DNA of 64,000 nucleotides, taken from positions 62,001 to 126,000 of the forward strand of contig NZ_KB899252.1 in NCBI RefSeq assembly GCF_000378105.1, read 5' to 3'. This DNA comes from Rubritalea marina DSM 17716. Its GTDB lineage: Bacteria > Verrucomicrobiota > Verrucomicrobiia > Verrucomicrobiales > Akkermansiaceae. Below the pieces are notes generated by a model. That model did not search any database, had not been told where the DNA came from, and was given only the letters and a program-made list of their open reading frames with translations. Shown here one piece after another: positions 1-64,000 of the stretch. Position numbers and translations under genes: made by a program. Numbering within the stretch: the stretch's first letter is position 1; every line of letters begins with the position of its first letter.

Positions 1-1
1 G

Positions 2-328
2 CTTCAAGAACACTTCAAAGACAACCCGATGGTGGGCTATTGGCACGACTTTGGCCACGTGCAACTCAAGCACAACATCCACCTCCTCGAGCATCGAGAC
101 TGGCTAGCAAGCATGCAACCCTACCTGATCGGCGCACATGTCCACGACGTCTACTGGCCAGACAGGGACCACCGGGTTCCCCTCACTGGAGAAATTGATT
201 TTGACGACTTGCTTCCATTCTTCAAACCAGAAATGCCGCACACTTGGGAACTCAGCCCTACTCGGGAAGCTGCAGACATCCGCCAAGCCCTCGCGCAATG
301 GAGAGAGCGCTACCCAGACCGCACATGA
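2..328 (+). CDS. Sugar phosphate isomerase/epimerase-like TIM-barrel protein, C-terminal part
   Basis: Only the last ~108 codons are inside the window; the frame is open to the left edge, so the start lies upstream. The segment reads GYWHDFGHVQLKH, then GAHVHDVYWPDRDHRVPL and GEIDFDDLLPFF. This is the pattern of the C-terminal metal-binding half of xylose-isomerase-like/AP-endonuclease-2-fold proteins, where the HVHD motif and the acidic and histidine residues line the barrel mouth. Substrate and reaction cannot be told from the fragment. Its stop overlaps the next start in ATGA (325-328), so the two genes are translationally coupled. A second, secreted member of the same fold follows at 1242. 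Fold assignment is fairly safe; function is unassigned. Confidence 0.7.
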   Translation, partial: LQEHFKDNPMVGYWHDFGHVQLKHNIHLLEHRDWLASMQPYLIGAHVHDVYWPDRDHRVPLTGEIDFDDLLPFFKPEMPHTWELSPTREAADIRQALAQWRERYPDRT

Positions 329-1146
329 ATCCCTGGCGCAAGTACCTCATTGGCGAGCTGAGCTGGCGACGACTCATCAAGTCCGCCCTCAGCATCTATC
401 TCATGCTAATGATTTTCGCAGTCTTTGCTGGAGATCACCTCATCTTCCCAGCTCCCAGCTCGAGCTACACCTCTCAAGCTGAGAATCTAAAGTTCCTGAC
501 TTTGAATGACACTGAGAGAACACAAATCGCCTTCCGTCACCTCGCGGCTACCGATGGCCAGCCCACCTTGCTATGGTCTCATGGCAATGGTGAGGACATC
601 GGTATGATACACCCACTCATGCGGCGCTTTCATAGGCTTGGATACGGAAGCCTGGTCTATGACTACCCAGGGTATGGACTCAGCTCCGGGAAACCCAGTG
701 AGTCTGGTTGCTATCTAGCAATCGATCGAGCCTACCAACACCTCACACAAGAAGCTAACATTCCGGCGCAGGATATTGTGATCGTCGGGCAATCCATTGG
801 TTCTGGACCTTCTTGCTACCTGGCTGAGAAGCACCCTAACACTCGTAGCCTCGTTCTTATTTCACCTTTCACTAGCATCTACCGTGTGGCATTTGGAGCC
901 CCAGTCTTCCCCAACGACCGCTTCGACAACCTCCATCGCATTCAATCTATCCAGCTAGACACCCTGATCATGCATGGAGCTTTGGACGAGATGATTCCAA
1001 TCCATCACGCAAAGCAACTCGCCAATGCACATCTTGGCAAGACCCACTTTCATGAGTTCGCAACACGGGGGCACAATGACATCACAGGTAGCACAGATGA
1101 CGAACGAATGGACTTCATAGCCAGAATTCTTCAGTTCACCCACTGA
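325..1146 (+). CDS. Membrane-anchored alpha/beta hydrolase (BEM46/ABHD-like)
   Basis: This 273-residue protein is predicted to be a serine hydrolase held at the inner membrane by one N-terminal helix (about residues 18-35). The oxyanion-hole motif WSHGNGEDIG is present. The nucleophile elbow is GQSIG (catalytic Ser), an Asp sits in HGALDEMIPI and the His in RGHND, so the catalytic triad is complete. HGNG and GQSIGSGP are typical of the BEM46/ABHD12-17 group, whose bacterial substrates are mostly unknown. The ATG at 325 was chosen over in-frame ATGs at 244 and 298 because it forms an ATGA overlap with the preceding stop and gives a sensible membrane anchor. It may act on esters or lipids, but nothing local names the substrate. 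Confidence 0.8.
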   Translation: MNPWRKYLIGELSWRRLIKSALSIYLMLMIFAVFAGDHLIFPAPSSSYTSQAENLKFLTLNDTERTQIAFRHLAATDGQPTLLWSHGNGEDIGMIHPLMRRFHRLGYGSLVYDYPGYGLSSGKPSESGCYLAIDRAYQHLTQEANIPAQDIVIVGQSIGSGPSCYLAEKHPNTRSLVLISPFTSIYRVAFGAPVFPNDRFDNLHRIQSIQLDTLIMHGALDEMIPIHHAKQLANAHLGKTHFHEFATRGHNDITGSTDDERMDFIARILQFTH

Positions 1147-1241
1147 TCCATCCAAAGTGCTCCCTGCATCCTAAATTTTATCTCAAGGATGCACAATATT
1201 ACTCTTACACAACGAGCTAGCACTTCCTATTCTAGCCGACA

Positions 1242-2105
1242 ATGATCATTAAAACGCTGCGACAGCTCACCTTGGGCATCCTAACAATCATCGGTCCATG
1301 GTGCTTTGGTCAATCCACCCTAGCCTTCTATGCATTTGCGAATGGGATGCAAGGCGTCCCAATTGAGAAACAAGCACCTCTCCTGAAGTCACTCGGATAC
1401 GACGGCGTCAGCCAAGTGTTCGTAGGAGGTGACGCCCTCACTCCCTGGATCGAGACTTACCAAGCTCAAGGTCTCAAAGTCCTCAGCATCTACATCAATG
1501 CGGATGAAGCGCCTGTCAGTGCTGAATTCATGTCCCCTCTGGCTCAAGGGGGGATCATCGAACTCACTGTTCCAAAGCTCAACCCTGCAGTCATCCAATC
1601 GATTCGTAAGACCGCGCAGACCGCTTCAGAGCATGAAATTAAGGTAGCTCTCTACCCTCACGTCGGTCTTGCCGTCCAAACCATCGATGAGGCACTCAAA
1701 CTCATCAATGATGTCCAACACCCCAACCTCGGTCTCATGTTCAACCTATGCCACTATCTCAAAAGCGAAGACCTCGAAAAGCTTGAAGAAACCCTAGATC
1801 GTTGCGCCCCACATCTCATGGCTGTCAGCACCAATGGAGCTGACAGCTCCGGGTCTGACTGGGACAGCTTGATCCAACCACTCAACCGAGGTAGCTTCCC
1901 GCAACAGCGGCTCTTTGATAAACTCCGCGCTATTGGATTCACTGGTCCGGTAGGCTTGCAATGCTATGGCATCAAAGAACCACCACACAAACACCTCAAG
2001 GGCTCAATGCTAGCATGGCTTCAACTGCAGCCACAAAGTACTCAAGGTGAACCAGCTCGCATTCTGAAGGGTGAACACAAAGCCACCCAAGCCCCTAAAA
2101 ATTAG
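1242..2105 (+). CDS. Secreted sugar phosphate isomerase/epimerase-family protein
   Basis: A 287-residue protein with an N-terminal signal peptide (hydrophobic stretch about residues 8-24, probable cleavage after CFGQS) followed by a xylose-isomerase-like TIM barrel. Family landmarks are LKSLGYDGVSQV near residue 50, KVALYPHVG near 140, GLMFNLCHYLKSED near 170 and GFTGPVGLQCYG near 230. Members of this fold use His/Glu/Asp-bound metal to isomerise or epimerise sugars. Verrucomicrobia and Planctomycetes carry many exported versions of unknown substrate. It stands alone, about 95 bp after the hydrolase. The signal peptide is seen directly; the enzymatic role is inferred from fold only. Confidence 0.72.
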   Translation: MIIKTLRQLTLGILTIIGPWCFGQSTLAFYAFANGMQGVPIEKQAPLLKSLGYDGVSQVFVGGDALTPWIETYQAQGLKVLSIYINADEAPVSAEFMSPLAQGGIIELTVPKLNPAVIQSIRKTAQTASEHEIKVALYPHVGLAVQTIDEALKLINDVQHPNLGLMFNLCHYLKSEDLEKLEETLDRCAPHLMAVSTNGADSSGSDWDSLIQPLNRGSFPQQRLFDKLRAIGFTGPVGLQCYGIKEPPHKHLKGSMLAWLQLQPQSTQGEPARILKGEHKATQAPKN

Positions 2106-2199
2106 GGATAGGCACACCACGCCAACTAATAGACTATAGTACATATCAAAAAATGGCATTTCGCACCCTCTCGGGATTCCATTTCCCAAATAAGTTTTT

Positions 2200-3528
2200 A
2201 TGACGCGCGCGAATACCACGATCAAGCTTTGCATGGGGATCTCTTCGATGATCCTTACGAGTCAGCTTTGTTTCGGTGAAGGTCCCACTACACCAGCGCA
2301 AAAGGATTGGATCTTTAATCCACCTGCTGGCGACTCAGCCAACTGGGACACAAATATCAGCCCAAATATCTGGGTCGACCTATTCGATGCCAACATGGAA
2401 TTCGATATATCCTACGGAGAACCGACCATTGCTGACATCGCCACCATCGGGGCAAAACGTACCGCCGTCCTCAACACACCAGGAAAAAAGGTCAACCACC
2501 TCAGCCTTGCTGGCAGCCACATCGAGGCTGGAACTTTGAATATTGAGAACGGTGGGTCACTCACCGTTGCTGGACTGACCAAGCTCGCCGCGCCAGCGAC
2601 TGGCTACGAGCAAACCCGTGGGGGCATTCTCAACCTCACTGGAGGGATGATTGAAACTCAGGGCATCGTACTTCTCGGTGCAGCTGATCAGTTACACATT
2701 TCTCACCACGGCACCGTCAACATCCATGGCGGGGAATGGATCTCTCGTAACCAAGTCTTCTTATCCAGCCCTGAAGCGACCCACGCTGGCATCGTCAACA
2801 TGAAGGGCGGCACATGGTCACCCAAACAGACCGTGAGCCTCTCTGCTGAAAATGGTGCCGGCGGTGAAATCAACCTCTACGGAGGAGAAATCAATGCGAA
2901 CCCGAACACTCCAATCGCCTTCGACCTCGGCACCAATGCCGTCATCAACATCGACGGAGGAACACTTTCAGCCCATGTACATCAAGAAAATGGTGTCATG
3001 CTTGCGCGGGGGGGCACAGTAAACCTCAAACTCGGCTACATCGTTGCTCACGGAGCCGATGGCCCCAATGACGCGATTTGCCTCAAAGATAGCATCTTGA
3101 ATATCTCAGGGGGTGAAGTCTCACTGACCAAAGGTCAGATATTCACATTCGAGCCCACCATCAACATCCATGGCGATGAAGCAAGCATCCGCATGGATGG
3201 CATCAGTAGCCTGCCAGGAAAATTAACCAGCAAGTGGAATTTCATCTTCAATGCCACCGGGGTCAGTACGGTAGACAGTGCCAATTCCTTCATCAACCTC
3301 TCTGGCGCCACAGTCAATGTCGATGGTAGCTATTTCGAAGGGCGAGCTGGCCGATTCAAGCTATTCGACTCAAGAAATGACGCCGCGTTCAAAGAGCCAG
3401 CCCACTTAAAAACAGTCGGCTTTGATAACTTTTATACCAAGTTCAGCACCCTCGATGGCGACCTTTACCTCACCATCATTCCTCGAGGAGGTAAACACAA
3501 AGAGCTTACTCAGGCATCCGCGGATTAA
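2200..3528 (+). CDS. Secreted beta-helix repeat protein
   Basis: 442 residues with a signal peptide ending near LCFGEG (about residue 28). The body is built of short imperfect repeats rich in Gly, Asn and Ile/Val, such as LNIENGGSLTV, LNLTGGMIETQ, VNIHGGEWIS, VNMKGGTWS, INLYGGEIN, INIDGGTLS and LNISGGEVS. This periodic N-I-x-G-G-x pattern, about every 25-30 residues, is that of a right-handed parallel beta-helix and resembles the autotransporter-associated or passenger repeats common in Verrucomicrobia. No C-terminal PEP-CTERM anchor or autotransporter barrel is visible; the tail is charged and ends near HKELTQASAD. It is probably an extracellular structural or adhesive protein. No enzymatic motif was recognised. 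Confidence 0.65.
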   Translation: MTRANTTIKLCMGISSMILTSQLCFGEGPTTPAQKDWIFNPPAGDSANWDTNISPNIWVDLFDANMEFDISYGEPTIADIATIGAKRTAVLNTPGKKVNHLSLAGSHIEAGTLNIENGGSLTVAGLTKLAAPATGYEQTRGGILNLTGGMIETQGIVLLGAADQLHISHHGTVNIHGGEWISRNQVFLSSPEATHAGIVNMKGGTWSPKQTVSLSAENGAGGEINLYGGEINANPNTPIAFDLGTNAVINIDGGTLSAHVHQENGVMLARGGTVNLKLGYIVAHGADGPNDAICLKDSILNISGGEVSLTKGQIFTFEPTINIHGDEASIRMDGISSLPGKLTSKWNFIFNATGVSTVDSANSFINLSGATVNVDGSYFEGRAGRFKLFDSRNDAAFKEPAHLKTVGFDNFYTKFSTLDGDLYLTIIPRGGKHKELTQASAD

Positions 3529-3545
3529 TCGCTCTCAATGCTCGA

Positions 3546-4010
3546 TTAAGCGACACTGGAGAACTCGATACCAAAAAAGTCACTCAGCACCTTGCTATAG
3601 ACTTCCCGCTTAAATTTTGGCACCCACATGATGTCAAATTCTTCAGGAAGCACCCAGTCGTAGTCTTGAAACTCTTGATTCTCCTGAGTGATATTCACTT
3701 CAGGTGCACCAGGCTTCAGTTTACACAAATAGTAGGTTTGCTGCTGGCCGTCATGCTTTTTTCGCTGACTGACTTTGGCTGGATACAGGTACTTGTATCC
3801 AGATTTTTCATCCAGCACTTCATAATGCTCTCTGGATAGCCCAACTTCCTCCTCCACTTCACGGTACAAACTATCAAGGACCGTCTCCCCTTTATCCACA
3901 CCGCCTTGCGGAAACTGCCAAGCATTCTTGTTGCCACTGCGTTCACAGATCAACATCTCATTATTGTCGTTCATAATGATTGCTGCAACATTCTTTCGAT
4001 ACTTGGCCAT
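3546..4010 (-). CDS. rppH: RNA pyrophosphohydrolase (Nudix)
   Basis: 154 residues with a complete Nudix box, GGVDKGETVLDSLYREVEEE followed by VGL (about residues 37-59), matching GX5EX7REUXEEXGU. The N-terminus MAKYRKNVAAIIMN and the NAWQFPQGGVDKGE segment are characteristic of RppH/NudH, which removes pyrophosphate from the 5' end of triphosphorylated mRNA to start RNase E-dependent decay, or cleaves diadenosine polyphosphates. The length agrees with the family (155-175). It converges on the beta-helix gene and is transcribed separately from the sulfatase, which ends in a terminator before it. The Nudix call is near certain; the RppH subfamily is likely. Confidence 0.87.
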   Translation of the reverse strand: MAKYRKNVAAIIMNDNNEMLICERSGNKNAWQFPQGGVDKGETVLDSLYREVEEEVGLSREHYEVLDEKSGYKYLYPAKVSQRKKHDGQQQTYYLCKLKPGAPEVNITQENQEFQDYDWVLPEEFDIMWVPKFKREVYSKVLSDFFGIEFSSVA

Positions 4011-4109
4011 GGGCGCGAATATTGGTGAAAAGTTTGTTCCTTGTAAATCCCGATTTCGAGCGATGTTTTTAACAATACTTGAATATCAATAAATCTCCGA
4101 GAGAAAAAT

Positions 4110-4137
4110 GCCCCATACTAGCTCACTAGTATGGGGC
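4110..4137 (-). terminator. Rho-independent terminator of the sulfatase gene
   Basis: A perfect 12-bp inverted repeat (GCCCCATACTAG and its complement) encloses a CTCA loop. Read on the minus strand the hairpin is followed by ATTTTTC, and it lies about 60 bp after the sulfatase stop. It therefore separates the sulfatase from rppH. Confidence 0.8.
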
Positions 4138-4197
4138 TTGAGCCCATGAAGTCATTCCCCTCAATCACTGAAGAACGCCTCAGTTGGAATGGTTCAA

Positions 4198-5487
4198 TCA
4201 ACGGATGATTGGGTCATACCAATCGTCCATTTCTTTCTTAAGCTTTTTCACCAATTCTGGATTGTCTTTTAGCAGATCTTTTTTCTCCATAGGATCCTTC
4301 TCCAGATCGAATAGGAAGTTTCTTCTGCGTTTAATCTCTAGCGTCTTTGGGTCTCGGTCATAAGTTTCCAAATACTTCCAGAATCCCTTAACAATCCCTC
4401 GAGCCTCGATAGTGCCTTCATCGTTATCCGGAGCAACCATATCGTGGGTGAAGTCTTCAAGGAAGATTGCTTTGCGTTGAGCTACAGCTTTGCGGTCAAG
4501 AAGGTCAATCCCCTCCAACACCTCAGGGGCATCCACACCAGCCACATTGAGGAGTGTGGGAACGAGGTCGAGATTGGAGGCTAAGGACACCGTGTCGCGC
4601 TTTGCTTGCACTTTGCCAGGCCACTTGATCATGATTGGTGTTCGCACCCCCTGCTCGTATGGAGTCAGCTTATGACCTCGATAGCCTTTCGCGCCTGTTG
4701 GCCAGCCATTATCACAGATATAGAAAATGACGGTATCTTCAGTAAGCTGCTTTTCGTCGAGATGCGCGAGAAGTTCTCCACAGGTTTCATCGAACCAATC
4801 CACCATGGCAAAGTACTTCGCTTCGCGGTCGTCACAGCCTTTCTTGATGTACTTTTCATAGAGCCTCTCCGGTGGCGTATGTGGCGTGTGTGGCATAAAT
4901 GCCGCATACCAAACCATAAATGGCTTCTCTTGCCCCTGCGCTTCCTCAATGAAATCATAAATCGGCTGCAGTCCTTCGCGTCCTATGTTCAGAGACTTTT
5001 TAGAACCATTGCGCATTGTCGCACCCATATTGTGGGTGAAACCTGAGACGCTCGGATGACCTTGCCAGTACTTTCCTGTGTGCAGGGATAGGTAGTCAGC
5101 CTTCTGCAGGAGCGCTGGAAACTGAGGCATTGTCTTAAAATGATCCGCCCACTTATTGCGCAGCTGCGAACTGGGGTGTCTTTCACCCGGATAGGGCTGG
5201 GGGTCATTTCCTGTATAACCATGTTGGTGCGGGTACATCCCTGTAAGCATTGTGGCCAAGGATGGGCAACACAATGCCGTCGTGACATAGCCGCGTTCAT
5301 AAAGCAGGCTCTCCTCGGCTAGCTTGTCAATGTGTGGCGTTTCTATCACTTCATGCCCCATGAAGCTATAGTCGTGGTAGGCTTGATCATCACTGATGAT
5401 GACCACAATATTGGGTGGTTTTTCCTCACCCACACTCATCAGAGTGGTAAGCAAGCCAGCAACTAGCGTAGTTATTGTTTTTTTCAT
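4198..5487 (-). CDS. Secreted sulfatase (alkaline phosphatase superfamily)
   Basis: 429 residues from the ATG at 5487, which places the signal peptide (MKKTITTLVAGLLTTL) right at the N-terminus; an upstream in-frame ATG at 5520 would add 11 residues. Sulfatase features are the metal-binding ISDDQAYHDY near residue 31, the active-site region ALCCPSLATMLTG (residues 71-83), TGKYWQGH, and DNGWPTGAKGYRGHK in the C-terminal half. Such enzymes remove sulfate esters from marine or host polysaccharides. The formylglycine motif normally reads C-x-P-S-R; here it is C73-C-P-S-L, so the Arg is replaced by Leu. The gene is monocistronic, with its own terminator, and stands away from any polysaccharide locus. 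Confidence 0.88.
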   Translation of the reverse strand: MKKTITTLVAGLLTTLMSVGEEKPPNIVVIISDDQAYHDYSFMGHEVIETPHIDKLAEESLLYERGYVTTALCCPSLATMLTGMYPHQHGYTGNDPQPYPGERHPSSQLRNKWADHFKTMPQFPALLQKADYLSLHTGKYWQGHPSVSGFTHNMGATMRNGSKKSLNIGREGLQPIYDFIEEAQGQEKPFMVWYAAFMPHTPHTPPERLYEKYIKKGCDDREAKYFAMVDWFDETCGELLAHLDEKQLTEDTVIFYICDNGWPTGAKGYRGHKLTPYEQGVRTPIMIKWPGKVQAKRDTVSLASNLDLVPTLLNVAGVDAPEVLEGIDLLDRKAVAQRKAIFLEDFTHDMVAPDNDEGTIEARGIVKGFWKYLETYDRDPKTLEIKRRRNFLFDLEKDPMEKKDLLKDNPELVKKLKKEMDDWYDPIIR

Positions 5488-5753
5488 TATTGATTTTTCT
5501 AGTTTTTTCGCAGGAATCAAACCGACCTAACACCATTTTTTACACAGCATATGACCAATTAAAACCAACGGGTACCTATAGAATACATTCCTCAAAGAAA
5601 ATACTTTCACAGTGATCACCTGTTTCTATTCCCCATTATTAACGATCTAGTACAGATTCAATTTGATAGAATTTCTATACGACTTCTCTCACTTTTAGCT
5701 GTTTCAACCTAAGCTGCTCAGCTATGAATATCGAATCGTCTAATTTATACCGA

Positions 5754-6263
5754 ATGAAACTTCTATCATCTACCATTGCCCTCTCCTTGCTCGCGGCCCC
5801 ACTCTCACTCGCTCAGAATGATAATGACTCAAGTAAAGACCAAGTAAATCAGGCGCACTTTTGGGAGGCCAACCTCCCTGGAGGCAAGTACCTAGTCTCG
5901 CTTTCACGCATCTCGTCGATCAGCTTACACAAATACCATATGCAAGGAATGGTGATCCACGAGGTCGATGTGGAAACCATGGGCGCAGCACTTGCTCGCT
6001 TCTACGTGATTGAGCTCGTGGGGGAATCCGATGGCCCTAATGGCATCGCAGCCATCACCAATCGAGCACGAGAAATTGCCGACCAAGCAGGTGGTAAAAC
6101 CGGGGTCGACACGAGCACTGCGGTACACAAGGAATATCCGATCACCACGCATGCGCGAACGATTGAGTACAAGCTCGGTGACCTCCAAGACCTTGAAGCA
6201 CTCTACGATTCGCTCTCTAAAGCTTGGAAAAATGGCCGAGGCCGTAAGTTCACCATCAAATAA
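5754..6263 (+). CDS. Small secreted protein of unknown function
   Basis: 169 residues from the ATG at 5754, chosen because MKLLSSTIALSLLAAPLSLAQ is a clean signal peptide cleaved after LAQ; an in-frame ATG at 5724 adds ten polar residues. The mature part has no recognised motif. It contains IHEVDVETMGAALARFYVIE, IAAITNRAREIADQAGGKTG and a basic C-terminus (KNGRGRKFTIK). The predicted mixture of strand, helix and strand suggests a small globular periplasmic or surface protein. It converges with the metal transporter operon, the two stop codons being adjacent. Function unknown. Confidence 0.6.
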   Translation: MKLLSSTIALSLLAAPLSLAQNDNDSSKDQVNQAHFWEANLPGGKYLVSLSRISSISLHKYHMQGMVIHEVDVETMGAALARFYVIELVGESDGPNGIAAITNRAREIADQAGGKTGVDTSTAVHKEYPITTHARTIEYKLGDLQDLEALYDSLSKAWKNGRGRKFTIK

Positions 6264-7190
6264 TTAGACGAACGGCTCAGTGAACTCTTTGTTACGGCGG
6301 TTGACGAACTTCGTCGCCATGCCGTCCGCTGGGCCAAAAAACCATGCCAGCAAAAACAGCACCAGCCCCGACACTACTGTTGCAGCGGCTTGATTCCCAT
6401 TGATCCAGACGTGCAGGTACATACCCGCCACAGATGACAACAAGGCGTGCACCCCTGAAAGCACCAACATCCACTTCAAGCGATGCGTGCATAGGTAGGC
6501 CGTCGATGCTGGAATCACAAGAAGCGCAATCACCAAAATAGCGCCGACTGCTTGGAAGGCTGAAACCACCACCACCGACAAGAATGCCATCAGAGCATAG
6601 TGTACCCAAACTGGACGATATCCATAGGAACTTGCCAAGCCAGGGTCAAAGGAGCTCAGCGTCAACACTCGATAGAACACCACAATCAACAATAGAGTGA
6701 TCGCACATACCGCCGCCATGGTTACTATTGGTGTGGGGACATCTAGCCCCATCACAGCCACTGTGTTGTAGTTCAAAATATCCCCCAACGAACCTTCCAG
6801 CACACACTCTGCATCTAAATGCACCCCCCGAAGCTTGAGTGATATCATCACAACACCCAGAGCAAATAAAGAAGTGAAGGCAATCCCAATCGCAGAATCC
6901 TGCTTGATGCGTGTGCGGTGATGAATTTGTTCAATCAATAAAGTCACCAACAAGCCCGTGCTCGCAGCACCGAGCATTAGCCATGGCGAAGCCAAATCCC
7001 CCACAAACAAAAAAGCGATGACGATACCAGGCAGAACGCTGTGACTAATCGCATCCCCGACAAGCGACATCCTCCGCAGAACGAGATAAGCCCCTAACTG
7101 AGAACAGGGAAGCGCAACCAAAAACGCCATCAAGGTCAACCAAACAGCGCCTATCCCGAAATAAGCCCATGGCAGTTCTATAAGATTCAT
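6264..7190 (-). CDS. Metal ABC transporter permease (ABC-3 family, YtgD/MntD-like)
   Basis: 308 residues with about eight or nine hydrophobic segments and the hallmarks of ABC-3 zinc/manganese permeases: LVLRRMSLVGDAISHSVLPG (residues 37-56) and LQ/FQAVGAILVIALLVIPASTAYL in the C-terminal half. It is the last gene of a minus-strand operon: solute-binding lipoprotein, ATPase, permease-repressor fusion, this permease. A second permease implies a heterodimeric channel, as in the chlamydial YtgC/YtgD pair. The start is 3 bp after the stop of a 51-codon ORF. The metal is not fixed by sequence; Mn or Fe is favoured by the DtxR-type domain on the partner permease. Confidence 0.85.
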   Translation of the reverse strand: MNLIELPWAYFGIGAVWLTLMAFLVALPCSQLGAYLVLRRMSLVGDAISHSVLPGIVIAFLFVGDLASPWLMLGAASTGLLVTLLIEQIHHRTRIKQDSAIGIAFTSLFALGVVMISLKLRGVHLDAECVLEGSLGDILNYNTVAVMGLDVPTPIVTMAAVCAITLLLIVVFYRVLTLSSFDPGLASSYGYRPVWVHYALMAFLSVVVVSAFQAVGAILVIALLVIPASTAYLCTHRLKWMLVLSGVHALLSSVAGMYLHVWINGNQAAATVVSGLVLFLLAWFFGPADGMATKFVNRRNKEFTEPFV

Positions 7191-7193
7191 TAA

Positions 7194-7349
7194 CTATTTT
7201 GACGATTTCTTGTCGCCAGCCAAGTGCATCATCTTCTTTGTCATAGCCAACAAATTATCGATCATTGCCCCTGTACTCTGGCGTGGCGGCTTCTTGGCAT
7301 CCACGTTGATTCGTACTCGTACGGTTCTGATCTTTGCTTTATCTTCCAT
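7194..7349 (-). CDS. Small basic ORF inside the metal transport operon
   Basis: A 51-codon ORF fills most of the gap between the two permease genes. It starts at MEDKAKIRTVRVRINVD and ends KKMMHLAGDKKSSK. It is highly basic, lacks a membrane segment or Cys/His metal motif, and has KKPPRQSTGAMIDNLLAMTK in its centre. No clear ribosome-binding site precedes it. Its stop lies 3 bp before the downstream permease start, so it could couple translation between the permeases. No homologue is recognised, and it may be a chance ORF. It is listed because the spacing is unusually wide for this otherwise compact operon. Confidence 0.4.
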   Translation of the reverse strand: MEDKAKIRTVRVRINVDAKKPPRQSTGAMIDNLLAMTKKMMHLAGDKKSSK

Positions 7350-7388
7350 GAGAATCTAATTGATTAGCTTCTATCAGTTTTTACGAAA

Positions 7389-8687
7389 TTAGCCAAGCCT
7401 CGAATTTTCAAAATCCTTCAAAGAGGGAATTGGCATACCATGTGGATCGAACTCCGGAAAGTCCAGGTCACGCTCGAGCCTGCGCACAGCGTCTTCTCCT
7501 AAAATGTGCTCTATCTTTTCAGCATCATCGTGAACGTGATCACTCTCGTAGTTCATCAAGTCAGTGAGGTAGAGCTCCCAGAGGCGGTGATTTCTCACGA
7601 TCATTGCAGCCACACGCCAGCCAGACGGAGTCAGGTAGATCGCAGCTTTATCGCGCTCCCATCGTGCCTGGCCAGCCTGCACCAGTGACTTGGCCTGCTG
7701 CAACGCGTCCTCCATGGTGACCTTGCGAATCACAGCCAGCGTTTCGATGCTCACGTTGTGCGCTTGGAAGCCATCAGTTTCGAGCTCTTTATAGATTGCC
7801 TTCAGAATATTCTCTCGGCTCACCTTTTTTGTTTGTTGTCTAGAGCGCATCCACTTGGACACCACCCCATGGCGTGGAGCCATAAAGTACACGACCGAGA
7901 ATCCCGCAGTGGCCGTAAGCGCAATCACGGGGCCCGGAGGCATTGCGCTTACCATACTCGAAAGTAAAGCCCCGACCACACAAGCAAAGATGCCAAGCGC
8001 CGCGGAATACACCATCATGCGATGCATCCGATCAGTCAGCAAGTAGGCTGTCGCGGCCGGTGTGATCAACATCGCCGAAACCAACACCACCCCTACCGCC
8101 TGCAGTGCCACCACCACCGTGAAAGTCAATAGGGCGAAAAAAATAAAATTCAACACCTTCACCGGGTAGCCAAGGCCTACGGCAAACCCCTCATCAAAGC
8201 TGATCACCTGCAATGGCCGCATCAGCAAAAGTACCACAAAAATCACCAGAGCAGTCATCCAGCCCATCAACTGCAAATCCAGCGCACTGATGATCGCAAG
8301 GTCACCAAACAAGAAGTCTTTAACTCCACTCTGCTGGTTCGTAGAATTCCACAAAATGCCGATCCCAAAAAACGAAGCAAGCACCACACCCAAAGCGGCA
8401 TCCGACTTCAGCCGAGTCGTAGCCTGAACAGCACGCACCATCATCACCCCCAACAACCCAGCAAGCATCGCACAAAGAAAAATCAAATAAATGTTGCGCT
8501 CCTCACTCCACATAAAGCCAGCCACCACACCCGGAAACACCGCATGCGATAAGGTATCGCCCACCAATGCAACGCGACGCACCACCACATAGCACCCGAG
8601 CAAGCCACATGAGAGACCCACCAGAATCGCTGCCAAAATAGCCGACTGGGTCACACTCAACGTAGCGAGTAATTCCAGGTTCATCAT
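7389..8687 (-). CDS. Metal ABC transporter permease fused to a DtxR/MntR-type repressor domain (YtgCR-like)
   Basis: 432 residues with two modules. Residues 1-275 are an ABC-3 permease with VVRRVALVGDTLSHAVFPG (residues 35-53) and LQAVGVVLVSAMLITPAATA. After a basic linker (KWMRSRQQTKK, 279-288) comes a winged-helix domain and a DtxR-type dimerisation/metal domain (about 290-421) with LTPSGWRVA, NHRLWELYLTD, HVHDDAEKIEH and FDPHGMPIP. Ligand-like residues H367, E371, H386, E390, E393 and H394 align with DtxR/MntR sites; Glu390 stands where DtxR has Cys102, as in manganese-type members. No SH3-like third domain follows. The chlamydial YtgC-YtgR protein has this architecture and is cleaved to release the repressor; the same is inferred here. 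Confidence 0.9.
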   Translation of the reverse strand: MMNLELLATLSVTQSAILAAILVGLSCGLLGCYVVVRRVALVGDTLSHAVFPGVVAGFMWSEERNIYLIFLCAMLAGLLGVMMVRAVQATTRLKSDAALGVVLASFFGIGILWNSTNQQSGVKDFLFGDLAIISALDLQLMGWMTALVIFVVLLLMRPLQVISFDEGFAVGLGYPVKVLNFIFFALLTFTVVVALQAVGVVLVSAMLITPAATAYLLTDRMHRMMVYSAALGIFACVVGALLSSMVSAMPPGPVIALTATAGFSVVYFMAPRHGVVSKWMRSRQQTKKVSRENILKAIYKELETDGFQAHNVSIETLAVIRKVTMEDALQQAKSLVQAGQARWERDKAAIYLTPSGWRVAAMIVRNHRLWELYLTDLMNYESDHVHDDAEKIEHILGEDAVRRLERDLDFPEFDPHGMPIPSLKDFENSRLG

Positions 8688-8704
8688 CGCAAAGTTACAT
8701 TTGA

Positions 8705-9466
8705 TTAAAACGAGCTCTTCGCAGCCTTATCGGCCATCTCAGAGAGAATCGTGAGTTTGCCGCCATAGGTCTTCTGGAGAAGCTCAGTAGTGAAAATATC
8801 CTTGGTCTTCCCACACGCGACCAAGCGCATGTTCAGCAACATCAACATATCAAAATATTGCTGGGCCGACTGGAGGTCGTGATGCACCACAATGACAGTT
8901 TTTCCTTGGGCCCGCATTTCCTGGAGTAACTCGATGATCGCGCGCTCAGTCGCAGCATCCACCCCCACAAACGGCTCATCCATGAAGTACAAATCACTAT
9001 CCTGCGCCAGAGCTCTAGCCAAAAAGACTCGCTGTTGCTGCCCACCACTCAAGTTACCAATCTGACGATTCGCATACGGCAACATCCCCACTTTATCAAG
9101 GGACTCAGACGCGATCATGCGTTCACGCTTGCCCACGCGCCTAAAAAGACCCAACTCGCCATAAGTACCCATCAGCGCGACATCCATCACCGTCACAGGA
9201 AAGTCCCAATCCACCGATTCTCTTTGAGGCACATAGCCGACACGGTGACGCATGTCCTTGAGGGGCTTGCCAAATACTTTGACCCAGCCACTAGAACCAG
9301 GCACCACTCCCATCACCGCCTTGATGAACGTTGACTTCCCCGCGCCATTCGGCCCGATAATCCCAACGAGGTTTCCCTCGGGAATAGCCAAATCCACCCC
9401 ATACAATACCGGGCGCTTGTGGTACGTGACCGTGAGGTCGTGCGTCTCTAGTGCTGGAGTCGACAT
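8705..9466 (-). CDS. Metal ABC transporter ATP-binding protein (YtgB/MntB-like)
   Basis: 253 residues with a full nucleotide-binding domain: Walker A GPNGAGKST (about residue 37), YVPQRESVDWDFPVTV spanning the Q-loop, signature [15 protein letters not shown], Walker B SDLYFMDEPFVGVD and the H-switch IVVHHDL. The QRESVDWDFP stretch is typical of zinc/manganese importer ATPases. It lies 18 bp before the permease fusion and 41 bp after the binding lipoprotein, so all are one transcript. It powers import of the metal delivered by the lipoprotein. Confidence 0.92.
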   Translation of the reverse strand: MSTPALETHDLTVTYHKRPVLYGVDLAIPEGNLVGIIGPNGAGKSTFIKAVMGVVPGSSGWVKVFGKPLKDMRHRVGYVPQRESVDWDFPVTVMDVALMGTYGELGLFRRVGKRERMIASESLDKVGMLPYANRQIGNLSGGQQQRVFLARALAQDSDLYFMDEPFVGVDAATERAIIELLQEMRAQGKTVIVVHHDLQSAQQYFDMLMLLNMRLVACGKTKDIFTTELLQKTYGGKLTILSEMADKAAKSSF

Positions 9467-9507
9467 ATCTCTATTCTAGCAAATCAGCGTTAAAGATCCA
9501 TCCGCAA

Positions 9508-10461
9508 TCACTTGAGCCCATCCACCACTGTGTTGATGTTGTGCTTCTGCATCCCAAGGTAGGTACCTCGGTCATAGCGCTCTCCACCATGGTCTACCAC
9601 ATCTCCAGTTTCACCCATTGCATCGGAAAATAATTCTTCATCGCTCAGAGCAACACCTGCCTGCTCAGCCACCGTCTCGATTCCCTTGCGGTTGACGCTA
9701 GATTCAGGGAAAATCATCTTCAGCTTGCGCGCTTCGATAAACGCAATCAAATCTTCTACATCCTTCACTCCGGACACATTCTCCGTCGAGATCCCTTGCA
9801 GTCCCTTAACCTCAAATTGGTATGCCTTCGCAAAATAAAAGAAAGCATCATGACTAGTAACCAAGACACGCTGCTCTACTGGCACCTCTTCGATACGCTG
9901 CATCGACCACGCCTTTAGATCAATCAATTGCTGGCGGTAGTCATCGCCACGGCTTTTAAATTCCTTAGCAAGAGCTGGCGCCTCCTTGCTCAATCCCTCC
10001 ACCACGACATCAATTGTCTTAGCCCAAAGAGCTGGATCACCCCAAACATGCGGATCCGCATATTCGCCTGACCCTGGTTCCGGCTGGATCAACTCAGACG
10101 GATCGATGCTCGCTGTTACAGCATACACATCATCCCCCCTGCTCGCTCTCGCTTCCAAGCCCACCTGCACTTGTCCTTCGAGATTCAAGCCTGAGTAGAA
10201 TATCACATCCGCAGAATTCATCGCAGCCACATCCTGTGCTGTTTGTTCGTAACTATGCGGATCCACTCCCGACTTCATCATCCCCATCACCTCGACATAG
10301 TCGCCACCTACCACTTTCACCATGTCGGTAACCATCGTAGAAGTGGCTAATACATTGATTTTTTCTTCATCTTGCCAGATGGAGACCGGCTTCCCACAGC
10401 TTGATAAAATGGCAGCGCTGAGCGCCGCAAGAGGTATGGCGAATCGCTTTACTTGTTTCAT
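9508..10461 (-). CDS. Metal-binding lipoprotein of the ABC importer (cluster A-I, YtgA-like)
   Basis: 317 residues. The ATG at 10461 was chosen because AAGGAG lies about 10 bp upstream and because MKQVKRFAIPLAALSAAILS followed by SCGKP makes a lipoprotein signal with Cys near position 22; an in-frame ATG at 10503 adds a non-signal extension. ZnuA/TroA-family features are STMVTDMVKVVGGD, GVDPHSYEQTAQD (first His ligand), ADPHVWGDP (second His), TSHDAFFYFAKAY and FPESSVN. The HDH/E-type ligand set fits Mn, Zn or Fe. First gene of the importer operon, with a palindromic operator candidate about 46 bp upstream. Confidence 0.9.
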   Translation of the reverse strand: MKQVKRFAIPLAALSAAILSSCGKPVSIWQDEEKINVLATSTMVTDMVKVVGGDYVEVMGMMKSGVDPHSYEQTAQDVAAMNSADVIFYSGLNLEGQVQVGLEARASRGDDVYAVTASIDPSELIQPEPGSGEYADPHVWGDPALWAKTIDVVVEGLSKEAPALAKEFKSRGDDYRQQLIDLKAWSMQRIEEVPVEQRVLVTSHDAFFYFAKAYQFEVKGLQGISTENVSGVKDVEDLIAFIEARKLKMIFPESSVNRKGIETVAEQAGVALSDEELFSDAMGETGDVVDHGGERYDRGTYLGMQKHNINTVVDGLK

Positions 10462-10506
10462 AGTCCCACTCCTTAGCGGCTTACAACAATTGGTCAACCC
10501 CATCTT

Positions 10507-10520
10507 TTAGCCTAGGCTAA
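10507..10520. promoter_or_regulatory. Perfect 14-bp palindrome, candidate DtxR/YtgR-type operator
   Basis: TTAGCCTAGGCTAA is its own reverse complement. It lies 46 bp upstream of the binding-lipoprotein start and next to an A/T tract, in the divergent region shared with ribBA. DtxR/IdeR boxes have TTAGG...CCTAA arms around a TAGSCTA-like core; this core (TAGCCTAGGCTA) resembles them. The operon encodes its own DtxR-type domain, so metal-dependent autorepression is likely. It is not an exact match to any consensus. Confidence 0.6.
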
Positions 10521-10647
10521 TTTTTTTCACCGAGTCATAGTAAAGCTTTGATCCATGCCAATTCCCTCTTGTGCTCGACCGATCCTCGCTTCTCGAAGAA
10601 AATCACTTTCTTTTTAAGGAAACATAACCGAAAGTACGGGACAAACT

Positions 10648-11847
10648 ATGAGCGCACTCACCTTTAGTCCGATACAAGAGATCGTAGATGACATCGCGGC
10701 TGGCAAAATAATCATTTGTGCCGACGATCCATCACGAGAAAATGAAGCAGACCTCGTTTGCGCGGCGAGCTTCGCCACTAAAGAGAATGTCGCTTTCATG
10801 GCAACTCATGGCCGGGGCTTGATCTGCGCCCCTATCACAGAAGATCAGGCCGAAAAACTTGAGCTCCCGCAAATGAGCCGACGCAATACTGAGGCTCTGA
10901 AAACAGCTTTCACAGTGTCCGTAGATGCAGCCCACGGCATCACCACTGGCATCTCAGCCGCGGACCGCTCCATGGCCATGTCCATCCTGGCCGACCCGAA
11001 TAGCACACCAGACAAGCTCGTAAAGCCTGGTCACATCTTTCCCCTCCAAGCAGTAGAAGGCGGCGTGCTCAGACGTGCCGGCCACACGGAAGCTGCTGTC
11101 GATTTTGCGCGTCTCGCAGGCCTCGAGCCCGCGGGCATGATCTGCGAAATCATGAATGCAGACGGAGAAATGGCTCGCGTTGGCGATCTGGGTGAATACC
11201 AAAAAGAGCATGGCTTGAAGGCCTGCACTATCGCGCAACTCATTGAATTCCGCCGCAAGTCCGAAAAACTTGTCCACTGCACCGAGGTGATCCAACTTCC
11301 CACCGACTGGGGCGACTTCGACTGCCACCTCTACGAAGTGGAAACTGACGACTCCCACCACCTTGCCCTCGTTCGAGGTGAGATTGACTCTAGCAAGCCA
11401 GTCACCGTACGCGTCCACTCCGAATGCCTCACGGGCGATGTATTCATGTCACGCCGTTGCGACTGTGGACCTCAGCTTCATGATGCCATGCAGCGCATCT
11501 CCAAAGAAGGTGGTGTCCTGCTCTATCTCCGCCAAGAAGGCCGCGGCATTGGCCTCCCAGCAAAACTTCACGCCTACAAACTTCAGGAACAAGGATACGA
11601 TACGGTGGAAGCCAACGAAAAGCTGGGGTACGGCGCTGACTTGCGCGACTACGGCGTAGGAGCCCAAATCCTCCACGACCTCGGAATACGTCAGATCAGG
11701 TTGCTCACCAACAACCCTAAAAAGATGATCAGCCTCAAAGGCTACGGTCTCGAAGTCGTAGAACAACTTCCCATCATTCAAGAGCCAAACCCACACAACG
11801 AAAAGTACCTCCAAACCAAGAAGGACCGTATGGATCACCTGCTCTAA
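10648..11847 (+). CDS. ribBA: Bifunctional 3,4-dihydroxy-2-butanone-4-phosphate synthase / GTP cyclohydrolase II
   Basis: 399 residues, the normal length for RibBA. The N-terminal half (about 1-205) makes dihydroxybutanone phosphate from ribulose 5-phosphate; it shows DDPSRENEADL, THGRGLICAPI and GHTEAAVDFARLAGLEPAGM. The C-terminal half opens the GTP ring to begin riboflavin synthesis; it has the zinc site CLTGDVFMSRRCDCG, LRQEGRGIGL and LLTNNPKK. Both active sites look intact. The gene is divergent from the metal importer and followed 53 bp later by the M42 peptidase. No FMN riboswitch core is visible in the short leader, so regulation is not evident. Confidence 0.95.
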   Translation: MSALTFSPIQEIVDDIAAGKIIICADDPSRENEADLVCAASFATKENVAFMATHGRGLICAPITEDQAEKLELPQMSRRNTEALKTAFTVSVDAAHGITTGISAADRSMAMSILADPNSTPDKLVKPGHIFPLQAVEGGVLRRAGHTEAAVDFARLAGLEPAGMICEIMNADGEMARVGDLGEYQKEHGLKACTIAQLIEFRRKSEKLVHCTEVIQLPTDWGDFDCHLYEVETDDSHHLALVRGEIDSSKPVTVRVHSECLTGDVFMSRRCDCGPQLHDAMQRISKEGGVLLYLRQEGRGIGLPAKLHAYKLQEQGYDTVEANEKLGYGADLRDYGVGAQILHDLGIRQIRLLTNNPKKMISLKGYGLEVVEQLPIIQEPNPHNEKYLQTKKDRMDHLL

Positions 11848-11900
11848 TAGTAAGCACTTCACCATTCAGCTTCGATCACCCAACGACAAGACACGACCCA

Positions 11901-13121
11901 ATGCCCAGAAAAACCACCAAACAACCGTGGCAAAAGCCAATGCCTGAGAGCCAATTCAAGTTCATGCGCGAAGTGCTAGCAGCTCCGAGCCCCATCGGCA
12001 TCGAAGCCGCCATGAGCTACGGGGTTCTCAAGCCAGAATTTGAAAAATTCATGCCCAAATCATGGGCCGTGCACCAATTCAAAGGAAATGCCGGCATCGT
12101 GGTGGACACCCACCCCGGACGAGATGATCTGCCATCAGTCATGATCATCGGTCATGCTGACAAAATCCGCCTCCAAGTCCGAAAAATTGATAGCGATGGG
12201 AAAATCTGGGTAAACACTGATTCCTTCCTACCCTGCACCTTGGTCGGTCATGAAGTGACATTATTCTGCCAGAACCCCGAAAACCCTCACGCATACAAAC
12301 GCATCGAAGGTGGCACACTCGAAGCCCTCGGTGCCATTCACTTTTCTGAAGCCGCACAGCGAAGTGGCGATAAGGGACTCAAACCAGAAATGATCTACCT
12401 CGAACTCCAAATGCACGGCGAGGATCGTAAAGAACGAATTGAAAAATTGGGCATTCGCCCAGGTGACCCGATCATTCTGAACCGCCCTATCAAGCGCGGC
12501 TTCTCTGAAGACTCCTACTACGGTGCCTACCTTGACAACGGCCTAGGTTGCTTTGTCGTCACCGAAATTGCCCGAATTTTAGCAAAAAAACCACTCAAAA
12601 ACTTGCGTGTGCTTTACACCATTGCCACGCATGAAGAAATCGGCCGCTTCGGCGCCACAGCCATTGCTGGCGAATTCAAACCCGACCTACTCATCGGCTC
12701 TGATGTAAACCACGACTACGACGCCGCTCCTGGAATCGCCGCCAAACGCATGAACCCACTGGCTATGAGTAAAGGCTTCACCATCACCAAGGGGTCCATC
12801 ACCAGCGAGTACCTCAATAGCCTGATCGAAGAAGCATGCATCAAAGCTAAGATTCCATACCAAATGGATTTCTCAGGTCGCGACACAGGCACAGACGCCA
12901 TGGCCGCCGCACTTGCTGGCTTTGACTCCGCCGCCACCTCCATCGGATTCCCAATTCGCAATATGCATACCATCTCGGAGACTGGCCACACCGCCGATGT
13001 ACTGGCAGCTATTCACGGGATGATTGCCACCTTCCAAGCCATGGATTCCATGAATGGTGGTAAAGGTATCAGCCGCGAAGACCTCAAGAATCAACACCCA
13101 AGGTTAGACCAAGCTACCTAG
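11901..13121 (+). CDS. M42 family metallopeptidase (glutamyl aminopeptidase/endoglucanase-type)
   Basis: 406 residues of the M42 dinuclear-zinc aminopeptidase family. Expected metal and catalytic residues are present: the His of IIGHADKIR, the bridging Asp in GAYLDNGLGC, the Glu pair in ATHEEIGRFGA, the Asp in IGSDVNHD and the terminal His of IRNMHTISE. M42 proteins form cytosolic tetrahedral dodecamers that trim peptides after proteasome or Lon action. There is no signal peptide, so it is cytosolic. It lies 53 bp after ribBA and may be cotranscribed. A 40-residue N-terminal extension compared with short M42 members is not unusual. Peptide preference cannot be predicted. Confidence 0.88.
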   Translation: MPRKTTKQPWQKPMPESQFKFMREVLAAPSPIGIEAAMSYGVLKPEFEKFMPKSWAVHQFKGNAGIVVDTHPGRDDLPSVMIIGHADKIRLQVRKIDSDGKIWVNTDSFLPCTLVGHEVTLFCQNPENPHAYKRIEGGTLEALGAIHFSEAAQRSGDKGLKPEMIYLELQMHGEDRKERIEKLGIRPGDPIILNRPIKRGFSEDSYYGAYLDNGLGCFVVTEIARILAKKPLKNLRVLYTIATHEEIGRFGATAIAGEFKPDLLIGSDVNHDYDAAPGIAAKRMNPLAMSKGFTITKGSITSEYLNSLIEEACIKAKIPYQMDFSGRDTGTDAMAAALAGFDSAATSIGFPIRNMHTISETGHTADVLAAIHGMIATFQAMDSMNGGKGISREDLKNQHPRLDQAT

Positions 13122-13166
13122 ACCAAGCGTCATACAGACGAACCGGGGCCAAGGCCCTAGACGCGC

Positions 13167-14102
13167 TCACCAAAGCTCTCGAATCGTAATTCGAAGGGCT
13201 TTTTTCTTGGGTTTCACCTCAGGTTCAGGCCTAAAACTCCCCACCAAAGCTGCGGTCATGGCTTGCTGGGCCTGGACAATTTGTTCCTGATTTTCAGCAA
13301 GCTCACGCGCCTGTGCTTCTTCCTCCTTCTGAGCCAGCTTAGTATTGCTCTCTATCATCCTCTTGTGTGCCGATAAAATCGTTTCACTACGCCATTCTGT
13401 AACCCGCCCACCTCGATAGACAATCCAGCGGAACCTGCTTCTACTCCCACTGTTGAATGGAGAATATGCCACCACTCGAAATCGACTACTCCCTCGGATC
13501 TCCGAAGGACCTGCTCCCACATAAACCCATGGCGCTTCCTCTCCTGTCTGAGGGTCCACGCACATTCTCACATCACCTAACTTCACAAACTCAGCCAGAT
13601 CCTTTGGGTCGCGCCCATGAGCTCTCACAAAATAAGTAAATTGCTTTCCAAGCTCTGCTAATCGCTCCCGTGATTCCTCCTCTCGCTGGTTCAAGTACTT
13701 CTTGAGATAGAAATACATCAGCTTTTCCACAACATGATGCTCATCAAATCGCAGCTTCTGCTCCTTCGCGATGCGCAACAAATACTCCGCTTGAGGAATC
13801 TTGATCTGCGCTTGTTCAAACTCTTGCACCAATTGCTGCCAACCGATCTCTTCATAATCGATCTTCCGACGACGCTTGTCCCTCATCCAACTGCGAGGCA
13901 CGTCCTCCACCCCCAGCCTCCTAAATTCCTTCACTAGCTCAGCTCGGATCTCAGAGCTTCGCTTCAAGCCCTGCAGATCTGGGTAAGATCGTACCATTTC
14001 CCCAGCTAATTTATCCAAAGTCTTATCAAAACAATATTCCTGTGCGAACACACTCGTCCAACTACCGATGGACAAGCACACTAGTATGATCAATCGAGTC
14101 AC
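13167..14102 (-). CDS. Secreted protein of unknown function with helical C-terminus
   Basis: 311 residues with a signal peptide (MTRLIILVCLSIGSWTSVFA, cleavage before QEYCF). The mature protein is rich in charged helical stretches, including LVQEFEQAQIKIPQ, YFYLKKYLNQREEESRERL and, near the C-terminus, a Glu/Gln/Ala-rich probable coiled coil (about residues 245-285: AQKEEEAQARELAENQEQ). A central segment (YFVRAHGRDPKDLAEFVK) followed by DPQTGEEAPWVYVG looks like a small globular domain of the type II secretion pseudopilin C-terminal kind, but I cannot identify a family. The tail is very basic (KPKKKALRITIRELW). No close operon partner; it converges with the M42 gene. Function unknown. Confidence 0.6.
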   Translation of the reverse strand: MTRLIILVCLSIGSWTSVFAQEYCFDKTLDKLAGEMVRSYPDLQGLKRSSEIRAELVKEFRRLGVEDVPRSWMRDKRRRKIDYEEIGWQQLVQEFEQAQIKIPQAEYLLRIAKEQKLRFDEHHVVEKLMYFYLKKYLNQREEESRERLAELGKQFTYFVRAHGRDPKDLAEFVKLGDVRMCVDPQTGEEAPWVYVGAGPSEIRGSSRFRVVAYSPFNSGSRSRFRWIVYRGGRVTEWRSETILSAHKRMIESNTKLAQKEEEAQARELAENQEQIVQAQQAMTAALVGSFRPEPEVKPKKKALRITIRELW

Positions 14103-14183
14103 AAAGCAAGACTAGCACGTCAGCCTCTCCGAATGCCAGTAGATCAGAATCCTCTGCTTGTGGAGGATTGAAGTATAGCCTCA

Positions 14184-15167
14184 CTAGCGTGGTACCTTTA
14201 TGAAGCCTCGCCTATCTGGATAGGCTAAGTAACCTGCTTGGCGCCACCTTTCATAAGCACTCCACCCTTGCGAGATCAGCTGCTTACTTGACCCCATCGA
14301 GCTTGGAGAACCCAAAACCACACTGATCAATTGCACCGGCGTCACCTCCTCAGTACCAGACGCAGATTTGATACGATAAGGCAAACGGTCTGAAACAATC
14401 GCTGCATGCTGGCCGCCGCCATATGACATGCGCAATCCGATGATCTTCTGAGCCCCGCCTAGCATCACGTTAGCATTGGTGACGATGTAGCTCTGGTTTA
14501 CCCCAGATGCCTTATGCACCGTGACCGTGCGTGACTTTTGCTTCGCGTAGAACCTGTACCCTGTGTCATCCACCAGCTTAATCGATAGCCTAGCCATATC
14601 AGATGCGCTTGCCATATTTGAGGATTTCCCCAGCATCCGGTCGTCTGGGGAGACAAATTTCGTGCGACTCATTCCCAGAGCTTTGGCCAGTTGATTCATC
14701 TCAAACACAAAGGCGCCCAAGGGATCGCCGGCCTGACCACGACGTCGCAATAAATCCGACCCAACGTGGTAGGCCAGTGTGCGGCTCGCCACTGCATCGT
14801 CACTCAAAATACATGCATACAATAGATCGCGAAGCTTCAAACGGTCTCCCGCCGCCAACTTAAGCGGATTGCTCCCTCCCTGCATCACCGCGGCGGCTGG
14901 CACAGGAATCATCGATGTAGAACTAACATTCGAAACCTTTCTCCAGTCTAAGGCCACCTTCGCCGTTGCCATTTGCACCATCCCCCCAACCGGTCGTTTG
15001 TATTCACTCCCGGAGGCTAACAGCACCTTCTTCGAATGCTTTTCTAGCACAATATAACTTTGCTGCGCCATCAGAGACGAAGCACCAATGACCATTAAAA
15101 CACTGTAGATTAATCCTAGAACACCTCGCATCACATCTGTCACTACTTTGTGGCCAACATTGACCAT
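14184..15167 (-). CDS. S11 (D-Ala-D-Ala carboxypeptidase)-like protein with degenerate active site
   Basis: 327 residues with an N-terminal signal (hydrophobic about residues 14-33, MAQQ cleavage) and clear overall similarity to the penicillin-binding domain of PBP5-type carboxypeptidases: SYIVLEKHSKKVLLASGSEY, LAAGDRLKLRDLLYACILS and SASDMARLSIKLVDDTGYRFY. The three catalytic motifs are altered. The P-A-S-x-T-K region reads PVGGMVQMAT (59-68), SxN reads SDD (122-124) and KTG reads RMS (246-248). So it probably cannot form the acyl-enzyme and may bind peptidoglycan or regulate. In-frame ATG at 15131 is an equally plausible start that puts the hydrophobic stretch closer to the N-terminus. Confidence 0.72.
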   Translation of the reverse strand: MVNVGHKVVTDVMRGVLGLIYSVLMVIGASSLMAQQSYIVLEKHSKKVLLASGSEYKRPVGGMVQMATAKVALDWRKVSNVSSTSMIPVPAAAVMQGGSNPLKLAAGDRLKLRDLLYACILSDDAVASRTLAYHVGSDLLRRRGQAGDPLGAFVFEMNQLAKALGMSRTKFVSPDDRMLGKSSNMASASDMARLSIKLVDDTGYRFYAKQKSRTVTVHKASGVNQSYIVTNANVMLGGAQKIIGLRMSYGGGQHAAIVSDRLPYRIKSASGTEEVTPVQLISVVLGSPSSMGSSKQLISQGWSAYERWRQAGYLAYPDRRGFIKVPR

Positions 15168-15239
15168 CTATCAATAGACTACGAAACTCTAGTTGCGAGC
15201 TTTCAAAAATCAACACCGAATCCTATCTCCACGCGAAGA

Positions 15240-15830
15240 TCACTCTCTCGCATTCAGCGCATAACGGATAGCGAGCAATCGCACAGCCGCTGCCACTAAT
15301 GCCGAAATCACCACGGAAACACTAGACCCCACCCCTAAGGAGTCGAGATACAGCATCAAGCCAGCTCCCAGTAGCGCAGCCGTAGCGTAAATCTCCTTAC
15401 GAAAGATCAACGGCACCTCATTGCGAATAATGTCGCGTATCACCCCCCCAAAGGTGGCTGTCATCATGCCCATACCCATGCATGCCCACCACGCCAATCC
15501 ATGCTCACTAGCAGCTCGAGCCCCCACACAGGCAAAGAGACCAATCCCCAGGGCGTCCACCACACTCACCAATCGATGGTAGCGATGCCACCATCGATCA
15601 AACAATACCGCTGTAGGCACCGATAATACCGCCACAATCACATAATCAGGCGTGGTGAATATCACCGGAGGCACATCACCCAAAAGCACCGAGCGCAAAA
15701 CTCCGCCCCCCGTCCCTGTCACCAAAGCCATCACAAACAAACCTAGATAGTCCATTTTTAACTGACGACCCGCCAAGGCGCCTGACACACAAAAAATAAA
15801 TGTCCCTAATATGTCCCACCAATAAAACAT
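15240..15830 (-). CDS. TRIC cation channel / UPF0126 family membrane protein
   Basis: 196 residues starting at the ATG at 15830 (MFYWWDILGTFIFCVSGAL). A longer reading from 15962 would overlap queA and add a hydrophilic leader not found in the family. It contains the duplicated three-helix repeat of bacterial TRIC/YicG proteins, with the Gly-rich motifs ALVTGTGGGVLRSVLLGDVP and MMTATFGGVIRDIIRNEVPL in the two halves, and about seven membrane segments. Known members form trimeric monovalent cation channels; YicG-type function in cells is unclear. Divergent from queA with about 105 bp between starts. Confidence 0.88.
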   Translation of the reverse strand: MFYWWDILGTFIFCVSGALAGRQLKMDYLGLFVMALVTGTGGGVLRSVLLGDVPPVIFTTPDYVIVAVLSVPTAVLFDRWWHRYHRLVSVVDALGIGLFACVGARAASEHGLAWWACMGMGMMTATFGGVIRDIIRNEVPLIFRKEIYATAALLGAGLMLYLDSLGVGSSVSVVISALVAAAVRLLAIRYALNARE

Positions 15831-15935
15831 CTCTGCGCGCAGTCTAGCACACATCACAAAACTTGCCACTGGACTCTCACCTTCTCGCCCCCATTGCCAT
15901 TGACCAATGACTAATGAACAGTGTACCACATGCCC

Positions 15936-16910
15936 ATGCGCACCGATGACTTCGACTTTCACTTACCTGAAGAACTGATCGCAGACCGCCCACTCGAGCA
16001 CCGAAGTGGCTCGCGCATGCTGGTCATCAACCGCGCCACAAGCAGCATCCACCACCGAATGTTCTCTGACATTCAAGAGTACTTTGAGGATGACGACCTG
16101 CTCGTCCTCAATGACACCAAAGTCATTCCAGCACGCGTATTCTCAAACGATGGCGCAATCGAACTAGTCGTCACCAATCGCCCCGAACCCACCCTCTGGG
16201 ACTGCTTGGTCAGACCTGGTAAAAAAATGAAAGTGGGCCGCACGGTCAACGTCGGTGAAGCAACCGGCACCGTCACGAGCATCCTAGAAAATGGCAACCG
16301 CCTCATCCGCTGGGACCGCGAAATCGACATCCACGAGCACGGTTCGCTCGCTCTTCCTCACTACATGAACCGAGATAGCGACTCTGCTGACCTCGATCGT
16401 TACCAAACTGTCTTTGCCCAAGAAGAAGGTGCCATTGCAGCGCCCACTGCCGGCCTGCACTTCACGCCAGAAATCCTAAAATGCCTCCCCCATACCTTCC
16501 TCACACTACACGTGGGGATTGGCACCTTCCGCCCCGTCAAGGCCGAGAATATCGAAGACCACGACATGCACTCCGAGCAGTACGCTCTCTCAAAAGAATC
16601 CGCCAATATCATCAATTCCGCCAAACGCGTCACGGCTGTTGGCACCACCTGCACCCGCGTCCTTGAAAGCCTCACCCGCGAAACCAAAGAACTCACACAA
16701 ACCCATGGAGCAACCGACATCTTCATCTACCCCGGGTTCCAGTTCAACCGAGTCGATCGCCTCCTCACCAATTTCCATCTCCCAAAAAGCACTCTCATCA
16801 TGCTCGTCTCAGCCTTCGCAGGCAAAGAGCTCACACTCCAAGCCTACGAAGAGGCCGTCAGAGAAAAATACCGCTTCTACAGCTATGGCGATTGCATGCT
16901 CATCTTATGA
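15936..16910 (+). CDS. queA: S-adenosylmethionine:tRNA ribosyltransferase-isomerase
   Basis: 324 residues. The start at 15936 (MRTDDFDFHLPEELIADRP) matches the conserved QueA N-terminus; ATG at 15930 and GTG at 15921 are in frame upstream. Further family motifs are LLVLNDTKVIPAR near residue 54, GAIAAPTAGLHFT near 168, LHVGIGTFRPV and FHLPKSTLIMLVSAFAG near the C-terminus. The enzyme transfers and isomerises the ribosyl moiety of S-adenosylmethionine onto preQ1-modified tRNA to give epoxyqueuosine. No other queuosine gene is in the window. Length is slightly below the usual 340-355 but all core motifs are present. Confidence 0.94.
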   Translation: MRTDDFDFHLPEELIADRPLEHRSGSRMLVINRATSSIHHRMFSDIQEYFEDDDLLVLNDTKVIPARVFSNDGAIELVVTNRPEPTLWDCLVRPGKKMKVGRTVNVGEATGTVTSILENGNRLIRWDREIDIHEHGSLALPHYMNRDSDSADLDRYQTVFAQEEGAIAAPTAGLHFTPEILKCLPHTFLTLHVGIGTFRPVKAENIEDHDMHSEQYALSKESANIINSAKRVTAVGTTCTRVLESLTRETKELTQTHGATDIFIYPGFQFNRVDRLLTNFHLPKSTLIMLVSAFAGKELTLQAYEEAVREKYRFYSYGDCMLIL

Positions 16911-16976
16911 CCCTTCAAGTTCCTCCCCCTCCTAACAAAAACATGAACCAAGCCTTTAACTAACGGGAATTTCACA

Positions 16977-17006
16977 TTGACATGAAATAACTCGAAACCT
17001 TAACTA
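16977..17006 (+). promoter_or_regulatory. Sigma-70-type promoter candidate for the secreted protein at 17056
   Basis: A consensus -35 TTGACA at 16977-16982 is followed after 18 bp by TAACTA (17001-17006) as a -10. A transcript would start near 17013, leaving a leader of about 40 nt. The -35 is perfect; the -10 matches moderately. Confidence 0.5.
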
Positions 17007-17055
17007 CATAAGCCTTCATAAAGCCGTTCATTCTACACATACCAATCTCACTCTC

Positions 17056-18129
17056 ATGAATACCTACGCAAAACTCAAACCACTTGGCAAACTAGCCGCA
17101 GTAACAGCCACAACCCTAGCAGTAACCTCACTCACCAACTGTGGTGGTGGCGGAGCTGCCACTGACAACACAATCGTTCGCCCTCGAACACTTGAACAAT
17201 TAGTGATCACCTATGACAACATTGTCACTTATGAGTTCATTCGCAGCTCTGCTTCTGGAAAGGCGTACAATGACGGCGATATTGAAACGGGCTCAGTGCT
17301 CTACACAAGAATTGCAGCGGAACAAACACACCAAACAGCATCAAACATTGACCTTGATGTCTCATATCCAACCTCAATCAATGGAGCCACTTATACATAT
17401 CAAGCCATTAATGATACATCTGGACAAATTCAGATCACCTTCACGGGGGCAGAGTATTCCGGTTTGGGACTTGTAGATACTTCAGGAAATACACCTAATG
17501 GCCGTTCATTCACCAGATCTCATACCGTAAACTTTGGCAATGGCAGCACTACACTGCAAAACTCCTCATCCAATTTCACATCAGACTTCGCACCATACGG
17601 ATTCTTTTCAGGTGGTATATTTGTTGCCAGTACGAACCTAGACTACGATCCATCTGATGCCAGCGCAGTATCAAGAACCATCATAGCAAATATGGAAACT
17701 AGAACTGACTCAGGCAACATCCCCACTGCTGGATATGATTTAGATCCAGATTTCGTCAACCGCGTAAGTAAAGTGTCTCCATCGTCACTCAATGGCTATA
17801 CCTTCAATTTCGAAGACGGTTCAGACCCCACCGACAACTTTAGTTTAGACTTCACGAAAAGCGCAGGTCTACCAGGCAGCTTTGATGAAATCGGCACTGC
17901 TGTGTTCAAGGATGACACCTCCACAATCACCGTTGGCTCAGCGAACTACACATACACTCGAATTGGCGGCTCCGACAGTGCACAAATTGTCATCTCAGGT
18001 GGTACCGAGCAAGATGGCACCATTGTGGTAGAATTCCAAAGTGCTGACACCGTCGACCAAAATATATCAGGTACGTACACCACAGCTAATGGTAATTCCG
18101 GGACATTTACTGCTCCTTCGCAGATATAA
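17056..18129 (+). CDS. Secreted or lipid-anchored protein with two similar beta-rich halves
   Basis: 357 residues. The N-terminal signal (hydrophobic about residues 11-27) ends in SLTNCGGGG; the Cys followed by Gly residues suggests a lipoprotein, although Asn before Cys is an atypical lipobox. The mature part is Thr/Ser/Asp-rich and beta-like. Two segments look related, YTYQAINDTSGQIQITFTG (about residues 115-133) and YTYTRIGGSDSAQIVISGG (about 297-315), each followed by an acidic or Gly-rich stretch ending in an R/G-x-F/Y-T pattern, so it may be an internal duplication. It has its own promoter and terminator. No enzymatic motif; probably surface or periplasmic. Function unknown. Confidence 0.6.
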   Translation: MNTYAKLKPLGKLAAVTATTLAVTSLTNCGGGGAATDNTIVRPRTLEQLVITYDNIVTYEFIRSSASGKAYNDGDIETGSVLYTRIAAEQTHQTASNIDLDVSYPTSINGATYTYQAINDTSGQIQITFTGAEYSGLGLVDTSGNTPNGRSFTRSHTVNFGNGSTTLQNSSSNFTSDFAPYGFFSGGIFVASTNLDYDPSDASAVSRTIIANMETRTDSGNIPTAGYDLDPDFVNRVSKVSPSSLNGYTFNFEDGSDPTDNFSLDFTKSAGLPGSFDEIGTAVFKDDTSTITVGSANYTYTRIGGSDSAQIVISGGTEQDGTIVVEFQSADTVDQNISGTYTTANGNSGTFTAPSQI

Positions 18130-18155
18130 TAAGCAATACCAACCCTATTTAGCTC

Positions 18156-18190
18156 AATACACGCACGATCATGGTGATAGTGCGTGTATT
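18156..18190 (+). terminator. Rho-independent terminator after the gene ending at 18129
   Basis: An 11-bp stem (AATACACGCAC with its complement) encloses a 13-nt loop that can itself pair (ATCA/TGAT). It is followed by TTTTGATTTT. It isolates the upstream gene from the efflux operon. Confidence 0.8.
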
Positions 18191-18218
18191 TTGATTTTAG
18201 AATAAATCTCTGGGACCA

Positions 18219-19523
18219 TTGAATAAGAGAGCGCTCAGTACTTCGTTGGCTATTTACTCATTCTCGCTGTTGCTGTGTCAATGTGGAGTGAACCAACGAG
18301 TAATGCGTAGCATCGACGATCATCAAATCCAGCAAAGTTTAGTAATTTCGAACCTCACCAAATCGATTACAAATGCTCCTATCCAAAAAATTAAATGGAA
18401 TGACGCCATTAATAGAATCGAAAGTCACAACCTAGAGTACTTAAAGTCTAAGGACCAAGTTGAACACACCCTCAAATCTCAAAACCGTACATGGTGGACA
18501 CTAGCGCCAGAGATATTTACATTTGTAAACATCTCTAAATCTTTGACAGAAATATCAGACTTAACCACCGATGATATTTCTTTTTCCATAGTTGGCAACA
18601 TCACGATCCCAAACCCATTCCAATTTTACGCACAACTATATGCAGATAAATTGAGCATGATCGCTGCGGAATGGGGACAAGAGGTCACTCGAAGAGATTT
18701 TCATGTCAGGCTCTATAGTTTATATATAGAACAGCAAAAGCTGAATACCGATGAAAAGGAATTCAATAGACTACTCAAACAAGTCAACCAAAGCGTCCAC
18801 GACAACTTTTCAGATAGATCTAATCAACTTAAAAGGAAGCAACTAGAACTTACTACACGAAAAGAACAATTTAGAGTTAGATTAAACAACCTCTTTACTA
18901 CGCCCGGCGGAAACTGGAAATTAGTAGGCCCCACCCCAAATATCTCTTATGCTCGTAAAGTTCACAATCTATCTTTAAATACTGGCTACGGGAAATTGGG
19001 AATGATGCTCCAGACCTTACAAATCGAAAGCAATGTTCTAGCTTTATGGAATGTAAAAGTCAGTCGTTGGCCGCAATTAAGCATAGGCCTATCCAACCCT
19101 CCTCTGGTTAATTCAAGTAGTGGTCTTGATGAAAGCTTTGACCCCCAACAAACAAAACTTTTTTCTGGTGCTACTCATGGCATCAAACTCAACGATCCAC
19201 TTTCCACCGAGAGATTAAAAAAAGCAGAGGTCCGTGCAGCATATATTCGCAAAGAACTTATGCTAAAAGCTGAGACAGACGCCTCCCGGTTATACCTTAT
19301 CAAGAAAAGGTATAAATACTTGATCGAGGAGGAAAAAATTCTGAGAGCAAAATATCAAAACCTCGAACGTAATTTACACAAAACCTCTTCAGCGAACTTA
19401 GTAAATACTTACCTCAAACAACAATCCGATTTAAAGCAGAGTCTAAAAAACAACTCACTCCAACAAACCCAATTCGATCTCCAACTCTGGGTTTGGGATG
19501 AAGCCTACTGGAAAAAGTACTAG
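18219..19523 (+). CDS. TolC-like outer-membrane efflux lipoprotein
   Basis: 434 residues. The only sensible start is a TTG at 18219 giving MNKRALSTSLAIYSFSLLLC then QCG, a lipoprotein signal. The rest is mostly long amphipathic helix: KIKWNDAINRIESHNLEYLK (the TolC-type opening helix), two coiled-coil blocks (about residues 160-230 and 320-415), and a strand-rich segment FTFVNISKSL to SFSIVGNITIPNP. This two-repeat arrangement and the following adaptor, ATPase and permease genes point to the outer-membrane channel of a tripartite efflux pump. Sequence similarity to TolC is weak, so the call leans on architecture and neighbours. The next gene starts 8 bp later. Confidence 0.6.
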   Translation: MNKRALSTSLAIYSFSLLLCQCGVNQRVMRSIDDHQIQQSLVISNLTKSITNAPIQKIKWNDAINRIESHNLEYLKSKDQVEHTLKSQNRTWWTLAPEIFTFVNISKSLTEISDLTTDDISFSIVGNITIPNPFQFYAQLYADKLSMIAAEWGQEVTRRDFHVRLYSLYIEQQKLNTDEKEFNRLLKQVNQSVHDNFSDRSNQLKRKQLELTTRKEQFRVRLNNLFTTPGGNWKLVGPTPNISYARKVHNLSLNTGYGKLGMMLQTLQIESNVLALWNVKVSRWPQLSIGLSNPPLVNSSSGLDESFDPQQTKLFSGATHGIKLNDPLSTERLKKAEVRAAYIRKELMLKAETDASRLYLIKKRYKYLIEEEKILRAKYQNLERNLHKTSSANLVNTYLKQQSDLKQSLKNNSLQQTQFDLQLWVWDEAYWKKY

Positions 19524-19531
19524 CCTAAACA

Positions 19532-20668
19532 ATGCATAAATCATTCACAATCTCGTTGCTCTGCATGTTATTGGCTTTACCTTGCCTTGCGAGCCCCCCC
19601 TTACCTGCTGATTATACCCAATTGGGCATGGCTCCCAAGCTATGGGTCGCTGCTGAGAGAGTCACGATCGAAGCAAATAACGAGACCATTTACCGCTCTC
19701 CTTCTGCGGCTAGATTGCAAATTAATAAGGGATTTAGCGAAAGCCTCGTCAAACATCAGCATTGGGCCACCTACAACCCCACCGTGCTTGATAATCAAGC
19801 GAGAAACTTATCCTTGCTGCGAGAAAAGTCAGCTCTCGAAATCGACAACCTTCAGGACGACAACATCGAAGAGCTACTGAAGATTGAGAAAGGTCTCAAC
19901 CTGCTGATTTCAAAAATCTCCGAACTCGAATTGGCATTGCTCACTGAAGACCTAAACAAGAAGACTAAAGATCGGATTCGAAAGGCTATTGGTGAACTCC
20001 AACAACAACAAGAAAGACTCCGAAATAAGGTAGACACCGAACAGTACCTTCTGAAAAACAAGCTTAAGAAGAAAGAAATTGAACTGAAATTAGCCCAAGC
20101 CATTCGCTCCCACGAAAGTAAAGAGCATCAGTCAAAACTCATTGCACAACATGCCGGAGAGCTGACCTTTTTTTTAGCCCCTGATAAAATCGAAAAGCTC
20201 AAAAAGGGGGAATCCATCTGGCTACCAGATAATCAATTATTTGCGAAACTTCGTGACACAGAATCGATCCACGCAGATTTAATCATCAACAACTCATCGC
20301 TATTTGCTTACGACAAAGAAAAGCTCTCCCTATTGATCCACCTAGGCTCAGTAGGGAGATTACTAACAGCCAATTACTCCCACGAAAAACTAGCGACTGC
20401 TAGATCCCAGGGAAAAAGAACTTGGTGCTTCGCGGTCGACCAAAATGAACTCACCTATGCAAAAAATGCCATAGGCACACAATCTGTAGCCAACATCTTC
20501 GTGGAGCTCGACGAGCCAGCTCACATCATTCTGAAGAATGAAATTGCGACACTTCATCCAGAAACCCTCAAAAAGGACGGATGGCGAGGCGTCATCAAGA
20601 AAATCTGGCCTGATGCGCAGGTTGTTATGATTGGACCACAAGCAATCGCTCTCAAGGCAAACAACTGA
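19532..20668 (+). CDS. Periplasmic adaptor (membrane fusion protein-like) of an efflux system
   Basis: 378 residues with a signal peptide (MHKSFTISLLCMLLALPCLA). A long alpha-helical hairpin (about residues 105-200, rich in Leu, Lys, Glu and Gln; ELQQQQERLRNKVD near its centre) sits between N- and C-terminal beta-rich segments. The C-terminus, KKIWPDAQVVMIGPQAIAL, resembles the membrane-proximal end of HlyD/MacA adaptors. Such proteins bridge an inner-membrane transporter to a TolC-type duct. It overlaps the ATPase start by one base (TGATG), indicating coupled translation. Alternative: a lipoprotein-transport accessory factor. Domain identification is by pattern rather than strong motif. Confidence 0.6.
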   Translation: MHKSFTISLLCMLLALPCLASPPLPADYTQLGMAPKLWVAAERVTIEANNETIYRSPSAARLQINKGFSESLVKHQHWATYNPTVLDNQARNLSLLREKSALEIDNLQDDNIEELLKIEKGLNLLISKISELELALLTEDLNKKTKDRIRKAIGELQQQQERLRNKVDTEQYLLKNKLKKKEIELKLAQAIRSHESKEHQSKLIAQHAGELTFFLAPDKIEKLKKGESIWLPDNQLFAKLRDTESIHADLIINNSSLFAYDKEKLSLLIHLGSVGRLLTANYSHEKLATARSQGKRTWCFAVDQNELTYAKNAIGTQSVANIFVELDEPAHIILKNEIATLHPETLKKDGWRGVIKKIWPDAQVVMIGPQAIALKANN

Positions 20669-21318
20669 TGCAAGTTTCTGTAAACAACCTAAGCTACAGA
20701 TACCCTCACGCAGCGGCTCCAGTATTCGACGGCTTCGATTTTAATGCTGATGCAGGCATCACCTTAATTAAGGGGTTTTCAGGGTGCGGCAAAAGCACGC
20801 TTTTGAGAATCATCGCTTCTCTCATCCCAGTACCAAAAGGTACGGTAGTGACGACATCGCCGCACGGCTTTGGTTCCTCCACCTTCCTGCGTGAGGAGGT
20901 CGGCTTTGTATTTCAACAGCTCAACCTGCTCCCTCTAGCAAGCGTTCGCAGAAATATATTACTGGCTCTAGAGCTAGCAAATAAACCCAGCGCGCTCGCT
21001 GACGAATGGATTCAGGCACTTGGCCTTGAGAAGCTGCAGCATAAGAAACCGACCAAACTCTCTGGCGGCCAGCAACAACGTGCCGCCATTGCCAGAGCCT
21101 TAGCCAAACAACCCTCTATCTTACTCCTCGATGAACCTACCTCTGGCCTGGACCACCTCAACACACAAATCATCACTCAAGCACTGACCAACAAGTTACC
21201 AAAATCCACTGTTTGCCTGATCGCCACTCACGACAACCGCCTCGACCCAATCGCTGATGAAATCCTTGATTTTAATTCCTTCTTACCTGTGGAAGAACAC
21301 CTTCAGGAGATGGTTTGA
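20668..21318 (+). CDS. ABC transporter ATP-binding protein (MacB/LolD type)
   Basis: 216 residues with Walker [11 protein letters not shown] (35-44), Q-loop [19 protein letters not shown], signature [16 protein letters not shown], Walker [14 protein letters not shown] and switch His in LIATHDN. This motif spectrum is typical of LolD/MacB/FtsE ATPases that drive mechanotransmission permeases rather than solute channels. The permease gene begins inside its 3' end, an overlap of 62 bp, so the two are tightly coupled. With the adaptor and TolC-like protein it forms a four-gene export operon. Substrate unknown. Confidence 0.88.
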
Positions 21319-22402
21319 GAACCCGACGTCGCCACTAAGTAAAATCTTGGTCACCTCCATATTGAGCCTACTCGCTCTATTGGTTTTGGTCTTCTTTGCT
21401 GAGTCTAAGTACCAGCTTCAGAAAAAACTTTCTGAGACAAACTCACTGCGTATTTATCTAGCAGATAGAATCTTACCATCCGAAGCTACCACTCAACTCA
21501 TTAAGAGCCGCAGTGAAGAAGAAATGTGGCACAGAGAATTCCCTACCGCCCGTCTCAGCTACTTCAGGCAGACCTTCCAATTTGTGCAATGGAAAGACAA
21601 CCGTGCGGTGCCCGTCATCGCATATTCATCCAAATACCCAAGCCTAAGCATACATGACGCAGGTGAAGCTCCCAATATTTGGTTACTTAGCACCTCCCCA
21701 CAACATTGCTCACCGATCGAGGAAATCACCAGCGATCGCACCACGCTCTATGCAAAACCGATTGCCATGGACGACGACATGCAACTGGCTCTAGGCACTT
21801 CGTCGGCGATCGCTATACCCGAAGAAATGGCTATCCCCTTCTTCACGGCTGGATTTTACACCCACATCATTGCCTCCTTCGGAGACATTGACACTGCCAC
21901 GCGCTTCGAGGCAGCCACCTCAGCCTACTACGCAGCCGAGCGCCGGAGCCCGCGCAAGTTCAACTCCCTCGGCATCATTGCGGAGGTGGAAAAGCTGAAC
22001 CAACTACAAACCCAAATCCGTATTGGCATCGTTCTGACCTGCGGTCTGATTTCCGCACTCATTATCGGAGCCATAGCTTGGCTTGAATTCCGCCAAGAAT
22101 CATACCTACTTGCTCTTCTCCGAAGCTTCGGCACCCCACGTTTCATTCTTTTGATCCACGGCCTCTGCGAGAACGCAGTCCTCACCGGGCTTGGTATTTT
22201 TATCGCCTTCAAGTCCTGGCCATTGATCTACAACATTTTGATTGGCTCAGTCAATGGCCTCCAGCTCCGTGCTGCTGAATTCCTCACGCTACCACAGCTT
22301 GACATGGCCATCATCATCGCAGCTTCGGCAGTGGGGGTCCTACTTGCCATGATCCCCGTAGCCGTTGGACTACGTAAGCCCGCTGGACTCATCCTTCAAT
22401 AA
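21257..22402 (+). CDS. ABC transporter permease (FtsX/MacB-like)
   Basis: 381 residues with the MacB-type topology: an N-terminal amphipathic segment ([18 protein letters not shown]), TM1 about residues 31-49, a large extracytoplasmic region about 50-255, then three C-terminal helices (about 258-277, 302-325 and 350-370). The region between TM2 and TM3 reads RQESYLLALLRSFGTPR, the coupling-helix type motif (LxxLRxxG) of FtsX-like permeases. It starts inside the ATPase gene at 21257; no Shine-Dalgarno is needed if translation is coupled. Function: moves substrates or mechanically drives the adaptor/TolC complex using the upstream ATPase. Confidence 0.8.
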   Translation: MKSLILIPSYLWKNTFRRWFENPTSPLSKILVTSILSLLALLVLVFFAESKYQLQKKLSETNSLRIYLADRILPSEATTQLIKSRSEEEMWHREFPTARLSYFRQTFQFVQWKDNRAVPVIAYSSKYPSLSIHDAGEAPNIWLLSTSPQHCSPIEEITSDRTTLYAKPIAMDDDMQLALGTSSAIAIPEEMAIPFFTAGFYTHIIASFGDIDTATRFEAATSAYYAAERRSPRKFNSLGIIAEVEKLNQLQTQIRIGIVLTCGLISALIIGAIAWLEFRQESYLLALLRSFGTPRFILLIHGLCENAVLTGLGIFIAFKSWPLIYNILIGSVNGLQLRAAEFLTLPQLDMAIIIAASAVGVLLAMIPVAVGLRKPAGLILQ

Positions 22403-22419
22403 GTGCTATCGCTGCCCAC

Positions 22420-23085
22420 ATGAGCTCATTCTTTGCCCCATCCAACACCTCGTTAAAAGTCTGCGGTATCACACGCGAAGAAGATGCACGTGGACTTGTC
22501 GAACATGGAGTCGAAGCGCTAGGGGTGAATTTCTGGCCTCAATCCAAGCGCTATATCAGCCCCACAAAAGCCCATTCCATTCTCAAGCCATTAGCTGACC
22601 AAATCCTGCGCGTTGGTGTCTTCGTCAACGCCGACCCCAGCGAGGTGCTCGACCTACTCAACAATAACACGATCGACGTCGCACAATTTCATGGCGACGA
22701 GTCGATCGAATATTGCCAAGCATTCAAATCACATGGTTATCCATTCATTCGAGCGATTGGCGTCAAGAACTCCGATTCCCTCACAAATATTTCAGAGTTT
22801 GGAGCTGACGCGATCTTACTAGACGCGCATGCGCCCGGGGTCTACGGCGGCACCGGTGAGGCATTTGATTGGACTCTTGCCAGAAAGCTTATCGACAGCA
22901 ACCCGCAACTCCCCATCCTCCTGGCTGGCGGCATCACGGCAGAAAACGCAGAACTAGCAACCCGTCAAGTGCGCCCAGCAGCCTTGGATCTAGCATCTGG
23001 TTCCGAGTCCGCTCCCGGAGTCAAGGACTTCGATAAAATTCTAGCAATTCAGCGAGGAATCGACCGCGCTCAATCCCAGAGCTGA
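22420..23085 (+). CDS. trpF: Phosphoribosylanthranilate isomerase
   Basis: 221 residues, full length. The (beta/alpha)8 fold motifs are evident: LKVCGITREEDA (catalytic Cys, residues 12-23), LGVNFWPQSKRYIS, GVFVNADPSEV, AQFHGDES, LLDAHAPGVYGGTGEAFDW (catalytic Asp) and LAGGITAENAE; DLASGSESAPGVKD binds the phosphate. It isomerises N-(5'-phosphoribosyl)anthranilate to CdRP in tryptophan synthesis. It sits 17 bp after the efflux permease and far from other trp genes, so it may be transcribed with the efflux operon. Confidence 0.94.
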   Translation: MSSFFAPSNTSLKVCGITREEDARGLVEHGVEALGVNFWPQSKRYISPTKAHSILKPLADQILRVGVFVNADPSEVLDLLNNNTIDVAQFHGDESIEYCQAFKSHGYPFIRAIGVKNSDSLTNISEFGADAILLDAHAPGVYGGTGEAFDWTLARKLIDSNPQLPILLAGGITAENAELATRQVRPAALDLASGSESAPGVKDFDKILAIQRGIDRAQSQS

Positions 23086-23197
23086 GCTACCAACGAAGCA
23101 CTAAAAATAATATGCTAACTCCAAGAGCTCGCTTTTAGGTTGGCAAAACATCGATTTCTTCACACATAATACCAACAACATCATTGCTCATTCATTT

Positions 23198-23692
23198 ATG
23201 AAAGGTTCACCAATCATCGCTACAGCTCTCACGATCGTCATCCTGCTCGGACTTTACCTCGGTATGCGCGCCCTCATCCTACCAGAAGGAGTTCAGCCCG
23301 TTGCCAATAGCGGTCATGGACATGACCACGGAGGACATGATCACGGAGACCACGGACACGATCATGGCGATGCTCACGGACACAACGACACTGCCGTAGA
23401 AAGCGAATTCGAAATCTACTTCTCATCCATGCCCAAGCGTATGAGCATCTCCATCCCAAGCACCGGAAAAGAACTTTTCAATGTGGAGGAATTTGATTCT
23501 CAGGAATGGAACGGCTCAGCCACTCTCAACCTCGAAGCTCACCATATCGAACTCCAGGTAGACATCGAGTGGGAGCAGCCAGAGAACATGAACTTTGCCC
23601 AAATCGTCCTCAACCCTGAGGCGCACGCTGGAAAAGAATTTACCTTGCGCAGCGACGAAAATATTTCAGACATCGCTGAATTCGAATGGTAA
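23198..23692 (+). CDS. Membrane-anchored His-rich protein linked to a zinc-type ABC importer
   Basis: 164 residues with one N-terminal membrane helix (about 7-27) facing a periplasmic or extracytoplasmic domain. Residues 39-64 are a His/Asp/Gly block (repeats such as GHDHGGHDHGDHGHDH) able to chelate zinc, nickel or copper. The remainder is a small beta-rich domain (IEWEQPENMNFAQIVL) without recognised family. The stop overlaps the start of the ATPase gene, so it belongs to the transporter operon. No solute-binding protein gene is present here, so this protein might gather or buffer the metal for the importer. That role is inference; the His block and coupling are seen. Confidence 0.65.
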   Translation: MKGSPIIATALTIVILLGLYLGMRALILPEGVQPVANSGHGHDHGGHDHGDHGHDHGDAHGHNDTAVESEFEIYFSSMPKRMSISIPSTGKELFNVEEFDSQEWNGSATLNLEAHHIELQVDIEWEQPENMNFAQIVLNPEAHAGKEFTLRSDENISDIAEFEW

Positions 23693-24498
23693 CCGAGCCT
23701 AGCCTCGATCCCCCACAGCTTCACCTCCAATCGCTCCAAGCTATCGACTCAGCCCACCACGACTGCTGCGCTCACCACCACGAGCACCATGACCTCGTTA
23801 TCGATCAGCTCAGCGTCAGCTATCGGCAAATTGTGGCACTCGATCACATTTCACTCAACACATCCTGTGGTAATCGAGTGGCCCTGATAGGCCCCAATGG
23901 AGCCGGCAAATCAACCCTACTCAAGGCCATCGCGGGCCTCGTCCCTAAGTCCACCGGAAGCATCAGCTGGCGAGGGACTCAGATTAGGAAGTGGTCCCGT
24001 GAGTTCGCTTATCTTCCCCAGCGGGAAGCCGTCGATTGGGATTTCCCTATCACCGTTCGAGGCCTCGTTGAAATGGGGCGTTATCCTCAGCTCGGCATGT
24101 TCAAGAAATTCCGAAAGGAAGACGAAGATGCTGTCGACGGCGCCATCGAAACGCTGGGACTCGAAGACCTCCAAGAACGCCAAATTAGCCAACTTTCAGG
24201 AGGTCAACAACAACGCGCCTTCATCGCACGCGCAGTCGCCCAAGACGCCCACGTTTTATTACTAGATGAACCATTCACTGGCCTAGACCGCCCCTCTTCG
24301 GAAACCCTCGGCCAGCTCCTCGCCACCCTTGCCCAAGAAGGCCGACTCGTCATTGCATCCCATCACGACATCAACACGCTAGACAGCCTATTCAACCAAG
24401 CCCTCCTCGTGAACTGCAAGTCTCACGGATTTGGCGACTGCCAATCTTTGATCACCGAATCCTCACTCGCTGAGACATTCTCACAAAATCAAGCATGA
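23686..24498 (+). CDS. Zinc/manganese-type ABC transporter ATP-binding protein with His-rich N-terminus
   Basis: 270 residues. A 38-residue leader containing AHHDCCAHHHEHHD (residues 23-36) precedes the ATPase domain, with Walker A GPNGAGKST (69-77), FAYLPQREAVDWDFPITV, signature [17 protein letters not shown], Walker B VLLLDEPFTGLD and switch His in ASHHDIN. The QREAVDWDFP motif is shared with the ATPase at 8705, so both belong to the ZnuC/MntB group. The Cys/His cluster would lie on the cytoplasmic side and could sense or receive the metal. Starts inside the upstream gene and overlaps the permease by 4 bp. Confidence 0.9.
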   Translation: MVTEPSLDPPQLHLQSLQAIDSAHHDCCAHHHEHHDLVIDQLSVSYRQIVALDHISLNTSCGNRVALIGPNGAGKSTLLKAIAGLVPKSTGSISWRGTQIRKWSREFAYLPQREAVDWDFPITVRGLVEMGRYPQLGMFKKFRKEDEDAVDGAIETLGLEDLQERQISQLSGGQQQRAFIARAVAQDAHVLLLDEPFTGLDRPSSETLGQLLATLAQEGRLVIASHHDINTLDSLFNQALLVNCKSHGFGDCQSLITESSLAETFSQNQA

Positions 24499-25331
24499 GC
24501 TTTATCGAGTCCATCACGACCAATCCTTTCATGCAGCACGCCCTCATCGGCTGCACGCTCATCGGATTTGCCAATGGTTTTTTCAGTGGCTTTGTCAACC
24601 TTCGGCGCAACGCTCTCTCCGTCTCGGCTCTCTCCCACACCATGCTTCCTGGCATAGCCATCGCGGTCCTTATCACCCGTGAATTGACCCAACTGAATGC
24701 CTTTGTAGGCGCTCTCATCGCTTGCCTTGCCGTGGGGCTTGGTTCCTCTCTGGTGAGTCGCAATTCCCGCATCCACAATGACACCGCCCTCTCCATTCTC
24801 TACACCAGCGCTTTTGCCTTAGGCATCGCACTCCTCCCTCACCTCCCCGTCACGACCAGCCTACACGATTGGCTTTTTGGCAATATCATTCACATCTCCC
24901 CCGCCGACCTCCACCTCGTCTTCTGGGTAAGCACCATCACTCTGGTCCTGAGCAACCTCTTCATGCGCCCGCTCCTCCTCACCCTCTTTGAACCCTACGT
25001 AGCCGCAGCCCAAGGAGTCCCAGTACGCGCCATGCATTACCTCAGCTTCAGCTTGCTGATCTGCATGTTAGTTGCTTCCCTACAGGCTGTTGGCACCATT
25101 CTATCTATCGGCCTACTCGTCGCACCATCGGCCATCATGCTGCTCTTCACCGATCGCACCAATGCCATCTTTTGGGGAGGTGCTTGCATTGGCGCTGGCA
25201 CGAGTATTGCTGGTCTGTACGCAGCACACCTCTTCAACATCCAAGTCGGCCCAGCCATCATCATCTTACTGGGGGCTCTGTTCCTCACATCCTTCCTGCT
25301 AAGCCCGAAGCATGGTGTACTCAAGCGATAA
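24495..25331 (+). CDS. Metal ABC transporter permease (ABC-3 family, ZnuB-like)
   Basis: 278 residues with seven or eight membrane helices and the ABC-3 signature regions LRRNALSVSALSHTMLPGIA (about 34-53) and SLQAVGTILSIGLLVAPSAI in the C-terminal half. It overlaps the ATPase gene by ATGA and completes a two-component transport core. It differs from the 6264-8687 permeases in having no partner permease and no repressor fusion. Zinc is the most likely metal because of the His-rich accessory protein; other divalent metals cannot be excluded. Confidence 0.86.
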   Translation: MSFIESITTNPFMQHALIGCTLIGFANGFFSGFVNLRRNALSVSALSHTMLPGIAIAVLITRELTQLNAFVGALIACLAVGLGSSLVSRNSRIHNDTALSILYTSAFALGIALLPHLPVTTSLHDWLFGNIIHISPADLHLVFWVSTITLVLSNLFMRPLLLTLFEPYVAAAQGVPVRAMHYLSFSLLICMLVASLQAVGTILSIGLLVAPSAIMLLFTDRTNAIFWGGACIGAGTSIAGLYAAHLFNIQVGPAIIILLGALFLTSFLLSPKHGVLKR

Positions 25332-25351
25332 CTAGTAGCACCACACACACG

Positions 25352-25726
25352 ATGACCTTACACCAATTCATCTGCATCTTCCTAGGCGGCGGCTTAGGCG
25401 CCTGCTCACGCTTTGCCCTGAGCTCATGGATCCACAGTAGCGCACGCTTTCAAGGTTTCCCCTGGGGGGTCTTCGCATGCAACCTCATCGGCTGCCTTCT
25501 CATCGGCCTCGCCGCAGGCTTGATCAAATCCCACCACCCCAGCTGGATTCATCCCTTGTTTGTGACGGGCTTATTTGGCGGCTTCACTACTTTCTCCAGC
25601 TTCGCCCTCGACACGCACAACCTAATCCAAAACCAACACCTTGGATTAGCTGCCACCTATTCGCTCGGCACGCTGGTCATCGGAACGCTTCTGTGCTATG
25701 TTGGTTACACGCTTACATCATCATAA
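25352..25726 (+). CDS. crcB: Fluoride ion channel CrcB/Fluc
   Basis: 124 residues from the ATG at 25352 (MTLHQFICIFLGGGLGACSR); the frame is open further upstream, but that part overlaps the permease gene. Four hydrophobic helices and the family signatures GGGLGACSRF (9-18), ACNLIGCLLIGLAAG and GLFGGFTTFSSFALD (residues 73-87; the TTFSSF segment lines the fluoride pore) are present. Dual-topology dimers export fluoride by electrodiffusion. Only 20 bp separate it from the metal permease, so it is likely cotranscribed, and no fluoride riboswitch fits there. Function is secure. Confidence 0.93.
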   Translation: MTLHQFICIFLGGGLGACSRFALSSWIHSSARFQGFPWGVFACNLIGCLLIGLAAGLIKSHHPSWIHPLFVTGLFGGFTTFSSFALDTHNLIQNQHLGLAATYSLGTLVIGTLLCYVGYTLTSS

Positions 25727-25741
25727 ATACTCTTCCCTACT

Positions 25742-26143
25742 ATGCGAAACCTCAAAGACGGCATCCGATCACTCGTCAAAATCGACTACCACGGTCACGT
25801 GCATAAATACTTCCGCGGCACCGATGCAGACAAACGCTGCGCCACCGAAGTGAAAATACTCAAAGCCCTCCAAGACCGAGGCTGCAACTACGTCCCTGCT
25901 CTCATCGACTACAATCTCGAAGAAAACTACCTCTGCACCACCAACTGCGGTAGCCCAGCTCCCAATATTTCCCGTAAAAAATCCGACTCACTCTTCAAGA
26001 AGCTCGAAGACGAATACGGAGTCCAACACGACGATCCAGAACCACGCAATGTCACCTACGACCCAAAAGAAGGGCAGTTCTGCGTGATCGATTTTGAACT
26101 CGCTACCTTGCTGCCTGACCCACGCGAACAAGACGCCTCGTAG
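25742..26143 (+). CDS. Very short protein-kinase-like protein next to a PP2C phosphatase
   Basis: 133 residues. The C-terminal part has QHDDPEPRNVTYDPKEGQFC and VIDFELA: H96-D97 and N103 imitate the HxD...N catalytic loop and D117-F-E the DFG metal site of kinase-like proteins. A possible ATP-lysine (K22 in HKYFRG) and helix-C Glu (E36 in ATEVKIL) precede, and LCTTNCG resembles a hinge. The Gly-rich loop is not obvious, and there is no C-lobe after DFE, so the fold is much smaller than a usual kinase (250+). It lies 5 bp before the PP2C gene, suggesting an opposed pair. Kinase activity is inferred and could be absent. Confidence 0.6.
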   Translation: MRNLKDGIRSLVKIDYHGHVHKYFRGTDADKRCATEVKILKALQDRGCNYVPALIDYNLEENYLCTTNCGSPAPNISRKKSDSLFKKLEDEYGVQHDDPEPRNVTYDPKEGQFCVIDFELATLLPDPREQDAS

Positions 26144-26148
26144 CAACC

Positions 26149-26964
26149 ATGAGCTTCACCCCACCGAACTTTCGTTGGCATGCCGAATCGATCTCTGGCA
26201 CACGCAAGAAAGAAAACGATGACTCATTTCTCGTTTTCAGAGCTGGCGTAGAAGGCGCCACAGAACTCCCCTCCATCGGTGACGATGTGCTAGATAAAGA
26301 AGATATGGTGTTTGCCGTCTCAGATGGCATGGGTGGTGGCAATGCAGGCTACTTAGCCTCTTCTCTAATCCTTCAAACATTCGCATTCCTCATCCCAAAA
26401 ACCTTCGCCTCCGCCGCCCAAGGATTCCACCCCGACTACCTCGAGCTGCTCGAGCAACAGGTCGGAGAGATTCACCAATCAATCAACGATAAAGCCGCAA
26501 GCTCAGAAGAGTTCAAAGGCATGGGCGCGACCCTCAGTCTCGCATGGTTCACCCCAGAGAATATGTACCTTGCTCACGTGGGGGATTCCCGTATCTACCT
26601 CCACCGCAACGGCAAGACCCAACAGGTCACAGACGACCATTCCTTTTCCTGGCGCAAGCTACAGCGAGGCGACACCAACGAACGACAGTACCGCAACGAT
26701 CCAAAGCGCTCTGTCCTCTGTGAAGTGATCGGTGGTGGCCACCGTAAAGTCCGCCCACAAATTGCCGCTATCCCCTATCAAATAGGCGATCGCATCATGA
26801 TTTGCTCTGATGGAATCATTGACGGTTGTTGGGAAAAACACGTCCATCAAGCACTTAGCCAAAACGCAGACTCGACAAGCCACCCCGCAAAGGTTCTTAT
26901 GAACCGCGCTATTGAAAATGCGGGATCAGATGACACAACGCTCATCGTTCTGGATATTCGATGA
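26149..26964 (+). CDS. PP2C-family serine/threonine phosphatase
   Basis: 271 residues containing the PP2C metal motifs: NDDSFLVF near residue 24, AVSDGMGGGNAGYLAS near 60, GMGATLSLAW near 125, AHVGDSRIYLHRNGKTQQVT near 143, ICSDGIIDG near 220 and SDDTTLIVLDI at the end. These place Asp residues around the two Mn/Mg ions that hydrolyse phosphoserine or phosphothreonine. No membrane or sensor domain is attached, so it is cytosolic. It probably acts with the adjacent kinase-like protein. Its stop is only 30 bp before the glnII promoter. Confidence 0.9.
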   Translation: MSFTPPNFRWHAESISGTRKKENDDSFLVFRAGVEGATELPSIGDDVLDKEDMVFAVSDGMGGGNAGYLASSLILQTFAFLIPKTFASAAQGFHPDYLELLEQQVGEIHQSINDKAASSEEFKGMGATLSLAWFTPENMYLAHVGDSRIYLHRNGKTQQVTDDHSFSWRKLQRGDTNERQYRNDPKRSVLCEVIGGGHRKVRPQIAAIPYQIGDRIMICSDGIIDGCWEKHVHQALSQNADSTSHPAKVLMNRAIENAGSDDTTLIVLDIR

Positions 26965-26970
26965 GTCAGA

Positions 26971-26991
26971 GATGAATTAATTTCATTCATC
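26971..26991. repeat. Inverted repeat just upstream of the sigma-54 promoter
   Basis: GATGAAT and ATTCATC form 7-bp arms around a 7-nt spacer, ending 2 bp before the -24 box. It could be a binding site for an activator or a weak hairpin after the phosphatase gene. It does not match an NtrC consensus that I know. Confidence 0.4.
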
Positions 26992-26993
26992 CT

Positions 26994-27009
26994 TGGCACG
27001 CAAATTGCT
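26994..27009 (+). promoter_or_regulatory. Sigma-54 (RpoN) promoter of glnII
   Basis: TGGCACGCAAATTGCT matches the -24/-12 consensus TGGCACG-N4-TTGCW exactly. Transcription would begin near 27020, about 60 bp before the glnII start. RpoN promoters need an enhancer-binding activator, normally NtrC under nitrogen limitation for this enzyme. Confidence 0.85.
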
Positions 27010-27082
27010 TACGCTACCTCAGCATAAGCTGCTCTGGGATTCGACCCCCATGGCACATAAGCAGAATATACAAATCATAATT

Positions 27083-28099
27083 ATGGCTAAATACAGACTC
27101 GATTACATCTGGCTCGACGGTTACACACCAGTTCCTAACCTTCGTACGAAGTGCATGCTTCGCGAATTCGACGAATTCCCAACTGTAGAAGACCTTCCTG
27201 AGTGGGGCTTCGACGGTTCCTCCACACAGCAAGCTGAAGGCGGCGACTCCGACTGCGTACTCAAGCCAGTTGCAGTATATCCAGATCCAACACGCATCAA
27301 CGGCGTACTCGTCATGTGCGAAGTGATGCTTCCTGACGGCGCTGCACACCCATCCAACGCTCGCGCAACAATCGTTGACGATGAAGGCACTTGGTTCAGC
27401 TTCGAACAGGAATACTTCCTCATGCAAGACGGACGCCCACTCGGCTTCCCTGCAAACGGTTACCCAGAACCACAAGGTGAATACTACTGCGGTGTTGGCT
27501 TCAAGAACGTAGGTTCTATCGGCCGTGAAATCGCTGACACACACCTCGACCTCTGCCTCGAAGCTGGCATCAACCACGAAGGCATCAATGCTGAAGTAGC
27601 TTCCGGCCAGTGGGAATTCCAGGTATTCGGCAAGGGCTCAAAAACTGCTGCTGACCAAATTTGGGTAGCTCGCTTCCTCCTTCAGAGACTCTGTGAAGAG
27701 TACGAAGTAGACGTAGAGTACCACTGTAAGCCTGTTAAAGGTGACTGGAACGGCTCCGGCATGCACTGCAACTTTTCTACAGAGTACATGCGTGAAACAG
27801 GCGGCAAGGACTACTTCCTCAAGCTCATGGACGCATTCGAAGAAAACTGTGAAGAGCATATCGCTGTTTACGGCCCAGACAACGACCAACGCCTCACCGG
27901 CCTCCACGAGACTCAGTCCATCGATAAGTTCTCCTGGGGCATCGCTGACCGTGGCGCATCCATCCGTGTTCCACACGGCTTCGTTAAGAACGACGCTTAC
28001 AAAGGCTACCTTGAAGACCGCCGTCCTAACTCACAAGGCGACCCATACCAGATTGCTTCCCGCGTAATCAAGACTATCCAGTCTGTACCTACTGCCTAA
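27083..28099 (+). CDS. glnII: Glutamine synthetase type II (eukaryote-like)
   Basis: 338 residues beginning MAKYRLDYIWLDGYTPVPNL at 27083; longer in-frame starts would run through the promoter. It has the GSII features LPEWGFDGSSTQQAEGGDSD (about residues 41-60), FEQEYFLM (metal Glu), PQGEYYCGVG, INAEVASGQWEFQVFG, KPVKGDWNGSGMHCNFS and RGASIRVPHG. The enzyme condenses glutamate and ammonia using ATP. Length agrees with GSII (330-370), not the 470 of GSI. It is monocistronic, bounded by an RpoN promoter and a strong terminator, so nitrogen control is expected. GSII is common in eukaryotes and sporadic in bacteria, including Verrucomicrobia. Confidence 0.95.
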   Translation: MAKYRLDYIWLDGYTPVPNLRTKCMLREFDEFPTVEDLPEWGFDGSSTQQAEGGDSDCVLKPVAVYPDPTRINGVLVMCEVMLPDGAAHPSNARATIVDDEGTWFSFEQEYFLMQDGRPLGFPANGYPEPQGEYYCGVGFKNVGSIGREIADTHLDLCLEAGINHEGINAEVASGQWEFQVFGKGSKTAADQIWVARFLLQRLCEEYEVDVEYHCKPVKGDWNGSGMHCNFSTEYMRETGGKDYFLKLMDAFEENCEEHIAVYGPDNDQRLTGLHETQSIDKFSWGIADRGASIRVPHGFVKNDAYKGYLEDRRPNSQGDPYQIASRVIKTIQSVPTA

Positions 28100-28131
28100 G
28101 CATTCTGATCCTTAGTAAGGATTTCTAAAAT

Positions 28132-28162
28132 AAGCCGCTAGAGCAACGCTCTAGCGGCTTTT
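28132..28162 (+). terminator. Rho-independent terminator of glnII
   Basis: A perfect 13-bp stem (AAGCCGCTAGAGC and its complement) encloses an AAC loop and is followed by TTTCT. It is 32 bp beyond the glnII stop. Confidence 0.88.
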
Positions 28163-28165
28163 CTA

Positions 28166-28559
28166 TTGCCTAATATAAATAGACTTCAACTTACGCCCCT
28201 CTAAATGCTGGGGTTTGAGACGCCCTAACTCGCGCTAGGAAATAGTCGAAGCCGAAACTAACACTACAAAATCTAACAAAAACCAGCAAGATCTATATAC
28301 CGGAAAAAACCAGCTCTAGCCAAAGAGGAGATACCATGAGAGCGCCGGGCACCCAAAGGAGGCGACATCGATGGAACAACGCATGACTCATGCAGAGGGG
28401 AGGAATTCTATCATCAGTGCTGGATGCCCGACTACACAAGTATACACAATTTAACAATCCCGGGTCAGACGATCTGTCTCAAAAAAACACCAATCCATCT
28501 CACAGAATAATCAATATGGTTTGACTAATGAGCTCACAAATAGGACAAAGCATGTTGAA
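28166..28559 (+). other. Gene-free stretch with a possible structured RNA and two tiny ORFs
   Basis: No conventional gene is visible. CGGGCACC (28346-28353) can pair with GGATGCCCG (28422-28430, one bulged A), closing a ~85-nt element that contains the hairpin GCATG-ACT-CATGC (28382-28394). Two micro-ORFs with good Shine-Dalgarno sequences overlap it: 28336-28386 (16 aa, behind AAGAGGAG) and 28371-28454 (27 aa, behind AAAGGAGG). It could be a leader of the downstream AraC gene, a small RNA or a leader peptide. No known RNA family was recognised. Confidence 0.35.
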
Positions 28560-29597
28560 ATGAACCTCATCCCTCGAACAACCTTCAGCACAGACTCGAT
28601 CGCCTCAGGCAATCGCTATGAAGTTTTTCGAGATAGCATTTCAGTGCTCTTCGACCTGGAACTCCAAGAGAAAAAAACAGAAGCAAATTTCTACGCCCAC
28701 CTCGACGCCGCCATGATTGGCCAAACCATGCTGGCCAACACCAGATCCACTGGAGCAATCTACAAACGCTCCAGAAAAGCGCTCTCCGCTGACGGTATCG
28801 ATTCAATCATGGTGCAGCTCTACCTGTCGGGAGCCACAGACTTTGATAGCCCGCAGATATACTCAGAAGTACTCCAAGGAGACATTATCGTCTACGATCT
28901 AGCCAAACCCGTAGCCAATAACAACACAAACTTCAACAACCTCTCAATCCTCTTTCCACGCGAACTCATCGAATCTTACCTCCCCACTGTGAGCCGGTGG
29001 CATGGCCAAGTTCTCCCTCGCAATCGCCCTCTCACCAAACTCCTAAAGCAACATATGATTTCGCTCCACAAATTAGGTGGAGAACTCACCATCGAAACCA
29101 GCGTCTGCACCCAACGCACACTACTCGACCTCGCAAGCTCAGCACTCCAACACTCGGCCGACATACTCCCCAAACACGCCGAAACCCTCCCAACCGCGTT
29201 ACTCATCGAAATCAAACAGTTCATTCGCAAGAATCTACATAAATTCGACCTCTACCCCTCCACCATCGCCAGCGCCTTCCACCTTTCACGCGCCCAACTC
29301 TACAGAGTCACCGAGCCGCTAGGGGGGCTGTCCTCACACATACGCGAGCAACGCATGCGCCACGCACTGCAGCTCATCCAGTCAGCTCAGCACCACCACC
29401 TCAGTATTGCCGAAATCGGCTATCAATGTGGCTTTAGCTGCCCCAATTCTTTTTCTCGCAACTTCAAAAAGTTCTACAACTTTAGCCCACGAGATGCCCG
29501 TAGCGCCCCACACCTCGCGCTCAAAGCTGCTAACGAGTCTGGCATCAACGGCCCAGACCGCAGTTACGAATCCTGGGTGAAATCACTCTCTCTTTAA
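28560..29597 (+). CDS. AraC-family transcriptional regulator (probable regulator of the FAAL/FkbH cluster)
   Basis: 345 residues from the ATG at 28560 (a TTG at 28521 is in frame and possible). The N-terminal ~200 residues form an AraC-binding-like ligand/dimerisation region (RTTFSTDSIASGNRYEVFRD, SILFPRELIESYLP). The C-terminal ~100 residues carry two helix-turn-helix motifs: STIASAFHLSRAQLYRVTEP and IAEIGYQCGFSCPNSFSRNF followed by FSPRDAR. It lies upstream of the biosynthetic cluster in the same orientation, across a repeat-bearing 700-bp region, so it probably controls it. The ligand is unknown, and no Shine-Dalgarno is visible before either start. Confidence 0.88.
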   Translation: MNLIPRTTFSTDSIASGNRYEVFRDSISVLFDLELQEKKTEANFYAHLDAAMIGQTMLANTRSTGAIYKRSRKALSADGIDSIMVQLYLSGATDFDSPQIYSEVLQGDIIVYDLAKPVANNNTNFNNLSILFPRELIESYLPTVSRWHGQVLPRNRPLTKLLKQHMISLHKLGGELTIETSVCTQRTLLDLASSALQHSADILPKHAETLPTALLIEIKQFIRKNLHKFDLYPSTIASAFHLSRAQLYRVTEPLGGLSSHIREQRMRHALQLIQSAQHHHLSIAEIGYQCGFSCPNSFSRNFKKFYNFSPRDARSAPHLALKAANESGINGPDRSYESWVKSLSL

Positions 29598-30307
29598 CAG
29601 AGCCTCCCCACCTTAGGTCAATGTCCGACCTAAACTTCAGAGCAGCCGCTACTGAAGCCCCTCTTCAATGAGTCATTTTGTAGACTCTATGGCGATTCAC
29701 CGAATCGCTAGTTTCACGTTTTTGACGCTATGTCGCACTAGTACAGAAAACTTAATTATCACATCTTCATATCACGCTAAAAACTAACAGTTAGCATGTT
29801 ACACTAATTCGACACTTGGTGATTACTGTATCAACGAAGACTCAATTCAAGATCCACACTTCAAACTTCAACCAATAACAAACACCCAACAAAATACATC
29901 TCAAACAAAAAATAAAAAAGCAATACTCAAACAACCAGAAACAAACCAAAATACAATATATCACTAACCACCATTAACATGAGAAAATCGCATAAACAAC
30001 ACAATCTAACATATTTATATATAGTAGGATATTACGGTTCAAAATAAACAACATTAAAACCCACAACAAAGCCATATCCATTGTTAAACAACGAGTTACA
30101 ATAACACCGCCCACACTAATAACTAACAGAAAACAGTTACAATCTGCTAACTATTTGAGACAAACCAACTAAAAAAACAACAAAGCAAGATGATATACCT
30201 AAATCACTTACAAAACACCACTAACCAAAACCAGAACACCACATCTAACATATTTATAGACACATCCTAACAACCCACCCAATAGTCTAACAAACAAGAT
30301 ACATCAC
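29598..30307 (+). promoter_or_regulatory. 710-bp AT-rich, G-poor intergenic region before the biosynthetic cluster
   Basis: No gene is seen. At its start are inverted repeats: TTAGGTC/GACCTAA (29613-29633) and GCGATTC-ACC-GAATCGC (29692-29708). From about 29870 to the start codon the plus strand is A/C-rich with few G (7 G against 35 C in 30181-30300). It has an exact 16-bp direct repeat ATCTAACATATTTATA (30004-30019, 30243-30258), CACTAACCA twice (29962, 30219) and nine copies of CTAAC. This could be a long unstructured leader, Rho-loading sequence or an array of AraC sites. No confident -35/-10 was found. Confidence 0.5.
30004..30258. repeat. Pair of exact 16-bp direct repeats (30004-30019 and 30243-30258)
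   Basis: ATCTAACATATTTATA occurs twice in the same orientation, starts 239 bp apart, upstream of the first cluster gene. The second copy ends 49 bp before the start codon. Direct repeats in promoter regions are how AraC-type dimers usually bind, and an AraC gene lies just upstream. Confidence 0.6.
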
Positions 30308-32089
30308 ATGAAAAACCTACCTATCATCACAGCAAATTGCTCCAACTACGCTGACATAGTCTTGGAGCGAGCCAAACAAACCCCTGAACGTCCAGCCTAC
30401 TCATACCTAGAAAACGGTACGACTGCCACCCAATCACTCAACTACCGCGAACTCTCGGAGCAATGCCAACGCGGCGCGAGTAGACTGCAAGAATACGACT
30501 GCTCTGGTGAACGCGTACTCCTGATCATGCGTAGTGACCTTGATTATAGCATCGCATTCCTGACTTGCATGCTATCAGGAGCCACAGCGGTAACCACCAT
30601 CGTCCCAAGCACCGCTGAACAAGTCAGAAGACTCAGCTCAGTAGCTTCCAACGCATTGCCTAAGTTCGCCATCCTACGCGACTCCGACCGGGAAAAGCTC
30701 GCAGACCTCTTTGCCGCACACCCAACGCTTCAAGACATCACACTCATCAGCTATGAAGAGCTAGCTCTGGGAGATAGAAGTCAATGGGAACGTCCAGACA
30801 CAACTTGGAATGATCCAGCATTCTTACAATACACTTCTGGATCCACCTCCTCCCCCAAAGGGGTCATTGTGACCCACCAAAACCTGAAGGACATTGGGGC
30901 GTATCACGAAGAAGTCTTTGGCATGCACTCTGAAGACATTGGCATCACATGGCTCCCCCAGTCTCACGACATGGGTTTGATTCACGGCGTATTGCAGCCA
31001 CTCTACAGCGGCTACCCTAGCTACATCATGACGCCCACAGCCTTCTTAAAAAGGCCGTTGAATTGGCTAAAGGCGATCTCTAAGTATCGAATTTCTGTCA
31101 CGATAGCGCCCAACTTCGCTTTTGACCTCTGCGTAGAGAGTGTGAAGGACAAAGATTGGCCTGACCTAGACCTGTCAAACCTCACCTGTATCCATAACGC
31201 AGCTGAGCCAATCAGACTCAACTCCTACGAGGCATTTGCCGAGACCTTTGCTCGAGTAGGATTCAGGAAAGAAGCCCTAGGCAGCGCGTACGGCATGGCG
31301 GAGTCTACCCTCGCTGTGACCAGCACACGCCGCTCTGAACTCTATGCTTACAAATCAGTAGACGCCGAATCATTTGCTAATGGTATCGCGACCGATCAGC
31401 TGGACCCTAAACGCAAATCGCTCAACATCGTGGGATGTGGCACCCCAGCTGGTGAGGTGAAACTCTGCATTGCAGAACCCAATTCCCTGACAGAACTGCC
31501 TCCCAATCATGTCGGAGAGCTTCTCCTTCAAGGCCCAATCATCACGCAAGGTTATTGGAACAATGACACGGCGACTCATGAAGCATTCCAACTAAATACA
31601 ACAAACGGCAATGGGCCTTACTTTAGAACTGGTGACCTAGCCTTCATCGATGAAACTGGCGAACTCTTTATCACGGGCCGCACCAAAGACCTCATCATCA
31701 TCAATGGGAAAAACCATTCCCCGCAGGATATCGAACTCACTACCGAAGAAAAATTCTTCGCCATTCGTCCACGCCAAGTCTCGTGCTTCTCGATTCAAGC
31801 AAATGATGCCGAGCTCGTTGTGGTGATCGCTGAAATTAAACGAGAATGCACCCGCGACACCAACCCGGAAACACTCGCCAAGCAGGTTATGAAACACCTG
31901 GCTCGCGAACACCAAATTCCCATCTTCGAGATCGTTATCGTGAAACGTGGTGAATGCCCAAAAACAACGAGTGGCAAAATCCAGAGGCAGCGCAGTAAGC
32001 ACATGTATCTCAATCAGGAGTACACAGTCGTCACTAGCTTCCGAAACCCTATGTTCAAGAATACTCAAGCGTCAGAATTAGTCTCCTAA
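30308..32089 (+). CDS. Fatty acyl-AMP ligase (FAAL), stand-alone
   Basis: 593 residues. It is an ANL-superfamily adenylating enzyme of the FAAL branch (FadD32-like), which activates fatty acids as acyl-AMP and hands them to a carrier protein instead of CoA. Motifs: YTSGSTSSPKGV (175-186), the FAAL-typical WLPQSHDMGLIHGVLQPLYS and SPTAFLKRPL-like PTAFLKRPLNWLKAISKYR, GSAYGMAESTLAV, YFRTGDLAFIDETGELFITG, RTKDLIIINGKNHSPQDIE, and KTTSGKIQR holding the C-terminal lysine. First gene of the cluster; the next starts 42 bp downstream and encodes an ACP-bearing enzyme that could accept its product. The chain length is not predictable. Confidence 0.9.
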   Translation: MKNLPIITANCSNYADIVLERAKQTPERPAYSYLENGTTATQSLNYRELSEQCQRGASRLQEYDCSGERVLLIMRSDLDYSIAFLTCMLSGATAVTTIVPSTAEQVRRLSSVASNALPKFAILRDSDREKLADLFAAHPTLQDITLISYEELALGDRSQWERPDTTWNDPAFLQYTSGSTSSPKGVIVTHQNLKDIGAYHEEVFGMHSEDIGITWLPQSHDMGLIHGVLQPLYSGYPSYIMTPTAFLKRPLNWLKAISKYRISVTIAPNFAFDLCVESVKDKDWPDLDLSNLTCIHNAAEPIRLNSYEAFAETFARVGFRKEALGSAYGMAESTLAVTSTRRSELYAYKSVDAESFANGIATDQLDPKRKSLNIVGCGTPAGEVKLCIAEPNSLTELPPNHVGELLLQGPIITQGYWNNDTATHEAFQLNTTNGNGPYFRTGDLAFIDETGELFITGRTKDLIIINGKNHSPQDIELTTEEKFFAIRPRQVSCFSIQANDAELVVVIAEIKRECTRDTNPETLAKQVMKHLAREHQIPIFEIVIVKRGECPKTTSGKIQRQRSKHMYLNQEYTVVTSFRNPMFKNTQASELVS

Positions 32090-32131
32090 AGCAACGTCGC
32101 CACTTAATAACCTCAAACAGAATCTATTAAA

Positions 32132-35100
32132 ATGCAGTTTAATAGCCTTGTAGATGCGTACCTACACCACGCCAAGCAGACACCAAATAACGTAGCATTC
32201 CGCTACTTTTCTCAGCACCTCAAAGAGGAAATCATACTCACTTATGTTGAGCTAATCGATCAATCGAAGCGCTTTGCTAACAAACTCTCACAGATTGCCA
32301 AAGCTGGCGACCGAGTACTGATACCTAGCCCCACACATGAGGCATTCATGCCCTCAGTCATTGCCTGTTGGATGCTAGATCTCACCCCCGTCCCTAGTTA
32401 TCCTCCCAAAAATGAGAGCGACCGAACTGAGCTCAAACGGCTGGCACACATCATCCAATCAGCGTCCCCATCCATCATCCTAGGACCAGCAGAGACCCTG
32501 ACCCAGCTCCAGCCCATCACTGGCGGCTCCACCTGTCTTAGCTACGAGCAATTAGCACTCTCCCCAATCGCCACAAACAACTTCAGTGCGACCGCCGCGA
32601 CTTCACCTAGTCCAGCCCTGCTACTCTATACCTCAGGCTCCACTGGTTCCCCAAAAGGCGTGCCCATCACCCATGAGATGTTAGTGAGCAATTACAGTCA
32701 GTTTATCATCCAACAAAATATCACACAAAAGGATAAGACTGTTGTGTGGTTGCCAAACTGTCACATCGCAGGGTTCTACATGCGCAGCATTCTCTCACTA
32801 GTCGGAGGAGAAACCATTGTCTACCAAGCCGCGGATTTCATCATGAAGCCCCTCACTTGGCTCCAGCTTATTAGTGACCACAAGGCCACTCTATCAGCAG
32901 CTCCAAACTTTGCATATGAACTCATTGCAGCAAGTTCAATCAGCGAAGAGCTTGATCTAAGTTCCTGGCGTATGGCCATCTCTGGGGGAGAAGTGATCTC
33001 GTCGAACACTGTGGCAAGATTCCTCAGCGCGCTTGAAAAGCTCAAACTACCTCAGCATTGCTTTACTCCATATTATGGCATGACGGAGACACTATGCACC
33101 AGTGTGCAAGACTCAGAACACCCACCAAAGCTTGCTCAGCTCTCCAGAGAAAAACTCCTAGAAAATATCGTCGAGCTCCATGAAGAGGTTTCTGAAGACA
33201 GCATCGCCTTCCTCAGTAATGGCAAACTTCTTGGAGGAACCAAACTACAGATCGTCAATCCGAACACAGAAGAACCAACCCTCGACGGACACATCGGCGA
33301 AATCACGCTTCAAGGAGACAGCATCACATCTGGCTACTGGAACCTCAGTCACTCAGACACCCAGACCTCAGATGGTTACTTCCGCACTGGAGACCTCGGT
33401 TTCATGATGGATGGCGAGCTTTTCATCACCGGCAGGCTCAAGGAGCTCATCATCGTCCGAGGAAAGAATTACTACCCTCAAGACATCGAGCAAAGCCTGC
33501 TTTCAGAATACATGGAGCACGCCATAGCCGCCCTTGCCGCATACGAAGTCGATGACAACGGACGAGCAGCTCTGGGCATTTCAGTCCAAATTGATGAGCA
33601 ATCTGAGTTGGCAACTTCACAACAAATCGAGCAAGGGATCGTGCAACTGATCAGTTCTGCATTCGGCATCCGCCCTTTGGTCAAGATTTGGCAATACTCG
33701 CAAATGCCGCGCACTAGCTCGGGCAAAATCAAGCGCGCAGCTTGCGCCAAGAACCACCAGGACGATCTCAGCCTGATCGATAGACATGACGCCGCAGCTC
33801 CCGAGGCCTTGACCAACTTAGCCCCCCATCAGGATACTTTGGAGACTCTGAAGCAACACATCGCTGAGCTACTGGCACTCCCAGCTGAAGTCCTTGGAGA
33901 CCACCATGCCATTAACTCCCTCGGTCTTGATTCCGTACAATTGGTCCAGCTTGCCAGCAAACTTAGCCAATCACTAGAGCATCAATCCGCTATAGACCTC
34001 TCGATTTTCTATCAAGACATTTCAATTGAAGATCTAGCAACACTTCTAGACTGCCCTCCCTCAAATGGAGCACACAAGTTAGAGTACACCGAGGAACTTG
34101 CCAAACTAAGCAGACTCTGCGCGAGCTACCAGAAAGCCGAACTAGCCAAGTTCGGCAAGGGAATCTTTATCACGGGCGCCACCGGCTTTCTAGGCTCCTA
34201 CCTCTTGCGTGATTTACTTCAGAACACCGAACAGCAAATTTACTGCTTAGTGAGAGCATCCGACCCCACTGCAGGCATGCAACGGATCATACAAAGCCTC
34301 TCACAAATTACTGAATGGGAAACTCAAAAACACCATTGGTCCGACCGCATCCAGGTTCTTTGTGGCTCACTCGATGCTCCATACTTTGGCTTGAACGCTG
34401 AAACATTCAGCTCACTAACAGAACAAATAAGCTCTATCTATCATAACGGAGCAAACGTCAATTTCGTGGCCCCCTATAGCCAACTCTATCAGGTCAATGT
34501 GGCCTCGAACCACACCATCATCGAGCTCGCGTTAGCGGCGGGAAATATACCAATCCACTATGTCTCCACTGTCGCGGTGTTCAACTCCCCAGACCGCGAC
34601 CAATTTCCGACTATTCGGGAAGAGGACTTCCTCCCCTCGCCTGACAGGATCTTTAGCGGCTATGCCAAAACCAAATGGGTAAGCGAAAAGATCTACCAAC
34701 ACGCAGAGTCGCTCGGCATGCAAGTAGCGGTCTACCGCCCTGCTCTCGTCATGGGAGACTCTCAAACCGGATTCTGCCACACTGATGACTTCCTTTGCCG
34801 CTTCATCAAAGGATGTATCGATCTCGGACACTTTCCGAAGCTCGATTTACACATCGATATGACCCCTGTAGATTACGTCTCCCAACAAATTATTGACCTG
34901 TCGCTCGACAGACGATCCATCGGACAACAATTCCACATTCTCAACGACAATCCAATCACCTTACCCGACTTGGTGGATTGGCTGACCCGGCAAGGTCACT
35001 CATTAGAATTGATGGATTCCGATCAATGGCACCAAAAGCTTAGCTCAGAATTGCCTACCTGGAATGCGCTCTATCCAGTCTACCCATTTCTGTTGGAGCA

Positions 35101-35305
35101 AATCCCCTGCTCTGAAGAACACAGTGAGACTATCTTGCCGTTTTTCACCAAGCGCGGCCTCAACCTCGATAGCAGGAAACGCAAAGCCAATGCTCCACAC
35201 GGCACCTCATGCCCACCTGTAGACCACCAACTGCTCAACCGCTATTTCGAGTACTTCCAAGACATCAACTTCATCTCAAACCCAAATCAAAAATCAAAAG
35301 CCTAA
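32132..35305 (+). CDS. FAAL-like ligase, acyl carrier and thioester reductase fusion
   Basis: 1057 residues with three domains. Residues 1-~545 are a second FAAL-type adenylation domain (YTSGSTGSPKGVPITHEML, WLPNCHIAGFYM, YYGMTETLCTSV, YFRTGDLGFMMDGELFITGR, RTSSGKIKR). Residues ~570-650 form a carrier protein with phosphopantetheine Ser601 in NSLGLDSVQL. Residues ~680-1050 form a short-chain-dehydrogenase-type thioester reductase: ITGATGFLGSYL (NADPH-binding), HYVSTVAVF and YAKTKWVSEKI (catalytic Tyr-Lys). This adenylation-carrier-reductase order is that of carboxylic acid reductases: an acid is activated, loaded and released as aldehyde (or alcohol after a second reduction). The next gene starts 13 bp later. 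Confidence 0.9.
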   Translation: MQFNSLVDAYLHHAKQTPNNVAFRYFSQHLKEEIILTYVELIDQSKRFANKLSQIAKAGDRVLIPSPTHEAFMPSVIACWMLDLTPVPSYPPKNESDRTELKRLAHIIQSASPSIILGPAETLTQLQPITGGSTCLSYEQLALSPIATNNFSATAATSPSPALLLYTSGSTGSPKGVPITHEMLVSNYSQFIIQQNITQKDKTVVWLPNCHIAGFYMRSILSLVGGETIVYQAADFIMKPLTWLQLISDHKATLSAAPNFAYELIAASSISEELDLSSWRMAISGGEVISSNTVARFLSALEKLKLPQHCFTPYYGMTETLCTSVQDSEHPPKLAQLSREKLLENIVELHEEVSEDSIAFLSNGKLLGGTKLQIVNPNTEEPTLDGHIGEITLQGDSITSGYWNLSHSDTQTSDGYFRTGDLGFMMDGELFITGRLKELIIVRGKNYYPQDIEQSLLSEYMEHAIAALAAYEVDDNGRAALGISVQIDEQSELATSQQIEQGIVQLISSAFGIRPLVKIWQYSQMPRTSSGKIKRAACAKNHQDDLSLIDRHDAAAPEALTNLAPHQDTLETLKQHIAELLALPAEVLGDHHAINSLGLDSVQLVQLASKLSQSLEHQSAIDLSIFYQDISIEDLATLLDCPPSNGAHKLEYTEELAKLSRLCASYQKAELAKFGKGIFITGATGFLGSYLLRDLLQNTEQQIYCLVRASDPTAGMQRIIQSLSQITEWETQKHHWSDRIQVLCGSLDAPYFGLNAETFSSLTEQISSIYHNGANVNFVAPYSQLYQVNVASNHTIIELALAAGNIPIHYVSTVAVFNSPDRDQFPTIREEDFLPSPDRIFSGYAKTKWVSEKIYQHAESLGMQVAVYRPALVMGDSQTGFCHTDDFLCRFIKGCIDLGHFPKLDLHIDMTPVDYVSQQIIDLSLDRRSIGQQFHILNDNPITLPDLVDWLTRQGHSLELMDSDQWHQKLSSELPTWNALYPVYPFLLEQIPCSEEHSETILPFFTKRGLNLDSRKRKANAPHGTSCPPVDHQLLNRYFEYFQDINFISNPNQKSKA

Positions 35306-35317
35306 ACCCTAACTATT

Positions 35318-38300
35318 ATGAACAAATTATCACTCAACGAAATCCGCAACTGGGTCACCAACTACATTGCTGAAACCCTCCTCGAAGAACCCGAAGACAT
35401 CCACCTTTCTCAATCACTCGATGATCTAGCTCTCGACTCGATGAGCGTGGTGCGCATGGCTGGAGAACTCGAAGAACTCCTCGGCGGCGTCGAGGTAGAA
35501 GCATCATTGATGTACGAATATGACAGCCTCGATACACTGTGCGAACAGCTCGAAATCATGCATGCTGGTCAGCTTTCTCGAAACCAAGAGAAAGGAACTC
35601 CGCTACACTGCACCATCTGCGCCAGCTTCACCGCTGAGCCCGTAGAGGAATCGGTCAAATACGCACTCAGCAAACTTGGATTTAGCCCACAGCTCACCTT
35701 CTCACCCTACAATCAGGTCTTCCAAGAATTACTCAACCCACAGAGCACCCTCGCGAAATCTAGAGACGACATCGCAGTGCTGATGATCCGCATCGAAGAT
35801 TGGTTCCGCTTCGAGGCTGAAGCCGTTGCTCCGAACAAAGCTGAAGCAACAGTCCAGGAATTCATCCAAGCACTCTCTTACTTTGCCCAACAAGTATCAG
35901 GAAAACTCATCTTAGCACTTTGTCCACACACCGCCGACCGTGTCCGCCACCTCGGCCTAGCAGACTTCCTAGGTAAATGGGATCAAGAGATCTTAGACTC
36001 TCTAGCCATCCTCCCCAATGTGCAAGCACTCGACCTTCGAAATCTAGACACCCGCTACGAGCTCCGCAAGGTCTACGACAGCGCGCGCGACCAGATTGGC
36101 CATATTCCCTTCTCACCAGAATTCTACACCGCAGCGGGCTTGGACCTCTGCAGAACCATGAACACCTTGATACAGACCACCCCCAAGGTGCTCGTAGTCG
36201 ACTGCGACAACACTCTCTGGGGAGGAGTCGTTGGCGAAGACGGCCCCAATGGAATTTCCCTAAGGCAAGGCTTCAAAGCGTTCCAAGAATTTCTCATCAG
36301 GCAGCAACAACAAGGAAAGCTAATCTGCCTCGCGAGTAAAAATAATGAAGCCGATGTCTGGTCAGTATTTGATCAGAACTCGGAGATGTTACTCACTCGC
36401 GAACACATCGTAGCAAGCAAGATCAACTGGAATCGTAAATCTCAAAACATCCTAGAACTTGCCGATGAGCTGCAGCTGGGCGTGGACAGCTTCATCTTTA
36501 TCGATGACAACCCCGCCGAGTGTGAAGAGGTAAGCTCCGCCCTACCCAATGTCCGCTGCATCCTCTTCCCAAATGACGAAAAAAACGCTCAAAGCTTCTT
36601 TTCTAACCATTGGAGTTTCGATCAAGCCGCAATCACTCAAGAGGATAGCAAGCGCACGCAAATGTATCGCGAAAACCAACAGCGCAGCCAAGCTCAAGGT
36701 GCTTCAAAAAGCTATGAAACCTTCCTTGCTGAGCTCGCAGTGCACACTGAGATCTCACCCCTCAATGACGCAGACATCGTTCGTGCGGCCCAACTCACCA
36801 TGCGCACCAACCAATTCAACTCCACCACCCTCCGCATGTCTGAAAATGAAATCCGCGAGTACACCAAAACGGATGGGCAGTGGATCCACACTGTCAAAGT
36901 CAGCGATCGCTTCGGCGACTACGGCTTCGTGGGCATGCTGCTCTGCAAGGTGGAGGACAAGACTCTGGTCGTCGATGGCTTCATGATGAGCTGCCGCGTT
37001 CTGGCGAAACAAGTCGAACAAGACATGCTATCCCATACTCAAACACTTGCAGAAGAGCATGACCTTCACTCTGTGTCACTACGCTTCAAAGCCAGCGAGC
37101 GCAACCAACCAATCAAAATCTACTTTGATAGCCTCGATCACATCTACCAAGAACTAGATGGCGACCTCTTGGCTTTAAACATCCCAATCAACGACATCCC
37201 GGCTGCGATCAAACGCTCCACCAAACAACGCGTTACCGAAGCTGACACTGCGACTCCGGCATCCGGAAAACCTACAAACACCCAGAGCAGCTCTTTGGCA
37301 GCGCACCACGCGCATACCGAGCTAGCCAAGCTACAAGGCGACATCGATCGATTCATCACCGAAATCCGCGCTGGCCAGAAAATGAAGCGTGGTAAAATGA
37401 AGACAGAATTCATCGCCCCACGCACCTCATGGCAGAAGAAAATTGCTTCCATCTGGTCCGATATCCTTGGCGTCGACCGCGTCGGCATCTACGATAGCTT
37501 CTTTGACCTCGGTGGCGACTCGATCCGCGCAGCCGAAGCATTCTCTCGTATGTGGGAGCTCGGAGTCCCAGATTCCATCTCACTCATCAACATCCCTGAA
37601 CCAACCGTGGCCATGCTCTGTCAGGCAATTGAAGATGTGAAAGCCGGTCGTGAGCCCACCCTCATCTCCGATGTCTTCTCCCTCGCTGAGGAAGCCCAAG
37701 TAGCTGAAGACATTCGCAACGAAGACTTCGATATTCACAGCTATGACACCCCCATGGATCAGGTCTTCCTCACCGGTGGCACAGGCTATGTAGGCGCCTT
37801 CCTCATTGCGGAAATCATGGTACAAACAGATGCTCAAGTAATCTGTTTGGTGCGTGGAGCCACCGCCGAGGAAGGCAAAGAAAGAATCAAGCGCAACATG
37901 GCCAAATACCACCTGTGGGAAGAAAGCTATGAAGCACGCGTTGAAGTCATGCTTGGCGAACTCACTGAACCATTCCTTGGATTAGGAGAGGAGCCTTTTT
38001 TCGCTCTAGCAAAGCGTATCGACACCATTTTCCATAGTGGCGCTTGGGTGAATTTCGTCTACCCTTACGACAAACTCAAGCCAGCTCACATTGACGCCAC
38101 GGAAACCGTGATGCGCCTCGCCACATCGGATAAAGGGAAGCCAATTGCTTTCCACTTCATCTCCACCCTCGGCGTCATCATGTCCACAGGATACAGCGAT
38201 GAAGACGTGGTGATGGAAGACGCGCCACTCGAACACATCGAAGGACTTCTCAATGGATACGAGCAAGCAAAACATGTGGCGGATAAGATGGCCTACATCG

Positions 38301-38890
38301 GCATGACCGAACGCAACATACCCACTGCGATCTACCGCCCTGGCATGGTTGGTGGCGTAAGCACCACCGGTGAGTATCACAAGACTGATGAGTTCCTCTC
38401 CTCCTTCTATAAAGGGTGTCTGCAGTTAGGAAGCTGGCCCCTGCTAAATACCACCTGGGAGGTAGTGCCAGTGGATTTCATCACCAAGGCAATCGTGCAT
38501 GGCACCAAAGACCCCAAAAACCTCAATCACGCATACTTCACCCTGCACCCTGAACCCACGATGGTCGAAGAATATGTCCGTTTCTTCCAAGACTACGGAT
38601 ACCCTGTGCGCGCCCTCTCATGGGATGTGTGGAAGCGCGAGCTCATCAGCCAAGGTGCCACCAAGCTTCGAGACAATGCTCTATTCCCATTTGTCGACTT
38701 CATCCGCGCACTCGACACCGAGCAAGTTCGCTTCCCCGCCACCGACCGTAGTAACTTCAAGCGCCTCGTCGAGGCTGCGGGAGTCGATGTCCCATCGCAA
38801 ACAGAAATCATGCGTCGCTACCTCGAATTCTTCATCCAACAAGGATTTGTCGAGGCCCCATCACAAACACTAACAACATCTAACTTATAA
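35318..38890 (+). CDS. ACP-FkbH-GNAT-ACP-thioester reductase megaenzyme
   Basis: 1190 residues. Order: carrier 1 (1-80, Ser41 in LALDSMSVV); FkbH-type region with an N-terminal companion domain (~95-285: SFTAEPVEESVKYALSKLGF, SPYNQVFQELLNP) and a HAD phosphatase core (~290-410: VVDCDNTLWGG at 294-304, FIFIDDNPAEC); GNAT-like segment (~460-640: MRTNQFNSTTLRM, SDRFGDYGFVG); carrier 2 (~700-780, Ser735 in LGGDSIRAA); thioester reductase (~810-1190: LTGGTGYVGAFL, YEQAKHVADKM). FkbH proteins load glyceryl from 1,3-bisphosphoglycerate onto a carrier. Here both carriers and a reductive release domain are fused to it. No adenylation or condensing domain is present. Loading of a glyceryl unit is inference from family. 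Confidence 0.88.
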   Translation: MNKLSLNEIRNWVTNYIAETLLEEPEDIHLSQSLDDLALDSMSVVRMAGELEELLGGVEVEASLMYEYDSLDTLCEQLEIMHAGQLSRNQEKGTPLHCTICASFTAEPVEESVKYALSKLGFSPQLTFSPYNQVFQELLNPQSTLAKSRDDIAVLMIRIEDWFRFEAEAVAPNKAEATVQEFIQALSYFAQQVSGKLILALCPHTADRVRHLGLADFLGKWDQEILDSLAILPNVQALDLRNLDTRYELRKVYDSARDQIGHIPFSPEFYTAAGLDLCRTMNTLIQTTPKVLVVDCDNTLWGGVVGEDGPNGISLRQGFKAFQEFLIRQQQQGKLICLASKNNEADVWSVFDQNSEMLLTREHIVASKINWNRKSQNILELADELQLGVDSFIFIDDNPAECEEVSSALPNVRCILFPNDEKNAQSFFSNHWSFDQAAITQEDSKRTQMYRENQQRSQAQGASKSYETFLAELAVHTEISPLNDADIVRAAQLTMRTNQFNSTTLRMSENEIREYTKTDGQWIHTVKVSDRFGDYGFVGMLLCKVEDKTLVVDGFMMSCRVLAKQVEQDMLSHTQTLAEEHDLHSVSLRFKASERNQPIKIYFDSLDHIYQELDGDLLALNIPINDIPAAIKRSTKQRVTEADTATPASGKPTNTQSSSLAAHHAHTELAKLQGDIDRFITEIRAGQKMKRGKMKTEFIAPRTSWQKKIASIWSDILGVDRVGIYDSFFDLGGDSIRAAEAFSRMWELGVPDSISLINIPEPTVAMLCQAIEDVKAGREPTLISDVFSLAEEAQVAEDIRNEDFDIHSYDTPMDQVFLTGGTGYVGAFLIAEIMVQTDAQVICLVRGATAEEGKERIKRNMAKYHLWEESYEARVEVMLGELTEPFLGLGEEPFFALAKRIDTIFHSGAWVNFVYPYDKLKPAHIDATETVMRLATSDKGKPIAFHFISTLGVIMSTGYSDEDVVMEDAPLEHIEGLLNGYEQAKHVADKMAYIGMTERNIPTAIYRPGMVGGVSTTGEYHKTDEFLSSFYKGCLQLGSWPLLNTTWEVVPVDFITKAIVHGTKDPKNLNHAYFTLHPEPTMVEEYVRFFQDYGYPVRALSWDVWKRELISQGATKLRDNALFPFVDFIRALDTEQVRFPATDRSNFKRLVEAAGVDVPSQTEIMRRYLEFFIQQGFVEAPSQTLTTSNL

Positions 38891-38898
38891 TAACACCC

Positions 38899-39915
38899 AT
38901 GGACAATTCATTAAAATTTGACGCCACTCAAACTGGGTTTTCAGAGTCATTCTATGTACTTTGGAACGACCCAGAGCAGCAACTCTCAATGATCGTACGC
39001 TACGTGCTATTCAACGGTCCCACCGAGGAAACGAAAATCGCTCAAGTTTGGGCCTGGTTCAGAGACCGCAGCCCTGAAGGCAAGGCAGACTTTGCCATCA
39101 AACAAAGCTTCCCTCTCGCCGCTGCACAGTTCGATCAAGGTGAAGAAGGGCTCAATATCGCGCACTCTGGGATCACTCCAGAACGCTGCTGGGGAGAGGT
39201 CAGTAATGGAGAGAACACTCTCCAGTGGGACTTCGAAATGGATGCTTCCACATGCATCGCCGTCGACCGACTCGCCGACGTCTACGATAGCCCTCTATTT
39301 CCAAAGTTCTACTCCCCAGCGTGCAAGCATGCGCTCACCGGCTCGGTCACACTCGACCAACAACAGTACAGTCTCGAACAAGTAGCCGCAAGCGATGGTC
39401 ATTATTGGAATGTACACAACATGCACAGCTGGAGCTGGTGCAATGCCGTTCAGTTCCAAAACAACCCAGACTTCTTATTTGAGGGGATTGGCTTCCATCT
39501 GAATGATTGGGGGCAGCCCTCCGTCTGGCTCACGATTGAATGGAATGGTCAGCGCTACAACTCCAACCTCATTGATGCGATGTACCACAATCGACAACTC
39601 AACAGTTCACTAGATAGCTGGGAGTTTCGTATGGAAAGAAATGAGATCAAATTCGAAGGGACGGTCACCGCCAAAGCGGAAGACATGATACTCATCACCC
39701 ATCCACTCCCTGATGGTTCCTCGCTTTACACGCACATTTCCTACAACGCCGACCTCGTCATCCACGTGTTCGAAAAGCGTGAAGGCGAATGGGTCAAGGT
39801 AGACACCGCCATCGCCACCGACACCGCCTCCTTCGAAGTCACCAAGACTGAGCGCAACCCTCACGTGACTAGGGAATTCACAGAAATCGCCGCTGTCATC
39901 AAAGAAACGGTCTAA
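38899..39915 (+). CDS. Calycin-like (AttH/CrtC, tocopherol-cyclase-fold) protein
   Basis: 338 residues without a signal peptide. Beta-strand-rich, with features of the AttH/CrtC calycin superfamily: WAWFRDRSPEGKADFAIKQS, the GHYWNVHNMHSWSWCNAVQF segment (about residues 165-184) in which the HxWSW pattern is typical, and a second beta domain from GIGFHLNDWGQPSVWLTIEW onward. CrtC members hydrate isoprenoid double bonds; AttH-like members have been linked to lipid metabolism. In this cluster it could hydrate, cyclise or simply bind a lipid intermediate. It starts 9 bp after the megaenzyme. Fold is a moderate-confidence call; the reaction is unknown. Confidence 0.6.
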   Translation: MDNSLKFDATQTGFSESFYVLWNDPEQQLSMIVRYVLFNGPTEETKIAQVWAWFRDRSPEGKADFAIKQSFPLAAAQFDQGEEGLNIAHSGITPERCWGEVSNGENTLQWDFEMDASTCIAVDRLADVYDSPLFPKFYSPACKHALTGSVTLDQQQYSLEQVAASDGHYWNVHNMHSWSWCNAVQFQNNPDFLFEGIGFHLNDWGQPSVWLTIEWNGQRYNSNLIDAMYHNRQLNSSLDSWEFRMERNEIKFEGTVTAKAEDMILITHPLPDGSSLYTHISYNADLVIHVFEKREGEWVKVDTAIATDTASFEVTKTERNPHVTREFTEIAAVIKETV

Positions 39916-39964
39916 CCATAGTTCCTACTCGAGCTCGGTGACGAGCTTTGATACATCTATATAT

Positions 39965-40375
39965 ATGCTAACAGACGAATCACTTTCACCACGACAACTG
40001 GCAGAATACATTTACCAATCCTACCAACTCCAAGACTTCTCTCGTTTCGACGAGATCATGACGGAGGACTGTAGCTGGATCATTCCCGGCAACAAAGAAC
40101 TCCTACCATGGGCTGGAGAATTTGTTCACATGGAGATGTTGGATTTCCTCAACATCATCAAAGAGCACCTTGATTTTGAATACTTTACCCCACTGAGATA
40201 CCATGTGGATGGCGAAACCGTCATCGCCGAAGTGGAGGAAAAATTCACCGTAATCAACACTGGCCAAACCGTGGTCAACAAGCTTGTTGCCATCTTTGAA
40301 ACGAAACAGGGAAAGCTCAAAAAATACACTGAGTATTCAGACACTGGCTTGCTCGAACGTGCCGTCAACGCATAA
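39965..40375 (+). CDS. SnoaL-like / NTF2-fold protein
   Basis: 136 residues from the ATG at 39965 (an in-frame GTG at 39938 would add nine residues). It follows the NTF2/SnoaL pattern: an N-terminal helix (AEYIYQSYQLQDFSRFDEIM), TEDCSWIIPGNKELLPWAG, then beta strands (VIAEVEEKFTVINTG, VNKLVAIFETKQGKLKKYTE). Family members are small cyclases, isomerases or dehydratases, or non-catalytic binding domains, common in polyketide clusters. The Asp/His pair needed for SnoaL cyclisation is not certain here. It probably tailors the product of the megaenzymes. Confidence 0.75.
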   Translation: MLTDESLSPRQLAEYIYQSYQLQDFSRFDEIMTEDCSWIIPGNKELLPWAGEFVHMEMLDFLNIIKEHLDFEYFTPLRYHVDGETVIAEVEEKFTVINTGQTVVNKLVAIFETKQGKLKKYTEYSDTGLLERAVNA

Positions 40376-40406
40376 AAATCACTCGCGGGACACCCTCGTA
40401 AGACTC

Positions 40407-41108
40407 ATGCCCATGGACCACATCGAAGTCATCTACTTCCACAAAGACCAGATCAGCTGCGATGTGGATGCCATGGTGCACACACTCACGCCCCAAGAGT
40501 TCGAGCGCCACGAGCGCCTTGCATTCCCCCACCTCAAGCGAGATTGGATCCTCTCGAGAGGTGGTCTCAGGATCCTGCTTGGCAATATTTTGGCACAAGA
40601 TCCTGCTAGCCTGCACTTCGAAAAAAACCGCTATTCCAAGCCCCGCCTCAAAGGAAGCGAGCTGCAATTCAACGTCAGTCACTCTGGGGACTACATTGTC
40701 TACGCATTCACACAGCATCGAGAGCTCGGCATCGACATCGAAAAAACGACCCCAAACTTCGCAAGCCACCGGCTCGCTACTCGGTACTTTTCTGAGGCTG
40801 AATGCCAATCCCTGAACAACCTTACAGAAAAAGAATTTAGCCGTGCATTCTATGCCATTTGGAGTCGCAAGGAAGCGTATATTAAAGCCATCGGCATGGG
40901 GCTATCTGCCGACCTCAAAGCCTTTTCGGTCGACCACCAATCCAGCCGACAAAGCTTTGAATCCCCAACACTATGCATGGAAGCACTGCATCTAGCAGAG
41001 GGATACGCCTCCGCCATCTGCTATCATGGTGAGACGCAGCTCCCAATCACTATTCGCAAACTCACCAGCTTGGCCGCACCAATGCTCAGGACCGCATCAC
41101 TCACCTAG
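40407..41108 (+). CDS. 4'-phosphopantetheinyl transferase (Sfp type)
   Basis: 233 residues from the ATG at 40407 (MPMDHIEVIYFHKDQIS); the frame is open upstream but there overlaps the SnoaL-like gene. Sfp motifs are all present: LQFNVSHSGDYIVYAF (about residues 87-102), ELGIDIEKT (Mg ligands) and FYAIWSRKEAYIKAIGMGL. It transfers phosphopantetheine from CoA to the carrier Ser, here probably Ser601 of the first megaenzyme and Ser41/Ser735 of the second. Its place at the cluster end supports dedicated activation. Converges on the DUF1653 gene with a 12-bp overlap. Confidence 0.92.
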   Translation: MPMDHIEVIYFHKDQISCDVDAMVHTLTPQEFERHERLAFPHLKRDWILSRGGLRILLGNILAQDPASLHFEKNRYSKPRLKGSELQFNVSHSGDYIVYAFTQHRELGIDIEKTTPNFASHRLATRYFSEAECQSLNNLTEKEFSRAFYAIWSRKEAYIKAIGMGLSADLKAFSVDHQSSRQSFESPTLCMEALHLAEGYASAICYHGETQLPITIRKLTSLAAPMLRTASLT

Positions 41109-41309
41109 ATATTTGAAGCGGTCGAAGACCTTACCATCGCGTTCTACTTGCTCAAAGAACATGGCTGCGGGCCGCACCCACAAGCCACCTTCCTCATACA
41201 GAGGTTTGTAAATAACCTGAATTTCGTCCGTCTCACTACAACGCGCCACATCAATGAGCTCGTACTCTGAACCCTTGAAATGACGGTACTTCCCTTTGCG
41301 GATTTCCAT
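41097..41309 (-). CDS. DUF1653 domain protein
   Basis: 70 residues, full length for the family. The pattern GKYRHFKGSEYELIDVARC, then SETDEIQVIYKPLYEEGGLW and VRPAAMFFEQVERDG, matches DUF1653, a small protein widespread in bacteria with unknown role. There is no signal peptide. The end overlaps the convergent PPTase gene by 12 bp, so it belongs to a separate unit. Function unknown. Confidence 0.85.
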   Translation of the reverse strand: MEIRKGKYRHFKGSEYELIDVARCSETDEIQVIYKPLYEEGGLWVRPAAMFFEQVERDGKVFDRFKYLGE

Positions 41310-41532
41310 GACGACGGATACTGTAGCCTAGCCCTCCAGGAATCAAGCCTGCTCGAAGGCGATTTCTTAGGAAATACTTGTCACTTCCTCGTTGAGCTAC
41401 GTTCAAGTTTGAATCCAACATCCCAATTAGCTGCGAATTCTTGTAGCCAATTGCTTAGACCGATGCTGAAATGCGCTCAGTCCCAAGAAGCCATTCATTC
41501 GCTTGAAACAAGGAAGCTCACACAATCCAGGA

Positions 41533-44500
41533 ATGCAGCAAACGCTGGCGATCGGGATCCCGACCCCGCTCAAGTCAGAGGGATCAGTGTGTCCTGTGCT
41601 CGGTCCTGTAAGCCCAGCAGCACACGCATTTGCCCTGAGCTTATTGCTGCGCCAGCATCACACATCCCAGCCAGGTGCGCGTCTTTGGCTGCTGTCCTCA
41701 CTCCCGCGCCACAATGAACGCATCGCCGGTGAACTCAAACTTTGGTCCACCATGGCCACGGTGCTGAGCCAAATCACCCAAGCCAACTCAAACAGCGAAA
41801 TCGCCGACCCAGAAGCTCAGGCTGAACGGATCGCCCAACTTCATAAACTTAGCCATCCGGCGGCAACTGATGCTGCCGAATTAGTCATCCTATCACCCGA
41901 GTCACTCGACGACGCCTGCGCAGCTCCGCAGGCCCTCAACGACTCACGAATCGAAGTGCGACTCGGCGAGGAACTAGAGATCGATCCCTTCATGCAAAAG
42001 CTCGATTCCTTGGGTTTTGAACGCGTCCCACAAATCCACAGCCGTGGTCAGTTCGCGCTGCGAGGTGGCATCCTCGATGTCTACACTTGGCAAAACCCCG
42101 AGCCCATCCGCATCGAACTCTTCGACATCGAAGTCGATTCGATCCGCAGCTTCGACCTCGACACCCAAAGCTCCCTCAAAAAGCTTCCTTCCGTAGAGCT
42201 TGCGATCAATGAAGCTGCCAAGGAATCCATCCTCGCTGACTTTATAGCCGAGGGCGATCTGGTAGTCAGCCTCGGAGAGGTAGCCCACGAGCGCGCCCAC
42301 ATCCACCTCTCCGACTCGGCTCCAGAGCTCGCCGACGGCAGTCAGAACTTCGAATCCGCGATGTACGGCAGCCCTCTAGGTAGCTTCGAGGCTGGAGACT
42401 TTGTGCTGCAGGAATCCAAACGCCAACAATGCATCAATCAAGTCAAAGAATGGCACGCAGAGGGGTGGTCCGTACACATTGTCTTCGGCAACAAGGGCGA
42501 ACAAGAACGTTTCGATGAACTAATGGCTGACACTCAGTCGGCCCCGCTACAGGCAGCGATAGGTCGACTATCGCAAGGCTTCACCGTCCCCGGGGCAAAG
42601 CTCGCCATCCTCTCCTCAGCCGAGCTCTTCGGTCGCTATCAAAACCAGCACAGTAAGCGCGCCAATAAGCTCGACCACCAACGCCGTGCTCGCGCTCAAA
42701 CCAACATTGAAGACATCAACGAGGATGATCTCGTGGTTCACAGTGAGTACGGGATCGGCCGCTTCGATGGAATCGAAACCAATGAAGATGGCGAAGAAGA
42801 AATCCACATTGCCTACCGTGACGGCGCAGTCCTATCGGTTCCGATCGATCAATCACACCTGCTGGCTCGCTACGTTGGCATGGGCGGAAAAACGCCACAA
42901 CTCTCTAAACTGGGCGACGCAAAGTGGGCCAAATCCCGCAAAGCCGCTGAAAAGTCGATCCTCGACTACGCCGCGCAACTCCTGAAGATTCAAGCCGAGC
43001 GACACACCCAGAAATCTCAAGCGCACCCACCAGATAGCAAATGGATGTGGGAATTCGAACATTCCTTTCCATTCACCGAAACCCCTGGACAACTAGAAGC
43101 CATTGAAGACACCAAGGCTGACATGGAATCCGAGAAGCCGATGGATCGCTTAATTTGCGGCGACGTTGGCTTTGGGAAAACCGAGGTAGCGATCCGCGCA
43201 GCCTTCAAAGCTGTTACAGGAGGCAAGCAAGCCTGCCTCATGGCTCCCACCACCGTGCTCGCGGAACAACACTGGCGCACCTTCAAACAACGGATGTCAG
43301 AGTACCCGATCCGTATCGAATTGCTCAATCGTTTCCGCAAACCCGCAGAAATCCGAAAGACCATTCAGGGGCTCGCAGATGGTTCGGTCGATATCGTCAT
43401 CGGCACCCACCGCCTCGTCTCCAACGACATCACATTCAACAAGCTCGGAGTCGCCATCGTTGATGAAGAACAACGCTTCGGCGTGCGACATAAAGAAAAA
43501 TTCAAAGAACGCATGCGCGGTATCGACATGCTGACTCTCTCAGCCACCCCCATCCCTCGCACCCTCTACCTCTCGCTGATGGGAGCGCGTGACATGTCCA
43601 CCATCGACACCCCACCACCAAACAAAGTGCCGGTGCAAACCTCCATCTGTAGCTACGACGAACGCATCATCCGCGAATCTATCCAGCGCGAGCTCAAGCG
43701 TGGCGGACAGGTCTTCTTTCTCCACAATCGCGTGCAAACGATCGAGTTGATGCAGCGCAAGATCCTCGACCTCGTCCCAGAGGCCAAGGTCGCCATCGGC
43801 CATGGTCAGATGGAAAAAGACGAACTTGAACTCGTCATGCGCGGCTTTGTCAATGGCGAGTCCGACGTGCTACTCGCCACTACCATCATCGAATCCGGTA
43901 TCGACATCCCGAATGCCAATACCATCCTCATCGACCGAGCCGACCGCTTCGGCCTATCCGACCTCTACCAGCTTCGTGGGCGCGTCGGACGCGCCGGAGA
44001 GAAAGCCTACGCGATTCTGCTCCTGCCTCGCGAGATGGTCACCACCGGTGATGCAAGAAAACGCATCAACGCGATCAAACAATACACAGCCCTTGGATCT
44101 GGATTTAAAATCGCCATGCGCGACCTCGAAATTCGCGGAGCTGGCAACCTACTAGGCACCAAGCAGTCTGGCCACATCGCCGCTGTAGGCTTTGACCTAT
44201 ACTGCCAGCTCCTACGACAATCGATCGACCGCCTCAATGGCAAGATTGTACACTCAAGGATCGACGTCACACTGCGTGCCGACTTCCTCAGTTTCAATGA
44301 AAGCTCATTTGGTCAGTCCCACAACCACGACTCCCTCGCCTGCTTTATCCCGGCGCGCTTCATGACCGAAGCCACCATGCGCATCCGTGCCTACAAGCAA
44401 CTCGCTGAAGCAAATAGCTCACGTGAGATCAAACAAATCGAACGCGACTGGCGCGACCAATTCGGCATGCTTCCTGAACCAGTCGTCAACTTACTGAACG

Positions 44501-44685
44501 CCACACGCCTCAAGATGCACGCCGCCAAGGCCAACATCACCAACATCGAGCTCCAGGGCCAGCGTCTCATGCTCACCCGAAACGGCAATTACATCCAGCT
44601 AGACGGTTCCCGCTTCCCACGACTCAAATCCATCGCGGCCAATGAGAAACTCCAAGAGGCGATCGAACTCCTAAAGAAGATATAA
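41533..44685 (+). CDS. mfd: Transcription-repair coupling factor Mfd
   Basis: 1050 residues, somewhat shorter than the usual 1150. The ATG at 41533 follows CCAGGA; a TTG at 41503 is also in frame. Regions in order: UvrB-homology part (~120-330), RNA-polymerase-interacting domain (DDLVVHSEYGIGRFDGIE, near 400), and the RecG-like translocase with Walker A GDVGFGKTE (K549), DEEQ box (D644-Q647), SATPIPRTLYLSLMGARDMS, GRVGRAGEKAYA, and a C-terminal TRCF domain. Mfd removes stalled RNA polymerase from DNA lesions and recruits UvrA. Monocistronic, converging on the AraC gene 3 bp away. Confidence 0.96.
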   Translation: MQQTLAIGIPTPLKSEGSVCPVLGPVSPAAHAFALSLLLRQHHTSQPGARLWLLSSLPRHNERIAGELKLWSTMATVLSQITQANSNSEIADPEAQAERIAQLHKLSHPAATDAAELVILSPESLDDACAAPQALNDSRIEVRLGEELEIDPFMQKLDSLGFERVPQIHSRGQFALRGGILDVYTWQNPEPIRIELFDIEVDSIRSFDLDTQSSLKKLPSVELAINEAAKESILADFIAEGDLVVSLGEVAHERAHIHLSDSAPELADGSQNFESAMYGSPLGSFEAGDFVLQESKRQQCINQVKEWHAEGWSVHIVFGNKGEQERFDELMADTQSAPLQAAIGRLSQGFTVPGAKLAILSSAELFGRYQNQHSKRANKLDHQRRARAQTNIEDINEDDLVVHSEYGIGRFDGIETNEDGEEEIHIAYRDGAVLSVPIDQSHLLARYVGMGGKTPQLSKLGDAKWAKSRKAAEKSILDYAAQLLKIQAERHTQKSQAHPPDSKWMWEFEHSFPFTETPGQLEAIEDTKADMESEKPMDRLICGDVGFGKTEVAIRAAFKAVTGGKQACLMAPTTVLAEQHWRTFKQRMSEYPIRIELLNRFRKPAEIRKTIQGLADGSVDIVIGTHRLVSNDITFNKLGVAIVDEEQRFGVRHKEKFKERMRGIDMLTLSATPIPRTLYLSLMGARDMSTIDTPPPNKVPVQTSICSYDERIIRESIQRELKRGGQVFFLHNRVQTIELMQRKILDLVPEAKVAIGHGQMEKDELELVMRGFVNGESDVLLATTIIESGIDIPNANTILIDRADRFGLSDLYQLRGRVGRAGEKAYAILLLPREMVTTGDARKRINAIKQYTALGSGFKIAMRDLEIRGAGNLLGTKQSGHIAAVGFDLYCQLLRQSIDRLNGKIVHSRIDVTLRADFLSFNESSFGQSHNHDSLACFIPARFMTEATMRIRAYKQLAEANSSREIKQIERDWRDQFGMLPEPVVNLLNATRLKMHAAKANITNIELQGQRLMLTRNGNYIQLDGSRFPRLKSIAANEKLQEAIELLKKI

Positions 44686-44688
44686 ACT

Positions 44689-45600
44689 TCAGTCCTTACC
44701 CAGACGTTCCATGCGGTAGATCCGTGGCGTCACCCCCACACGCTTCTTGAAAAAGCGGAAGAAGTAGCTCAGATCGCTCATGCCAACCTGACGTGCCACC
44801 TCAGCAATCGACACCGACGACCCAGTGAGTAACTCACGAGCTTTGGTCTCTCGCTTCCTTGCAATATATTCAGAAGGTCGTATCCCCATCCGGCGATTAA
44901 ATTCATCCGAGAAGTATCCATTACTCATCCCCTCAATCTCACTCAACACCGACAGGCTAAGATCCCCATCGAGATGATTCTCGATATGCTGGAAGGCTTT
45001 GGTGAAACGAATCAAATCGGAACTCAATTGCGCTCCTTCGGCAAACTCTGCCAGCAGAACACTCACCGCCCCTTGGGCTGCAATCTTCTGCTGTAGACTC
45101 AGGTCCTCCAACTTCGTCTCGAATATTAATTGGTTAAAAAACTCATCATCAGCGTCCAGGCTTTTCAAGCCAAAGTTAGGCAAACAGAGCAACAGATTCT
45201 CACAAATCACCTGATGCCACGAACCAAAACCTCGACGAACCGGGAACTCATAATCTGCGAATAAGTCATTACCATTGGAAAGCTTCGCAGTGAAAATGAA
45301 GTAGCATTGCCGGCAATAATGTTCACAGGAATAGTCCACCGATGCGTATGGTGGTATCAGCAACATCTCACCCGGCTTCTGATGATACGTCTCACCGTGG
45401 AAAGAAACACTCTGACAACCCTCTTCAACTATGAGAATTCTAGCAAATGGACTAATGTGGTTTTGAAAATCCCACCACGCACCAAGTGCCACACTATCGA
45501 AGGCAAATACTTTAATTCTAATATGACTGGCGTCTACTTGCACGCCCCATACATACACAAACCAATCAATCACGCCACACACAATATGCGATAAATCCAT
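44689..45600 (-). CDS. AraC-family transcriptional regulator of the sugar-acid operon
   Basis: 303 residues from the ATG at 45600 (MDLSHIVCGVIDWFV); 20 further codons are open upstream. It has a cupin-like N-terminal sensing domain (HISPFARILIVEEGCQSVSF, YHQKPGEMLLIPPYASVDYS) and two C-terminal helix-turn-helices: LSVLSEIEGMSNGYFSDEFN and IAEVARQVGMSDLSYFFRFF, with VGVTPRIYR at the end. Domain organisation is that of sugar-responsive AraC/RhaS-type activators. It is divergent from the catabolic operon with 85 bp between start codons, so a shared control region is likely. The ligand is probably the substrate of that operon. Confidence 0.88.
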   Translation of the reverse strand: MDLSHIVCGVIDWFVYVWGVQVDASHIRIKVFAFDSVALGAWWDFQNHISPFARILIVEEGCQSVSFHGETYHQKPGEMLLIPPYASVDYSCEHYCRQCYFIFTAKLSNGNDLFADYEFPVRRGFGSWHQVICENLLLCLPNFGLKSLDADDEFFNQLIFETKLEDLSLQQKIAAQGAVSVLLAEFAEGAQLSSDLIRFTKAFQHIENHLDGDLSLSVLSEIEGMSNGYFSDEFNRRMGIRPSEYIARKRETKARELLTGSSVSIAEVARQVGMSDLSYFFRFFKKRVGVTPRIYRMERLGKD

Positions 45601-45685
45601 AAAATAGACGAAATTACTTATTACCCAATAGCAACAATCGAGCCTAGTATCATCATTCACCGAACTTCTTAGAACGCTTCCCAGT

Positions 45686-46774
45686 ATGCCTACGATCCAG
45701 CTTCACGACCAACCTCCCCTCCCAAAAAGACCTCGCCCGATATACATCATCGGCGCGGGAAGCATCGTCAAAGACGCCCACCTACCAGCGTATCAAATTG
45801 CAGGCTTCGAGGTACAGGGCATCACCAACAGGAGCAGGAACAAAGCGGAAGAGCTCGCTGAAACATTCAACATCAAGTCCGTCTTTGATTCGGTAGAGCA
45901 GATGGTTGAAATGGCTCCTAGTGACGCGGTCTATGACCTCACTCTACCCGCTAATTATTTCGCTGAAACATTGCGTAAACTTCCAGATGGGGCCGCAGTC
46001 TTAATCCAAAAACCGATGGGGGAAAACCGGGATGAAGCAGAGGAGATCCTAAGAGTCTGTAGGGAAAAAAACCTCACTGCGGCAATCAACTTCCAGCTAC
46101 GCTTCGCCCCCGTCATCTCGATGGCTCGTGATGCCATTGCTCAAGGATTGATTGGCGAACTCACCGATTTCGAAGTGCGCGTCAATGTCGACACCCCATG
46201 GCACCTCTGGGACTTCCTCGATCATGCGCAATTTGCAGAAATTTATTACCACAGCATCCACTACGTCGACATGATCCGCTCCTTCTTAGGAAACGCTCAG
46301 AGTGTGCAGTGCCAGAGCATGGGATCACATACCGCTCCGAACATGGACAAGACGCGCTCCTCATACATTCTAGACTACGGCCCAGACATCCGTGTCAATA
46401 TCCAGACCAATCACCAACACCGGTTTGGTAAAAAACACCAAGAAAGCTACGTCAAATGGGAGGGAACACAAGGTGCGATAAAAGCACAGCTCGGCGTGCT
46501 CATGGACTACCCAAAGGGAGAAGCTGATTGGTTTGAAATCTGCGTATTAGAAGATGGCAAGGATCCCGAATGGCAGAAGCTTCCCGTCAGCGGATCTTGG
46601 TTCCCTCACGCCTTCATCGGCGCCATGGGCAGCCTCATGCACAAGCTAGAAAACCCCTCAGCAGAACTCCCTCACAGCGTGGAGGATGTCATCCACAGCA
46701 TGCGCACCGTAGATGCCGCAGTGCGTTCGTCCCAAGCCGGCGGCATGACTTTCAAGGAACTCACTACACACTAA
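45686..46774 (+). CDS. Gfo/Idh/MocA-family NAD(P)-dependent oxidoreductase
   Basis: 362 residues. The nucleotide-binding motif IYIIGAGSIVKDAHLPAYQ (about 18-36), with a Pro-rich leader before it, opens a Rossmann domain; further motifs are VQGITNRSRNKAEELAETFN, AVLIQKPMGENRDEAEEIL (the conserved KPM/E-K-P motif) and INFQLRFAPVISMAR. Members oxidise or reduce cyclic sugars such as inositol, glucose and fucose at C1 or other positions. It starts the operon divergent from the AraC gene and precedes the importer, so it probably performs the first oxidation to a lactone. Substrate unknown. Confidence 0.88.
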   Translation: MPTIQLHDQPPLPKRPRPIYIIGAGSIVKDAHLPAYQIAGFEVQGITNRSRNKAEELAETFNIKSVFDSVEQMVEMAPSDAVYDLTLPANYFAETLRKLPDGAAVLIQKPMGENRDEAEEILRVCREKNLTAAINFQLRFAPVISMARDAIAQGLIGELTDFEVRVNVDTPWHLWDFLDHAQFAEIYYHSIHYVDMIRSFLGNAQSVQCQSMGSHTAPNMDKTRSSYILDYGPDIRVNIQTNHQHRFGKKHQESYVKWEGTQGAIKAQLGVLMDYPKGEADWFEICVLEDGKDPEWQKLPVSGSWFPHAFIGAMGSLMHKLENPSAELPHSVEDVIHSMRTVDAAVRSSQAGGMTFKELTTH

Positions 46775-46781
46775 AAAACCT

Positions 46782-47873
46782 ATGGAATCCAATATCGTAT
46801 TCGGAGTCGGCCTGCATGCCATTGGAGGGATTGCAGCCTCCACCTGCTTTGTGCCACAAAAGTTCACCTCGAAGTGGTCCTACCAAACATCCTGGATGAT
46901 CATTTTCACAGTAGCATGGTTTATCGCTCCTATTCTCACTGCAGCCCTAACAGTACCTAACCTGTGGCAAGTGATCACCGAGGTAGATCAAAAAGTGCTC
47001 ACCCAAACAACTCTCTTGGGTGGTATTTACGGCTTTGGAGGCATGGCATTTGCCCTAGCCATTCGTCATATTGGTTTCTCTCTAACTTATTCGATTGCTA
47101 TTGGTATTTCAGCGGTCCTCGGCACAGTAATCCCCCCACTCCTAGCGGGCACTCTGATGGAGACCTTCAGCCAAGCAGGCGGCAACATTCTGGTGGCCGG
47201 GTTCCTCATCTCGATCATAGGTATCTGCCTGTGCGGATACGCGGGGGCACTCAAAGAAAAAGAACTCTCTGGCTCAGGTTCCGACTTTGACCTCAAAAAG
47301 GGGCTGAGCTTGGTACTCATTGCTGGAGTCCTCTCGGCGGTATTCGGGATCTCGCTCTCGGTCGGCGCACCTATCGACGCAGTAGCAGCAGACCACGGGG
47401 CGGGAAGCTTTAGTAGCAATGCCACCTACATTTTTGCGATGGGAGGCTCCTTCCTAGTGAACCTGATTTGGTGGTCGGTGGCTCACACCCGACAGCAGAC
47501 ATGGTCAGAGTTTAAGAAAATCCCAAGCAGCGACAGCGGGCGCGGTAAGCTACTGCTCCCCTACTACGGACTCGCCATTCTCGCTGGCATCCTATGGTAC
47601 GTGCAGTTCTTCTTCTACGGCATGGGTCACGTCCACATGGGGGATGCCAAATTCATCAGCTGGGGGATCCACATGGCCATGCTCATCTTCTTTAGTTTTG
47701 GCATCGGCCTCATCCTCAAAGAATGGAAAGGCCTGAGCCTCAAAACCATCACGGTACTCATCGTCGGGCTCTGCATCCTAGTCACCTCATTTGCATGCAT
47801 TACCTACGGCGGCCTCGTAGCGCAACAAGCAGCCGAAGCCTCTGGCAAGCCCGTCGAAGTACCCTCCCACTAA
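46782..47873 (+). CDS. RhaT-like sugar-proton symporter
   Basis: 363 residues with ten predicted membrane helices. It follows L-rhamnose-proton symporter RhaT in length and layout: VGLHAIGGIAASTCFVPQKF at the N-terminus, LGGIYGFGGMAFALAIRHIG, LTYSIAIGISAVLGTVIPPL, LKKGLSLVLIAGVLSAVFGI, and LAILAGILWYVQFFFYGMGH. RhaT belongs to the drug/metabolite transporter superfamily. No rhamnose isomerase, kinase or aldolase is nearby, so the substrate may be rhamnose or another deoxy or acid sugar. It follows the oxidoreductase by 7 bp and must be inner-membrane. Confidence 0.82.
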   Translation: MESNIVFGVGLHAIGGIAASTCFVPQKFTSKWSYQTSWMIIFTVAWFIAPILTAALTVPNLWQVITEVDQKVLTQTTLLGGIYGFGGMAFALAIRHIGFSLTYSIAIGISAVLGTVIPPLLAGTLMETFSQAGGNILVAGFLISIIGICLCGYAGALKEKELSGSGSDFDLKKGLSLVLIAGVLSAVFGISLSVGAPIDAVAADHGAGSFSSNATYIFAMGGSFLVNLIWWSVAHTRQQTWSEFKKIPSSDSGRGKLLLPYYGLAILAGILWYVQFFFYGMGHVHMGDAKFISWGIHMAMLIFFSFGIGLILKEWKGLSLKTITVLIVGLCILVTSFACITYGGLVAQQAAEASGKPVEVPSH

Positions 47874-47906
47874 CAAACTCTAACCTATAGGAAACACCCA
47901 ACCACT

Positions 47907-49046
47907 ATGATCGAACTCAAAGGCATGGCATGGAACCACATGCGCGGTTTCACCTCAGTTGTAGCAACCGCACAGCGTTTCGAAGAGCTCAACCCTGACA
48001 TCCGTGTCACCTGGGAGAAGCGCTCACTCCAAGCATTTGCTGACGCCTCTCTAGAAGAACTGTCAGCAGAGTACGACCTCCTCGTCATGGACCACCCACA
48101 CGTGGCCTTGGCGGCGGAGGACTCCCTTCTCTTACCCTATGACAAGTACGTCTCAGCAGAATTCCTGAACGATCAAGCAGCGCATAGTGTCGGCCATTCT
48201 CACCCAAGCTATCACTTCAATGGTCAACAATGGACTCTAGCGATCGATGCCGCCACTCCCATTGCGACTTGGCGAGAAGATCTCCTGCAGAAGCACGCAC
48301 TCACCGTCCCGCAGACTTGGGAAGAACTCCTGAGTATGGCGTCTACTGGAAAGGTGGGATTCGCCGCCATTCCAATTGATCTGTTGATGCACAGCTACAT
48401 GTTCTGCCACGCGCACGGCAGTGCCTTGTTCCAAAATCAGGAAACCTTTGCCGAGACTGAGGCCCTCGAGCACGCCATTGAGAACCTCAAACAGCTCGTC
48501 AGTTTATGCGATCCCATTTTCCAAACGCTCAATCCAATCCAAGTGGCCGAGAAAATGTCACGCTCGGACGACACAAGCTACTGCCCATTTGGCTACGGCT
48601 ACTCTAACTATTCACGAATGGGATACGCCAATCATCTTCTCAAAGCGGGCGATATCGTAAGCTACCTAGGGCAGCCTCTTTGCTCCGCGCTTGGTGGTGC
48701 TGGGCTCGGAATATCCTCCAGCACCAAGCACCCTCAAGCTTGTATGGATTACGCCGCATTCACGGCATCTCCAGCCACGCAACAAGGGGTCTTTTTCGAA
48801 GCTGGGGGCCAGCCAGGCCACCGTCAAGCGTGGGAGAGTGATCATATCAACCAACAAACCAATGACTTTTTCAAAGACACGCTGCCCGCGCTCGACCGCG
48901 CAATTCTTAGGCCTCAGTACCATGGCTACATGCACTTCCAAGATCATGCCAGCCCAGTCATCCATGACGGAATCACTGGCAAGCAAAGCGTCGCGACCAC
49001 GATAGAAAAAATGAACGCTATCTTCCGCGAATCACTCAACAAATAA
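47907..49046 (+). CDS. Solute-binding-type protein lacking an export signal
   Basis: 379 residues starting MIELKGMAWNHMRGFTSVVA, with no signal peptide or membrane helix. It is otherwise built like a family 1 carbohydrate-binding protein: FEELNPDIRVTWEKRSLQ, WTLAIDAATPIATWREDL, TWEELLSMASTGKVGFAAIP, CSALGGAGLGISSSTKHPQA and DYAAFTASPATQQGVFFEAG. No ABC permease or ATPase gene is in the operon. Cytosolic proteins of this shape are known next to CoA transferase and MaoC genes in other bacteria (recollection). It could sense, bind or process the sugar acid inside the cell. The role is unknown. Confidence 0.75.
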   Translation: MIELKGMAWNHMRGFTSVVATAQRFEELNPDIRVTWEKRSLQAFADASLEELSAEYDLLVMDHPHVALAAEDSLLLPYDKYVSAEFLNDQAAHSVGHSHPSYHFNGQQWTLAIDAATPIATWREDLLQKHALTVPQTWEELLSMASTGKVGFAAIPIDLLMHSYMFCHAHGSALFQNQETFAETEALEHAIENLKQLVSLCDPIFQTLNPIQVAEKMSRSDDTSYCPFGYGYSNYSRMGYANHLLKAGDIVSYLGQPLCSALGGAGLGISSSTKHPQACMDYAAFTASPATQQGVFFEAGGQPGHRQAWESDHINQQTNDFFKDTLPALDRAILRPQYHGYMHFQDHASPVIHDGITGKQSVATTIEKMNAIFRESLNK

Positions 49047-49064
49047 ACCCAGATCCATCCCACC

Positions 49065-50225
49065 ATGCGCCCACTCGAAGGACTCACCGTACTCGACTTT
49101 AGCCAGTTTCTCGCAGGACCGTCGGCAGCCATGAGGCTAGCCGATCTAGGAGCCCGCGTCATCAAAATTGAACGACCAGGCAGTGGCGACATCTGCCGGC
49201 AGCTCTACATTTCCAACCTCGAAATCGAAGGGGAAAGCACACTCTTCCACTCGATCAATCGTAACAAGCAAAGCTACGCCGCAAACCTCAAGAACGATGA
49301 CGATAAGAACAAAGTACTCGATCTCATTGCCAAGGCGGATGTCTTGATCGAAAACTTCCGCCCAGGCGTGATGGAGCGATTGGGACTCGGAGTCGAGACC
49401 GTGTGCGCCGCGAATCCTCACCTCGTTTATGCCAGTGTCACTGGATATGGAGCCACGGGACCGTGGGCCTCCAAGCCCGGCCAAGACCTGCTCGCACAGT
49501 CGCTTTCAGGCCTCACCTGGCTCTCTGGGGACGCGGGAGAAAACCCCACACCCATGGGACTAGCCGTGGCTGACCTCACCGCTGGAGCTCATCTCGTTCA
49601 AGGCATTCTTGCTTGCTTAGTACGCCGCGGGGTCACAGGAAAAGGTGGCCGAGTCGAAGTCAGCCTGATGGAGTCGATCCTCGATTTGCAGTTTGAAGTG
49701 ATCACGACCCATCTCAATGACGGTGGGCAGAATCCAGACCGCAGTTCCAACAATAATGCTCACGCCTACGTTGGTGCTCCCTATGGCATCTACCGCACAG
49801 CAGATGGACATCTATCCCTAGCCATGGGCAACGTGCCTCAACTTGGAGCCCTACTGAACTGCCCTGCACTCTGTGACTATAGCGACAGCAGCACGTGGTT
49901 CTCCCAACGTGATGCCATCAAGTCCATTCTCAGCGAGCATATAGCCCAGCAAAGCACCCAGTATTGGTTAGACATTCTAGAGCCCGCTGACATTTGGTGC
50001 TCTGAAGTCCTCGATTGGTCCACCCTTCGCCAAAGTGAAGGCTACAAAGCTCTGGATATGGAGCAAGTCGTTCTCTGCCCAAAGGGCACAGAGCTTCCCA
50101 CGCTGCGCTGCCCGATCCGCATCGATGGCGAGATCTACAAATCCCCTGAAGGAGCACCCACCGTTGGCCAACACACCACTCAGCTCAATCAAGAATTCTC
50201 TATCCAGGAACCAACACCTCACTAA
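49065..50225 (+). CDS. CaiB/BaiF-type (family III) CoA transferase
   Basis: 386 residues. It begins [20 protein letters not shown], followed by [20 protein letters not shown] (containing the conserved K-I-E-R-P) and [17 protein letters not shown]; these are family III signatures. The catalytic Asp, expected about residue 165-170, is probably in [13 protein letters not shown]. Such enzymes move CoA between carboxylic acids through an enzyme-acyl anhydride. It lies 18 bp after the solute-binding-type gene and 17 bp before the lactonase-type amidohydrolase, indicating that the pathway runs through an acyl-CoA. Donor and acceptor are unknown. Confidence 0.9.
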
Positions 50226-50242
50226 TGAGCTCCACCTAATTT

Positions 50243-51094
50243 ATGATTCCCATCATCGACACCCACCTCCACCTACTCTACCAAGAGGTCTTTTCATACG
50301 ATTGGTGTGAGGGCCATCCTGTGCTCGACCACGACTTCACGATAGAGACGTATCAAAGACTCATCGAAGGGCTAGGAGTCGCAGGTAGCATCTTTATGGA
50401 AGTCGATGCTCGTACCTGCCAAATCCCCCGAGAAGCAGCCTTCTTCACCAACTTGGTGAAACAATCAGACAATCCATTACTCGGAGTAGTGGCCGCCTGC
50501 CGCCCCGAGAGCGATGATTTCCAACAAGTCTTGGAAGCAACATTGAGCCCAGCCGTGCGTGGGCTAAGGCGTGTCTTACACACCATGCCCGACGCGCTAT
50601 CTCAAAGCACTCATTTCCGGGAAAATGTGCGCTCTTTAGCAGCGCGGAAGCTCAGCTTTGACGTTTGTGTTCTTCAGCGCCAGCTACCAATCGCATACGA
50701 ACTCATCAAAGCCTGCCCAGACAATCAATTCATACTCGACCACTGTGGAGTACCCACTCTCACCGAAGAGGACTTCCCCCAATGGCAAGCCGAGCTTCAA
50801 AAAATGGCTCAACTCCCAAATGTTCAAGCAAAGATCTCAGGCATTATCGCCTACTGCGCGACCCCGGAACTCGCCACCCTAGAAACACTTCATCCATGGA
50901 TTGAGTCCACAGTAGAAGCCTTCGGCACCGACCGAATCGTCCTCGGATCGGATTGGCCAGTATGCAACCTCACCCAAAACCTCCCGCATTGGATCAACAT
51001 GCTACGAAGCTACTTCTCAGACTACAGTGAGGCTGAACAACACGCCATCTTCCACCACAACGCAACAAACACCTACAACATCCCAAACTTATGA
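50243..51094 (+). CDS. Lactonase-type amidohydrolase (COG3618-like, TIM barrel)
   Basis: 283 residues. The metal site begins [12 protein letters not shown] (HxH), with [20 protein letters not shown] in the middle and [14 protein letters not shown] at the end, the pattern of L-fuconolactone/L-rhamnonolactone hydrolases. These open sugar-acid lactones formed by sugar dehydrogenases, here probably the Gfo/Idh enzyme at the operon start. All metal ligands expected of the family seem present. It overlaps the MaoC gene by 4 bp (ATGA). Alternative: another COG3618 hydrolase such as a decarboxylase-like member. Confidence 0.84.
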
Positions 51095-51543
51095 TCCAAG
51101 ACATCTACTACGAAGACTACACCCTCAATGAAGAACGCAGCACCATGGGGCGTACCATCACGGAATCTGATATCGTCCTACACGCTGGCCAAAGTGGCGA
51201 CTTTTTCCCCCACCACATGGATGCCGAATTCTGCAAAACTCAGGACTTTAAAGAACGCATTGCTCACGGCACCCTCATTTTCACCATCGCTGTTGGCTCC
51301 ACCGCCCACTTGATCAATCCAAAAGCCATTTCATACGGCTACGACAGGCTGCGCTTCATTCGCCCAGTCTTCATCAATGACACCATCACCTCCAAGGTCA
51401 CCATCTCTGAGAAGCGCGAGCACAAACGCCCCACTCACGGAGTCGTTGTAGAAAAGCTAGAAGTCTTCAACCAACACCAGGAACTCGTGATGGTCTGCGA
51501 ACACCTTTTGCTCACGGAGAAGAAGCAAGCCTCTGGCTCATAG
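51091..51543 (+). CDS. MaoC-like hotdog-fold dehydratase/hydratase
   Basis: 150 residues of the R-specific enoyl-CoA hydratase/MaoC family. The motif is in [20 protein letters not shown], in which the D..H pair (DFFPHH) takes the place of the catalytic residues, then [20 protein letters not shown] and [20 protein letters not shown]. Such enzymes hydrate or dehydrate acyl-CoA double bonds, which fits the CoA transferase two genes upstream. It is the last gene of the operon; 138 bp follow before the next gene. The substrate is not predictable. Confidence 0.87.
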
Positions 51544-51681
51544 TGCGGTATGCCCCTCAGCTAATCAGCCCCGTATTTTGGCTCCACATCCCGCCTCAAG
51601 ATTTTCCCTTTTAAAAAAGCACATCCTCTCTCTCCATTTTTTGCTGCACTGCGTTAGTTCGTCTGATAATTAACTAGTTCA

Positions 51682-52362
51682 ATGGAGCATGATACTACGC
51701 AATGGGCGTTCGAATTGGAGGACATCTCCTTTGCCTGGGATCGCGATGAAGTCCTCAGCGTGGAGCGCCTGCAGCTATCTCGAGGGGAACGCTTATTCCT
51801 TGGCGGACCCAGCGGTAGCGGCAAAAGCTCGATGCTCTCGCTCCTCTCCGGAGTGGAGACACCACAGCGCGGCCAAGTGGACATCTTGGGCACACGCCTG
51901 AACTCGCTGACTAGTAGCATGCGCGATCAATTCCGTGCTGACCACATCGGCTATATCTTCCAGATGTTCAATCTCGTACCCTACCTCTCGGTGGTCGAGA
52001 ACGTCTGCCTTCCCTTGAAATTTTCGAAAACCCGAGCCGCACGTGTCGACTCAGCCACTGCTGAAGCGGAGCGGCTTCTCACGCAACTCGGCATGGGCGA
52101 TCACATCCAACGTAGCGTCTTTGAACTCAGTGTGGGCCAACAACAACGCGTGGCCGCAGCTCGCGCGCTCATTGGGTCACCGGAATTAATTTTGGCAGAT
52201 GAGCCGACCTCCGCACTAGACAAAGAGTCAGCTCAGCAATTCATCGAATTACTATTCACCGAATGCAATAAAGCGAAAACCAGCCTCGTCCTCGTCAGCC
52301 ATGATCAGGATCTCAAACAACACTTTGAGACATGTTATTTGCTAGGAGGGCAGAGCGCATGA
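51682..52362 (+). CDS. ABC transporter ATP-binding protein (LolD/MacB-type, probable zinc system)
   Basis: 226 residues with Walker A GPSGSGKSS (about residue 41), VDILGTRLNSLTSSMRDQF, Q-loop IGYIFQMFNLVPYLSVVENV, ABC signature-like LSVGQQQRVAAARALIG (second Gly of LSGGQ replaced by Val), Walker B LILADEPTSALDKE and switch His in LVSHDQDL. It is of the FtsX-coupled class and overlaps its permease by ATGA. In Pseudomonas PA4063-4066 and Vibrio Zrg systems, an ATPase of this type, a MacB-like permease and a DUF3299 protein form a zinc-linked operon; the gene order here matches. Confidence 0.88.
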   Translation: MEHDTTQWAFELEDISFAWDRDEVLSVERLQLSRGERLFLGGPSGSGKSSMLSLLSGVETPQRGQVDILGTRLNSLTSSMRDQFRADHIGYIFQMFNLVPYLSVVENVCLPLKFSKTRAARVDSATAEAERLLTQLGMGDHIQRSVFELSVGQQQRVAAARALIGSPELILADEPTSALDKESAQQFIELLFTECNKAKTSLVLVSHDQDLKQHFETCYLLGGQSA

Positions 52363-53978
52363 ACTCACTGCATCTCATTCTGAAAAGCATGCGCCACCGG
52401 AAAACTGGCGTACTTATCACCATCGCCTCCTTAGCACTCGGTCTGGCACTACTACTGGGCGTGGAACGTATCCGCAATGAGGCTGAAAATGGCTTCATCC
52501 AGACCCTATCTGGAACGGACCTCATCGTGGGAGCGCGCTCTGGTTCTGTCTCTCTGCTACTCAGCTCGGTCTTTCATATTGGCAATGTTAGCGACAACGT
52601 CACTTGGGAGACCTATCAAAAAATCGACGCCAACCCGCAAGTAGCCTGGACCATCCCCCTAAGCTTGGGAGACACCCACGGTGGCTACGCTGTGCTAGGA
52701 ACTAGCAATGCCTACTTTGAGCATTACCGCTATGCCAATAAAGAAAACCTTACCTTCGCAGACGGCGGCGAGCTCGATGGGCTCTATTCCTGCGTGCTGG
52801 GTGCCGAGGTCGCACGCACGCTGGGCTATAGCCTAGGCACGCAAGTCGTACTATCCCATGGCTCTGGTGAAATCAGCTTTGTCGAGCATACCGAAAATCC
52901 ATTCACTGTGGTCGGCATCCTCAACCCAACTGGCACTCCCGTCGACCAGACCGTGCATGTCAAGCTTGAGGGAATCGAAGCAATCCACCGCGACTTCCAC
53001 CATGAGGGCGGAGACCACAGCGGCTGCAATCACCCCAGCCACCGCCAAGACAAGCAAGACCACAGCGGCTGCAACCACCCCAGCCACCGTAAAGATGAAA
53101 CAACAAGCTCGATTGATGGCGCAGATTCCGACACTCACCAGCACAGCGAAGAATGCGACCATAGCGAGCACGAACACAGTGATCGTTGCTCACATGCTGA
53201 GTTAGCACACAGCGAGGAATGCGACCATAGTGAGAGTGAAGCCTGTGACCACGGTGAGGATCAGACACACCAACATGATGAGTCCTGTAAGCATGAGGCT
53301 CAGCCTCCCGCGAAGCCGACTTCCAACACGGCTAAATCCTCAGGATCCGCTGCACCCTCGGCAATGAGCTTGGACGATTTTGATCAACTCCTGGCCCCGC
53401 CGGCAGAATCCATCGATTACACGCCCACCGAAATCACAGCCTTTTTAGTGGGCATGCACCAACGCAGCGACGCACTACAACTCCAGCGCGCTATCAACCA
53501 ATACAACAATGAAGCACTCACCGGAGTCATGCCTGGCATCGCACTCACAGAGCTCTGGTCTGTCGTCGCGATGGTAGAACGTGTGCTCTTCGCGATCTCC
53601 CTCTGTGTGCTGGGAATATCGTTTGCCAACATGCTCGCGCTCTTGAGTATGAGCCTGCGCGAGCGTAACCGCGAGATGGCGATCATGCGCTCCTTAGGAG
53701 CTAGACCACACCACATCTTCACCTTAATTTTGGGCGAAGCACTCGTACTCTGCACGGGAGCACTTGCACTGGGTTTTGCCTTTTTATCGATTAGCATGCT
53801 CACTCTCGCCCCCATCCTTCAAGCCCAGCTTGGGATTCAGATCTCCATCGGTTCCTTCAACACTGCAGATTTCAACCTCATACTAGGCACCTATCTAGCA
53901 GGTCTTACCATCTCTGTAGTTCCGGCTTGGAATTGCTATCGCCGCTCACTTAGCCAAGGACTCAGCACCAAACTATGA
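52359..53978 (+). CDS. MacB/FtsX-type permease with His/Cys-rich extracytoplasmic insert
   Basis: 539 residues from the ATG at 52359 (AGGAGGG lies about 10 bp upstream). TM1 is near residues 15-35 (TIASLALGLALLLGVERIR). A large periplasmic domain follows to about residue 390, and three helices end the protein (MLALLSMSLRERNREMAIMR holds the LxxLRxxG-like coupling element). Residues ~215-310 are an insert very rich in His and Cys, with a 15-residue-period repeat (DHSGCNHPSHR twice) and HSEECDHSE repeats, spanning 53013-53290. That domain should bind zinc or another metal. It may replace the separate periplasmic metal-binding protein found in related operons. Confidence 0.82.
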   Translation: MNSLHLILKSMRHRKTGVLITIASLALGLALLLGVERIRNEAENGFIQTLSGTDLIVGARSGSVSLLLSSVFHIGNVSDNVTWETYQKIDANPQVAWTIPLSLGDTHGGYAVLGTSNAYFEHYRYANKENLTFADGGELDGLYSCVLGAEVARTLGYSLGTQVVLSHGSGEISFVEHTENPFTVVGILNPTGTPVDQTVHVKLEGIEAIHRDFHHEGGDHSGCNHPSHRQDKQDHSGCNHPSHRKDETTSSIDGADSDTHQHSEECDHSEHEHSDRCSHAELAHSEECDHSESEACDHGEDQTHQHDESCKHEAQPPAKPTSNTAKSSGSAAPSAMSLDDFDQLLAPPAESIDYTPTEITAFLVGMHQRSDALQLQRAINQYNNEALTGVMPGIALTELWSVVAMVERVLFAISLCVLGISFANMLALLSMSLRERNREMAIMRSLGARPHHIFTLILGEALVLCTGALALGFAFLSISMLTLAPILQAQLGIQISIGSFNTADFNLILGTYLAGLTISVVPAWNCYRRSLSQGLSTKL

Positions 53979-54631
53979 ACATCATTCGCACCGCCGCCTT
54001 AAGCCTCTTCTGTTGCAGTATTGTACAGGCCGCCCCACAAGTCATCACCTGGGACGACATGAAAGGCAAATTTGACTTCGACGACCCATTCACGAAGCTA
54101 AGTCACGAACAAATTTACGATCTCGCCATGGTCGCGCGCACACGAGCCATGCTCAAGGCCAATCGAGAGGTCAGTGAAGACGTGATTGCCGAGTTCAAAG
54201 AATCTGAAAAAAGCCTCATCGCCCAAGACATCGACATCGACGGTTTACTCAACAAACGCAATGAGATTCGAGAACTGCGACAAAAGCGTGCCACCATGCC
54301 GGTGGACGAACTCGATGGCAAAGCCGTCGCGCTCTCGGGCTTTGTGTTACCTCTCGAATTTGACGGTAAAAAAGTCACTGAGTTCCTCCTCGTTCCCTGG
54401 GTAGGAGCCTGCATTCACACTCCCCCACCACCGCCGAACCAAATCGTCCACGTGACCGCCAATCAACCATTCCTCACCAAAGGAACTTTCGAAGCCGTTA
54501 CCATCAGAGGGGAAATGCAATTAGAGAAAAAAGAAAGTGAGTTGTTTCTCGTCGATGGCACAGCCACGATTCACATGAGCTACTCCATGGTGGACGCCAA
54601 AGTCGAAAAATACCAAGCCTCAAAAAAATAG
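53975..54631 (+). CDS. DUF3299 periplasmic protein of the zinc-type system
   Basis: 218 residues with a signal peptide (MNIIRTAALSLFCCSIVQAA). The mature part has the DUF3299 motifs VALSGFVLPLEFDGKKVTEF and LLVPWVGACIHTPPPPPNQI; the Cys-Ile-His before the Pro run is a likely metal site. An N-terminal helical region (residues ~35-115) precedes. DUF3299 proteins sit with MacB-type ABC genes and His-rich periplasmic proteins in zinc-responsive operons of Pseudomonas and Vibrio (known); their exact task is unclear. It overlaps the permease by 4 bp. Probably exported to the periplasm. Confidence 0.85.
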   Translation: MNIIRTAALSLFCCSIVQAAPQVITWDDMKGKFDFDDPFTKLSHEQIYDLAMVARTRAMLKANREVSEDVIAEFKESEKSLIAQDIDIDGLLNKRNEIRELRQKRATMPVDELDGKAVALSGFVLPLEFDGKKVTEFLLVPWVGACIHTPPPPPNQIVHVTANQPFLTKGTFEAVTIRGEMQLEKKESELFLVDGTATIHMSYSMVDAKVEKYQASKK

Positions 54632-54646
54632 GAGCCGAAGACAAAA

Positions 54647-54676
54647 AAACCGCAGTGTCCGATGGCGCTGCGGTTT
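54647..54676 (-). terminator. Rho-independent terminator shared by the converging units
   Basis: AAACCGCAG and CTGCGGTTT form a 9-bp stem with a 12-nt loop. Read on the minus strand it is followed by a run of seven T (the A-run at 54643-54649). It lies just beyond the dipeptidase-like gene stop at 54684 and 16 bp after the DUF3299 gene, so it ends the minus-strand unit and may work both ways. Confidence 0.75.
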
Positions 54677-54683
54677 GGATGAT

Positions 54684-55946
54684 TTAGGAATTTAAGGGAT
54701 CGAATGGGTCCCCTTGGATTTCTTGCTTCAGCTTCTTGAGCGACTCAGCGCGATGCTGTGCACCTTTCTTGCGTTCGGCATCGGGGATTCCTTCCCACAC
54801 ATGGTGGTAGACTCGCATCTTATTCCCTCCGTAGATCTTCTGGATGTCTTCATTGGAATAGCCGCGTTTCCAGAGCTCATCTGTCACAGCGGCGAGAATT
54901 TTGGAGAGTTCCCCACAGCCATCCGCTCCCTTGTTGAAGGCATTCATCATGTAGCCGCCGTCATCATAAGCAGCCGCATTCTTCGCCACGAAATCTAGGG
55001 TTGGTTTGGTGGTAAACATATCATCCGATGCGATCCCCACATGATCCACACCCACAAGCTTCACGTAGTAGTCGATCATGTCAGCGCATTGCTTCGGGGA
55101 GATGTCGTCTGGCCAAACACCATCCATCATCCACTCGGTAAAGGTCGGTGAGACGAAACCTCCAGACTTCGCCGCAGCGAGTGCTTCTTCATCAGAAATG
55201 TTACGATAGCAACCACGCTTGGTCGCGTTCTTCTCATTTTTATAAAGCCCCGATGGAAGTGAGTGCGTGTAGACAAATGGAACCCCCGGGTGCTTCTCAT
55301 TCATGTAGGCAATAATGTCCTTACATGTCTTCGGCCCGGTATGGCTGAGGTCGACAAGAATGCCGTACTTCACCAACTCATCAATGATCTGTTTGCCCCA
55401 AGCTGTGAGGCCGATTTTCGTGCCATTGTATTCAGCAAGACCACCCGACCCGGCGCGGAACACATCATTGTAAGTGAGGATCATGCTGGTGATGCCAAGC
55501 TCCTTGAGGATCGGCACCTTCTTCAAATCATTGTTGAGAATCGTCGACGTTTGCGTGTTCCAGAGCACCGCCGTCTTACCCGTTTTATGAGCATGTTCAA
55601 TGTCGCGCACCGAGCGCACATAGACATACTTTCCTGGCTGCGCAGCGTAAGCTTTGCGGAACATGTAGAGCTCGTTGATGTATTGCTCCCAGGTGAAATT
55701 GGCCGCAGCGATGGTCATGTCGTGCCCCGTGATTCCGGCTGCTCTCGAGCGATTCAGGTAATCATGCACAGTCTTTTCTTCTAACCAACCAGCCCCATAG
55801 GGACTCGCGAAGAAGCCAATCACGATCGAGTCCTTTACAAATTGCTTCGCTTTGTCCGTCGCCGGCCAAGTCTTCGATTCCTCACTGGCGAGAGCGCCAC
55901 ACAATAACAGCCCATAGGCTGTGAATACAGACAGTATCTTTTTCAT
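54684..55946 (-). CDS. Secreted membrane-dipeptidase (M19)-family protein with incomplete metal site
   Basis: 420 residues with a signal peptide ([20 protein letters not shown]). Family similarity is clear: [55 protein letters not shown] and [11 protein letters not shown]. But canonical M19 enzymes begin with D-G-H-x-D; the corresponding stretch IVIGFFASP (residues 41-49) has Phe and Ser at the ligand places. The bridging Glu (E-G) is also replaced in VLWNTQTST (residues 128-135). His202, His228 and Asp288-like residues remain. It may bind fewer metals, or be a non-hydrolytic relative. Exported; first of a minus-strand cluster with porin and amidohydrolases. Confidence 0.8.
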
Positions 55947-55958
55947 GAATCTATAGGA

Positions 55959-56453
55959 TCAATCCGCCACCAAATCGACGAAATCGATAACCTTCTTAGT
56001 GTCTTTATCAACACGAAGCAATCGATTCCCTAACATATAAGCGCCTACTCCTTCTGAGAGTTTGAAGTTTTTCGGAAGATCAGAAGCATCGAGGAGCTTG
56101 AGCTTATCCCAGTAATCGTCATCGATCGCCCAGCCTGGCTTGACCTTGTTCTTCCAGCCTTCTGGGAGGCCTTTGCCATTGCTCACCTTCTTCTGAAGAC
56201 CTGGAGGCAAGTCACTTTTGCTAGAGAATAGCTTCTGCCAATCATCGTCTCCATCGTACTTAAAGTCTTTCTTATCGATCTTGTGATCGAATTTCTTATC
56301 AAAGTCCTTCTTATCGACGCCTTTCTTGGACCAACTTTTATCAGGCTTCCCTTTACCGCCACCTTTGCCGCCTTTATCGGCGGAGCTTAAGTTTACGAGG
56401 CAAAGTGAAGCAAGTGCACAGGTCAGGACCTTATAGGATAGTGTGTATTTCAT
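55959..56453 (-). CDS. Secreted Lys-rich protein of the RcnB/CigR type
   Basis: 164 residues with a signal peptide (MKYTLSYKVLTCALASLCLV, cleavage near NLSSADKG). The mature N-terminus is low-complexity Lys/Asp/Gly (KKGVDKKDFDKKFDHKIDKK). The C-terminal half has LPPGLQKKVSNGKGLPEGWK, KVKPGWAIDDDYWD and VGAYMLGNRLLRVDKDTKKV, resembling RcnB/CigR-family periplasmic proteins. RcnB is involved in metal homeostasis, CigR in virulence control; neither role can be assigned. It lies 12 bp from the dipeptidase-like gene and 23 bp from the porin and is probably cotranscribed. Confidence 0.65.
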   Translation of the reverse strand: MKYTLSYKVLTCALASLCLVNLSSADKGGKGGGKGKPDKSWSKKGVDKKDFDKKFDHKIDKKDFKYDGDDDWQKLFSSKSDLPPGLQKKVSNGKGLPEGWKNKVKPGWAIDDDYWDKLKLLDASDLPKNFKLSEGVGAYMLGNRLLRVDKDTKKVIDFVDLVAD

Positions 56454-56476
56454 TGTATGGGGTTTGTTGGTTTTGC

Positions 56477-57688
56477 TTAGAATACAATACGGGCCCGCAA
56501 ACCACCAAGAAGAATACTACTGTCTTGGGGATTTAATGCGGGGTTAATCAAGTATTGGATATCCGGGGTGAGGGCAATGTTCTCAGTGAGCTGATAGCGG
56601 TAAAACACCTCGACGGTGTACTGATCTTCACGCCCTGCTCCAAAAGTATTTTCATTAGGAATTCCCCAGTTAAAAGCGGCTCCTAACAGGTCATTCGACC
56701 CAGTAGATTTATAACCGACCCCAGCACTCACTGAGGTTTCAAGTAAACTCCCAGCGTCCTCAGTATAGCCAGCCTTTAAGAAAGGCATCCATAAATCATC
56801 GATCCATTTATTGGCTGAAAAATTGATTCCCCACCCTTCAGGGGTATTGCTCGCCTCTATCATATCTACATGCCAAAGCGTAAAATGAACATTATCAAAA
56901 TACACGCGATCTTGAGATGTCGTCCACCCAAGCTCCACACTTTTGAAGTACTCATTTCTTGTGAAAAAATATTCAGCTGATTTCAGTGGGTCAGTAGGTC
57001 TGGCATTCAGATCTGAGACGCTACCAATGGTGTACATATGCTCATTGATCCAATAACCAGCAACAGCCCCGAAAGTAGCATCATTAGGCAAGGCAATAGA
57101 TGAACCACCGGTACTAAATGCCAAATTTGTAAATGCCGTCCATGGGTTCGCTAGTCCATAAACATCCACATAATCAGTCGCGTCTAAAAAACCTAACATC
57201 AACTTGAAGCGTCCACCTCCCAAGCTTTGCTTCCAGTAGAGATTCGTTAGCCTCACTTTATCATCATTATATGGGGCGCCTAGAAAACCGACATTGCCTA
57301 CCGCTAAACTATACTGAGAAGGTGTGGTATCCGTGAAACGATGCCGGTGCTCCACCTTATAAATAAGGCCTCCCGGGTTATCTCCACCTCGGTCAATCAG
57401 ATCCCAGGCGCCATAAACTCGAAACACTCCACTCCCAGCCTCACTAGGACCAAAGTCATTACTTCCTGCTAGGTAAAAGAATGAGTAATCAGAGTTGATG
57501 GAGAAGCCTGTCTGCTCCTTGACTTTCTCTTTACGGTCCTTCCACCGCTCTAGTAAATCTTGGCTGGTATGAGACCCTTCTATAGCATCCGCTTGAACTT
57601 GTTTCTCCACTGAGCTAGGCCCAGAAAACCCACTGGAGTCGCCATAAACAAAAGTACATGTCAGCAAAAATATTGTGAATGGTTTCAT
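56477..57688 (-). CDS. OprB-like outer-membrane porin
   Basis: 403 residues with a signal peptide (MKPFTIFLLTCTFVYG) and a probable short coiled coil (DLLERWKDRKEKVKEQ) before the barrel. Alternating beta-strand pattern and landmarks FFYLAGSNDFGPSEAGSGVF, FSTGGSSIALPNDATFGAVA, YRYQLTENIALTPDIQYLI and INPALNPQDSS followed by LGGLRARIVF (terminal Phe) are typical of the OprB carbohydrate-selective porin family. It would admit small solutes through the outer membrane to the neighbouring exported hydrolases. Substrate unknown; the location suggests peptides or amino-acid derivatives rather than sugars. Confidence 0.84.
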   Translation of the reverse strand: MKPFTIFLLTCTFVYGDSSGFSGPSSVEKQVQADAIEGSHTSQDLLERWKDRKEKVKEQTGFSINSDYSFFYLAGSNDFGPSEAGSGVFRVYGAWDLIDRGGDNPGGLIYKVEHRHRFTDTTPSQYSLAVGNVGFLGAPYNDDKVRLTNLYWKQSLGGGRFKLMLGFLDATDYVDVYGLANPWTAFTNLAFSTGGSSIALPNDATFGAVAGYWINEHMYTIGSVSDLNARPTDPLKSAEYFFTRNEYFKSVELGWTTSQDRVYFDNVHFTLWHVDMIEASNTPEGWGINFSANKWIDDLWMPFLKAGYTEDAGSLLETSVSAGVGYKSTGSNDLLGAAFNWGIPNENTFGAGREDQYTVEVFYRYQLTENIALTPDIQYLINPALNPQDSSILLGGLRARIVF

Positions 57689-57733
57689 AAATTTGTTTAA
57701 GCTGTGGGCTAGAATAATGTGCCCATTTTCATG

Positions 57734-59284
57734 CTACTTGCTCACCTCTCTCCTGACAGCTCTCCCGCTGTCAGCCTCTAACACTAGGGAACCACCTCGT
57801 AGCACGAACTCTCCATTGACTAATACAGCAGAAACACCCACCGCTACTTGGTTCGCATTCTCGTGGGTCGCTCGGTCCGAGATTTTTGCTGGATCAAACA
57901 CGACAATGTCCGCATCCATCCCTACTTGTACTCGGCCTTTTTTCTTCATCTGTGGCACAAATTCTTCCAGTACTTGCGCTGGCATCAATGTCATTTTCTT
58001 GATTGCTTCTGACAGCCCTAACAATTTACGTTCACGTACATAAGAGCGTAGTATTTTTGCAAAAGTCCCACTTGATCTTGGATGACTGAACACCTTATCG
58101 GGCAGTGGCCATTGCTCCCCAGCGTAGGTTTTAACATCCCCATTCTCGTCAAAATAGGACCAGAAGACAGAATCAGACGCAATCATCACATCTGGGTGCG
58201 TGATCGAGGCATCCAACAAGGCTAAATCCTCCGGCTTATCTTCATCAAGAAAGTGCCACGTGATCATTGTTCCAGGTTTATCCTTTTGATAACTACTGAG
58301 CTCTTCTTCCGTCATGCGCTTTTTACCTAATTGGAAATTATTAGCTGATGAATGCATTCTTTCACGCCAATCTGAACCACTAAACATCGCTGCCCCTACA
58401 ACCGTATTTGCAGCACCATAAGGATAGGCCTCCACAGTCACTTTTATCCCCTTCTTACGCGCTTTATCGACCAAGTCGAGTGTGGCATGGATATCAGTCA
58501 ATGAAGTACTGTTAATGTGACACAGATGCATATGAGCCCCGGTCAGAGCAGAATTCGCTATCAGTTCTTTGACAGCCTCAAACGAGCCTTGTGGCTCTAT
58601 AATACTGGCATAGCGAACATGAGTAAAAGTTCCGACACCGTATTTTGCAGCCAACTCAGCCAAGGCAAAATATTCCTTCTGCCCATAACCCGGCGCATAC
58701 CCAGCATTGATTCCTATACCTAGAGCTCCCTCCTTTAATCCTTGTTCTACAGAACCTAAAATCTCGCCTAACAAAAGTGGTTCTGCCACATCTAGCTTCC
58801 AATCAGTTGCTCCCTGAGCTGCTTGAAAGTACTCTAGTGTAGGCTCCGCCTTCTTTCCTGAAAAATTCTCGATTCTACTGTATGTCCAGCCTGCAGATGC
58901 TCCGTAATTGAGCGGTGTCTGCTGCGCCTCCATTATGTCATACCAAGGAGCGATAGGCAGCACACCTGACTCTAACTCTAAAATAGTGGTCACTCCCTGC
59001 ATCGCCTGCATTCGCATGTCTCCAAGATTCATCCCATGGGCATGAATATCAATGAAGCCAGGCGCAACAACCATCCCTGACACATCAAGCGACTGAGCGC
59101 CTTCTATAACCTCCTCGCTAATCGCTACAATCTTCCCGTCATCTATTGCTACATGGCGCACCGCGTCTAACTTAGTTTCCGGGTCTATGACACGACCATT
59201 CAACAAAACGAGATCATACTTTTCAGCGAAAAGCGCCCCACTCATGATCACGAACAAAAAGGCAGAGAAGATACGTGCATTCAT
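57734..59284 (-). CDS. Secreted N-acyl-D-amino-acid deacylase / D-aminoacylase-type amidohydrolase
   Basis: 516 residues from the ATG at 59284 (MNARIFSAFLFVIMSGALFA signal peptide); a TTG at 59293 is in frame. Amidohydrolase features: DLVLLNGRVIDPETKLDAVR, VVAPGFIDIHAHGMNLG (HxH), GVTTILELESG, HLCHINSTSL and ITHPDVMIASDSVFWSYFDE, with a C-terminal beta-sandwich VFDPAKISDRATHENANQ. The family removes acyl groups from D-amino acids or acts on D-glutamate derivatives. The export signal places it in the periplasm, with the neighbouring porin as entry route. The exact substrate class is uncertain; other amidohydrolases of this superfamily share these motifs. Confidence 0.82.
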   Translation of the reverse strand: MNARIFSAFLFVIMSGALFAEKYDLVLLNGRVIDPETKLDAVRHVAIDDGKIVAISEEVIEGAQSLDVSGMVVAPGFIDIHAHGMNLGDMRMQAMQGVTTILELESGVLPIAPWYDIMEAQQTPLNYGASAGWTYSRIENFSGKKAEPTLEYFQAAQGATDWKLDVAEPLLLGEILGSVEQGLKEGALGIGINAGYAPGYGQKEYFALAELAAKYGVGTFTHVRYASIIEPQGSFEAVKELIANSALTGAHMHLCHINSTSLTDIHATLDLVDKARKKGIKVTVEAYPYGAANTVVGAAMFSGSDWRERMHSSANNFQLGKKRMTEEELSSYQKDKPGTMITWHFLDEDKPEDLALLDASITHPDVMIASDSVFWSYFDENGDVKTYAGEQWPLPDKVFSHPRSSGTFAKILRSYVRERKLLGLSEAIKKMTLMPAQVLEEFVPQMKKKGRVQVGMDADIVVFDPAKISDRATHENANQVAVGVSAVLVNGEFVLRGGSLVLEADSGRAVRREVSK

Positions 59285-59373
59285 AACTAACAAGCATATA
59301 TCACATTCCCACTGCTACAACCAGCTTAAGATGCTCACACAAAATCATTTAAATATAATAGGTAACACCCTTT

Positions 59374-60771
59374 TTAGAGCGTGTTCTTATACAGCACTCC
59401 GTCCTTCATGATGAGGTTCAGCGTCTCAATCGGCTTGTACTCCTCAGGGGCGTCGAACCACTTATCGGTACCGCCAATCACGGTGATGTCCTCCAGTGGA
59501 TTACCATCCACCAATAAAAGATCTGCATAGGCGCCGGCTTCTATCACTCCCTGCTTTCCAGCTTGGTAAGGATTACGTGGACCAGAAAGAGCAAGTAGCT
59601 CACCTGCCACAGAAGTCATCTGCTTGAGCACTTCATAGTTACTGTCGAAACACTGGGTGCGCCACCAGATTTCATAACGGCGCGCACGCTCAGCATCGGG
59701 GAATGTTCCCACATAATCAGAAGCGAAAACGACATTCACCTTATGCTTGATCAGCTGCCTGCCCACATCTTTATATTGCTTCGCAAGCTCATTGATCATT
59801 GGAAGCTTGCTCGCCGGCATCAACGGATTGCGTGCGAGATCTGGGGAAACGCCCCACATCTGTGGCACCACAAAACCGCCTTCTTTGGCAATGCGCTGCA
59901 TCGTCTCTTCATTGATGAAAAATGCGTGCTCAAAAGATTTCACACCGGCATCTAACAAGCGGTTCACCGAGCGATCATTAAAAACGTGTGCACCCACATA
60001 AGTTCCCCAGTCTTTCGTCGTTTCAACAATCGCTTTCAACTCGGAAACCGAATACTGAGTCGTGTCAATCGGGTCAAAACGCGAAGAACCGCCACCACCA
60101 GCCATCACCTTAATCTGTGAGGCTCCATTACGTAAGTTGAGACGTGTCGCCGCCAGCACCTCTGGTACCCCATTCGCCACATTACCTATCCCCATGCGCT
60201 CGAAGTTAGAAAGGTCACCCGCGTCTTTGATAGAAAATCCAGCATCCGCCCTATCACGGAAGTCACCGTGACCCGATGTCTGGGAAATGAAACCACCTGA
60301 TGGATAGAGACGTGGACCTTTCACGAAACCTTGGTCGATACTACGCTGTAGACCGAAGGCTGGACCTCCCATGTCTCTCACAGCCGTGAAACCATCCATC
60401 AAGAAACGCTCAGCCACACGCGTGGAACGGATAGAAATATCCACCATGTCCATGTTCTTCTCTACGACATCAAAGTTGTCATTGATCATCACGTGGGCAT
60501 GGCCGTCGATAAGACCCGGCATAAGCGTGCGACCCTTTCCATCGATCACAGTGGCACCCGCTGGTGCTTTGACGTCTTTGCCGACCGACTTGATCAGATT
60601 GTTTTCGATGAGAACCGCCGAACCCATATTGAGTTTATCTGACTTCCCGTCAAAAATATTAACGTTCTTGATGAGTGTGTAGGAGGCCTTCGCTTCTTCA
60701 GCGGTCGCATAGCCACTAAGCAGAGCCCCAGCAGCTACAGCCAGGGAGGTGAGTTTATGTTTTAGTTTCAT
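59374..60771 (-). CDS. Secreted amidohydrolase (Xaa-Pro dipeptidase/imidazolonepropionase-like)
   Basis: 465 residues with a signal peptide (MKLKHKLTSLAVAAGALLSG). Motifs: LIKNVNIFDGKSDKLNM, TLMPGLIDGHAHVMINDN (HxH), GFTAVRDMGGPAFGLQRSID, IKVMAGGGGSSRFDP, YVGAHVFNDRSVNRLLDAG, FEHAFFINEE, VVFASDYVGTFPDAERARRY and GVIEAGAYADLLLVDGNPLE. These match the COG1228-like group, including metal-dependent dipeptidases acting on Xaa-Pro or carboxypeptidase-like substrates. Exported, and separated from the D-aminoacylase-type gene by 89 bp; likely a partner in peptide or modified amino-acid use. Precise substrate unknown. Confidence 0.84.
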   Translation of the reverse strand: MKLKHKLTSLAVAAGALLSGYATAEEAKASYTLIKNVNIFDGKSDKLNMGSAVLIENNLIKSVGKDVKAPAGATVIDGKGRTLMPGLIDGHAHVMINDNFDVVEKNMDMVDISIRSTRVAERFLMDGFTAVRDMGGPAFGLQRSIDQGFVKGPRLYPSGGFISQTSGHGDFRDRADAGFSIKDAGDLSNFERMGIGNVANGVPEVLAATRLNLRNGASQIKVMAGGGGSSRFDPIDTTQYSVSELKAIVETTKDWGTYVGAHVFNDRSVNRLLDAGVKSFEHAFFINEETMQRIAKEGGFVVPQMWGVSPDLARNPLMPASKLPMINELAKQYKDVGRQLIKHKVNVVFASDYVGTFPDAERARRYEIWWRTQCFDSNYEVLKQMTSVAGELLALSGPRNPYQAGKQGVIEAGAYADLLLVDGNPLEDITVIGGTDKWFDAPEEYKPIETLNLIMKDGVLYKNTL

Positions 60772-60894
60772 TAATTGGAGTTTTGCTAACGGTTAGAAAT
60801 CTAGATTGATTCGAATGCACATCAGTATAGAGCCTGAAGCCGGTTGAGTCACTGACTAAACATTCTCATTTACTGCCAAAGTGCCGAACGCAAA

Positions 60895-60923
60895 AAAGCC
60901 GTGGCTCTATGAGCTACGGCTTT
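60895..60923 (-). terminator. Rho-independent terminator of the cytochrome oxidase operon
   Basis: AAAGCCGTGGCTC and GAGCTACGGCTTT form a 13-bp stem with one G-T wobble and a TAT loop. On the minus strand a TTTTTT run follows. It lies about 25 bp past the coxB stop. Confidence 0.8.
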
Positions 60924-60947
60924 GGGAAATACTATAGGAAAGCTGGC

Positions 60948-61787
60948 CTAGTGCGCTGCAGCAGTTGCTTGCGCCTGGCGAGCTTCGAATGCCTTTTTGT
61001 TTTCTTCGTAGGCACTGGAAGAGAGGTCAGATGCCCACTTGTTGTAGGATTTCTCTGACTCCACGATCATGGTACCTACCATGTCAGCGTGACCTTCACC
61101 ACAGAGCTGCCCGCAGATCACTGATGTTTCAAGCTCACGGATTGGAGTGAACCACATCGGGATATCCTTACCTGGAATGGCATCGGACTGGACGCGCATT
61201 GGCACGATAGAGAAGTTGTGAATCACATCTGTGGATGTGAGCTGCACGATAGCAGGACGGCCAACAGGAAGCTTGAGTGTGGATGTCACGAAGTCATCAA
61301 AGCCGTTCGGGTCATCTGGGTAGATACATGCGTCACCTTGGGTACTTACGAGGTCGCGGTCAATGTAACCGAACTTACCATCATTGCCTGCGTAGTGGAA
61401 TTTCCAACCAAATTGGTAGCCGATTGCACGCACGCGGACTGGGTTTTCTTTGAGCACTTCATCGTAGCGATCAACTCGCTCAGCCCAGAGTGGCAGAGCA
61501 AAACCGAGCAAGAGCACTGCCTCGATAATAATCACGCCAACTTCGAGGTGCGTCGAAGCATGACTGGTGACACCATGGTAGGATGCCTTTGGGTTCTTCT
61601 TCTGCGTGAAACGGAACAAGCAGTAGAAGAAAAAGAGGGTCCACCCGATAAAGAGAGCGATCATGAACCAGTTGATCACGTCCATCGTGTGGCCAACTGA
61701 GTCGCCATGAAGCGAGTAGTTCTTGGGAAGACCAAGCCATTCGGATGGTGAGAAAAGTGATGCGATTGTGGAGTTGCTTGAGATCAT
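60948..61787 (-). CDS. coxB: Cytochrome c oxidase subunit II
   Basis: 279 residues with two N-terminal membrane helices (about 38-58 and 83-102) and a periplasmic CuA domain. The CuA ligands are visible: His in TSTDVIHNFSIVPM (about residue 193), and CGQLCGEGHADM (two Cys, His and Met at the end of the domain). The central residue is Gln where many members have Glu. RAIGYQFGWKFHYAG is the aromatic electron-entry patch. It receives electrons from cytochrome c. It is the last gene of the minus-strand operon and is followed by a terminator. Confidence 0.93.
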   Translation of the reverse strand: MISSNSTIASLFSPSEWLGLPKNYSLHGDSVGHTMDVINWFMIALFIGWTLFFFYCLFRFTQKKNPKASYHGVTSHASTHLEVGVIIIEAVLLLGFALPLWAERVDRYDEVLKENPVRVRAIGYQFGWKFHYAGNDGKFGYIDRDLVSTQGDACIYPDDPNGFDDFVTSTLKLPVGRPAIVQLTSTDVIHNFSIVPMRVQSDAIPGKDIPMWFTPIRELETSVICGQLCGEGHADMVGTMIVESEKSYNKWASDLSSSAYEENKKAFEARQAQATAAAH

Positions 61788-61828
61788 TGGACTAGAGCAA
61801 ATGAGTTGAATGAAAGGTGAGAAGTGGA

Positions 61829-62032
61829 TTAGGAATCAAGGGTATCAGCGTACTGAGGGTCGAAGTGTTGCTTCTGACGACGTGCGATACGGAAGATCAT
61901 CACACCAATGGTCGTTATGATTGGCAGCACAATGCAGAGCATGAAAAGGATTGCCATGCCGGCAGCATCTTTTCCTACATGCTCAAATGCTTTGGCACAT
62001 GTCAAACAAGCGATAGTGGTGAACGAGCTCAT
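61829..62032 (-). CDS. Small membrane protein in the oxidase operon (67 aa)
   Basis: 67 residues with one strong membrane helix (GMAILFMLCIVLPIITTIGV about residues 25-44) and possibly a shorter N-terminal one. The N-terminal segment has CLTCAKAF (two Cys, three apart) and the C-terminus is basic then acidic (RIARRQKQHFDPQYADTL). Lies between coxB and the 69-residue membrane protein. Probably a small oxidase accessory subunit or assembly factor; no named family recognised. Confidence 0.65.
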   Translation of the reverse strand: MSSFTTIACLTCAKAFEHVGKDAAGMAILFMLCIVLPIITTIGVMIFRIARRQKQHFDPQYADTLDS

Positions 62033-62041
62033 GGTATGATT

Positions 62042-62251
62042 CTATGCGTTAGAATAGAGTGATTTGGCTTTGGAGATAAAATAAGCGCCGTAGATAGGTG
62101 CGAGGATTGCTGTGGCTACACAGATCCATGCCACGGGTTGCCAGAACTTCGCATCTTGCTGCATGCCGAAGAAGAAGCCCCAAGCGGCAAATGCTGCAAA
62201 GAAGAGTGTGACTAGGGAAATGAAGACGATGTGGAATCCGCGGAGTGACAT
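62042..62251 (-). CDS. Small two-helix membrane protein in the oxidase operon (69 aa)
   Basis: 69 residues with two predicted membrane helices: IVFISLVTLFFAAFAAWGFF (about 9-28) and WQPVAWICVATAILAPIYGA (about 37-56). The loop between them carries GMQQDAKF. It follows the subunit IV gene and precedes the 67-residue membrane protein, within the cytochrome oxidase operon. Such small proteins are often seen beside caa3-type oxidase genes in Verrucomicrobia and Planctomycetes; function is not defined. Confidence 0.68.
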   Translation of the reverse strand: MSLRGFHIVFISLVTLFFAAFAAWGFFFGMQQDAKFWQPVAWICVATAILAPIYGAYFISKAKSLYSNA

Positions 62252-62282
62252 AGGTTTATCTCGTGAGTGGTTGATGGATCAA

Positions 62283-62633
62283 TTACTGACCAGGCTTCGC
62301 AGGGAGCATCCCATCAAAGATGATTGGATCACCGAATGCCCATCCGAATAGGCCAATGAGGATTGCAGCGAATGCAAGGGAACCGAAGAAGATCCAGTAG
62401 ATCGCTTTCTTTTCGTGGTTCAAGTGCATGAAGACGTAGCCCACACAGCACATTTTGAAGGTAGCAATCGCGAGACCGAGGACCAAATCGTATGTATCGA
62501 AACCGTGCCCACCAATGTCGAGTGACTCAACAGTGGCAACAAGTACGGTAAGAACGGTACCTACGAACAACACGCCAGCAATCGTGAAATAGAGCTTGAA
62601 GTGTGACTTAATTTCTTCAGGAGTATCTGCCAT
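62283..62633 (-). CDS. Cytochrome c oxidase subunit IV (prokaryotic type)
   Basis: 116 residues with three hydrophobic helices: YFTIAGVLFVGTVLTVLVAT (about 15-34), DLVLGLAIATFKMCCVGYVF (about 49-68) and AIYWIFFGSLAFAAILIGLF (about 77-96). This three-helix shape, FKMCCVGYVFMHLNHEKK after the second helix, and placement between subunit III and the small proteins match the prokaryotic COX4/CyoD-like subunit IV. It stabilises the CuB-heme core. Not catalytic. Confidence 0.82.
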   Translation of the reverse strand: MADTPEEIKSHFKLYFTIAGVLFVGTVLTVLVATVESLDIGGHGFDTYDLVLGLAIATFKMCCVGYVFMHLNHEKKAIYWIFFGSLAFAAILIGLFGWAFGDPIIFDGMLPAKPGQ

Positions 62634-62671
62634 ATTCTTGAGTAGTTATAGGTGAATATTCTTAGGTAAAA

Positions 62672-64000
62672 TTACATGAGGTAGAAGACTGGGAATACGA
62701 GGATCCATACCAAGTCAACAAAGTGCCAGAAAAGGCCGCCTACTTCAACACGGTTTGCAAGCCACTCCGGGTTGGAGTTGTACATCTTGCGACCGAAGAA
62801 GAGATAGTAACCGAGGACGATAGCGCCGCCAATCACGTGAAGGCCGTGGAGACCAGTGATGGTGAAGTAGATCGCGTAGTAGTTATTCATCTTCGGAGAG
62901 AACACAGAATCAAAGCGTACTTTTTCACGCGGTACTTCCACTTCTTTCGGGAAGGTGGCCTTGTGCTCCTTTGTCATGCCTGTGATGTCATAGATCATGG
63001 ATGGTTGGTGGTCATCCTTCACTTGCATCCAGTTCTCTTCGGTAATGTTGTAATCTAGCTGAGCGTAGGCATACATCTGATGCCACGTGACGCGGTAGAG
63101 ATCGATTTCTGTAGGCTTACGGCCTTCACCAGTGAGGGCATCTTTACGGCCTTCGAGGTGCTTTGCAAGATGCTTGCGCCATTCTTTGTGGGTCTTCCAG
63201 ATCTTACGAATCTTATCACCACCTTCACCTTCGAGGGCTAGGATCGGGGACTGTTCGATGAGATCGTCTGCATGCAGGCCCTTTGCTTCTGCCTTCATCA
63301 CCAAGTGACGGAAGTCGAGAGCATCAACGTAGCGGTAGTGGAAATTAGAATCACCAGCAGTACCGGTAACCACGGTGCCATCGAGTAGGCTGAGGTTGGT
63401 AGAATCGCCTTCCTTAGCGTCAGAGGTTCGGCCCCAGCCGGAGTTGAACTTGAGTTCAGCACCATCGGCGTCGAACACCATGTTACCATTAGCGAGTAAG
63501 AACTCGTTGTTGTTTTCTGCCTTCTTGACGAGTGCGGTGTGCACTTCAGCCACGGTGTTCTTGACCTTGGAATCGAAGTCCTTAAGCCCAACGAGTTCAT
63601 TGTGCTTGTTCGGATCGCGAGCGATGACCCAGGCATCTTTGAGAAGCTGTGTGCGAAGCTCTTGGTTGTGCGTACGAGCCTTGATGAAGTGCTGCTTAGC
63701 TTCTGCAATCACCTCTGGAGTGAGTGCTGTGCCAGCTTCAAACAAAACCTTTTCATTGAACGTATTGCCGGAGATCTCGCGGATCACATAATCACGCTTC
63801 AGGCTAAGCTTGTCCCCAGCCTGAGCAATGATAGAGGCAAGGTAGTTCGCGGTGGTGCTGTCTACAGAAAAGTTGACTTCCTTGGCTGCTACCACATAGG
63901 CATTGCCGTGGGTGCTGTCGCCCTCATCGTAGTGAAGGTGACCTTCTACCCAGCCGTAGTCTTCGGTCTGAGTGGCGTGGTGGTGGAACTTGCCTGCGTA
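62672..64000 (-). CDS. coxC: Cytochrome c oxidase subunit III with a large soluble insertion (5' end outside window)
   Basis: The reading frame is open to the right edge, so the true N-terminus is not in the window; 442 residues are visible and the GTG at 63895 is not a likely start. The last ~95 residues are subunit III: YYAIYFTITGLHGLHVIGGA, then RVEVGGLFWHFVDLVWILVF, two terminal membrane helices. The ~330 residues before them contain no membrane helix: KLSLKRDYVIREISGNTFNE, LFEAGTALTPEVIAEAKQHF, YRYVDALDFRHLVMKAEAKG, RVTWHQMYAYAQLDYNITEE. This is far longer than the loop of a normal 190-270-residue subunit III. Similar insertions may exist in relatives; I cannot check. Confidence 0.82.
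   Translation of the reverse strand, partial: YAGKFHHHATQTEDYGWVEGHLHYDEGDSTHGNAYVVAAKEVNFSVDSTTANYLASIIAQAGDKLSLKRDYVIREISGNTFNEKVLFEAGTALTPEVIAEAKQHFIKARTHNQELRTQLLKDAWVIARDPNKHNELVGLKDFDSKVKNTVAEVHTALVKKAENNNEFLLANGNMVFDADGAELKFNSGWGRTSDAKEGDSTNLSLLDGTVVTGTAGDSNFHYRYVDALDFRHLVMKAEAKGLHADDLIEQSPILALEGEGGDKIRKIWKTHKEWRKHLAKHLEGRKDALTGEGRKPTEIDLYRVTWHQMYAYAQLDYNITEENWMQVKDDHQPSMIYDITGMTKEHKATFPKEVEVPREKVRFDSVFSPKMNNYYAIYFTITGLHGLHVIGGAIVLGYYLFFGRKMYNSNPEWLANRVEVGGLFWHFVDLVWILVFPVFYLM

Follow-up and report, generated by a model that had tools for sequence, protein, structure and literature searches.

A carrier-protein gene cluster of Rubritalea marina that may build a reduced acyl-glyceryl metabolite with neither a ketosynthase nor a condensation domain

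A 64,000-nucleotide stretch of the Rubritalea marina DSM 17716 genome (the window, at its full length) carries six co-directional plus-strand open reading frames (gA-gF, 30308-41108) that combine two loaders for fatty acids and one for glyceryl with a pair of reductive exits, and that contain neither a ketosynthase (KS) nor a condensation (C) domain. In carrier-protein assembly lines, it is normally KS or C domains that link one building block to the next. It is plausible, if somewhat short of probable, that the operon represents one pathway to a reduced acyl-glyceryl metabolite that dispenses with both.

Gene organization and upstream region

The gene set proposed in the initial annotation, namely a stand-alone fatty acyl-AMP ligase (FAAL), FAAL-ACP-thioester reductase (TR), ACP-FkbH-GNAT-ACP-TR, AttH/CrtC-like and SnoaL-like proteins and a phosphopantetheinyl transferase (PPTase), was confirmed for all six genes by family matches and structure models (Table 1). 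The intergenic gaps are 42, 12, 8, 22 and 31 nt if gF is taken to begin at its ATG; this start is more likely than the TTG at 40284, which falls inside gE. The AraC-type regulator upstream of gA possibly controls the gA-gF operon, and the perfect 16-nt repeat, the second copy of which lies 239 nt beyond the first, is possibly a regulator site; in the open reading frame list of the homologous locus L022, no AraC-type regulator was noticed. Promoter-like sites numbered 9 (against 10.9 in shuffles) and terminator-like sites 12 (against 12.5 in shuffles).

Table 1 Features of the cluster and its upstream region (nucleotide positions in the window; residue numbers within proteins)
Feature	Position	Strand	Description
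AraC-type regulator	28521..29597	+	Upstream of gA, by family match
16-nt repeat, copy 1	30004..30019	+	Perfect repeat, upstream of gA
16-nt repeat, copy 2	30243..30258	+	Perfect repeat
gA	30308..32089	+	Stand-alone FAAL, 593 aa
gB	32132..35305	+	1057 aa; FAAL ~1-545, ACP 571-639 (Ser601), TR 678-1048 (Tyr844/Lys848)
gC	35318..38890	+	1190 aa; ACP1 12-77, FkbH, PCP2 ~695-760 (Ser735), TR 815-1177 (Tyr981/Lys985)
FkbH part of gC			SGNH-like NEX ~92-286, HAD ~283-437, GNAT ~472-640
gD	38899..39915	+	AttH/CrtC-fold protein, 338 aa
gE	39938..40375	+	SnoaL-like (NTF2 fold), 145 aa; start called is GTG, in-frame ATG 27 nt on
gF	40407..41108	+	PPTase, 233 aa from ATG 40407; open frame from 40284

Acyl-AMP ligases and phosphopantetheinyl transferase

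The gA protein belongs to the AMP-binding family, with FAAL models among its best NCBIfam matches (best 25 of 102 families) and FadD32, FadD23, FadD28 and 3pbk among its PDB matches. Both gA and gB align over the full length of the ligase with solved FAALs, including the adenylation core motifs; 7r7e-g and 3kxw come first, followed by FadD32, FadD23 and 3pbk. The first two, named 'Polyketide synthase' and 'Saframycin Mx1 synthetase B' in the PDB, are presumably FAALs. Since the scores of gA and gB against the NCBIfam FAAL models lie under the curated cut-offs, the FAAL assignment relies on which models match best and on alignment with solved enzymes over the full length. In addition to its AMP-binding/FAAL part, gB matches the PP-binding family and thioester reductase TIGR01746 (302 bits, cut-off 213), among the best 25 of 117 NCBIfam families. 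Its Ser601, Tyr844 and Lys848 are kept in all three orthologs, the Tyr-Lys pair of thioester reductases being catalytic. The gF protein matches ACPS with 68.5 bits (cut-off 25), and its best NCBIfam match is HetI, under the cut-off of that model (102 versus 370 bits). HetI serves heterocyst glycolipids.

Domain architecture of the megaenzyme gC

The gC protein contains two PP-binding stretches, an FkbH region (TIGR01686, 317 bits, cut-off 147) and a C-terminal thioester reductase (TIGR01746, 256 bits, cut-off 213). ACP1 matches Asl1650 and the N-terminal ACP of Pks13, the latter being the acceptor of FadD32, and its serine in the LALDSM motif is kept in all three rows that reach this stretch. 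Only about 20 residues separate ACP1 from FkbH, with no C domain between them. The N-terminal domain of the FkbH region is SGNH-like by its structure model (1z8h, Z 15.0; 3slr, Z 25.6 over model residues 1-350) and probably corresponds to NEX, given where it lies within FkbH proteins; the presumed position of the SGNH nucleophile, placed by eye, is Thr in 27 of 32 sequences. The GNAT region has no Pfam match, and its model (pLDDT 92.8) resembles GNAT chains with Z ~14 over ~135-160 residues. Across a broad FkbH alignment, the HAD residues Asp295, Asp297, Ser340, Lys374 and Asp396 are invariant (32/32 rows) and Asp397 is present in 31 of the 32. Cys559 and Glu567 of the GNAT region are likewise found in every row, and the role of Cys559 in loading is putative. 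Moreover, Ser735, Tyr981 and Lys985 are kept in 4/4 orthologs, and the best-kept of the segments compared with L021-L023 are PCP2 (70-72% identity) and the TR (60-62%). Some FkbH loaders are recorded as yielding lactyl units in place of glyceryl (PMC7901079).

Nine relatives in which FkbH forms part of a longer protein were tested, and in every one a C-domain match stands ahead of FkbH, a match that is absent in gC; in L032 the corresponding match is partial, below the cut-off and followed by a methyltransferase. In the FkbH tree, gC falls among starter-type FkbH from the order to which the window belongs, at a support (93/94) that does not reach the mark for strong support; the C-preceded L026 is only weakly its nearest neighbour (81/58). 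From this placement, gC may represent a glyceryl starter unit that does not become acylated, and loss of a C domain as the sole origin of gC is correspondingly weakened.

Tailoring proteins

By sequence, gD gave a match only to Tocopherol_cycl, below the cut-off (19.8 versus 26.6 bits). Its model, built from four sequences (pLDDT 78.5), has the AttH fold over the whole protein (2ich, Z 22.2, 274 residues, rmsd 3.6), and its fold relatives include CghA (Z 22.0), kievitone hydratase (Z 21.6) and 25-phosphosteroid lyase. The fold family spans hydratases, lyases and pericyclases, and an activity of one of these types is putative for gD. The gE protein matches SnoaL_2 with 33.2 bits (cut-off 27). 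No match to gD was found on plasmids, neither gD nor gE had a PHROGs match better than E 0.1, and the gD profile gave one weak, unrelated match (E 0.4) among PDB sequences. A gD match in genome G339 (E 2.7e-4, 74 positions) was weak, judged spurious and left out of all counts.

Search for condensing and other joining enzymes

The claim that no KS, C or thioesterase (TE) domain is visible held: none was detected in the six proteins in complete Pfam lists at E 0.01 or in the NCBIfam lists (for gA and gB, the best 25 of 102 and of 117 families). The possibility that gC conceals a C or KS domain had been considered, as the matching span in L021 and L022 is ~4.75 kb against 3.57 kb; the extra span proved to be the adjoining gB reductase matching the gC query. 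The six genes also contain no FabH-like enzyme and no set of dehydrogenases plus methyltransferase beside FkbH, and no transporter, acyltransferase or alkyl-glycerone-phosphate synthase family. At the genome level, no C domain was found at E 0.001 in the window's own assembly (G000, 95.5% complete) or in G427. G428 and G429 each have one, within a protein comprising C, two A, T and TE that lies apart from the cluster. In G428 this protein and the cluster are on different contigs, and the G429 domain (contig C177), considered as a possible C domain upstream of the contig-end locus L023, belongs to the protein with this domain set. One FabH match and two ketoacyl-synthase matches in G000 are all on contigs other than the cluster's. 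The WS/DGAT family gave no match in four genomes, and control genomes also gave none.

Conservation and distribution

Three Verrucomicrobia MAGs (loci L021, L022 and L023) have the visible parts of the cluster in the same order, with the examined catalytic residues kept. With the window included, gC-gD-gE is syntenic in 4/4 loci, and gB and gA in all loci whose contig extends that far (3/3 and 2/2, respectively). The gA of L022 is 45% identical to that of the window, and L021 and L022 show 51-52% protein identity to the window. An ACP1-FkbH junction lacking a C domain is present in every locus covering that stretch (window, L021 and L022). The expectation of conserved synteny was borne out in three other genomes. 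However, none of the 11 congeneric genomes besides the window's own has a full-length gC match, and a decayed copy of the cluster in one further genome has gE before gD. The distribution of the cluster is sporadic, and it has been seen so far in few genomes.

Comparison with known systems

The initial annotation knew of no described cluster with this gene set. No identical cluster was found in the open-access literature, where no work combining FkbH, thioester reductase and fatty acyl-AMP ligase, and no system of glyceraldehyde, FkbH and reductase domain, was found either. Nevertheless, that annotation had missed close precedents. The closest described system is the end of the malleicyprol synthase BurF, followed by the FAAL-ACP-C-FkbH-T order of vioprolide and corramycin, and because these are close in logic, the cluster is best described as a C-less variant and is not without parallel. 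The terminal part of BurF, known here by description, is ACP-C-NEX-T-Red, in which an ester is formed before reductive release; like gC, it places NEX, T and a terminal reductase on one acyl-carrier-fed protein (PMC12304814). However, BurF contains an ester-forming C domain and no HAD or GNAT in the available description, whereas in gC both HAD and GNAT are present and C is absent, and the bur chains are polyketides, in contrast to the FAALs without PKS of the present cluster (PMC12304814). The first modules of vioprolide and corramycin, FAAL-ACP-C-HAD(FkbH)-T, likewise bring together a FAAL-loaded acyl and an FkbH-loaded glyceryl on a T domain, but include an ester-making C domain and continue as an NRPS; in gC the FAAL is separate, the C domain is absent and the reductase directly follows the PCP (PMC10099666, PMC8949500).

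Less similar systems share parts of this arrangement. Locus L024 of Paenibacillus curdlanolyticus YK9 encodes FAAL-ACP (with a sub-cut-off C match), AT, KS-PCP-C-FkbH-PCP-TR, ApbA-like and PapA-like proteins; it resembles the cluster in its FkbH-PCP-TR end and its AMP-binding/FAAL-ACP protein, but has KS, AT and C, and no AttH or SnoaL match among its five scanned proteins. The ElbD ether-lipid operon of Myxococcus xanthus unites acyl ligase, ACP and reductase in a single polypeptide and also includes a HAD protein, whereas ElbD also has an acyltransferase domain, absent from gB, and its available description includes no carrier-bound glyceryl unit (PMC9131029). The tetronate glycerate-utilisation and methoxymalonyl-ACP genes form glyceryl-ACP from FkbH and ACP, but depend either on a FabH-like enzyme or on a methyltransferase with two dehydrogenases, and this operon contains none of these (PMC7489565).

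Proposed pathway and alternatives

The loading and reduction chemistry previously claimed for FAAL, FkbH and TR is supported by family membership. In the proposed pathway, gF would arm the three carrier domains (step 1), and gA would adenylate a fatty acid and load it on ACP1 of gC (step 2), while the FkbH unit, through the HAD and Cys559 of the GNAT region, would move glyceryl from 1,3-bisphosphoglycerate or 3-phosphoglycerate to PCP2 (step 3). The acyl group would then pass from ACP1 to a hydroxyl of glyceryl-PCP2 (step 4), for which the FkbH NEX/GNAT region, gE and gD are candidate catalysts, and the gC reductase would free an O-acylglyceraldehyde or the alcohol (step 5). Independently, gB would convert a second fatty acid to the aldehyde or alcohol (step 6), and gE and gD might cyclise the product in an aldol-type reaction, dehydrate it or attach the second chain (step 7). 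Steps 1-3, 5 and 6 would follow from family membership and kept catalytic residues, and steps 4 and 7 are those that we infer; step 4 has no assigned catalyst because the cluster holds no ester-forming domain. Joining after release by the tailoring proteins, which had been suggested at first, is possible but no more likely than joining of acyl and glyceryl while both are carrier-bound. One speculative, rather unlikely elaboration leads to a butenolide: gC, though lacking a C domain, would acylate its own glyceryl-PCP2 and release 2-O-acylglyceraldehyde through its reductase, a gE aldol reaction between the acyl alpha-carbon and the aldehyde would close the ring, and dehydration by gD would give a 3-alkyl-5-hydroxymethyl-butenolide, to which the gB aldehyde may add a second chain.

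Off-line joining is a possible, though doubtful, alternative, in which a fatty aldehyde or alcohol from gB and free glyceraldehyde (or glycerol) from gC would be linked by gD/gE as an acetal, vinyl ether or ether to give a glyceryl (ether-type) lipid, with ACP1 and gA carrying a further acyl chain. The two reductive ends and the missing C domain fit release before joining. The starter-type grouping of the gC FkbH and the presence of kievitone hydratase and 25-phosphosteroid lyase among the fold relatives of gD also count in favour of this alternative. The myxobacterial elb operon, comprising ElbD and a HAD protein, is required for ether lipids, and an aldehyde present in the wild type is not found in elbD mutants; however, the effect of the elb HAD gene was ascribed to polar effects, and isolated ElbD gave no detected fatty alcohol (PMC9131029). 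The six genes, moreover, lack the alkyl-glycerone-phosphate synthase and acyltransferase families, release of free glyceraldehyde from a megaenzyme would seem wasteful, and ACP1 and gA would be left unexplained.

It is unlikely that the operon serves a wax, hydrocarbon or envelope-lipid route, in which both FAAL arms would feed reductases and the FkbH glycerate would become the polar head of a glyceride or glycerate ester lipid. The lack of transporter and thioesterase families and the HetI match of the PPTase are in keeping with such a role, but the sporadic distribution and the decay in one genome favour a dispensable specialised product over a core lipid. Action in trans of a condensing enzyme encoded elsewhere (a C domain, a tetronate-style FabH-like enzyme or an acyltransferase) appears quite improbable given the C-domain counts above and the location of the G000 FabH and ketoacyl-synthase matches on other contigs; in its favour, such a gene could be missing from the incomplete own assembly, the WS/DGAT search was negative even in controls, and the flanking open reading frames of relatives were family-scanned in small part. 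Loss of a C domain from the window sequence only, as an assembly or annotation artefact, is highly improbable even with all three homologous loci in MAGs, since the same C-less junction recurs in L021 and L022 at the protein identity given above.

If, as in the proposed pathway, the acyl and glyceryl parts are joined without KS or C, the joining catalyst would lie among or near the six proteins; we know of no such C- or KS-independent catalyst for carrier-protein lines. Should the butenolide route be true, the FkbH NEX/GNAT region or gD/gE would represent a new catalyst class, one that forms esters between two carrier proteins. Both the product of the cluster and its joining chemistry may be new, and joining of the two parts would also hint at a lipid or signal molecule not yet described.

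Gene content and surroundings of the cluster

The cluster consists of six close-packed genes (gA–gF), separated by intergenic gaps of 8 to 42 nt. Pfam and NCBIfam searches identified gA as a FAAL, gB as a FAAL-ACP-thioester reductase (TR), gC as an ACP-FkbH-PCP-TR protein, gE as SnoaL-like and gF as a PPTase; gD gave a weak, below cut-off match to Tocopherol_cycl in Pfam. Among PDB entries, the gC reductase matches MxaA best; MxaA is an alcohol-forming enzyme, and this match does not settle whether an aldehyde or an alcohol is formed here. The stretch of about 700 nt ahead of gA is A-rich and G-poor and carries a perfect 16-nt repeat, its two copies spaced by 239 nt (whole-window shuffles allowing up to two mismatches give an expectation of 0.01, which is higher in so A-rich a stretch), as well as weaker repeats spaced 114, 257 and 339 nt. 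Elsewhere in the window, an AraC regulator gene faces a group of genes that is perhaps an operon for uptake and breakdown of a sugar acid.

Coordinates of the cluster, its surroundings and the compared loci
Feature	Source	Position	Strand	Content
Cluster gA–gF	window	30308-41108	plus	six genes
Stretch ahead of gA	window	29600-30307		repeats
AraC-associated genes	window	44689-50225	minus (AraC)	AraC regulator; GFO/IDH oxidoreductase, RhaT-like symporter, solute-binding protein, class III CoA transferase
L024	Paenibacillus curdlanolyticus YK9	2563-15783		FAAL-ACP, AT, KS-PCP-C-FkbH-PCP-TR, ApbA-like, PapA-like
L026	Paenibacillus xylaniclasticus	6557-12172		FAAL-ACP-C-FkbH-PCP
L068	G449:C22	15040-17935	minus	FAAL, gC, gE and gD remnants
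L085	G429:C177			C, two A, T, TE
L086	G428:C6			C, two A, T, TE

Conservation and distribution

Because it relied on six gC peptide patterns matched exactly, the contig scan of 84,980 species was not exhaustive; it revealed 39 related loci. The genes gC, gD and gE occur in the same order in three loci titled Verrucomicrobia or Verrucomicrobiales MAGs (L021, L022 and L023), with identities to the window of 51–54% for gC, 43–44% for gD and 31–36% for gE; gB shows 36% in both loci in which it was compared. In L022, gA and gB lie directly upstream and a PPTase gene about 5 kb upstream, with genes read as putative two-component regulators in between, L021 starts at a contig end just ahead of gB, and L023 starts within gC. 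No full-length gC match was found in the 11 other genomes of the genus or in the rest of the 57 relatives searched. A gC profile at 1e-100 matched 33 of 386 genomes in the window's order, at full length only in the own genome; the other 32 matched only within profile positions 88-796, which correspond to FkbH(-PCP), and the open frames concerned range from 562 to 3883 aa. FkbH starts the frame in seven loci of this order. In one of the 32 (L082, genome G033), FkbH is followed on a 3637-aa protein by KS, AT, aminotransferase, C, A and TE domains, and an animal-type haem peroxidase gene adjoins it.

Searches with a gD profile (E 0.001 or better), in genome draws that may overlap, matched two of 387 genomes of the window's phylum (the own genome and a weak 74-position match, which was discounted) and three of 293 genomes from G428's order, namely G428, G427 and G449, the last with a broken copy. 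At E 1e-8, G428 itself was the single match among 387 genomes of its phylum. The remnants in G449 (L068) lie in a row, with gE preceding gD, and carry stops and frame breaks; they are a decayed copy of the cluster. We infer that the cluster is a rare, scattered and losable trait.

Absence of condensing domains and origin of gC

None of the six proteins has a ketosynthase (KS), condensation (C) or thioesterase (TE) family among its Pfam matches. ACP1 of gC ends at about residue 77 and FkbH starts at about residue 98, leaving no room for a C domain between them. A search for C domains at E 0.001 gave no match in G427 or in the own genome, which is 95.5% complete. One match each came from G428 and G429, the latter the source of L023; it sits in a protein that both MAGs have (L086 and L085) and that lies apart from the cluster. 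Both ketoacyl-synthase matches of the own genome lie on another contig, as does its one FabH match.

A C-domain match precedes FkbH in all nine relatives examined with FkbH inside a longer frame, including L032, where it is partial, below cut-off and followed by an FkbM methyltransferase. A tenth candidate, L034, was left out because FkbH begins its frame. L026, a single 1871-aa protein, shares its domain order with the vioprolide line. FkbH-PCP-TR is not peculiar to the cluster, since it also occurs in L024, whose product may be a polyketide glyceryl ester freed by reduction. A tree of 51 FkbH domains united the four gC rows in a single clade (100/99). This clade fell together with L026 and with seven of the eight starter-type rows (93/94), each of the seven coming from the window's order, and separate from a further 24 assembly-line and 15 stand-alone rows; its closest neighbour was L026, with weak support (81/58). 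Rows of this tree were labeled 'C-preceded' for having a long upstream frame; the C domain proper was checked in the nine relatives. Based on the tree and these C matches, gC may have arisen from a starter-type unit that gained an ACP and a reductase, or from a C-containing module through loss of C.

Structure models and catalytic residues

The FkbH part of gC (residues 90-640, 32-row alignment, pLDDT 92.8) was modeled as three domains: SGNH/GDSL-like (1z8h, Z 15.0), HAD (1u7p, Z 16.9) and GNAT (Z ~14), the last bearing out the GNAT domain proposed in the initial annotation. The structure 3slr (named BF1531) covers the first two jointly (Z 25.6). The first domain is called NEX in a 2025 paper, which remarks that its functional residues could not be identified (PMC12304814). 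In agreement with this remark, Thr occupies the presumed SGNH nucleophile position in 27 of 32 rows. Asp295, Asp297, Ser340, Lys374, Asp396, Cys559 and Glu567 are identical in all 32 rows, and Cys296, inside the DxD motif, is retained in only 21, so that Cys559 is the likelier acyl carrier. The Tyr/Lys pairs of the gB and gC reductases, like the Ser of the gB ACP and that of PCP2, are invariant across the aligned orthologs; for ACP1, the Ser is present in each of the three rows that extend to this domain.

The AlphaFold2 model of gD, built from four orthologs (pLDDT 78.5), aligns near-full-length with AttH (2ich, Z 22.2), CghA (22.0) and kievitone hydratase (21.6), and also with Phm7, Fsa2 and, lower, 25-phosphosteroid lyase (Z 17.4); rows after these AttH-type matches have Z ≤5.9. 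The model thus places gD in a fold family of hydratases, lyases and pericyclases, a fold that does not tell the reaction.

Proposed working and known parallels

The FAAL gA would load ACP1 of gC, as ACP1 matches the N-terminal ACP of Pks13, and FkbH would load PCP2, as a PCP comes after FkbH in many relatives; release would be reductive, by gB and by gC. It is rather unlikely that free glyceraldehyde and a fatty aldehyde are joined off the line into an ether-type lipid. A bolder reading draws on the malleicyprol synthase BurF (ending ACP-C-NEX-T-Red), where the C domain makes an ester, reduction gives an aldehyde, and the butenolide is closed by a proposed Knoevenagel-type step; fatty-acid-derived mimics without the beta-keto group yielded captured aldehydes (PMC12304814). 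A plain fatty acyl would thus require assistance in cyclising, and this would give a reason for gE as a SnoaL-type aldol cyclase and gD as a dehydrating AttH-type enzyme, a closure that we regard as improbable.

The initial annotation knew of no described cluster with exactly this gene set. The six-gene set is indeed undescribed in the open-access literature searched, but nearer parallels have been described than that annotation assumed. The FAAL/FkbH/TR carrier-protein line is already known, and what is new is the variant that lacks C and adds AttH and SnoaL proteins. With its product and joining step still proposals, the cluster is conserved, compact and testable.

Follow-up and report, generated by a model that had tools for sequence, protein, structure and literature searches.

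A small, self-contained and apparently complete cassette from a Verrucomicrobia-type bacterium encodes an unusual assembly-line enzyme, whose probable task is to link a fatty acid with a sugar-derived three-carbon unit and to release the product as an aldehyde. At its centre is a 1190-aa protein with two carrier domains, and the explanation that we favour, with a probability of roughly 40%, is that two acyl units meet on this one protein (a fatty acyl group on the first carrier, ACP1, and a glyceryl group on the second, T2) and are joined before reductive release of an aldehyde. The parts are known, and it is their arrangement without the usual joining domain that is new. This enzyme arrangement could make an undescribed lipid.

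The cassette and its genomic context

The ACP–FkbH–T–TR protein is encoded by an open reading frame with an ATG start at positions 35318-38890 (+ strand) of the window, the whole stretch of 64,000 nucleotides that was analysed. The components of the cassette are as follows.

28521..29597, + strand: AraC-family regulator (PF12833), the first cassette gene
29598..30307, no strand: AT-rich gap of ~710 nt upstream of FAAL1
30308..32089, + strand: FAAL1, a stand-alone fatty acyl-AMP ligase (PF00501)
32132..35305, + strand: FAAL2-ACP-TR, 1057 aa
35318..38890, + strand: ACP-FkbH-T-TR, 1190 aa
38899..39915, + strand: lipocalin-fold enzyme, 338 aa (predicted fold)
39938..40375, + strand: SnoaL-like (NTF2-fold) protein with a GTG start (PF12680)
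40407..41108, + strand: Sfp-type 4'-phosphopantetheinyl transferase with an ATG start (PF01648), the last cassette gene

Together with FAAL1, FAAL2-ACP-TR and ACP-FkbH-T-TR the cassette totals three carriers, two fatty acyl-AMP ligases (FAALs), two reductases, its own phosphopantetheinyl transferase and its own regulator. The transferase has an alternative TTG start at 40284 and a homologue with 38% identity at positions 299-1030 of locus L015. The ~13 kb cassette is missing from the same site in the sister species (G005), and the AraC-family gene lies inside the block that is absent there; no match to this gene was found in loci L014 and L015. No flanking direct repeats indicative of mobile-element ends were recognised at the cassette borders. 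The gap preceding FAAL1 contains two exact copies of ATCTAACATATTTATA, at 30004-30019 and 30243-30258, and these are possible candidate sites for the regulator.

A search for condensation (C) domains (PF00668) returned no match anywhere in the genome, which is 95.5% complete. Four carrier domains were found genome-wide at the search threshold, three of them within the cassette; the only one outside it is in an 86-aa open frame taken as AcpP.

Domains and conservation of the FkbH protein and its neighbours

The 1190-aa protein (all features on the + strand) is organised as follows.

35330..35551, + strand: ACP1 (aa 5-78), with Ser41 (PF00550)
35591..36175, + strand: FkbH N-terminal extension (aa ~92-286), SGNH-like fold (AlphaFold model)
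36176..36628, + strand: FkbH HAD-IIIC phosphatase (aa ~287-437), with D295/D297/T299/S340/K374/D396/D397 (TIGR01681/TIGR01686)
36737..37195, + strand: FkbH GNAT-like acyltransferase region (aa ~474-626), with Cys559 in MSCRVL (predicted fold)
37391..37642, + strand: T2, a peptidyl-carrier-type domain (aa ~692-775), with Ser735 (PDB matches are NRPS PCPs)
37760..38848, + strand: thioester reductase (TR; aa 815-1177), with GGTGYVG and Y981xxxK985 (TIGR01746)

PF00550 matches the protein twice (best stretch aa 12-77), at 47.5 bits for ACP1 and 30.7 bits for T2 against a cut-off of 20.8, and TIGR01686 matches aa 287-605 at 317.4 bits (cut-off 146.65). The reductase scores 256.4 bits with TIGR01746 (cut-off 213.35) and matches MxaA (4u7w) with an E-value of 7e-68. 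The FkbH, reductase and carrier domains all exceed curated cut-offs. The carrier serines that the original prediction had placed at residues 41 and 735 were confirmed, in the contexts LALDSM and GGDS respectively, and the domains do suggest, as it proposed, that FkbH loads glyceryl onto a carrier, with a thioester reductase fused downstream.

The best PDB matches of ACP1 are the Pks13 N-terminal ACP and Asl1650. The Pks13 N-terminal ACP is loaded by the FAAL FadD32, and ACP1 resembles this FAAL-loaded type. T2 matches NRPS PCPs, so the two carriers are of different types. About 15 residues separate ACP1 from the FkbH unit, with no C domain between them.

This type of FkbH protein has three parts, namely an N-terminal extension with an SGNH-like fold, a phosphatase of the HAD type and a GNAT-like domain. 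The extension, absent from the earlier description of the protein, was modelled with a closest match to 3slr (Z 25) and further matches to GDSL/SGNH hydrolases (Z 13-14.5). The HAD phosphatase model matches MDP-1 (Z 17), and D295, D297, T299, S340, K374 and D396 are invariant across 36 aligned FkbH domains, so that the aspartates on which the original prediction depended are in place. The aa ~474-626 region has a predicted GNAT fold (Z about 14 to GNATs), as had been proposed; it belongs to the FkbH unit, and its treatment as a separate extra domain was rejected. Cys559, kept in at least 90% of the FkbH alignment, is a candidate catalytic residue only. We note that in a Paenibacillus polymyxa relative the HAD domain looks dead.

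Orthologues with 51–54% protein identity are present in three other Verrucomicrobia (L014, L015 and L016). The full ACP-FkbH-T-TR architecture is found again in L014 and L015, and L016 has the part of it that is present there; together with the domain scores above curated cut-offs, this recurrence led us to reject a chance match or misassembly. Both carrier serines are kept in every orthologue that covers them (Ser41 in L014 and L015, Ser735 in all three), as are the TR motifs G-x-TGYxG and Y981xxxK985 in all orthologues; a dead FkbH or a dead TR was rejected on motif conservation, and neither of the conditions that the original prediction named as refuting it, a non-functional HAD or unconserved carrier serines, was borne out. 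The shared gene order is FAAL, FAAL–ACP–TR, ACP–FkbH–T–TR, lipocalin-fold enzyme and SnoaL-like protein, with the last two genes adjoining in 4/4 loci, including the window. Both the window and L015 have a FAAL1 gene upstream of the operon, the one at this position in L015 being 45% identical; L014 and L016 end before that position.

Both FAALs were assigned by their nearest solved relatives, which for FAAL1 are the FAALs 7r7e, 3kxw and FadD32. FAAL2-ACP-TR contains an ACP at aa 571-639 with Ser601 and a TR at aa 678-1048. We propose that FAAL1 acts in trans to load ACP1 of the FkbH protein, and that FAAL2-ACP-TR is an arm converting a fatty acid to a fatty aldehyde.

Sequence searches of the PDB, Pfam and plasmids with the lipocalin-fold protein gave nothing above threshold, the best Pfam match being Tocopherol_cycl at 19.8 bits, below its cut-off of 26.6. 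Its model (pLDDT 78, from four sequences) has a two-barrel lipocalin fold along its full length, with scores reaching Z 21.5 across 283 residues (6kaw Z 21.5, 7a0t Z 20.8, 2ich Z 20.6). The predicted fold is like those of AttH (2ich), kievitone hydratase (7a0t) and the Diels-Alderases CghA/Fsa2/Phm7 (Z 20-21.5 over ~280 residues), although identity to these proteins is only 6-12%. The gene is conserved in L014, L015 and L016 but was not found in any other genome among 388 from the phylum and 289 from the order (overlapping samples), so the idea that it is general throughout the phylum was rejected. From the model we propose that its product is a cyclase or hydratase. The SnoaL-like protein matches PF12680 at 33.2 bits (cut-off 27) and is a possible aldol/cyclase enzyme.

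Possible routes to a product

In the route that we favour, FAAL1 would adenylate a fatty (or similar) acid and load it onto ACP1, and the FkbH unit would dephosphorylate D-1,3-bisphosphoglycerate and load glyceryl onto the T2 carrier. A glyceryl hydroxyl would then form an ester with the acyl group bound to ACP1, a C-domain-independent step that we infer together with its catalyst. TR would use NAD(P)H to reduce the thioester on T2 to an aldehyde, so that an O-acyl-glyceraldehyde-type product leaves the protein. Separately, FAAL2-ACP-TR would turn a second acid into a fatty aldehyde. The released aldehyde(s) may then be coupled or closed into a ring by the lipocalin-fold and SnoaL-like enzymes; one such possibility, modelled on the reductive ring closure of malleicyprol, is an intramolecular aldol reaction giving a hydroxymethyl-butenolide. 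The FAAL, FkbH and TR chemistry is assigned here by family; that an ester forms, the sequence of the steps and the nature of the final ring are speculative.

This joined release is favoured by the intact conserved catalytic residues, the match of ACP1 to FAAL-loaded Pks13 ACPs and the differing types of the two carriers, FAAL1 upstream, the T domain after FkbH, the lack of a genomic C domain, the finding of only four carrier domains in the genome with three of them in the cassette, the vioprolide, corramycin and BurF precedents described below, and the adjacent lipocalin-fold and SnoaL-like genes in four loci. Against it, the cassette encodes neither a C domain for ester formation nor another dedicated acyltransferase, and the vioprolide/corramycin and BurF precedents both need such a C domain. 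Furthermore, BurF closure uses a beta-keto acyl chain and the cassette has no KS, which leaves no obvious way to a Knoevenagel closure. A more specific version, in which the acyltransferase-type folds of the FkbH unit (SGNH-like or GNAT-like) join the ACP1 acyl group to T2 glyceryl without a C domain, and reductive release and the lipocalin-fold and SnoaL-like enzymes then give an undescribed glyceryl-derived butenolide or acetal lipid, is rather unlikely to be right.

Several other explanations must be weighed. The two complete carrier-TR units in neighbouring genes, with two conserved candidate cyclase/aldolase-fold enzymes alongside, would also be consistent with two aldehydes meeting after release, the fatty aldehyde from FAAL2-ACP-TR and a three-carbon aldehyde from FkbH-T-TR being joined as an aldol or acetal by the SnoaL-like and lipocalin-fold enzymes. 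No C domain would be necessary, and ACP1 would hold a further acyl group or act as a docking or transfer carrier; however, ACP1 and FAAL1 are left without a clear job and free glyceraldehyde requires no such machinery, and we consider this possible but lean well against it. The differing types of ACP1 and T2, and the ability of FAALs to act in trans, suggest alternatively that the protein is a transfer station, ACP1 accepting a glyceryl or acyl unit for another partner and TR acting on a chain delivered from outside. As the genome offers no other PKS/NRPS carrier partner (only the one 86-aa putative AcpP) and no C domain, this is unlikely. Direct reduction of glyceryl-T2, yielding a free three-carbon building block (an aldehyde or an alcohol), is the route of the original prediction and is quite improbable: although FkbH, T and TR are contiguous with all motifs intact, its product would be only glyceraldehyde or glycerol, which require no such machinery, and the FAAL-loaded-type ACP1 and the two FAAL genes would go unexplained.

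The compact cassette, in a genome without a detectable C domain, makes C-domain-free joining of acyl and glyceryl units directly testable with five or six proteins. If true, joined release would add reductive release to the FkbH chemistry known from methoxymalonate, tetronate and glycerate-ester starters, and would point to an undescribed class of small lipids from an under-explored phylum.

Comparison with known systems

Searching the literature for FkbH combined with a thioester reductase returned only a paper on a pathway-reconstruction tool. In stand-alone FkbH plus ACP systems (methoxymalonyl-ACP and tetronate pathways; for example Mad7/Mad14, PMC7489565) HAD/FkbH glyceryl-ACP formation is as in the 1190-aa protein, but glyceryl proceeds to oxidation or to a FabH-like enzyme, with no fused reductase (PMC7489565).

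The terminal module of malleicyprol BurF is ACP3-C-NEX-T-Red (PMC12304814) and, like the 1190-aa protein, has a carrier, an FkbH-type N-terminal extension (NEX), T and a reductase in that order; in the 1190-aa protein the NEX-like aa 92-286 (best match 3slr), T2 and TR follow the BurF-type NEX-T-reductase order, with HAD and GNAT placed after NEX and before T, as is seen in other FkbH proteins. BurF joins two acyl chains by an ester and releases them reductively as an aldehyde that cyclises, and its long arm is fed by the fatty acid octanoate (PMC12304814). The differences are that BurF carries PKS extension modules and a C domain that forms the ester, whereas the 1190-aa protein has no C domain upstream of NEX and its cassette no KS, and that BurF lacks the HAD and GNAT parts of the complete FkbH found here, its T being loaded by BurJ/BurH with another alpha-hydroxy acid (PMC12304814).

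The vioprolide and corramycin starter modules are FAAL-ACP-C-FkbH-T, and in vioprolide an acyl-glycerate ester is made (PMC10099666, PMC8949500). They share with the cassette, as we read it, a FAAL-loaded ACP followed by FkbH-T and the use of a fatty acid and glycerate. In those modules, however, a C domain makes the ester and the chain continues to an NRPS, whereas the cassette has no C domain, a FAAL proposed to act in trans and predicted direct release by TR.

The FkbH fusion itself is less unusual than the original prediction held, as T directly follows FkbH in most multidomain FkbH proteins examined, and the FkbH-T-TR fusion is not unique. KS-T-C-FkbH-T-TR proteins are encoded in Niallia taxi pMEGANia (L054 8350-15366) and Paenibacillus curdlanolyticus (L017 6485-13465); these Bacillota proteins share the C-terminal FkbH-T-TR and differ in having a KS and a C domain. 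Their FkbH domains fall in a separate Bacillota branch, and the TR fusion therefore probably arose independently. BurF, the vioprolide start and the Bacillota proteins all have a C domain and the 1190-aa protein does not; it is unusual in beginning with an ACP, in lacking a condensation domain and in its conserved neighbourhood of FAAL, lipocalin-fold and SnoaL genes.

Domains and conservation of the ACP–FkbH–T–TR protein

35318–38890, + strand, ACP–FkbH–T–TR open reading frame (1190 aa)

Pfam and NCBIfam searches bear out the original prediction that two carriers, an FkbH domain and a thioester reductase (TR) reside in one protein. Two phosphopantetheine carriers, ACP1 and T2, have their serines at the expected motifs (Ser41 in DSM, Ser735 in GGDS), and the FkbH domain (residues 287–605) and TR (residues 815–1177) score well over cut-off. 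An AlphaFold model of residues 85–660 (36-sequence alignment; pLDDT 88) contains an SGNH-hydrolase-like fold (∼92–286), an MDP-1-like HAD phosphatase (∼287–437) and a GNAT-like fold (∼474–626), with 3slr matching across the SGNH-like and HAD parts. FkbH has been described in three parts: an N-terminal extension (NEX), a phosphatase and an acyltransferase (PMC12304814). As modeled, the three parts jointly form an ordinary FkbH unit; the predicted GNAT-like region is thus present, but belongs to this unit rather than being a separate domain. ACP1 abuts the unit, leaving no room for a condensation (C) domain.

A scan of 84,980 bacterial and archaeal species (one genome each) found the architecture in three other loci, L014, L015 and L016, all Verrucomicrobia MAGs, although distant relatives may have been missed because the queries were short peptide strings of the window protein, matched exactly. 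These orthologues are 51–54% identical to it, L016 being cut at the HAD start. The carrier serines, HAD residues, GNAT Cys559 and reductase YxxxK are kept in each orthologue covering the site, and D295, D297, T299, S340, K374 and D396 are invariant among 36 aligned FkbH domains. With Ser41, Ser735 and the catalytic aspartates (D295, D297, D396) intact, the predicted carriers and FkbH stand. In the FkbH tree, where deeper sister relations have weaker support, the four Verrucomicrobia proteins form a single clade (support 100/99), and Niallia and Paenibacillus FkbH-T-TR proteins lie on a separate Bacillota branch. Since these stand apart, FkbH-T was probably joined to a reductase more than once.

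The cassette and its genomic context

The gene order is AraC, FAAL1 (a stand-alone fatty acyl-AMP ligase), FAAL2-ACP-TR, ACP-FkbH-T-TR, a 338-aa lipocalin-fold protein, a SnoaL-like protein and an Sfp-type phosphopantetheinyl transferase (PPTase). L015 keeps this gene order from FAAL1 through SnoaL, and its PPTase lies ∼5 kb upstream; L014 and L016 carry the cassette as far as contig ends permit. In one sister-species genome (G005), glnA, a small minus-strand ORF and mfd lie side by side; in the window, 28100–41096 separates them, and this single empty site delimits the insertion as AraC to PPTase. In the other sister genomes examined (G006, G007 and G008), glnA was not found beside mfd within the stretch compared, and no flanking repeats were recognised at the borders. 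An exact 16-nt direct repeat, ATCTAACATATTTATA, occurs at 30004–30019 and 30243–30258, in the AT-rich ∼710-nt gap between AraC and FAAL1. Metal-type ABC transporters are apparently encoded by two distinct gene sets (6264–10503, −; 23198–25331, +), whose permeases, ATPases and one binding protein were recognised by eye from sequence only.

A PF00550 search (E 0.001) detected four carriers genome-wide. Three belong to the cassette, which therefore looks self-sufficient in carriers; the fourth, an 86-aa frame on contig C4, we take to be the fatty acid synthase ACP. The assembly (95.5% complete) yielded no C domain. The PDB entries nearest to ACP1 are the N-terminal ACP of Pks13, which is loaded by the FAAL FadD32, and Asl1650; those nearest to T2 are NRPS peptidyl carriers, and the solved structures nearest to FAAL1 and FAAL2 are FAALs. 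In relatives from the same family and order (L003–L009), FkbH-T is N-terminal in long open frames (1300–3900 aa), which suggests that glyceryl-type starter units are common in the order.

The 338-aa protein gave nothing above threshold in sequence searches (PDB, Pfam, plasmids), and phylum and order genome searches found it outside the window only in L014, L015 and L016. CghA, Fsa2, Phm7, kievitone hydratase, AttH and 25-phosphosteroid lyase, which share a two-barrel fold, all match its model (four sequences; pLDDT 78) at Z 16.6–21.5, the next matches dropping to Z ∼7. Because the characterised fold relatives are cyclases, hydratases or lyases, it could plausibly catalyse a cyclisation or an addition, although a shared fold is no proof.

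Proposed route and comparison with known systems

The original interpretation is supported in part: glyceryl loading followed by a reductase fits the domains. Direct reduction of glyceryl-T2, the route suggested there, would yield only glyceraldehyde or glycerol and gives ACP1 and FAAL1 no role. For this reason, and because the nearest systems use an ester and no C domain was found, we favor a two-arm route in which FAAL1 would load ACP1 and FkbH would put glyceryl on T2. We infer that the acyl group would then pass from ACP1 to a glyceryl hydroxyl, candidate catalysts being two parts of the FkbH unit (SGNH-like and GNAT-like) and two partner proteins (SnoaL-fold and lipocalin-fold). TR would release an aldehyde, which partner enzymes might cyclise or couple with a FAAL2-derived fatty aldehyde.

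In vioprolide (FAAL-ACP-C-FkbH-T), whose first modules corramycin shares, an ester joins the fatty chain to the alpha-hydroxy acyl-T (PMC10099666, PMC8949500). Malleicyprol BurF (ACP-C-NEX-T-Red) forms the same kind of ester and releases reductively, the resulting aldehyde then undergoing ring closure (PMC12304814). The Niallia and Paenibacillus relatives are KS-T-C-FkbH-T-TR proteins and, judged by domain order, unite the ester-type C-FkbH-T module with a reductive end.

Other arrangements were also seen. WP_346836041.1 (L055:11929–15303, Paenibacillus polymyxa YT9 plasmid p-YT9A) has an N-terminal extension, GNAT part, T and TR; its HAD DxD motif is lost (FDVAM aligned where VDCDN is expected) and TIGR01686 matches only the C-terminal half. 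It may be an intermediate form linking FkbH modules with those that have only NEX, as BurF does. FkbH-T-TR also occurs in split form: a large protein (L056:5026–15788, Rhodococcus sp. PD04 plasmid) has a C-terminal FkbH domain, and the carrier-TR part is a separate protein after it, an arrangement found on plasmids of several Rhodococcus strains. In five Paenibacillus loci (L029, L034, L035, L036, L041), the first FkbH stretch is followed ∼2.3 kb further downstream by a second, divergent FkbH domain (around 13.87–14.86 kb) that is 27–29% identical to the window's.

The window protein follows the same logic as vioprolide, BurF and the KS-T-C-FkbH-T-TR proteins, but without a C domain. The arrangement varies a known theme, the FkbH-carrier module, and does not amount to a new type of system; its parts are standard, and a self-contained cassette lacking a C domain makes a clear question testable.
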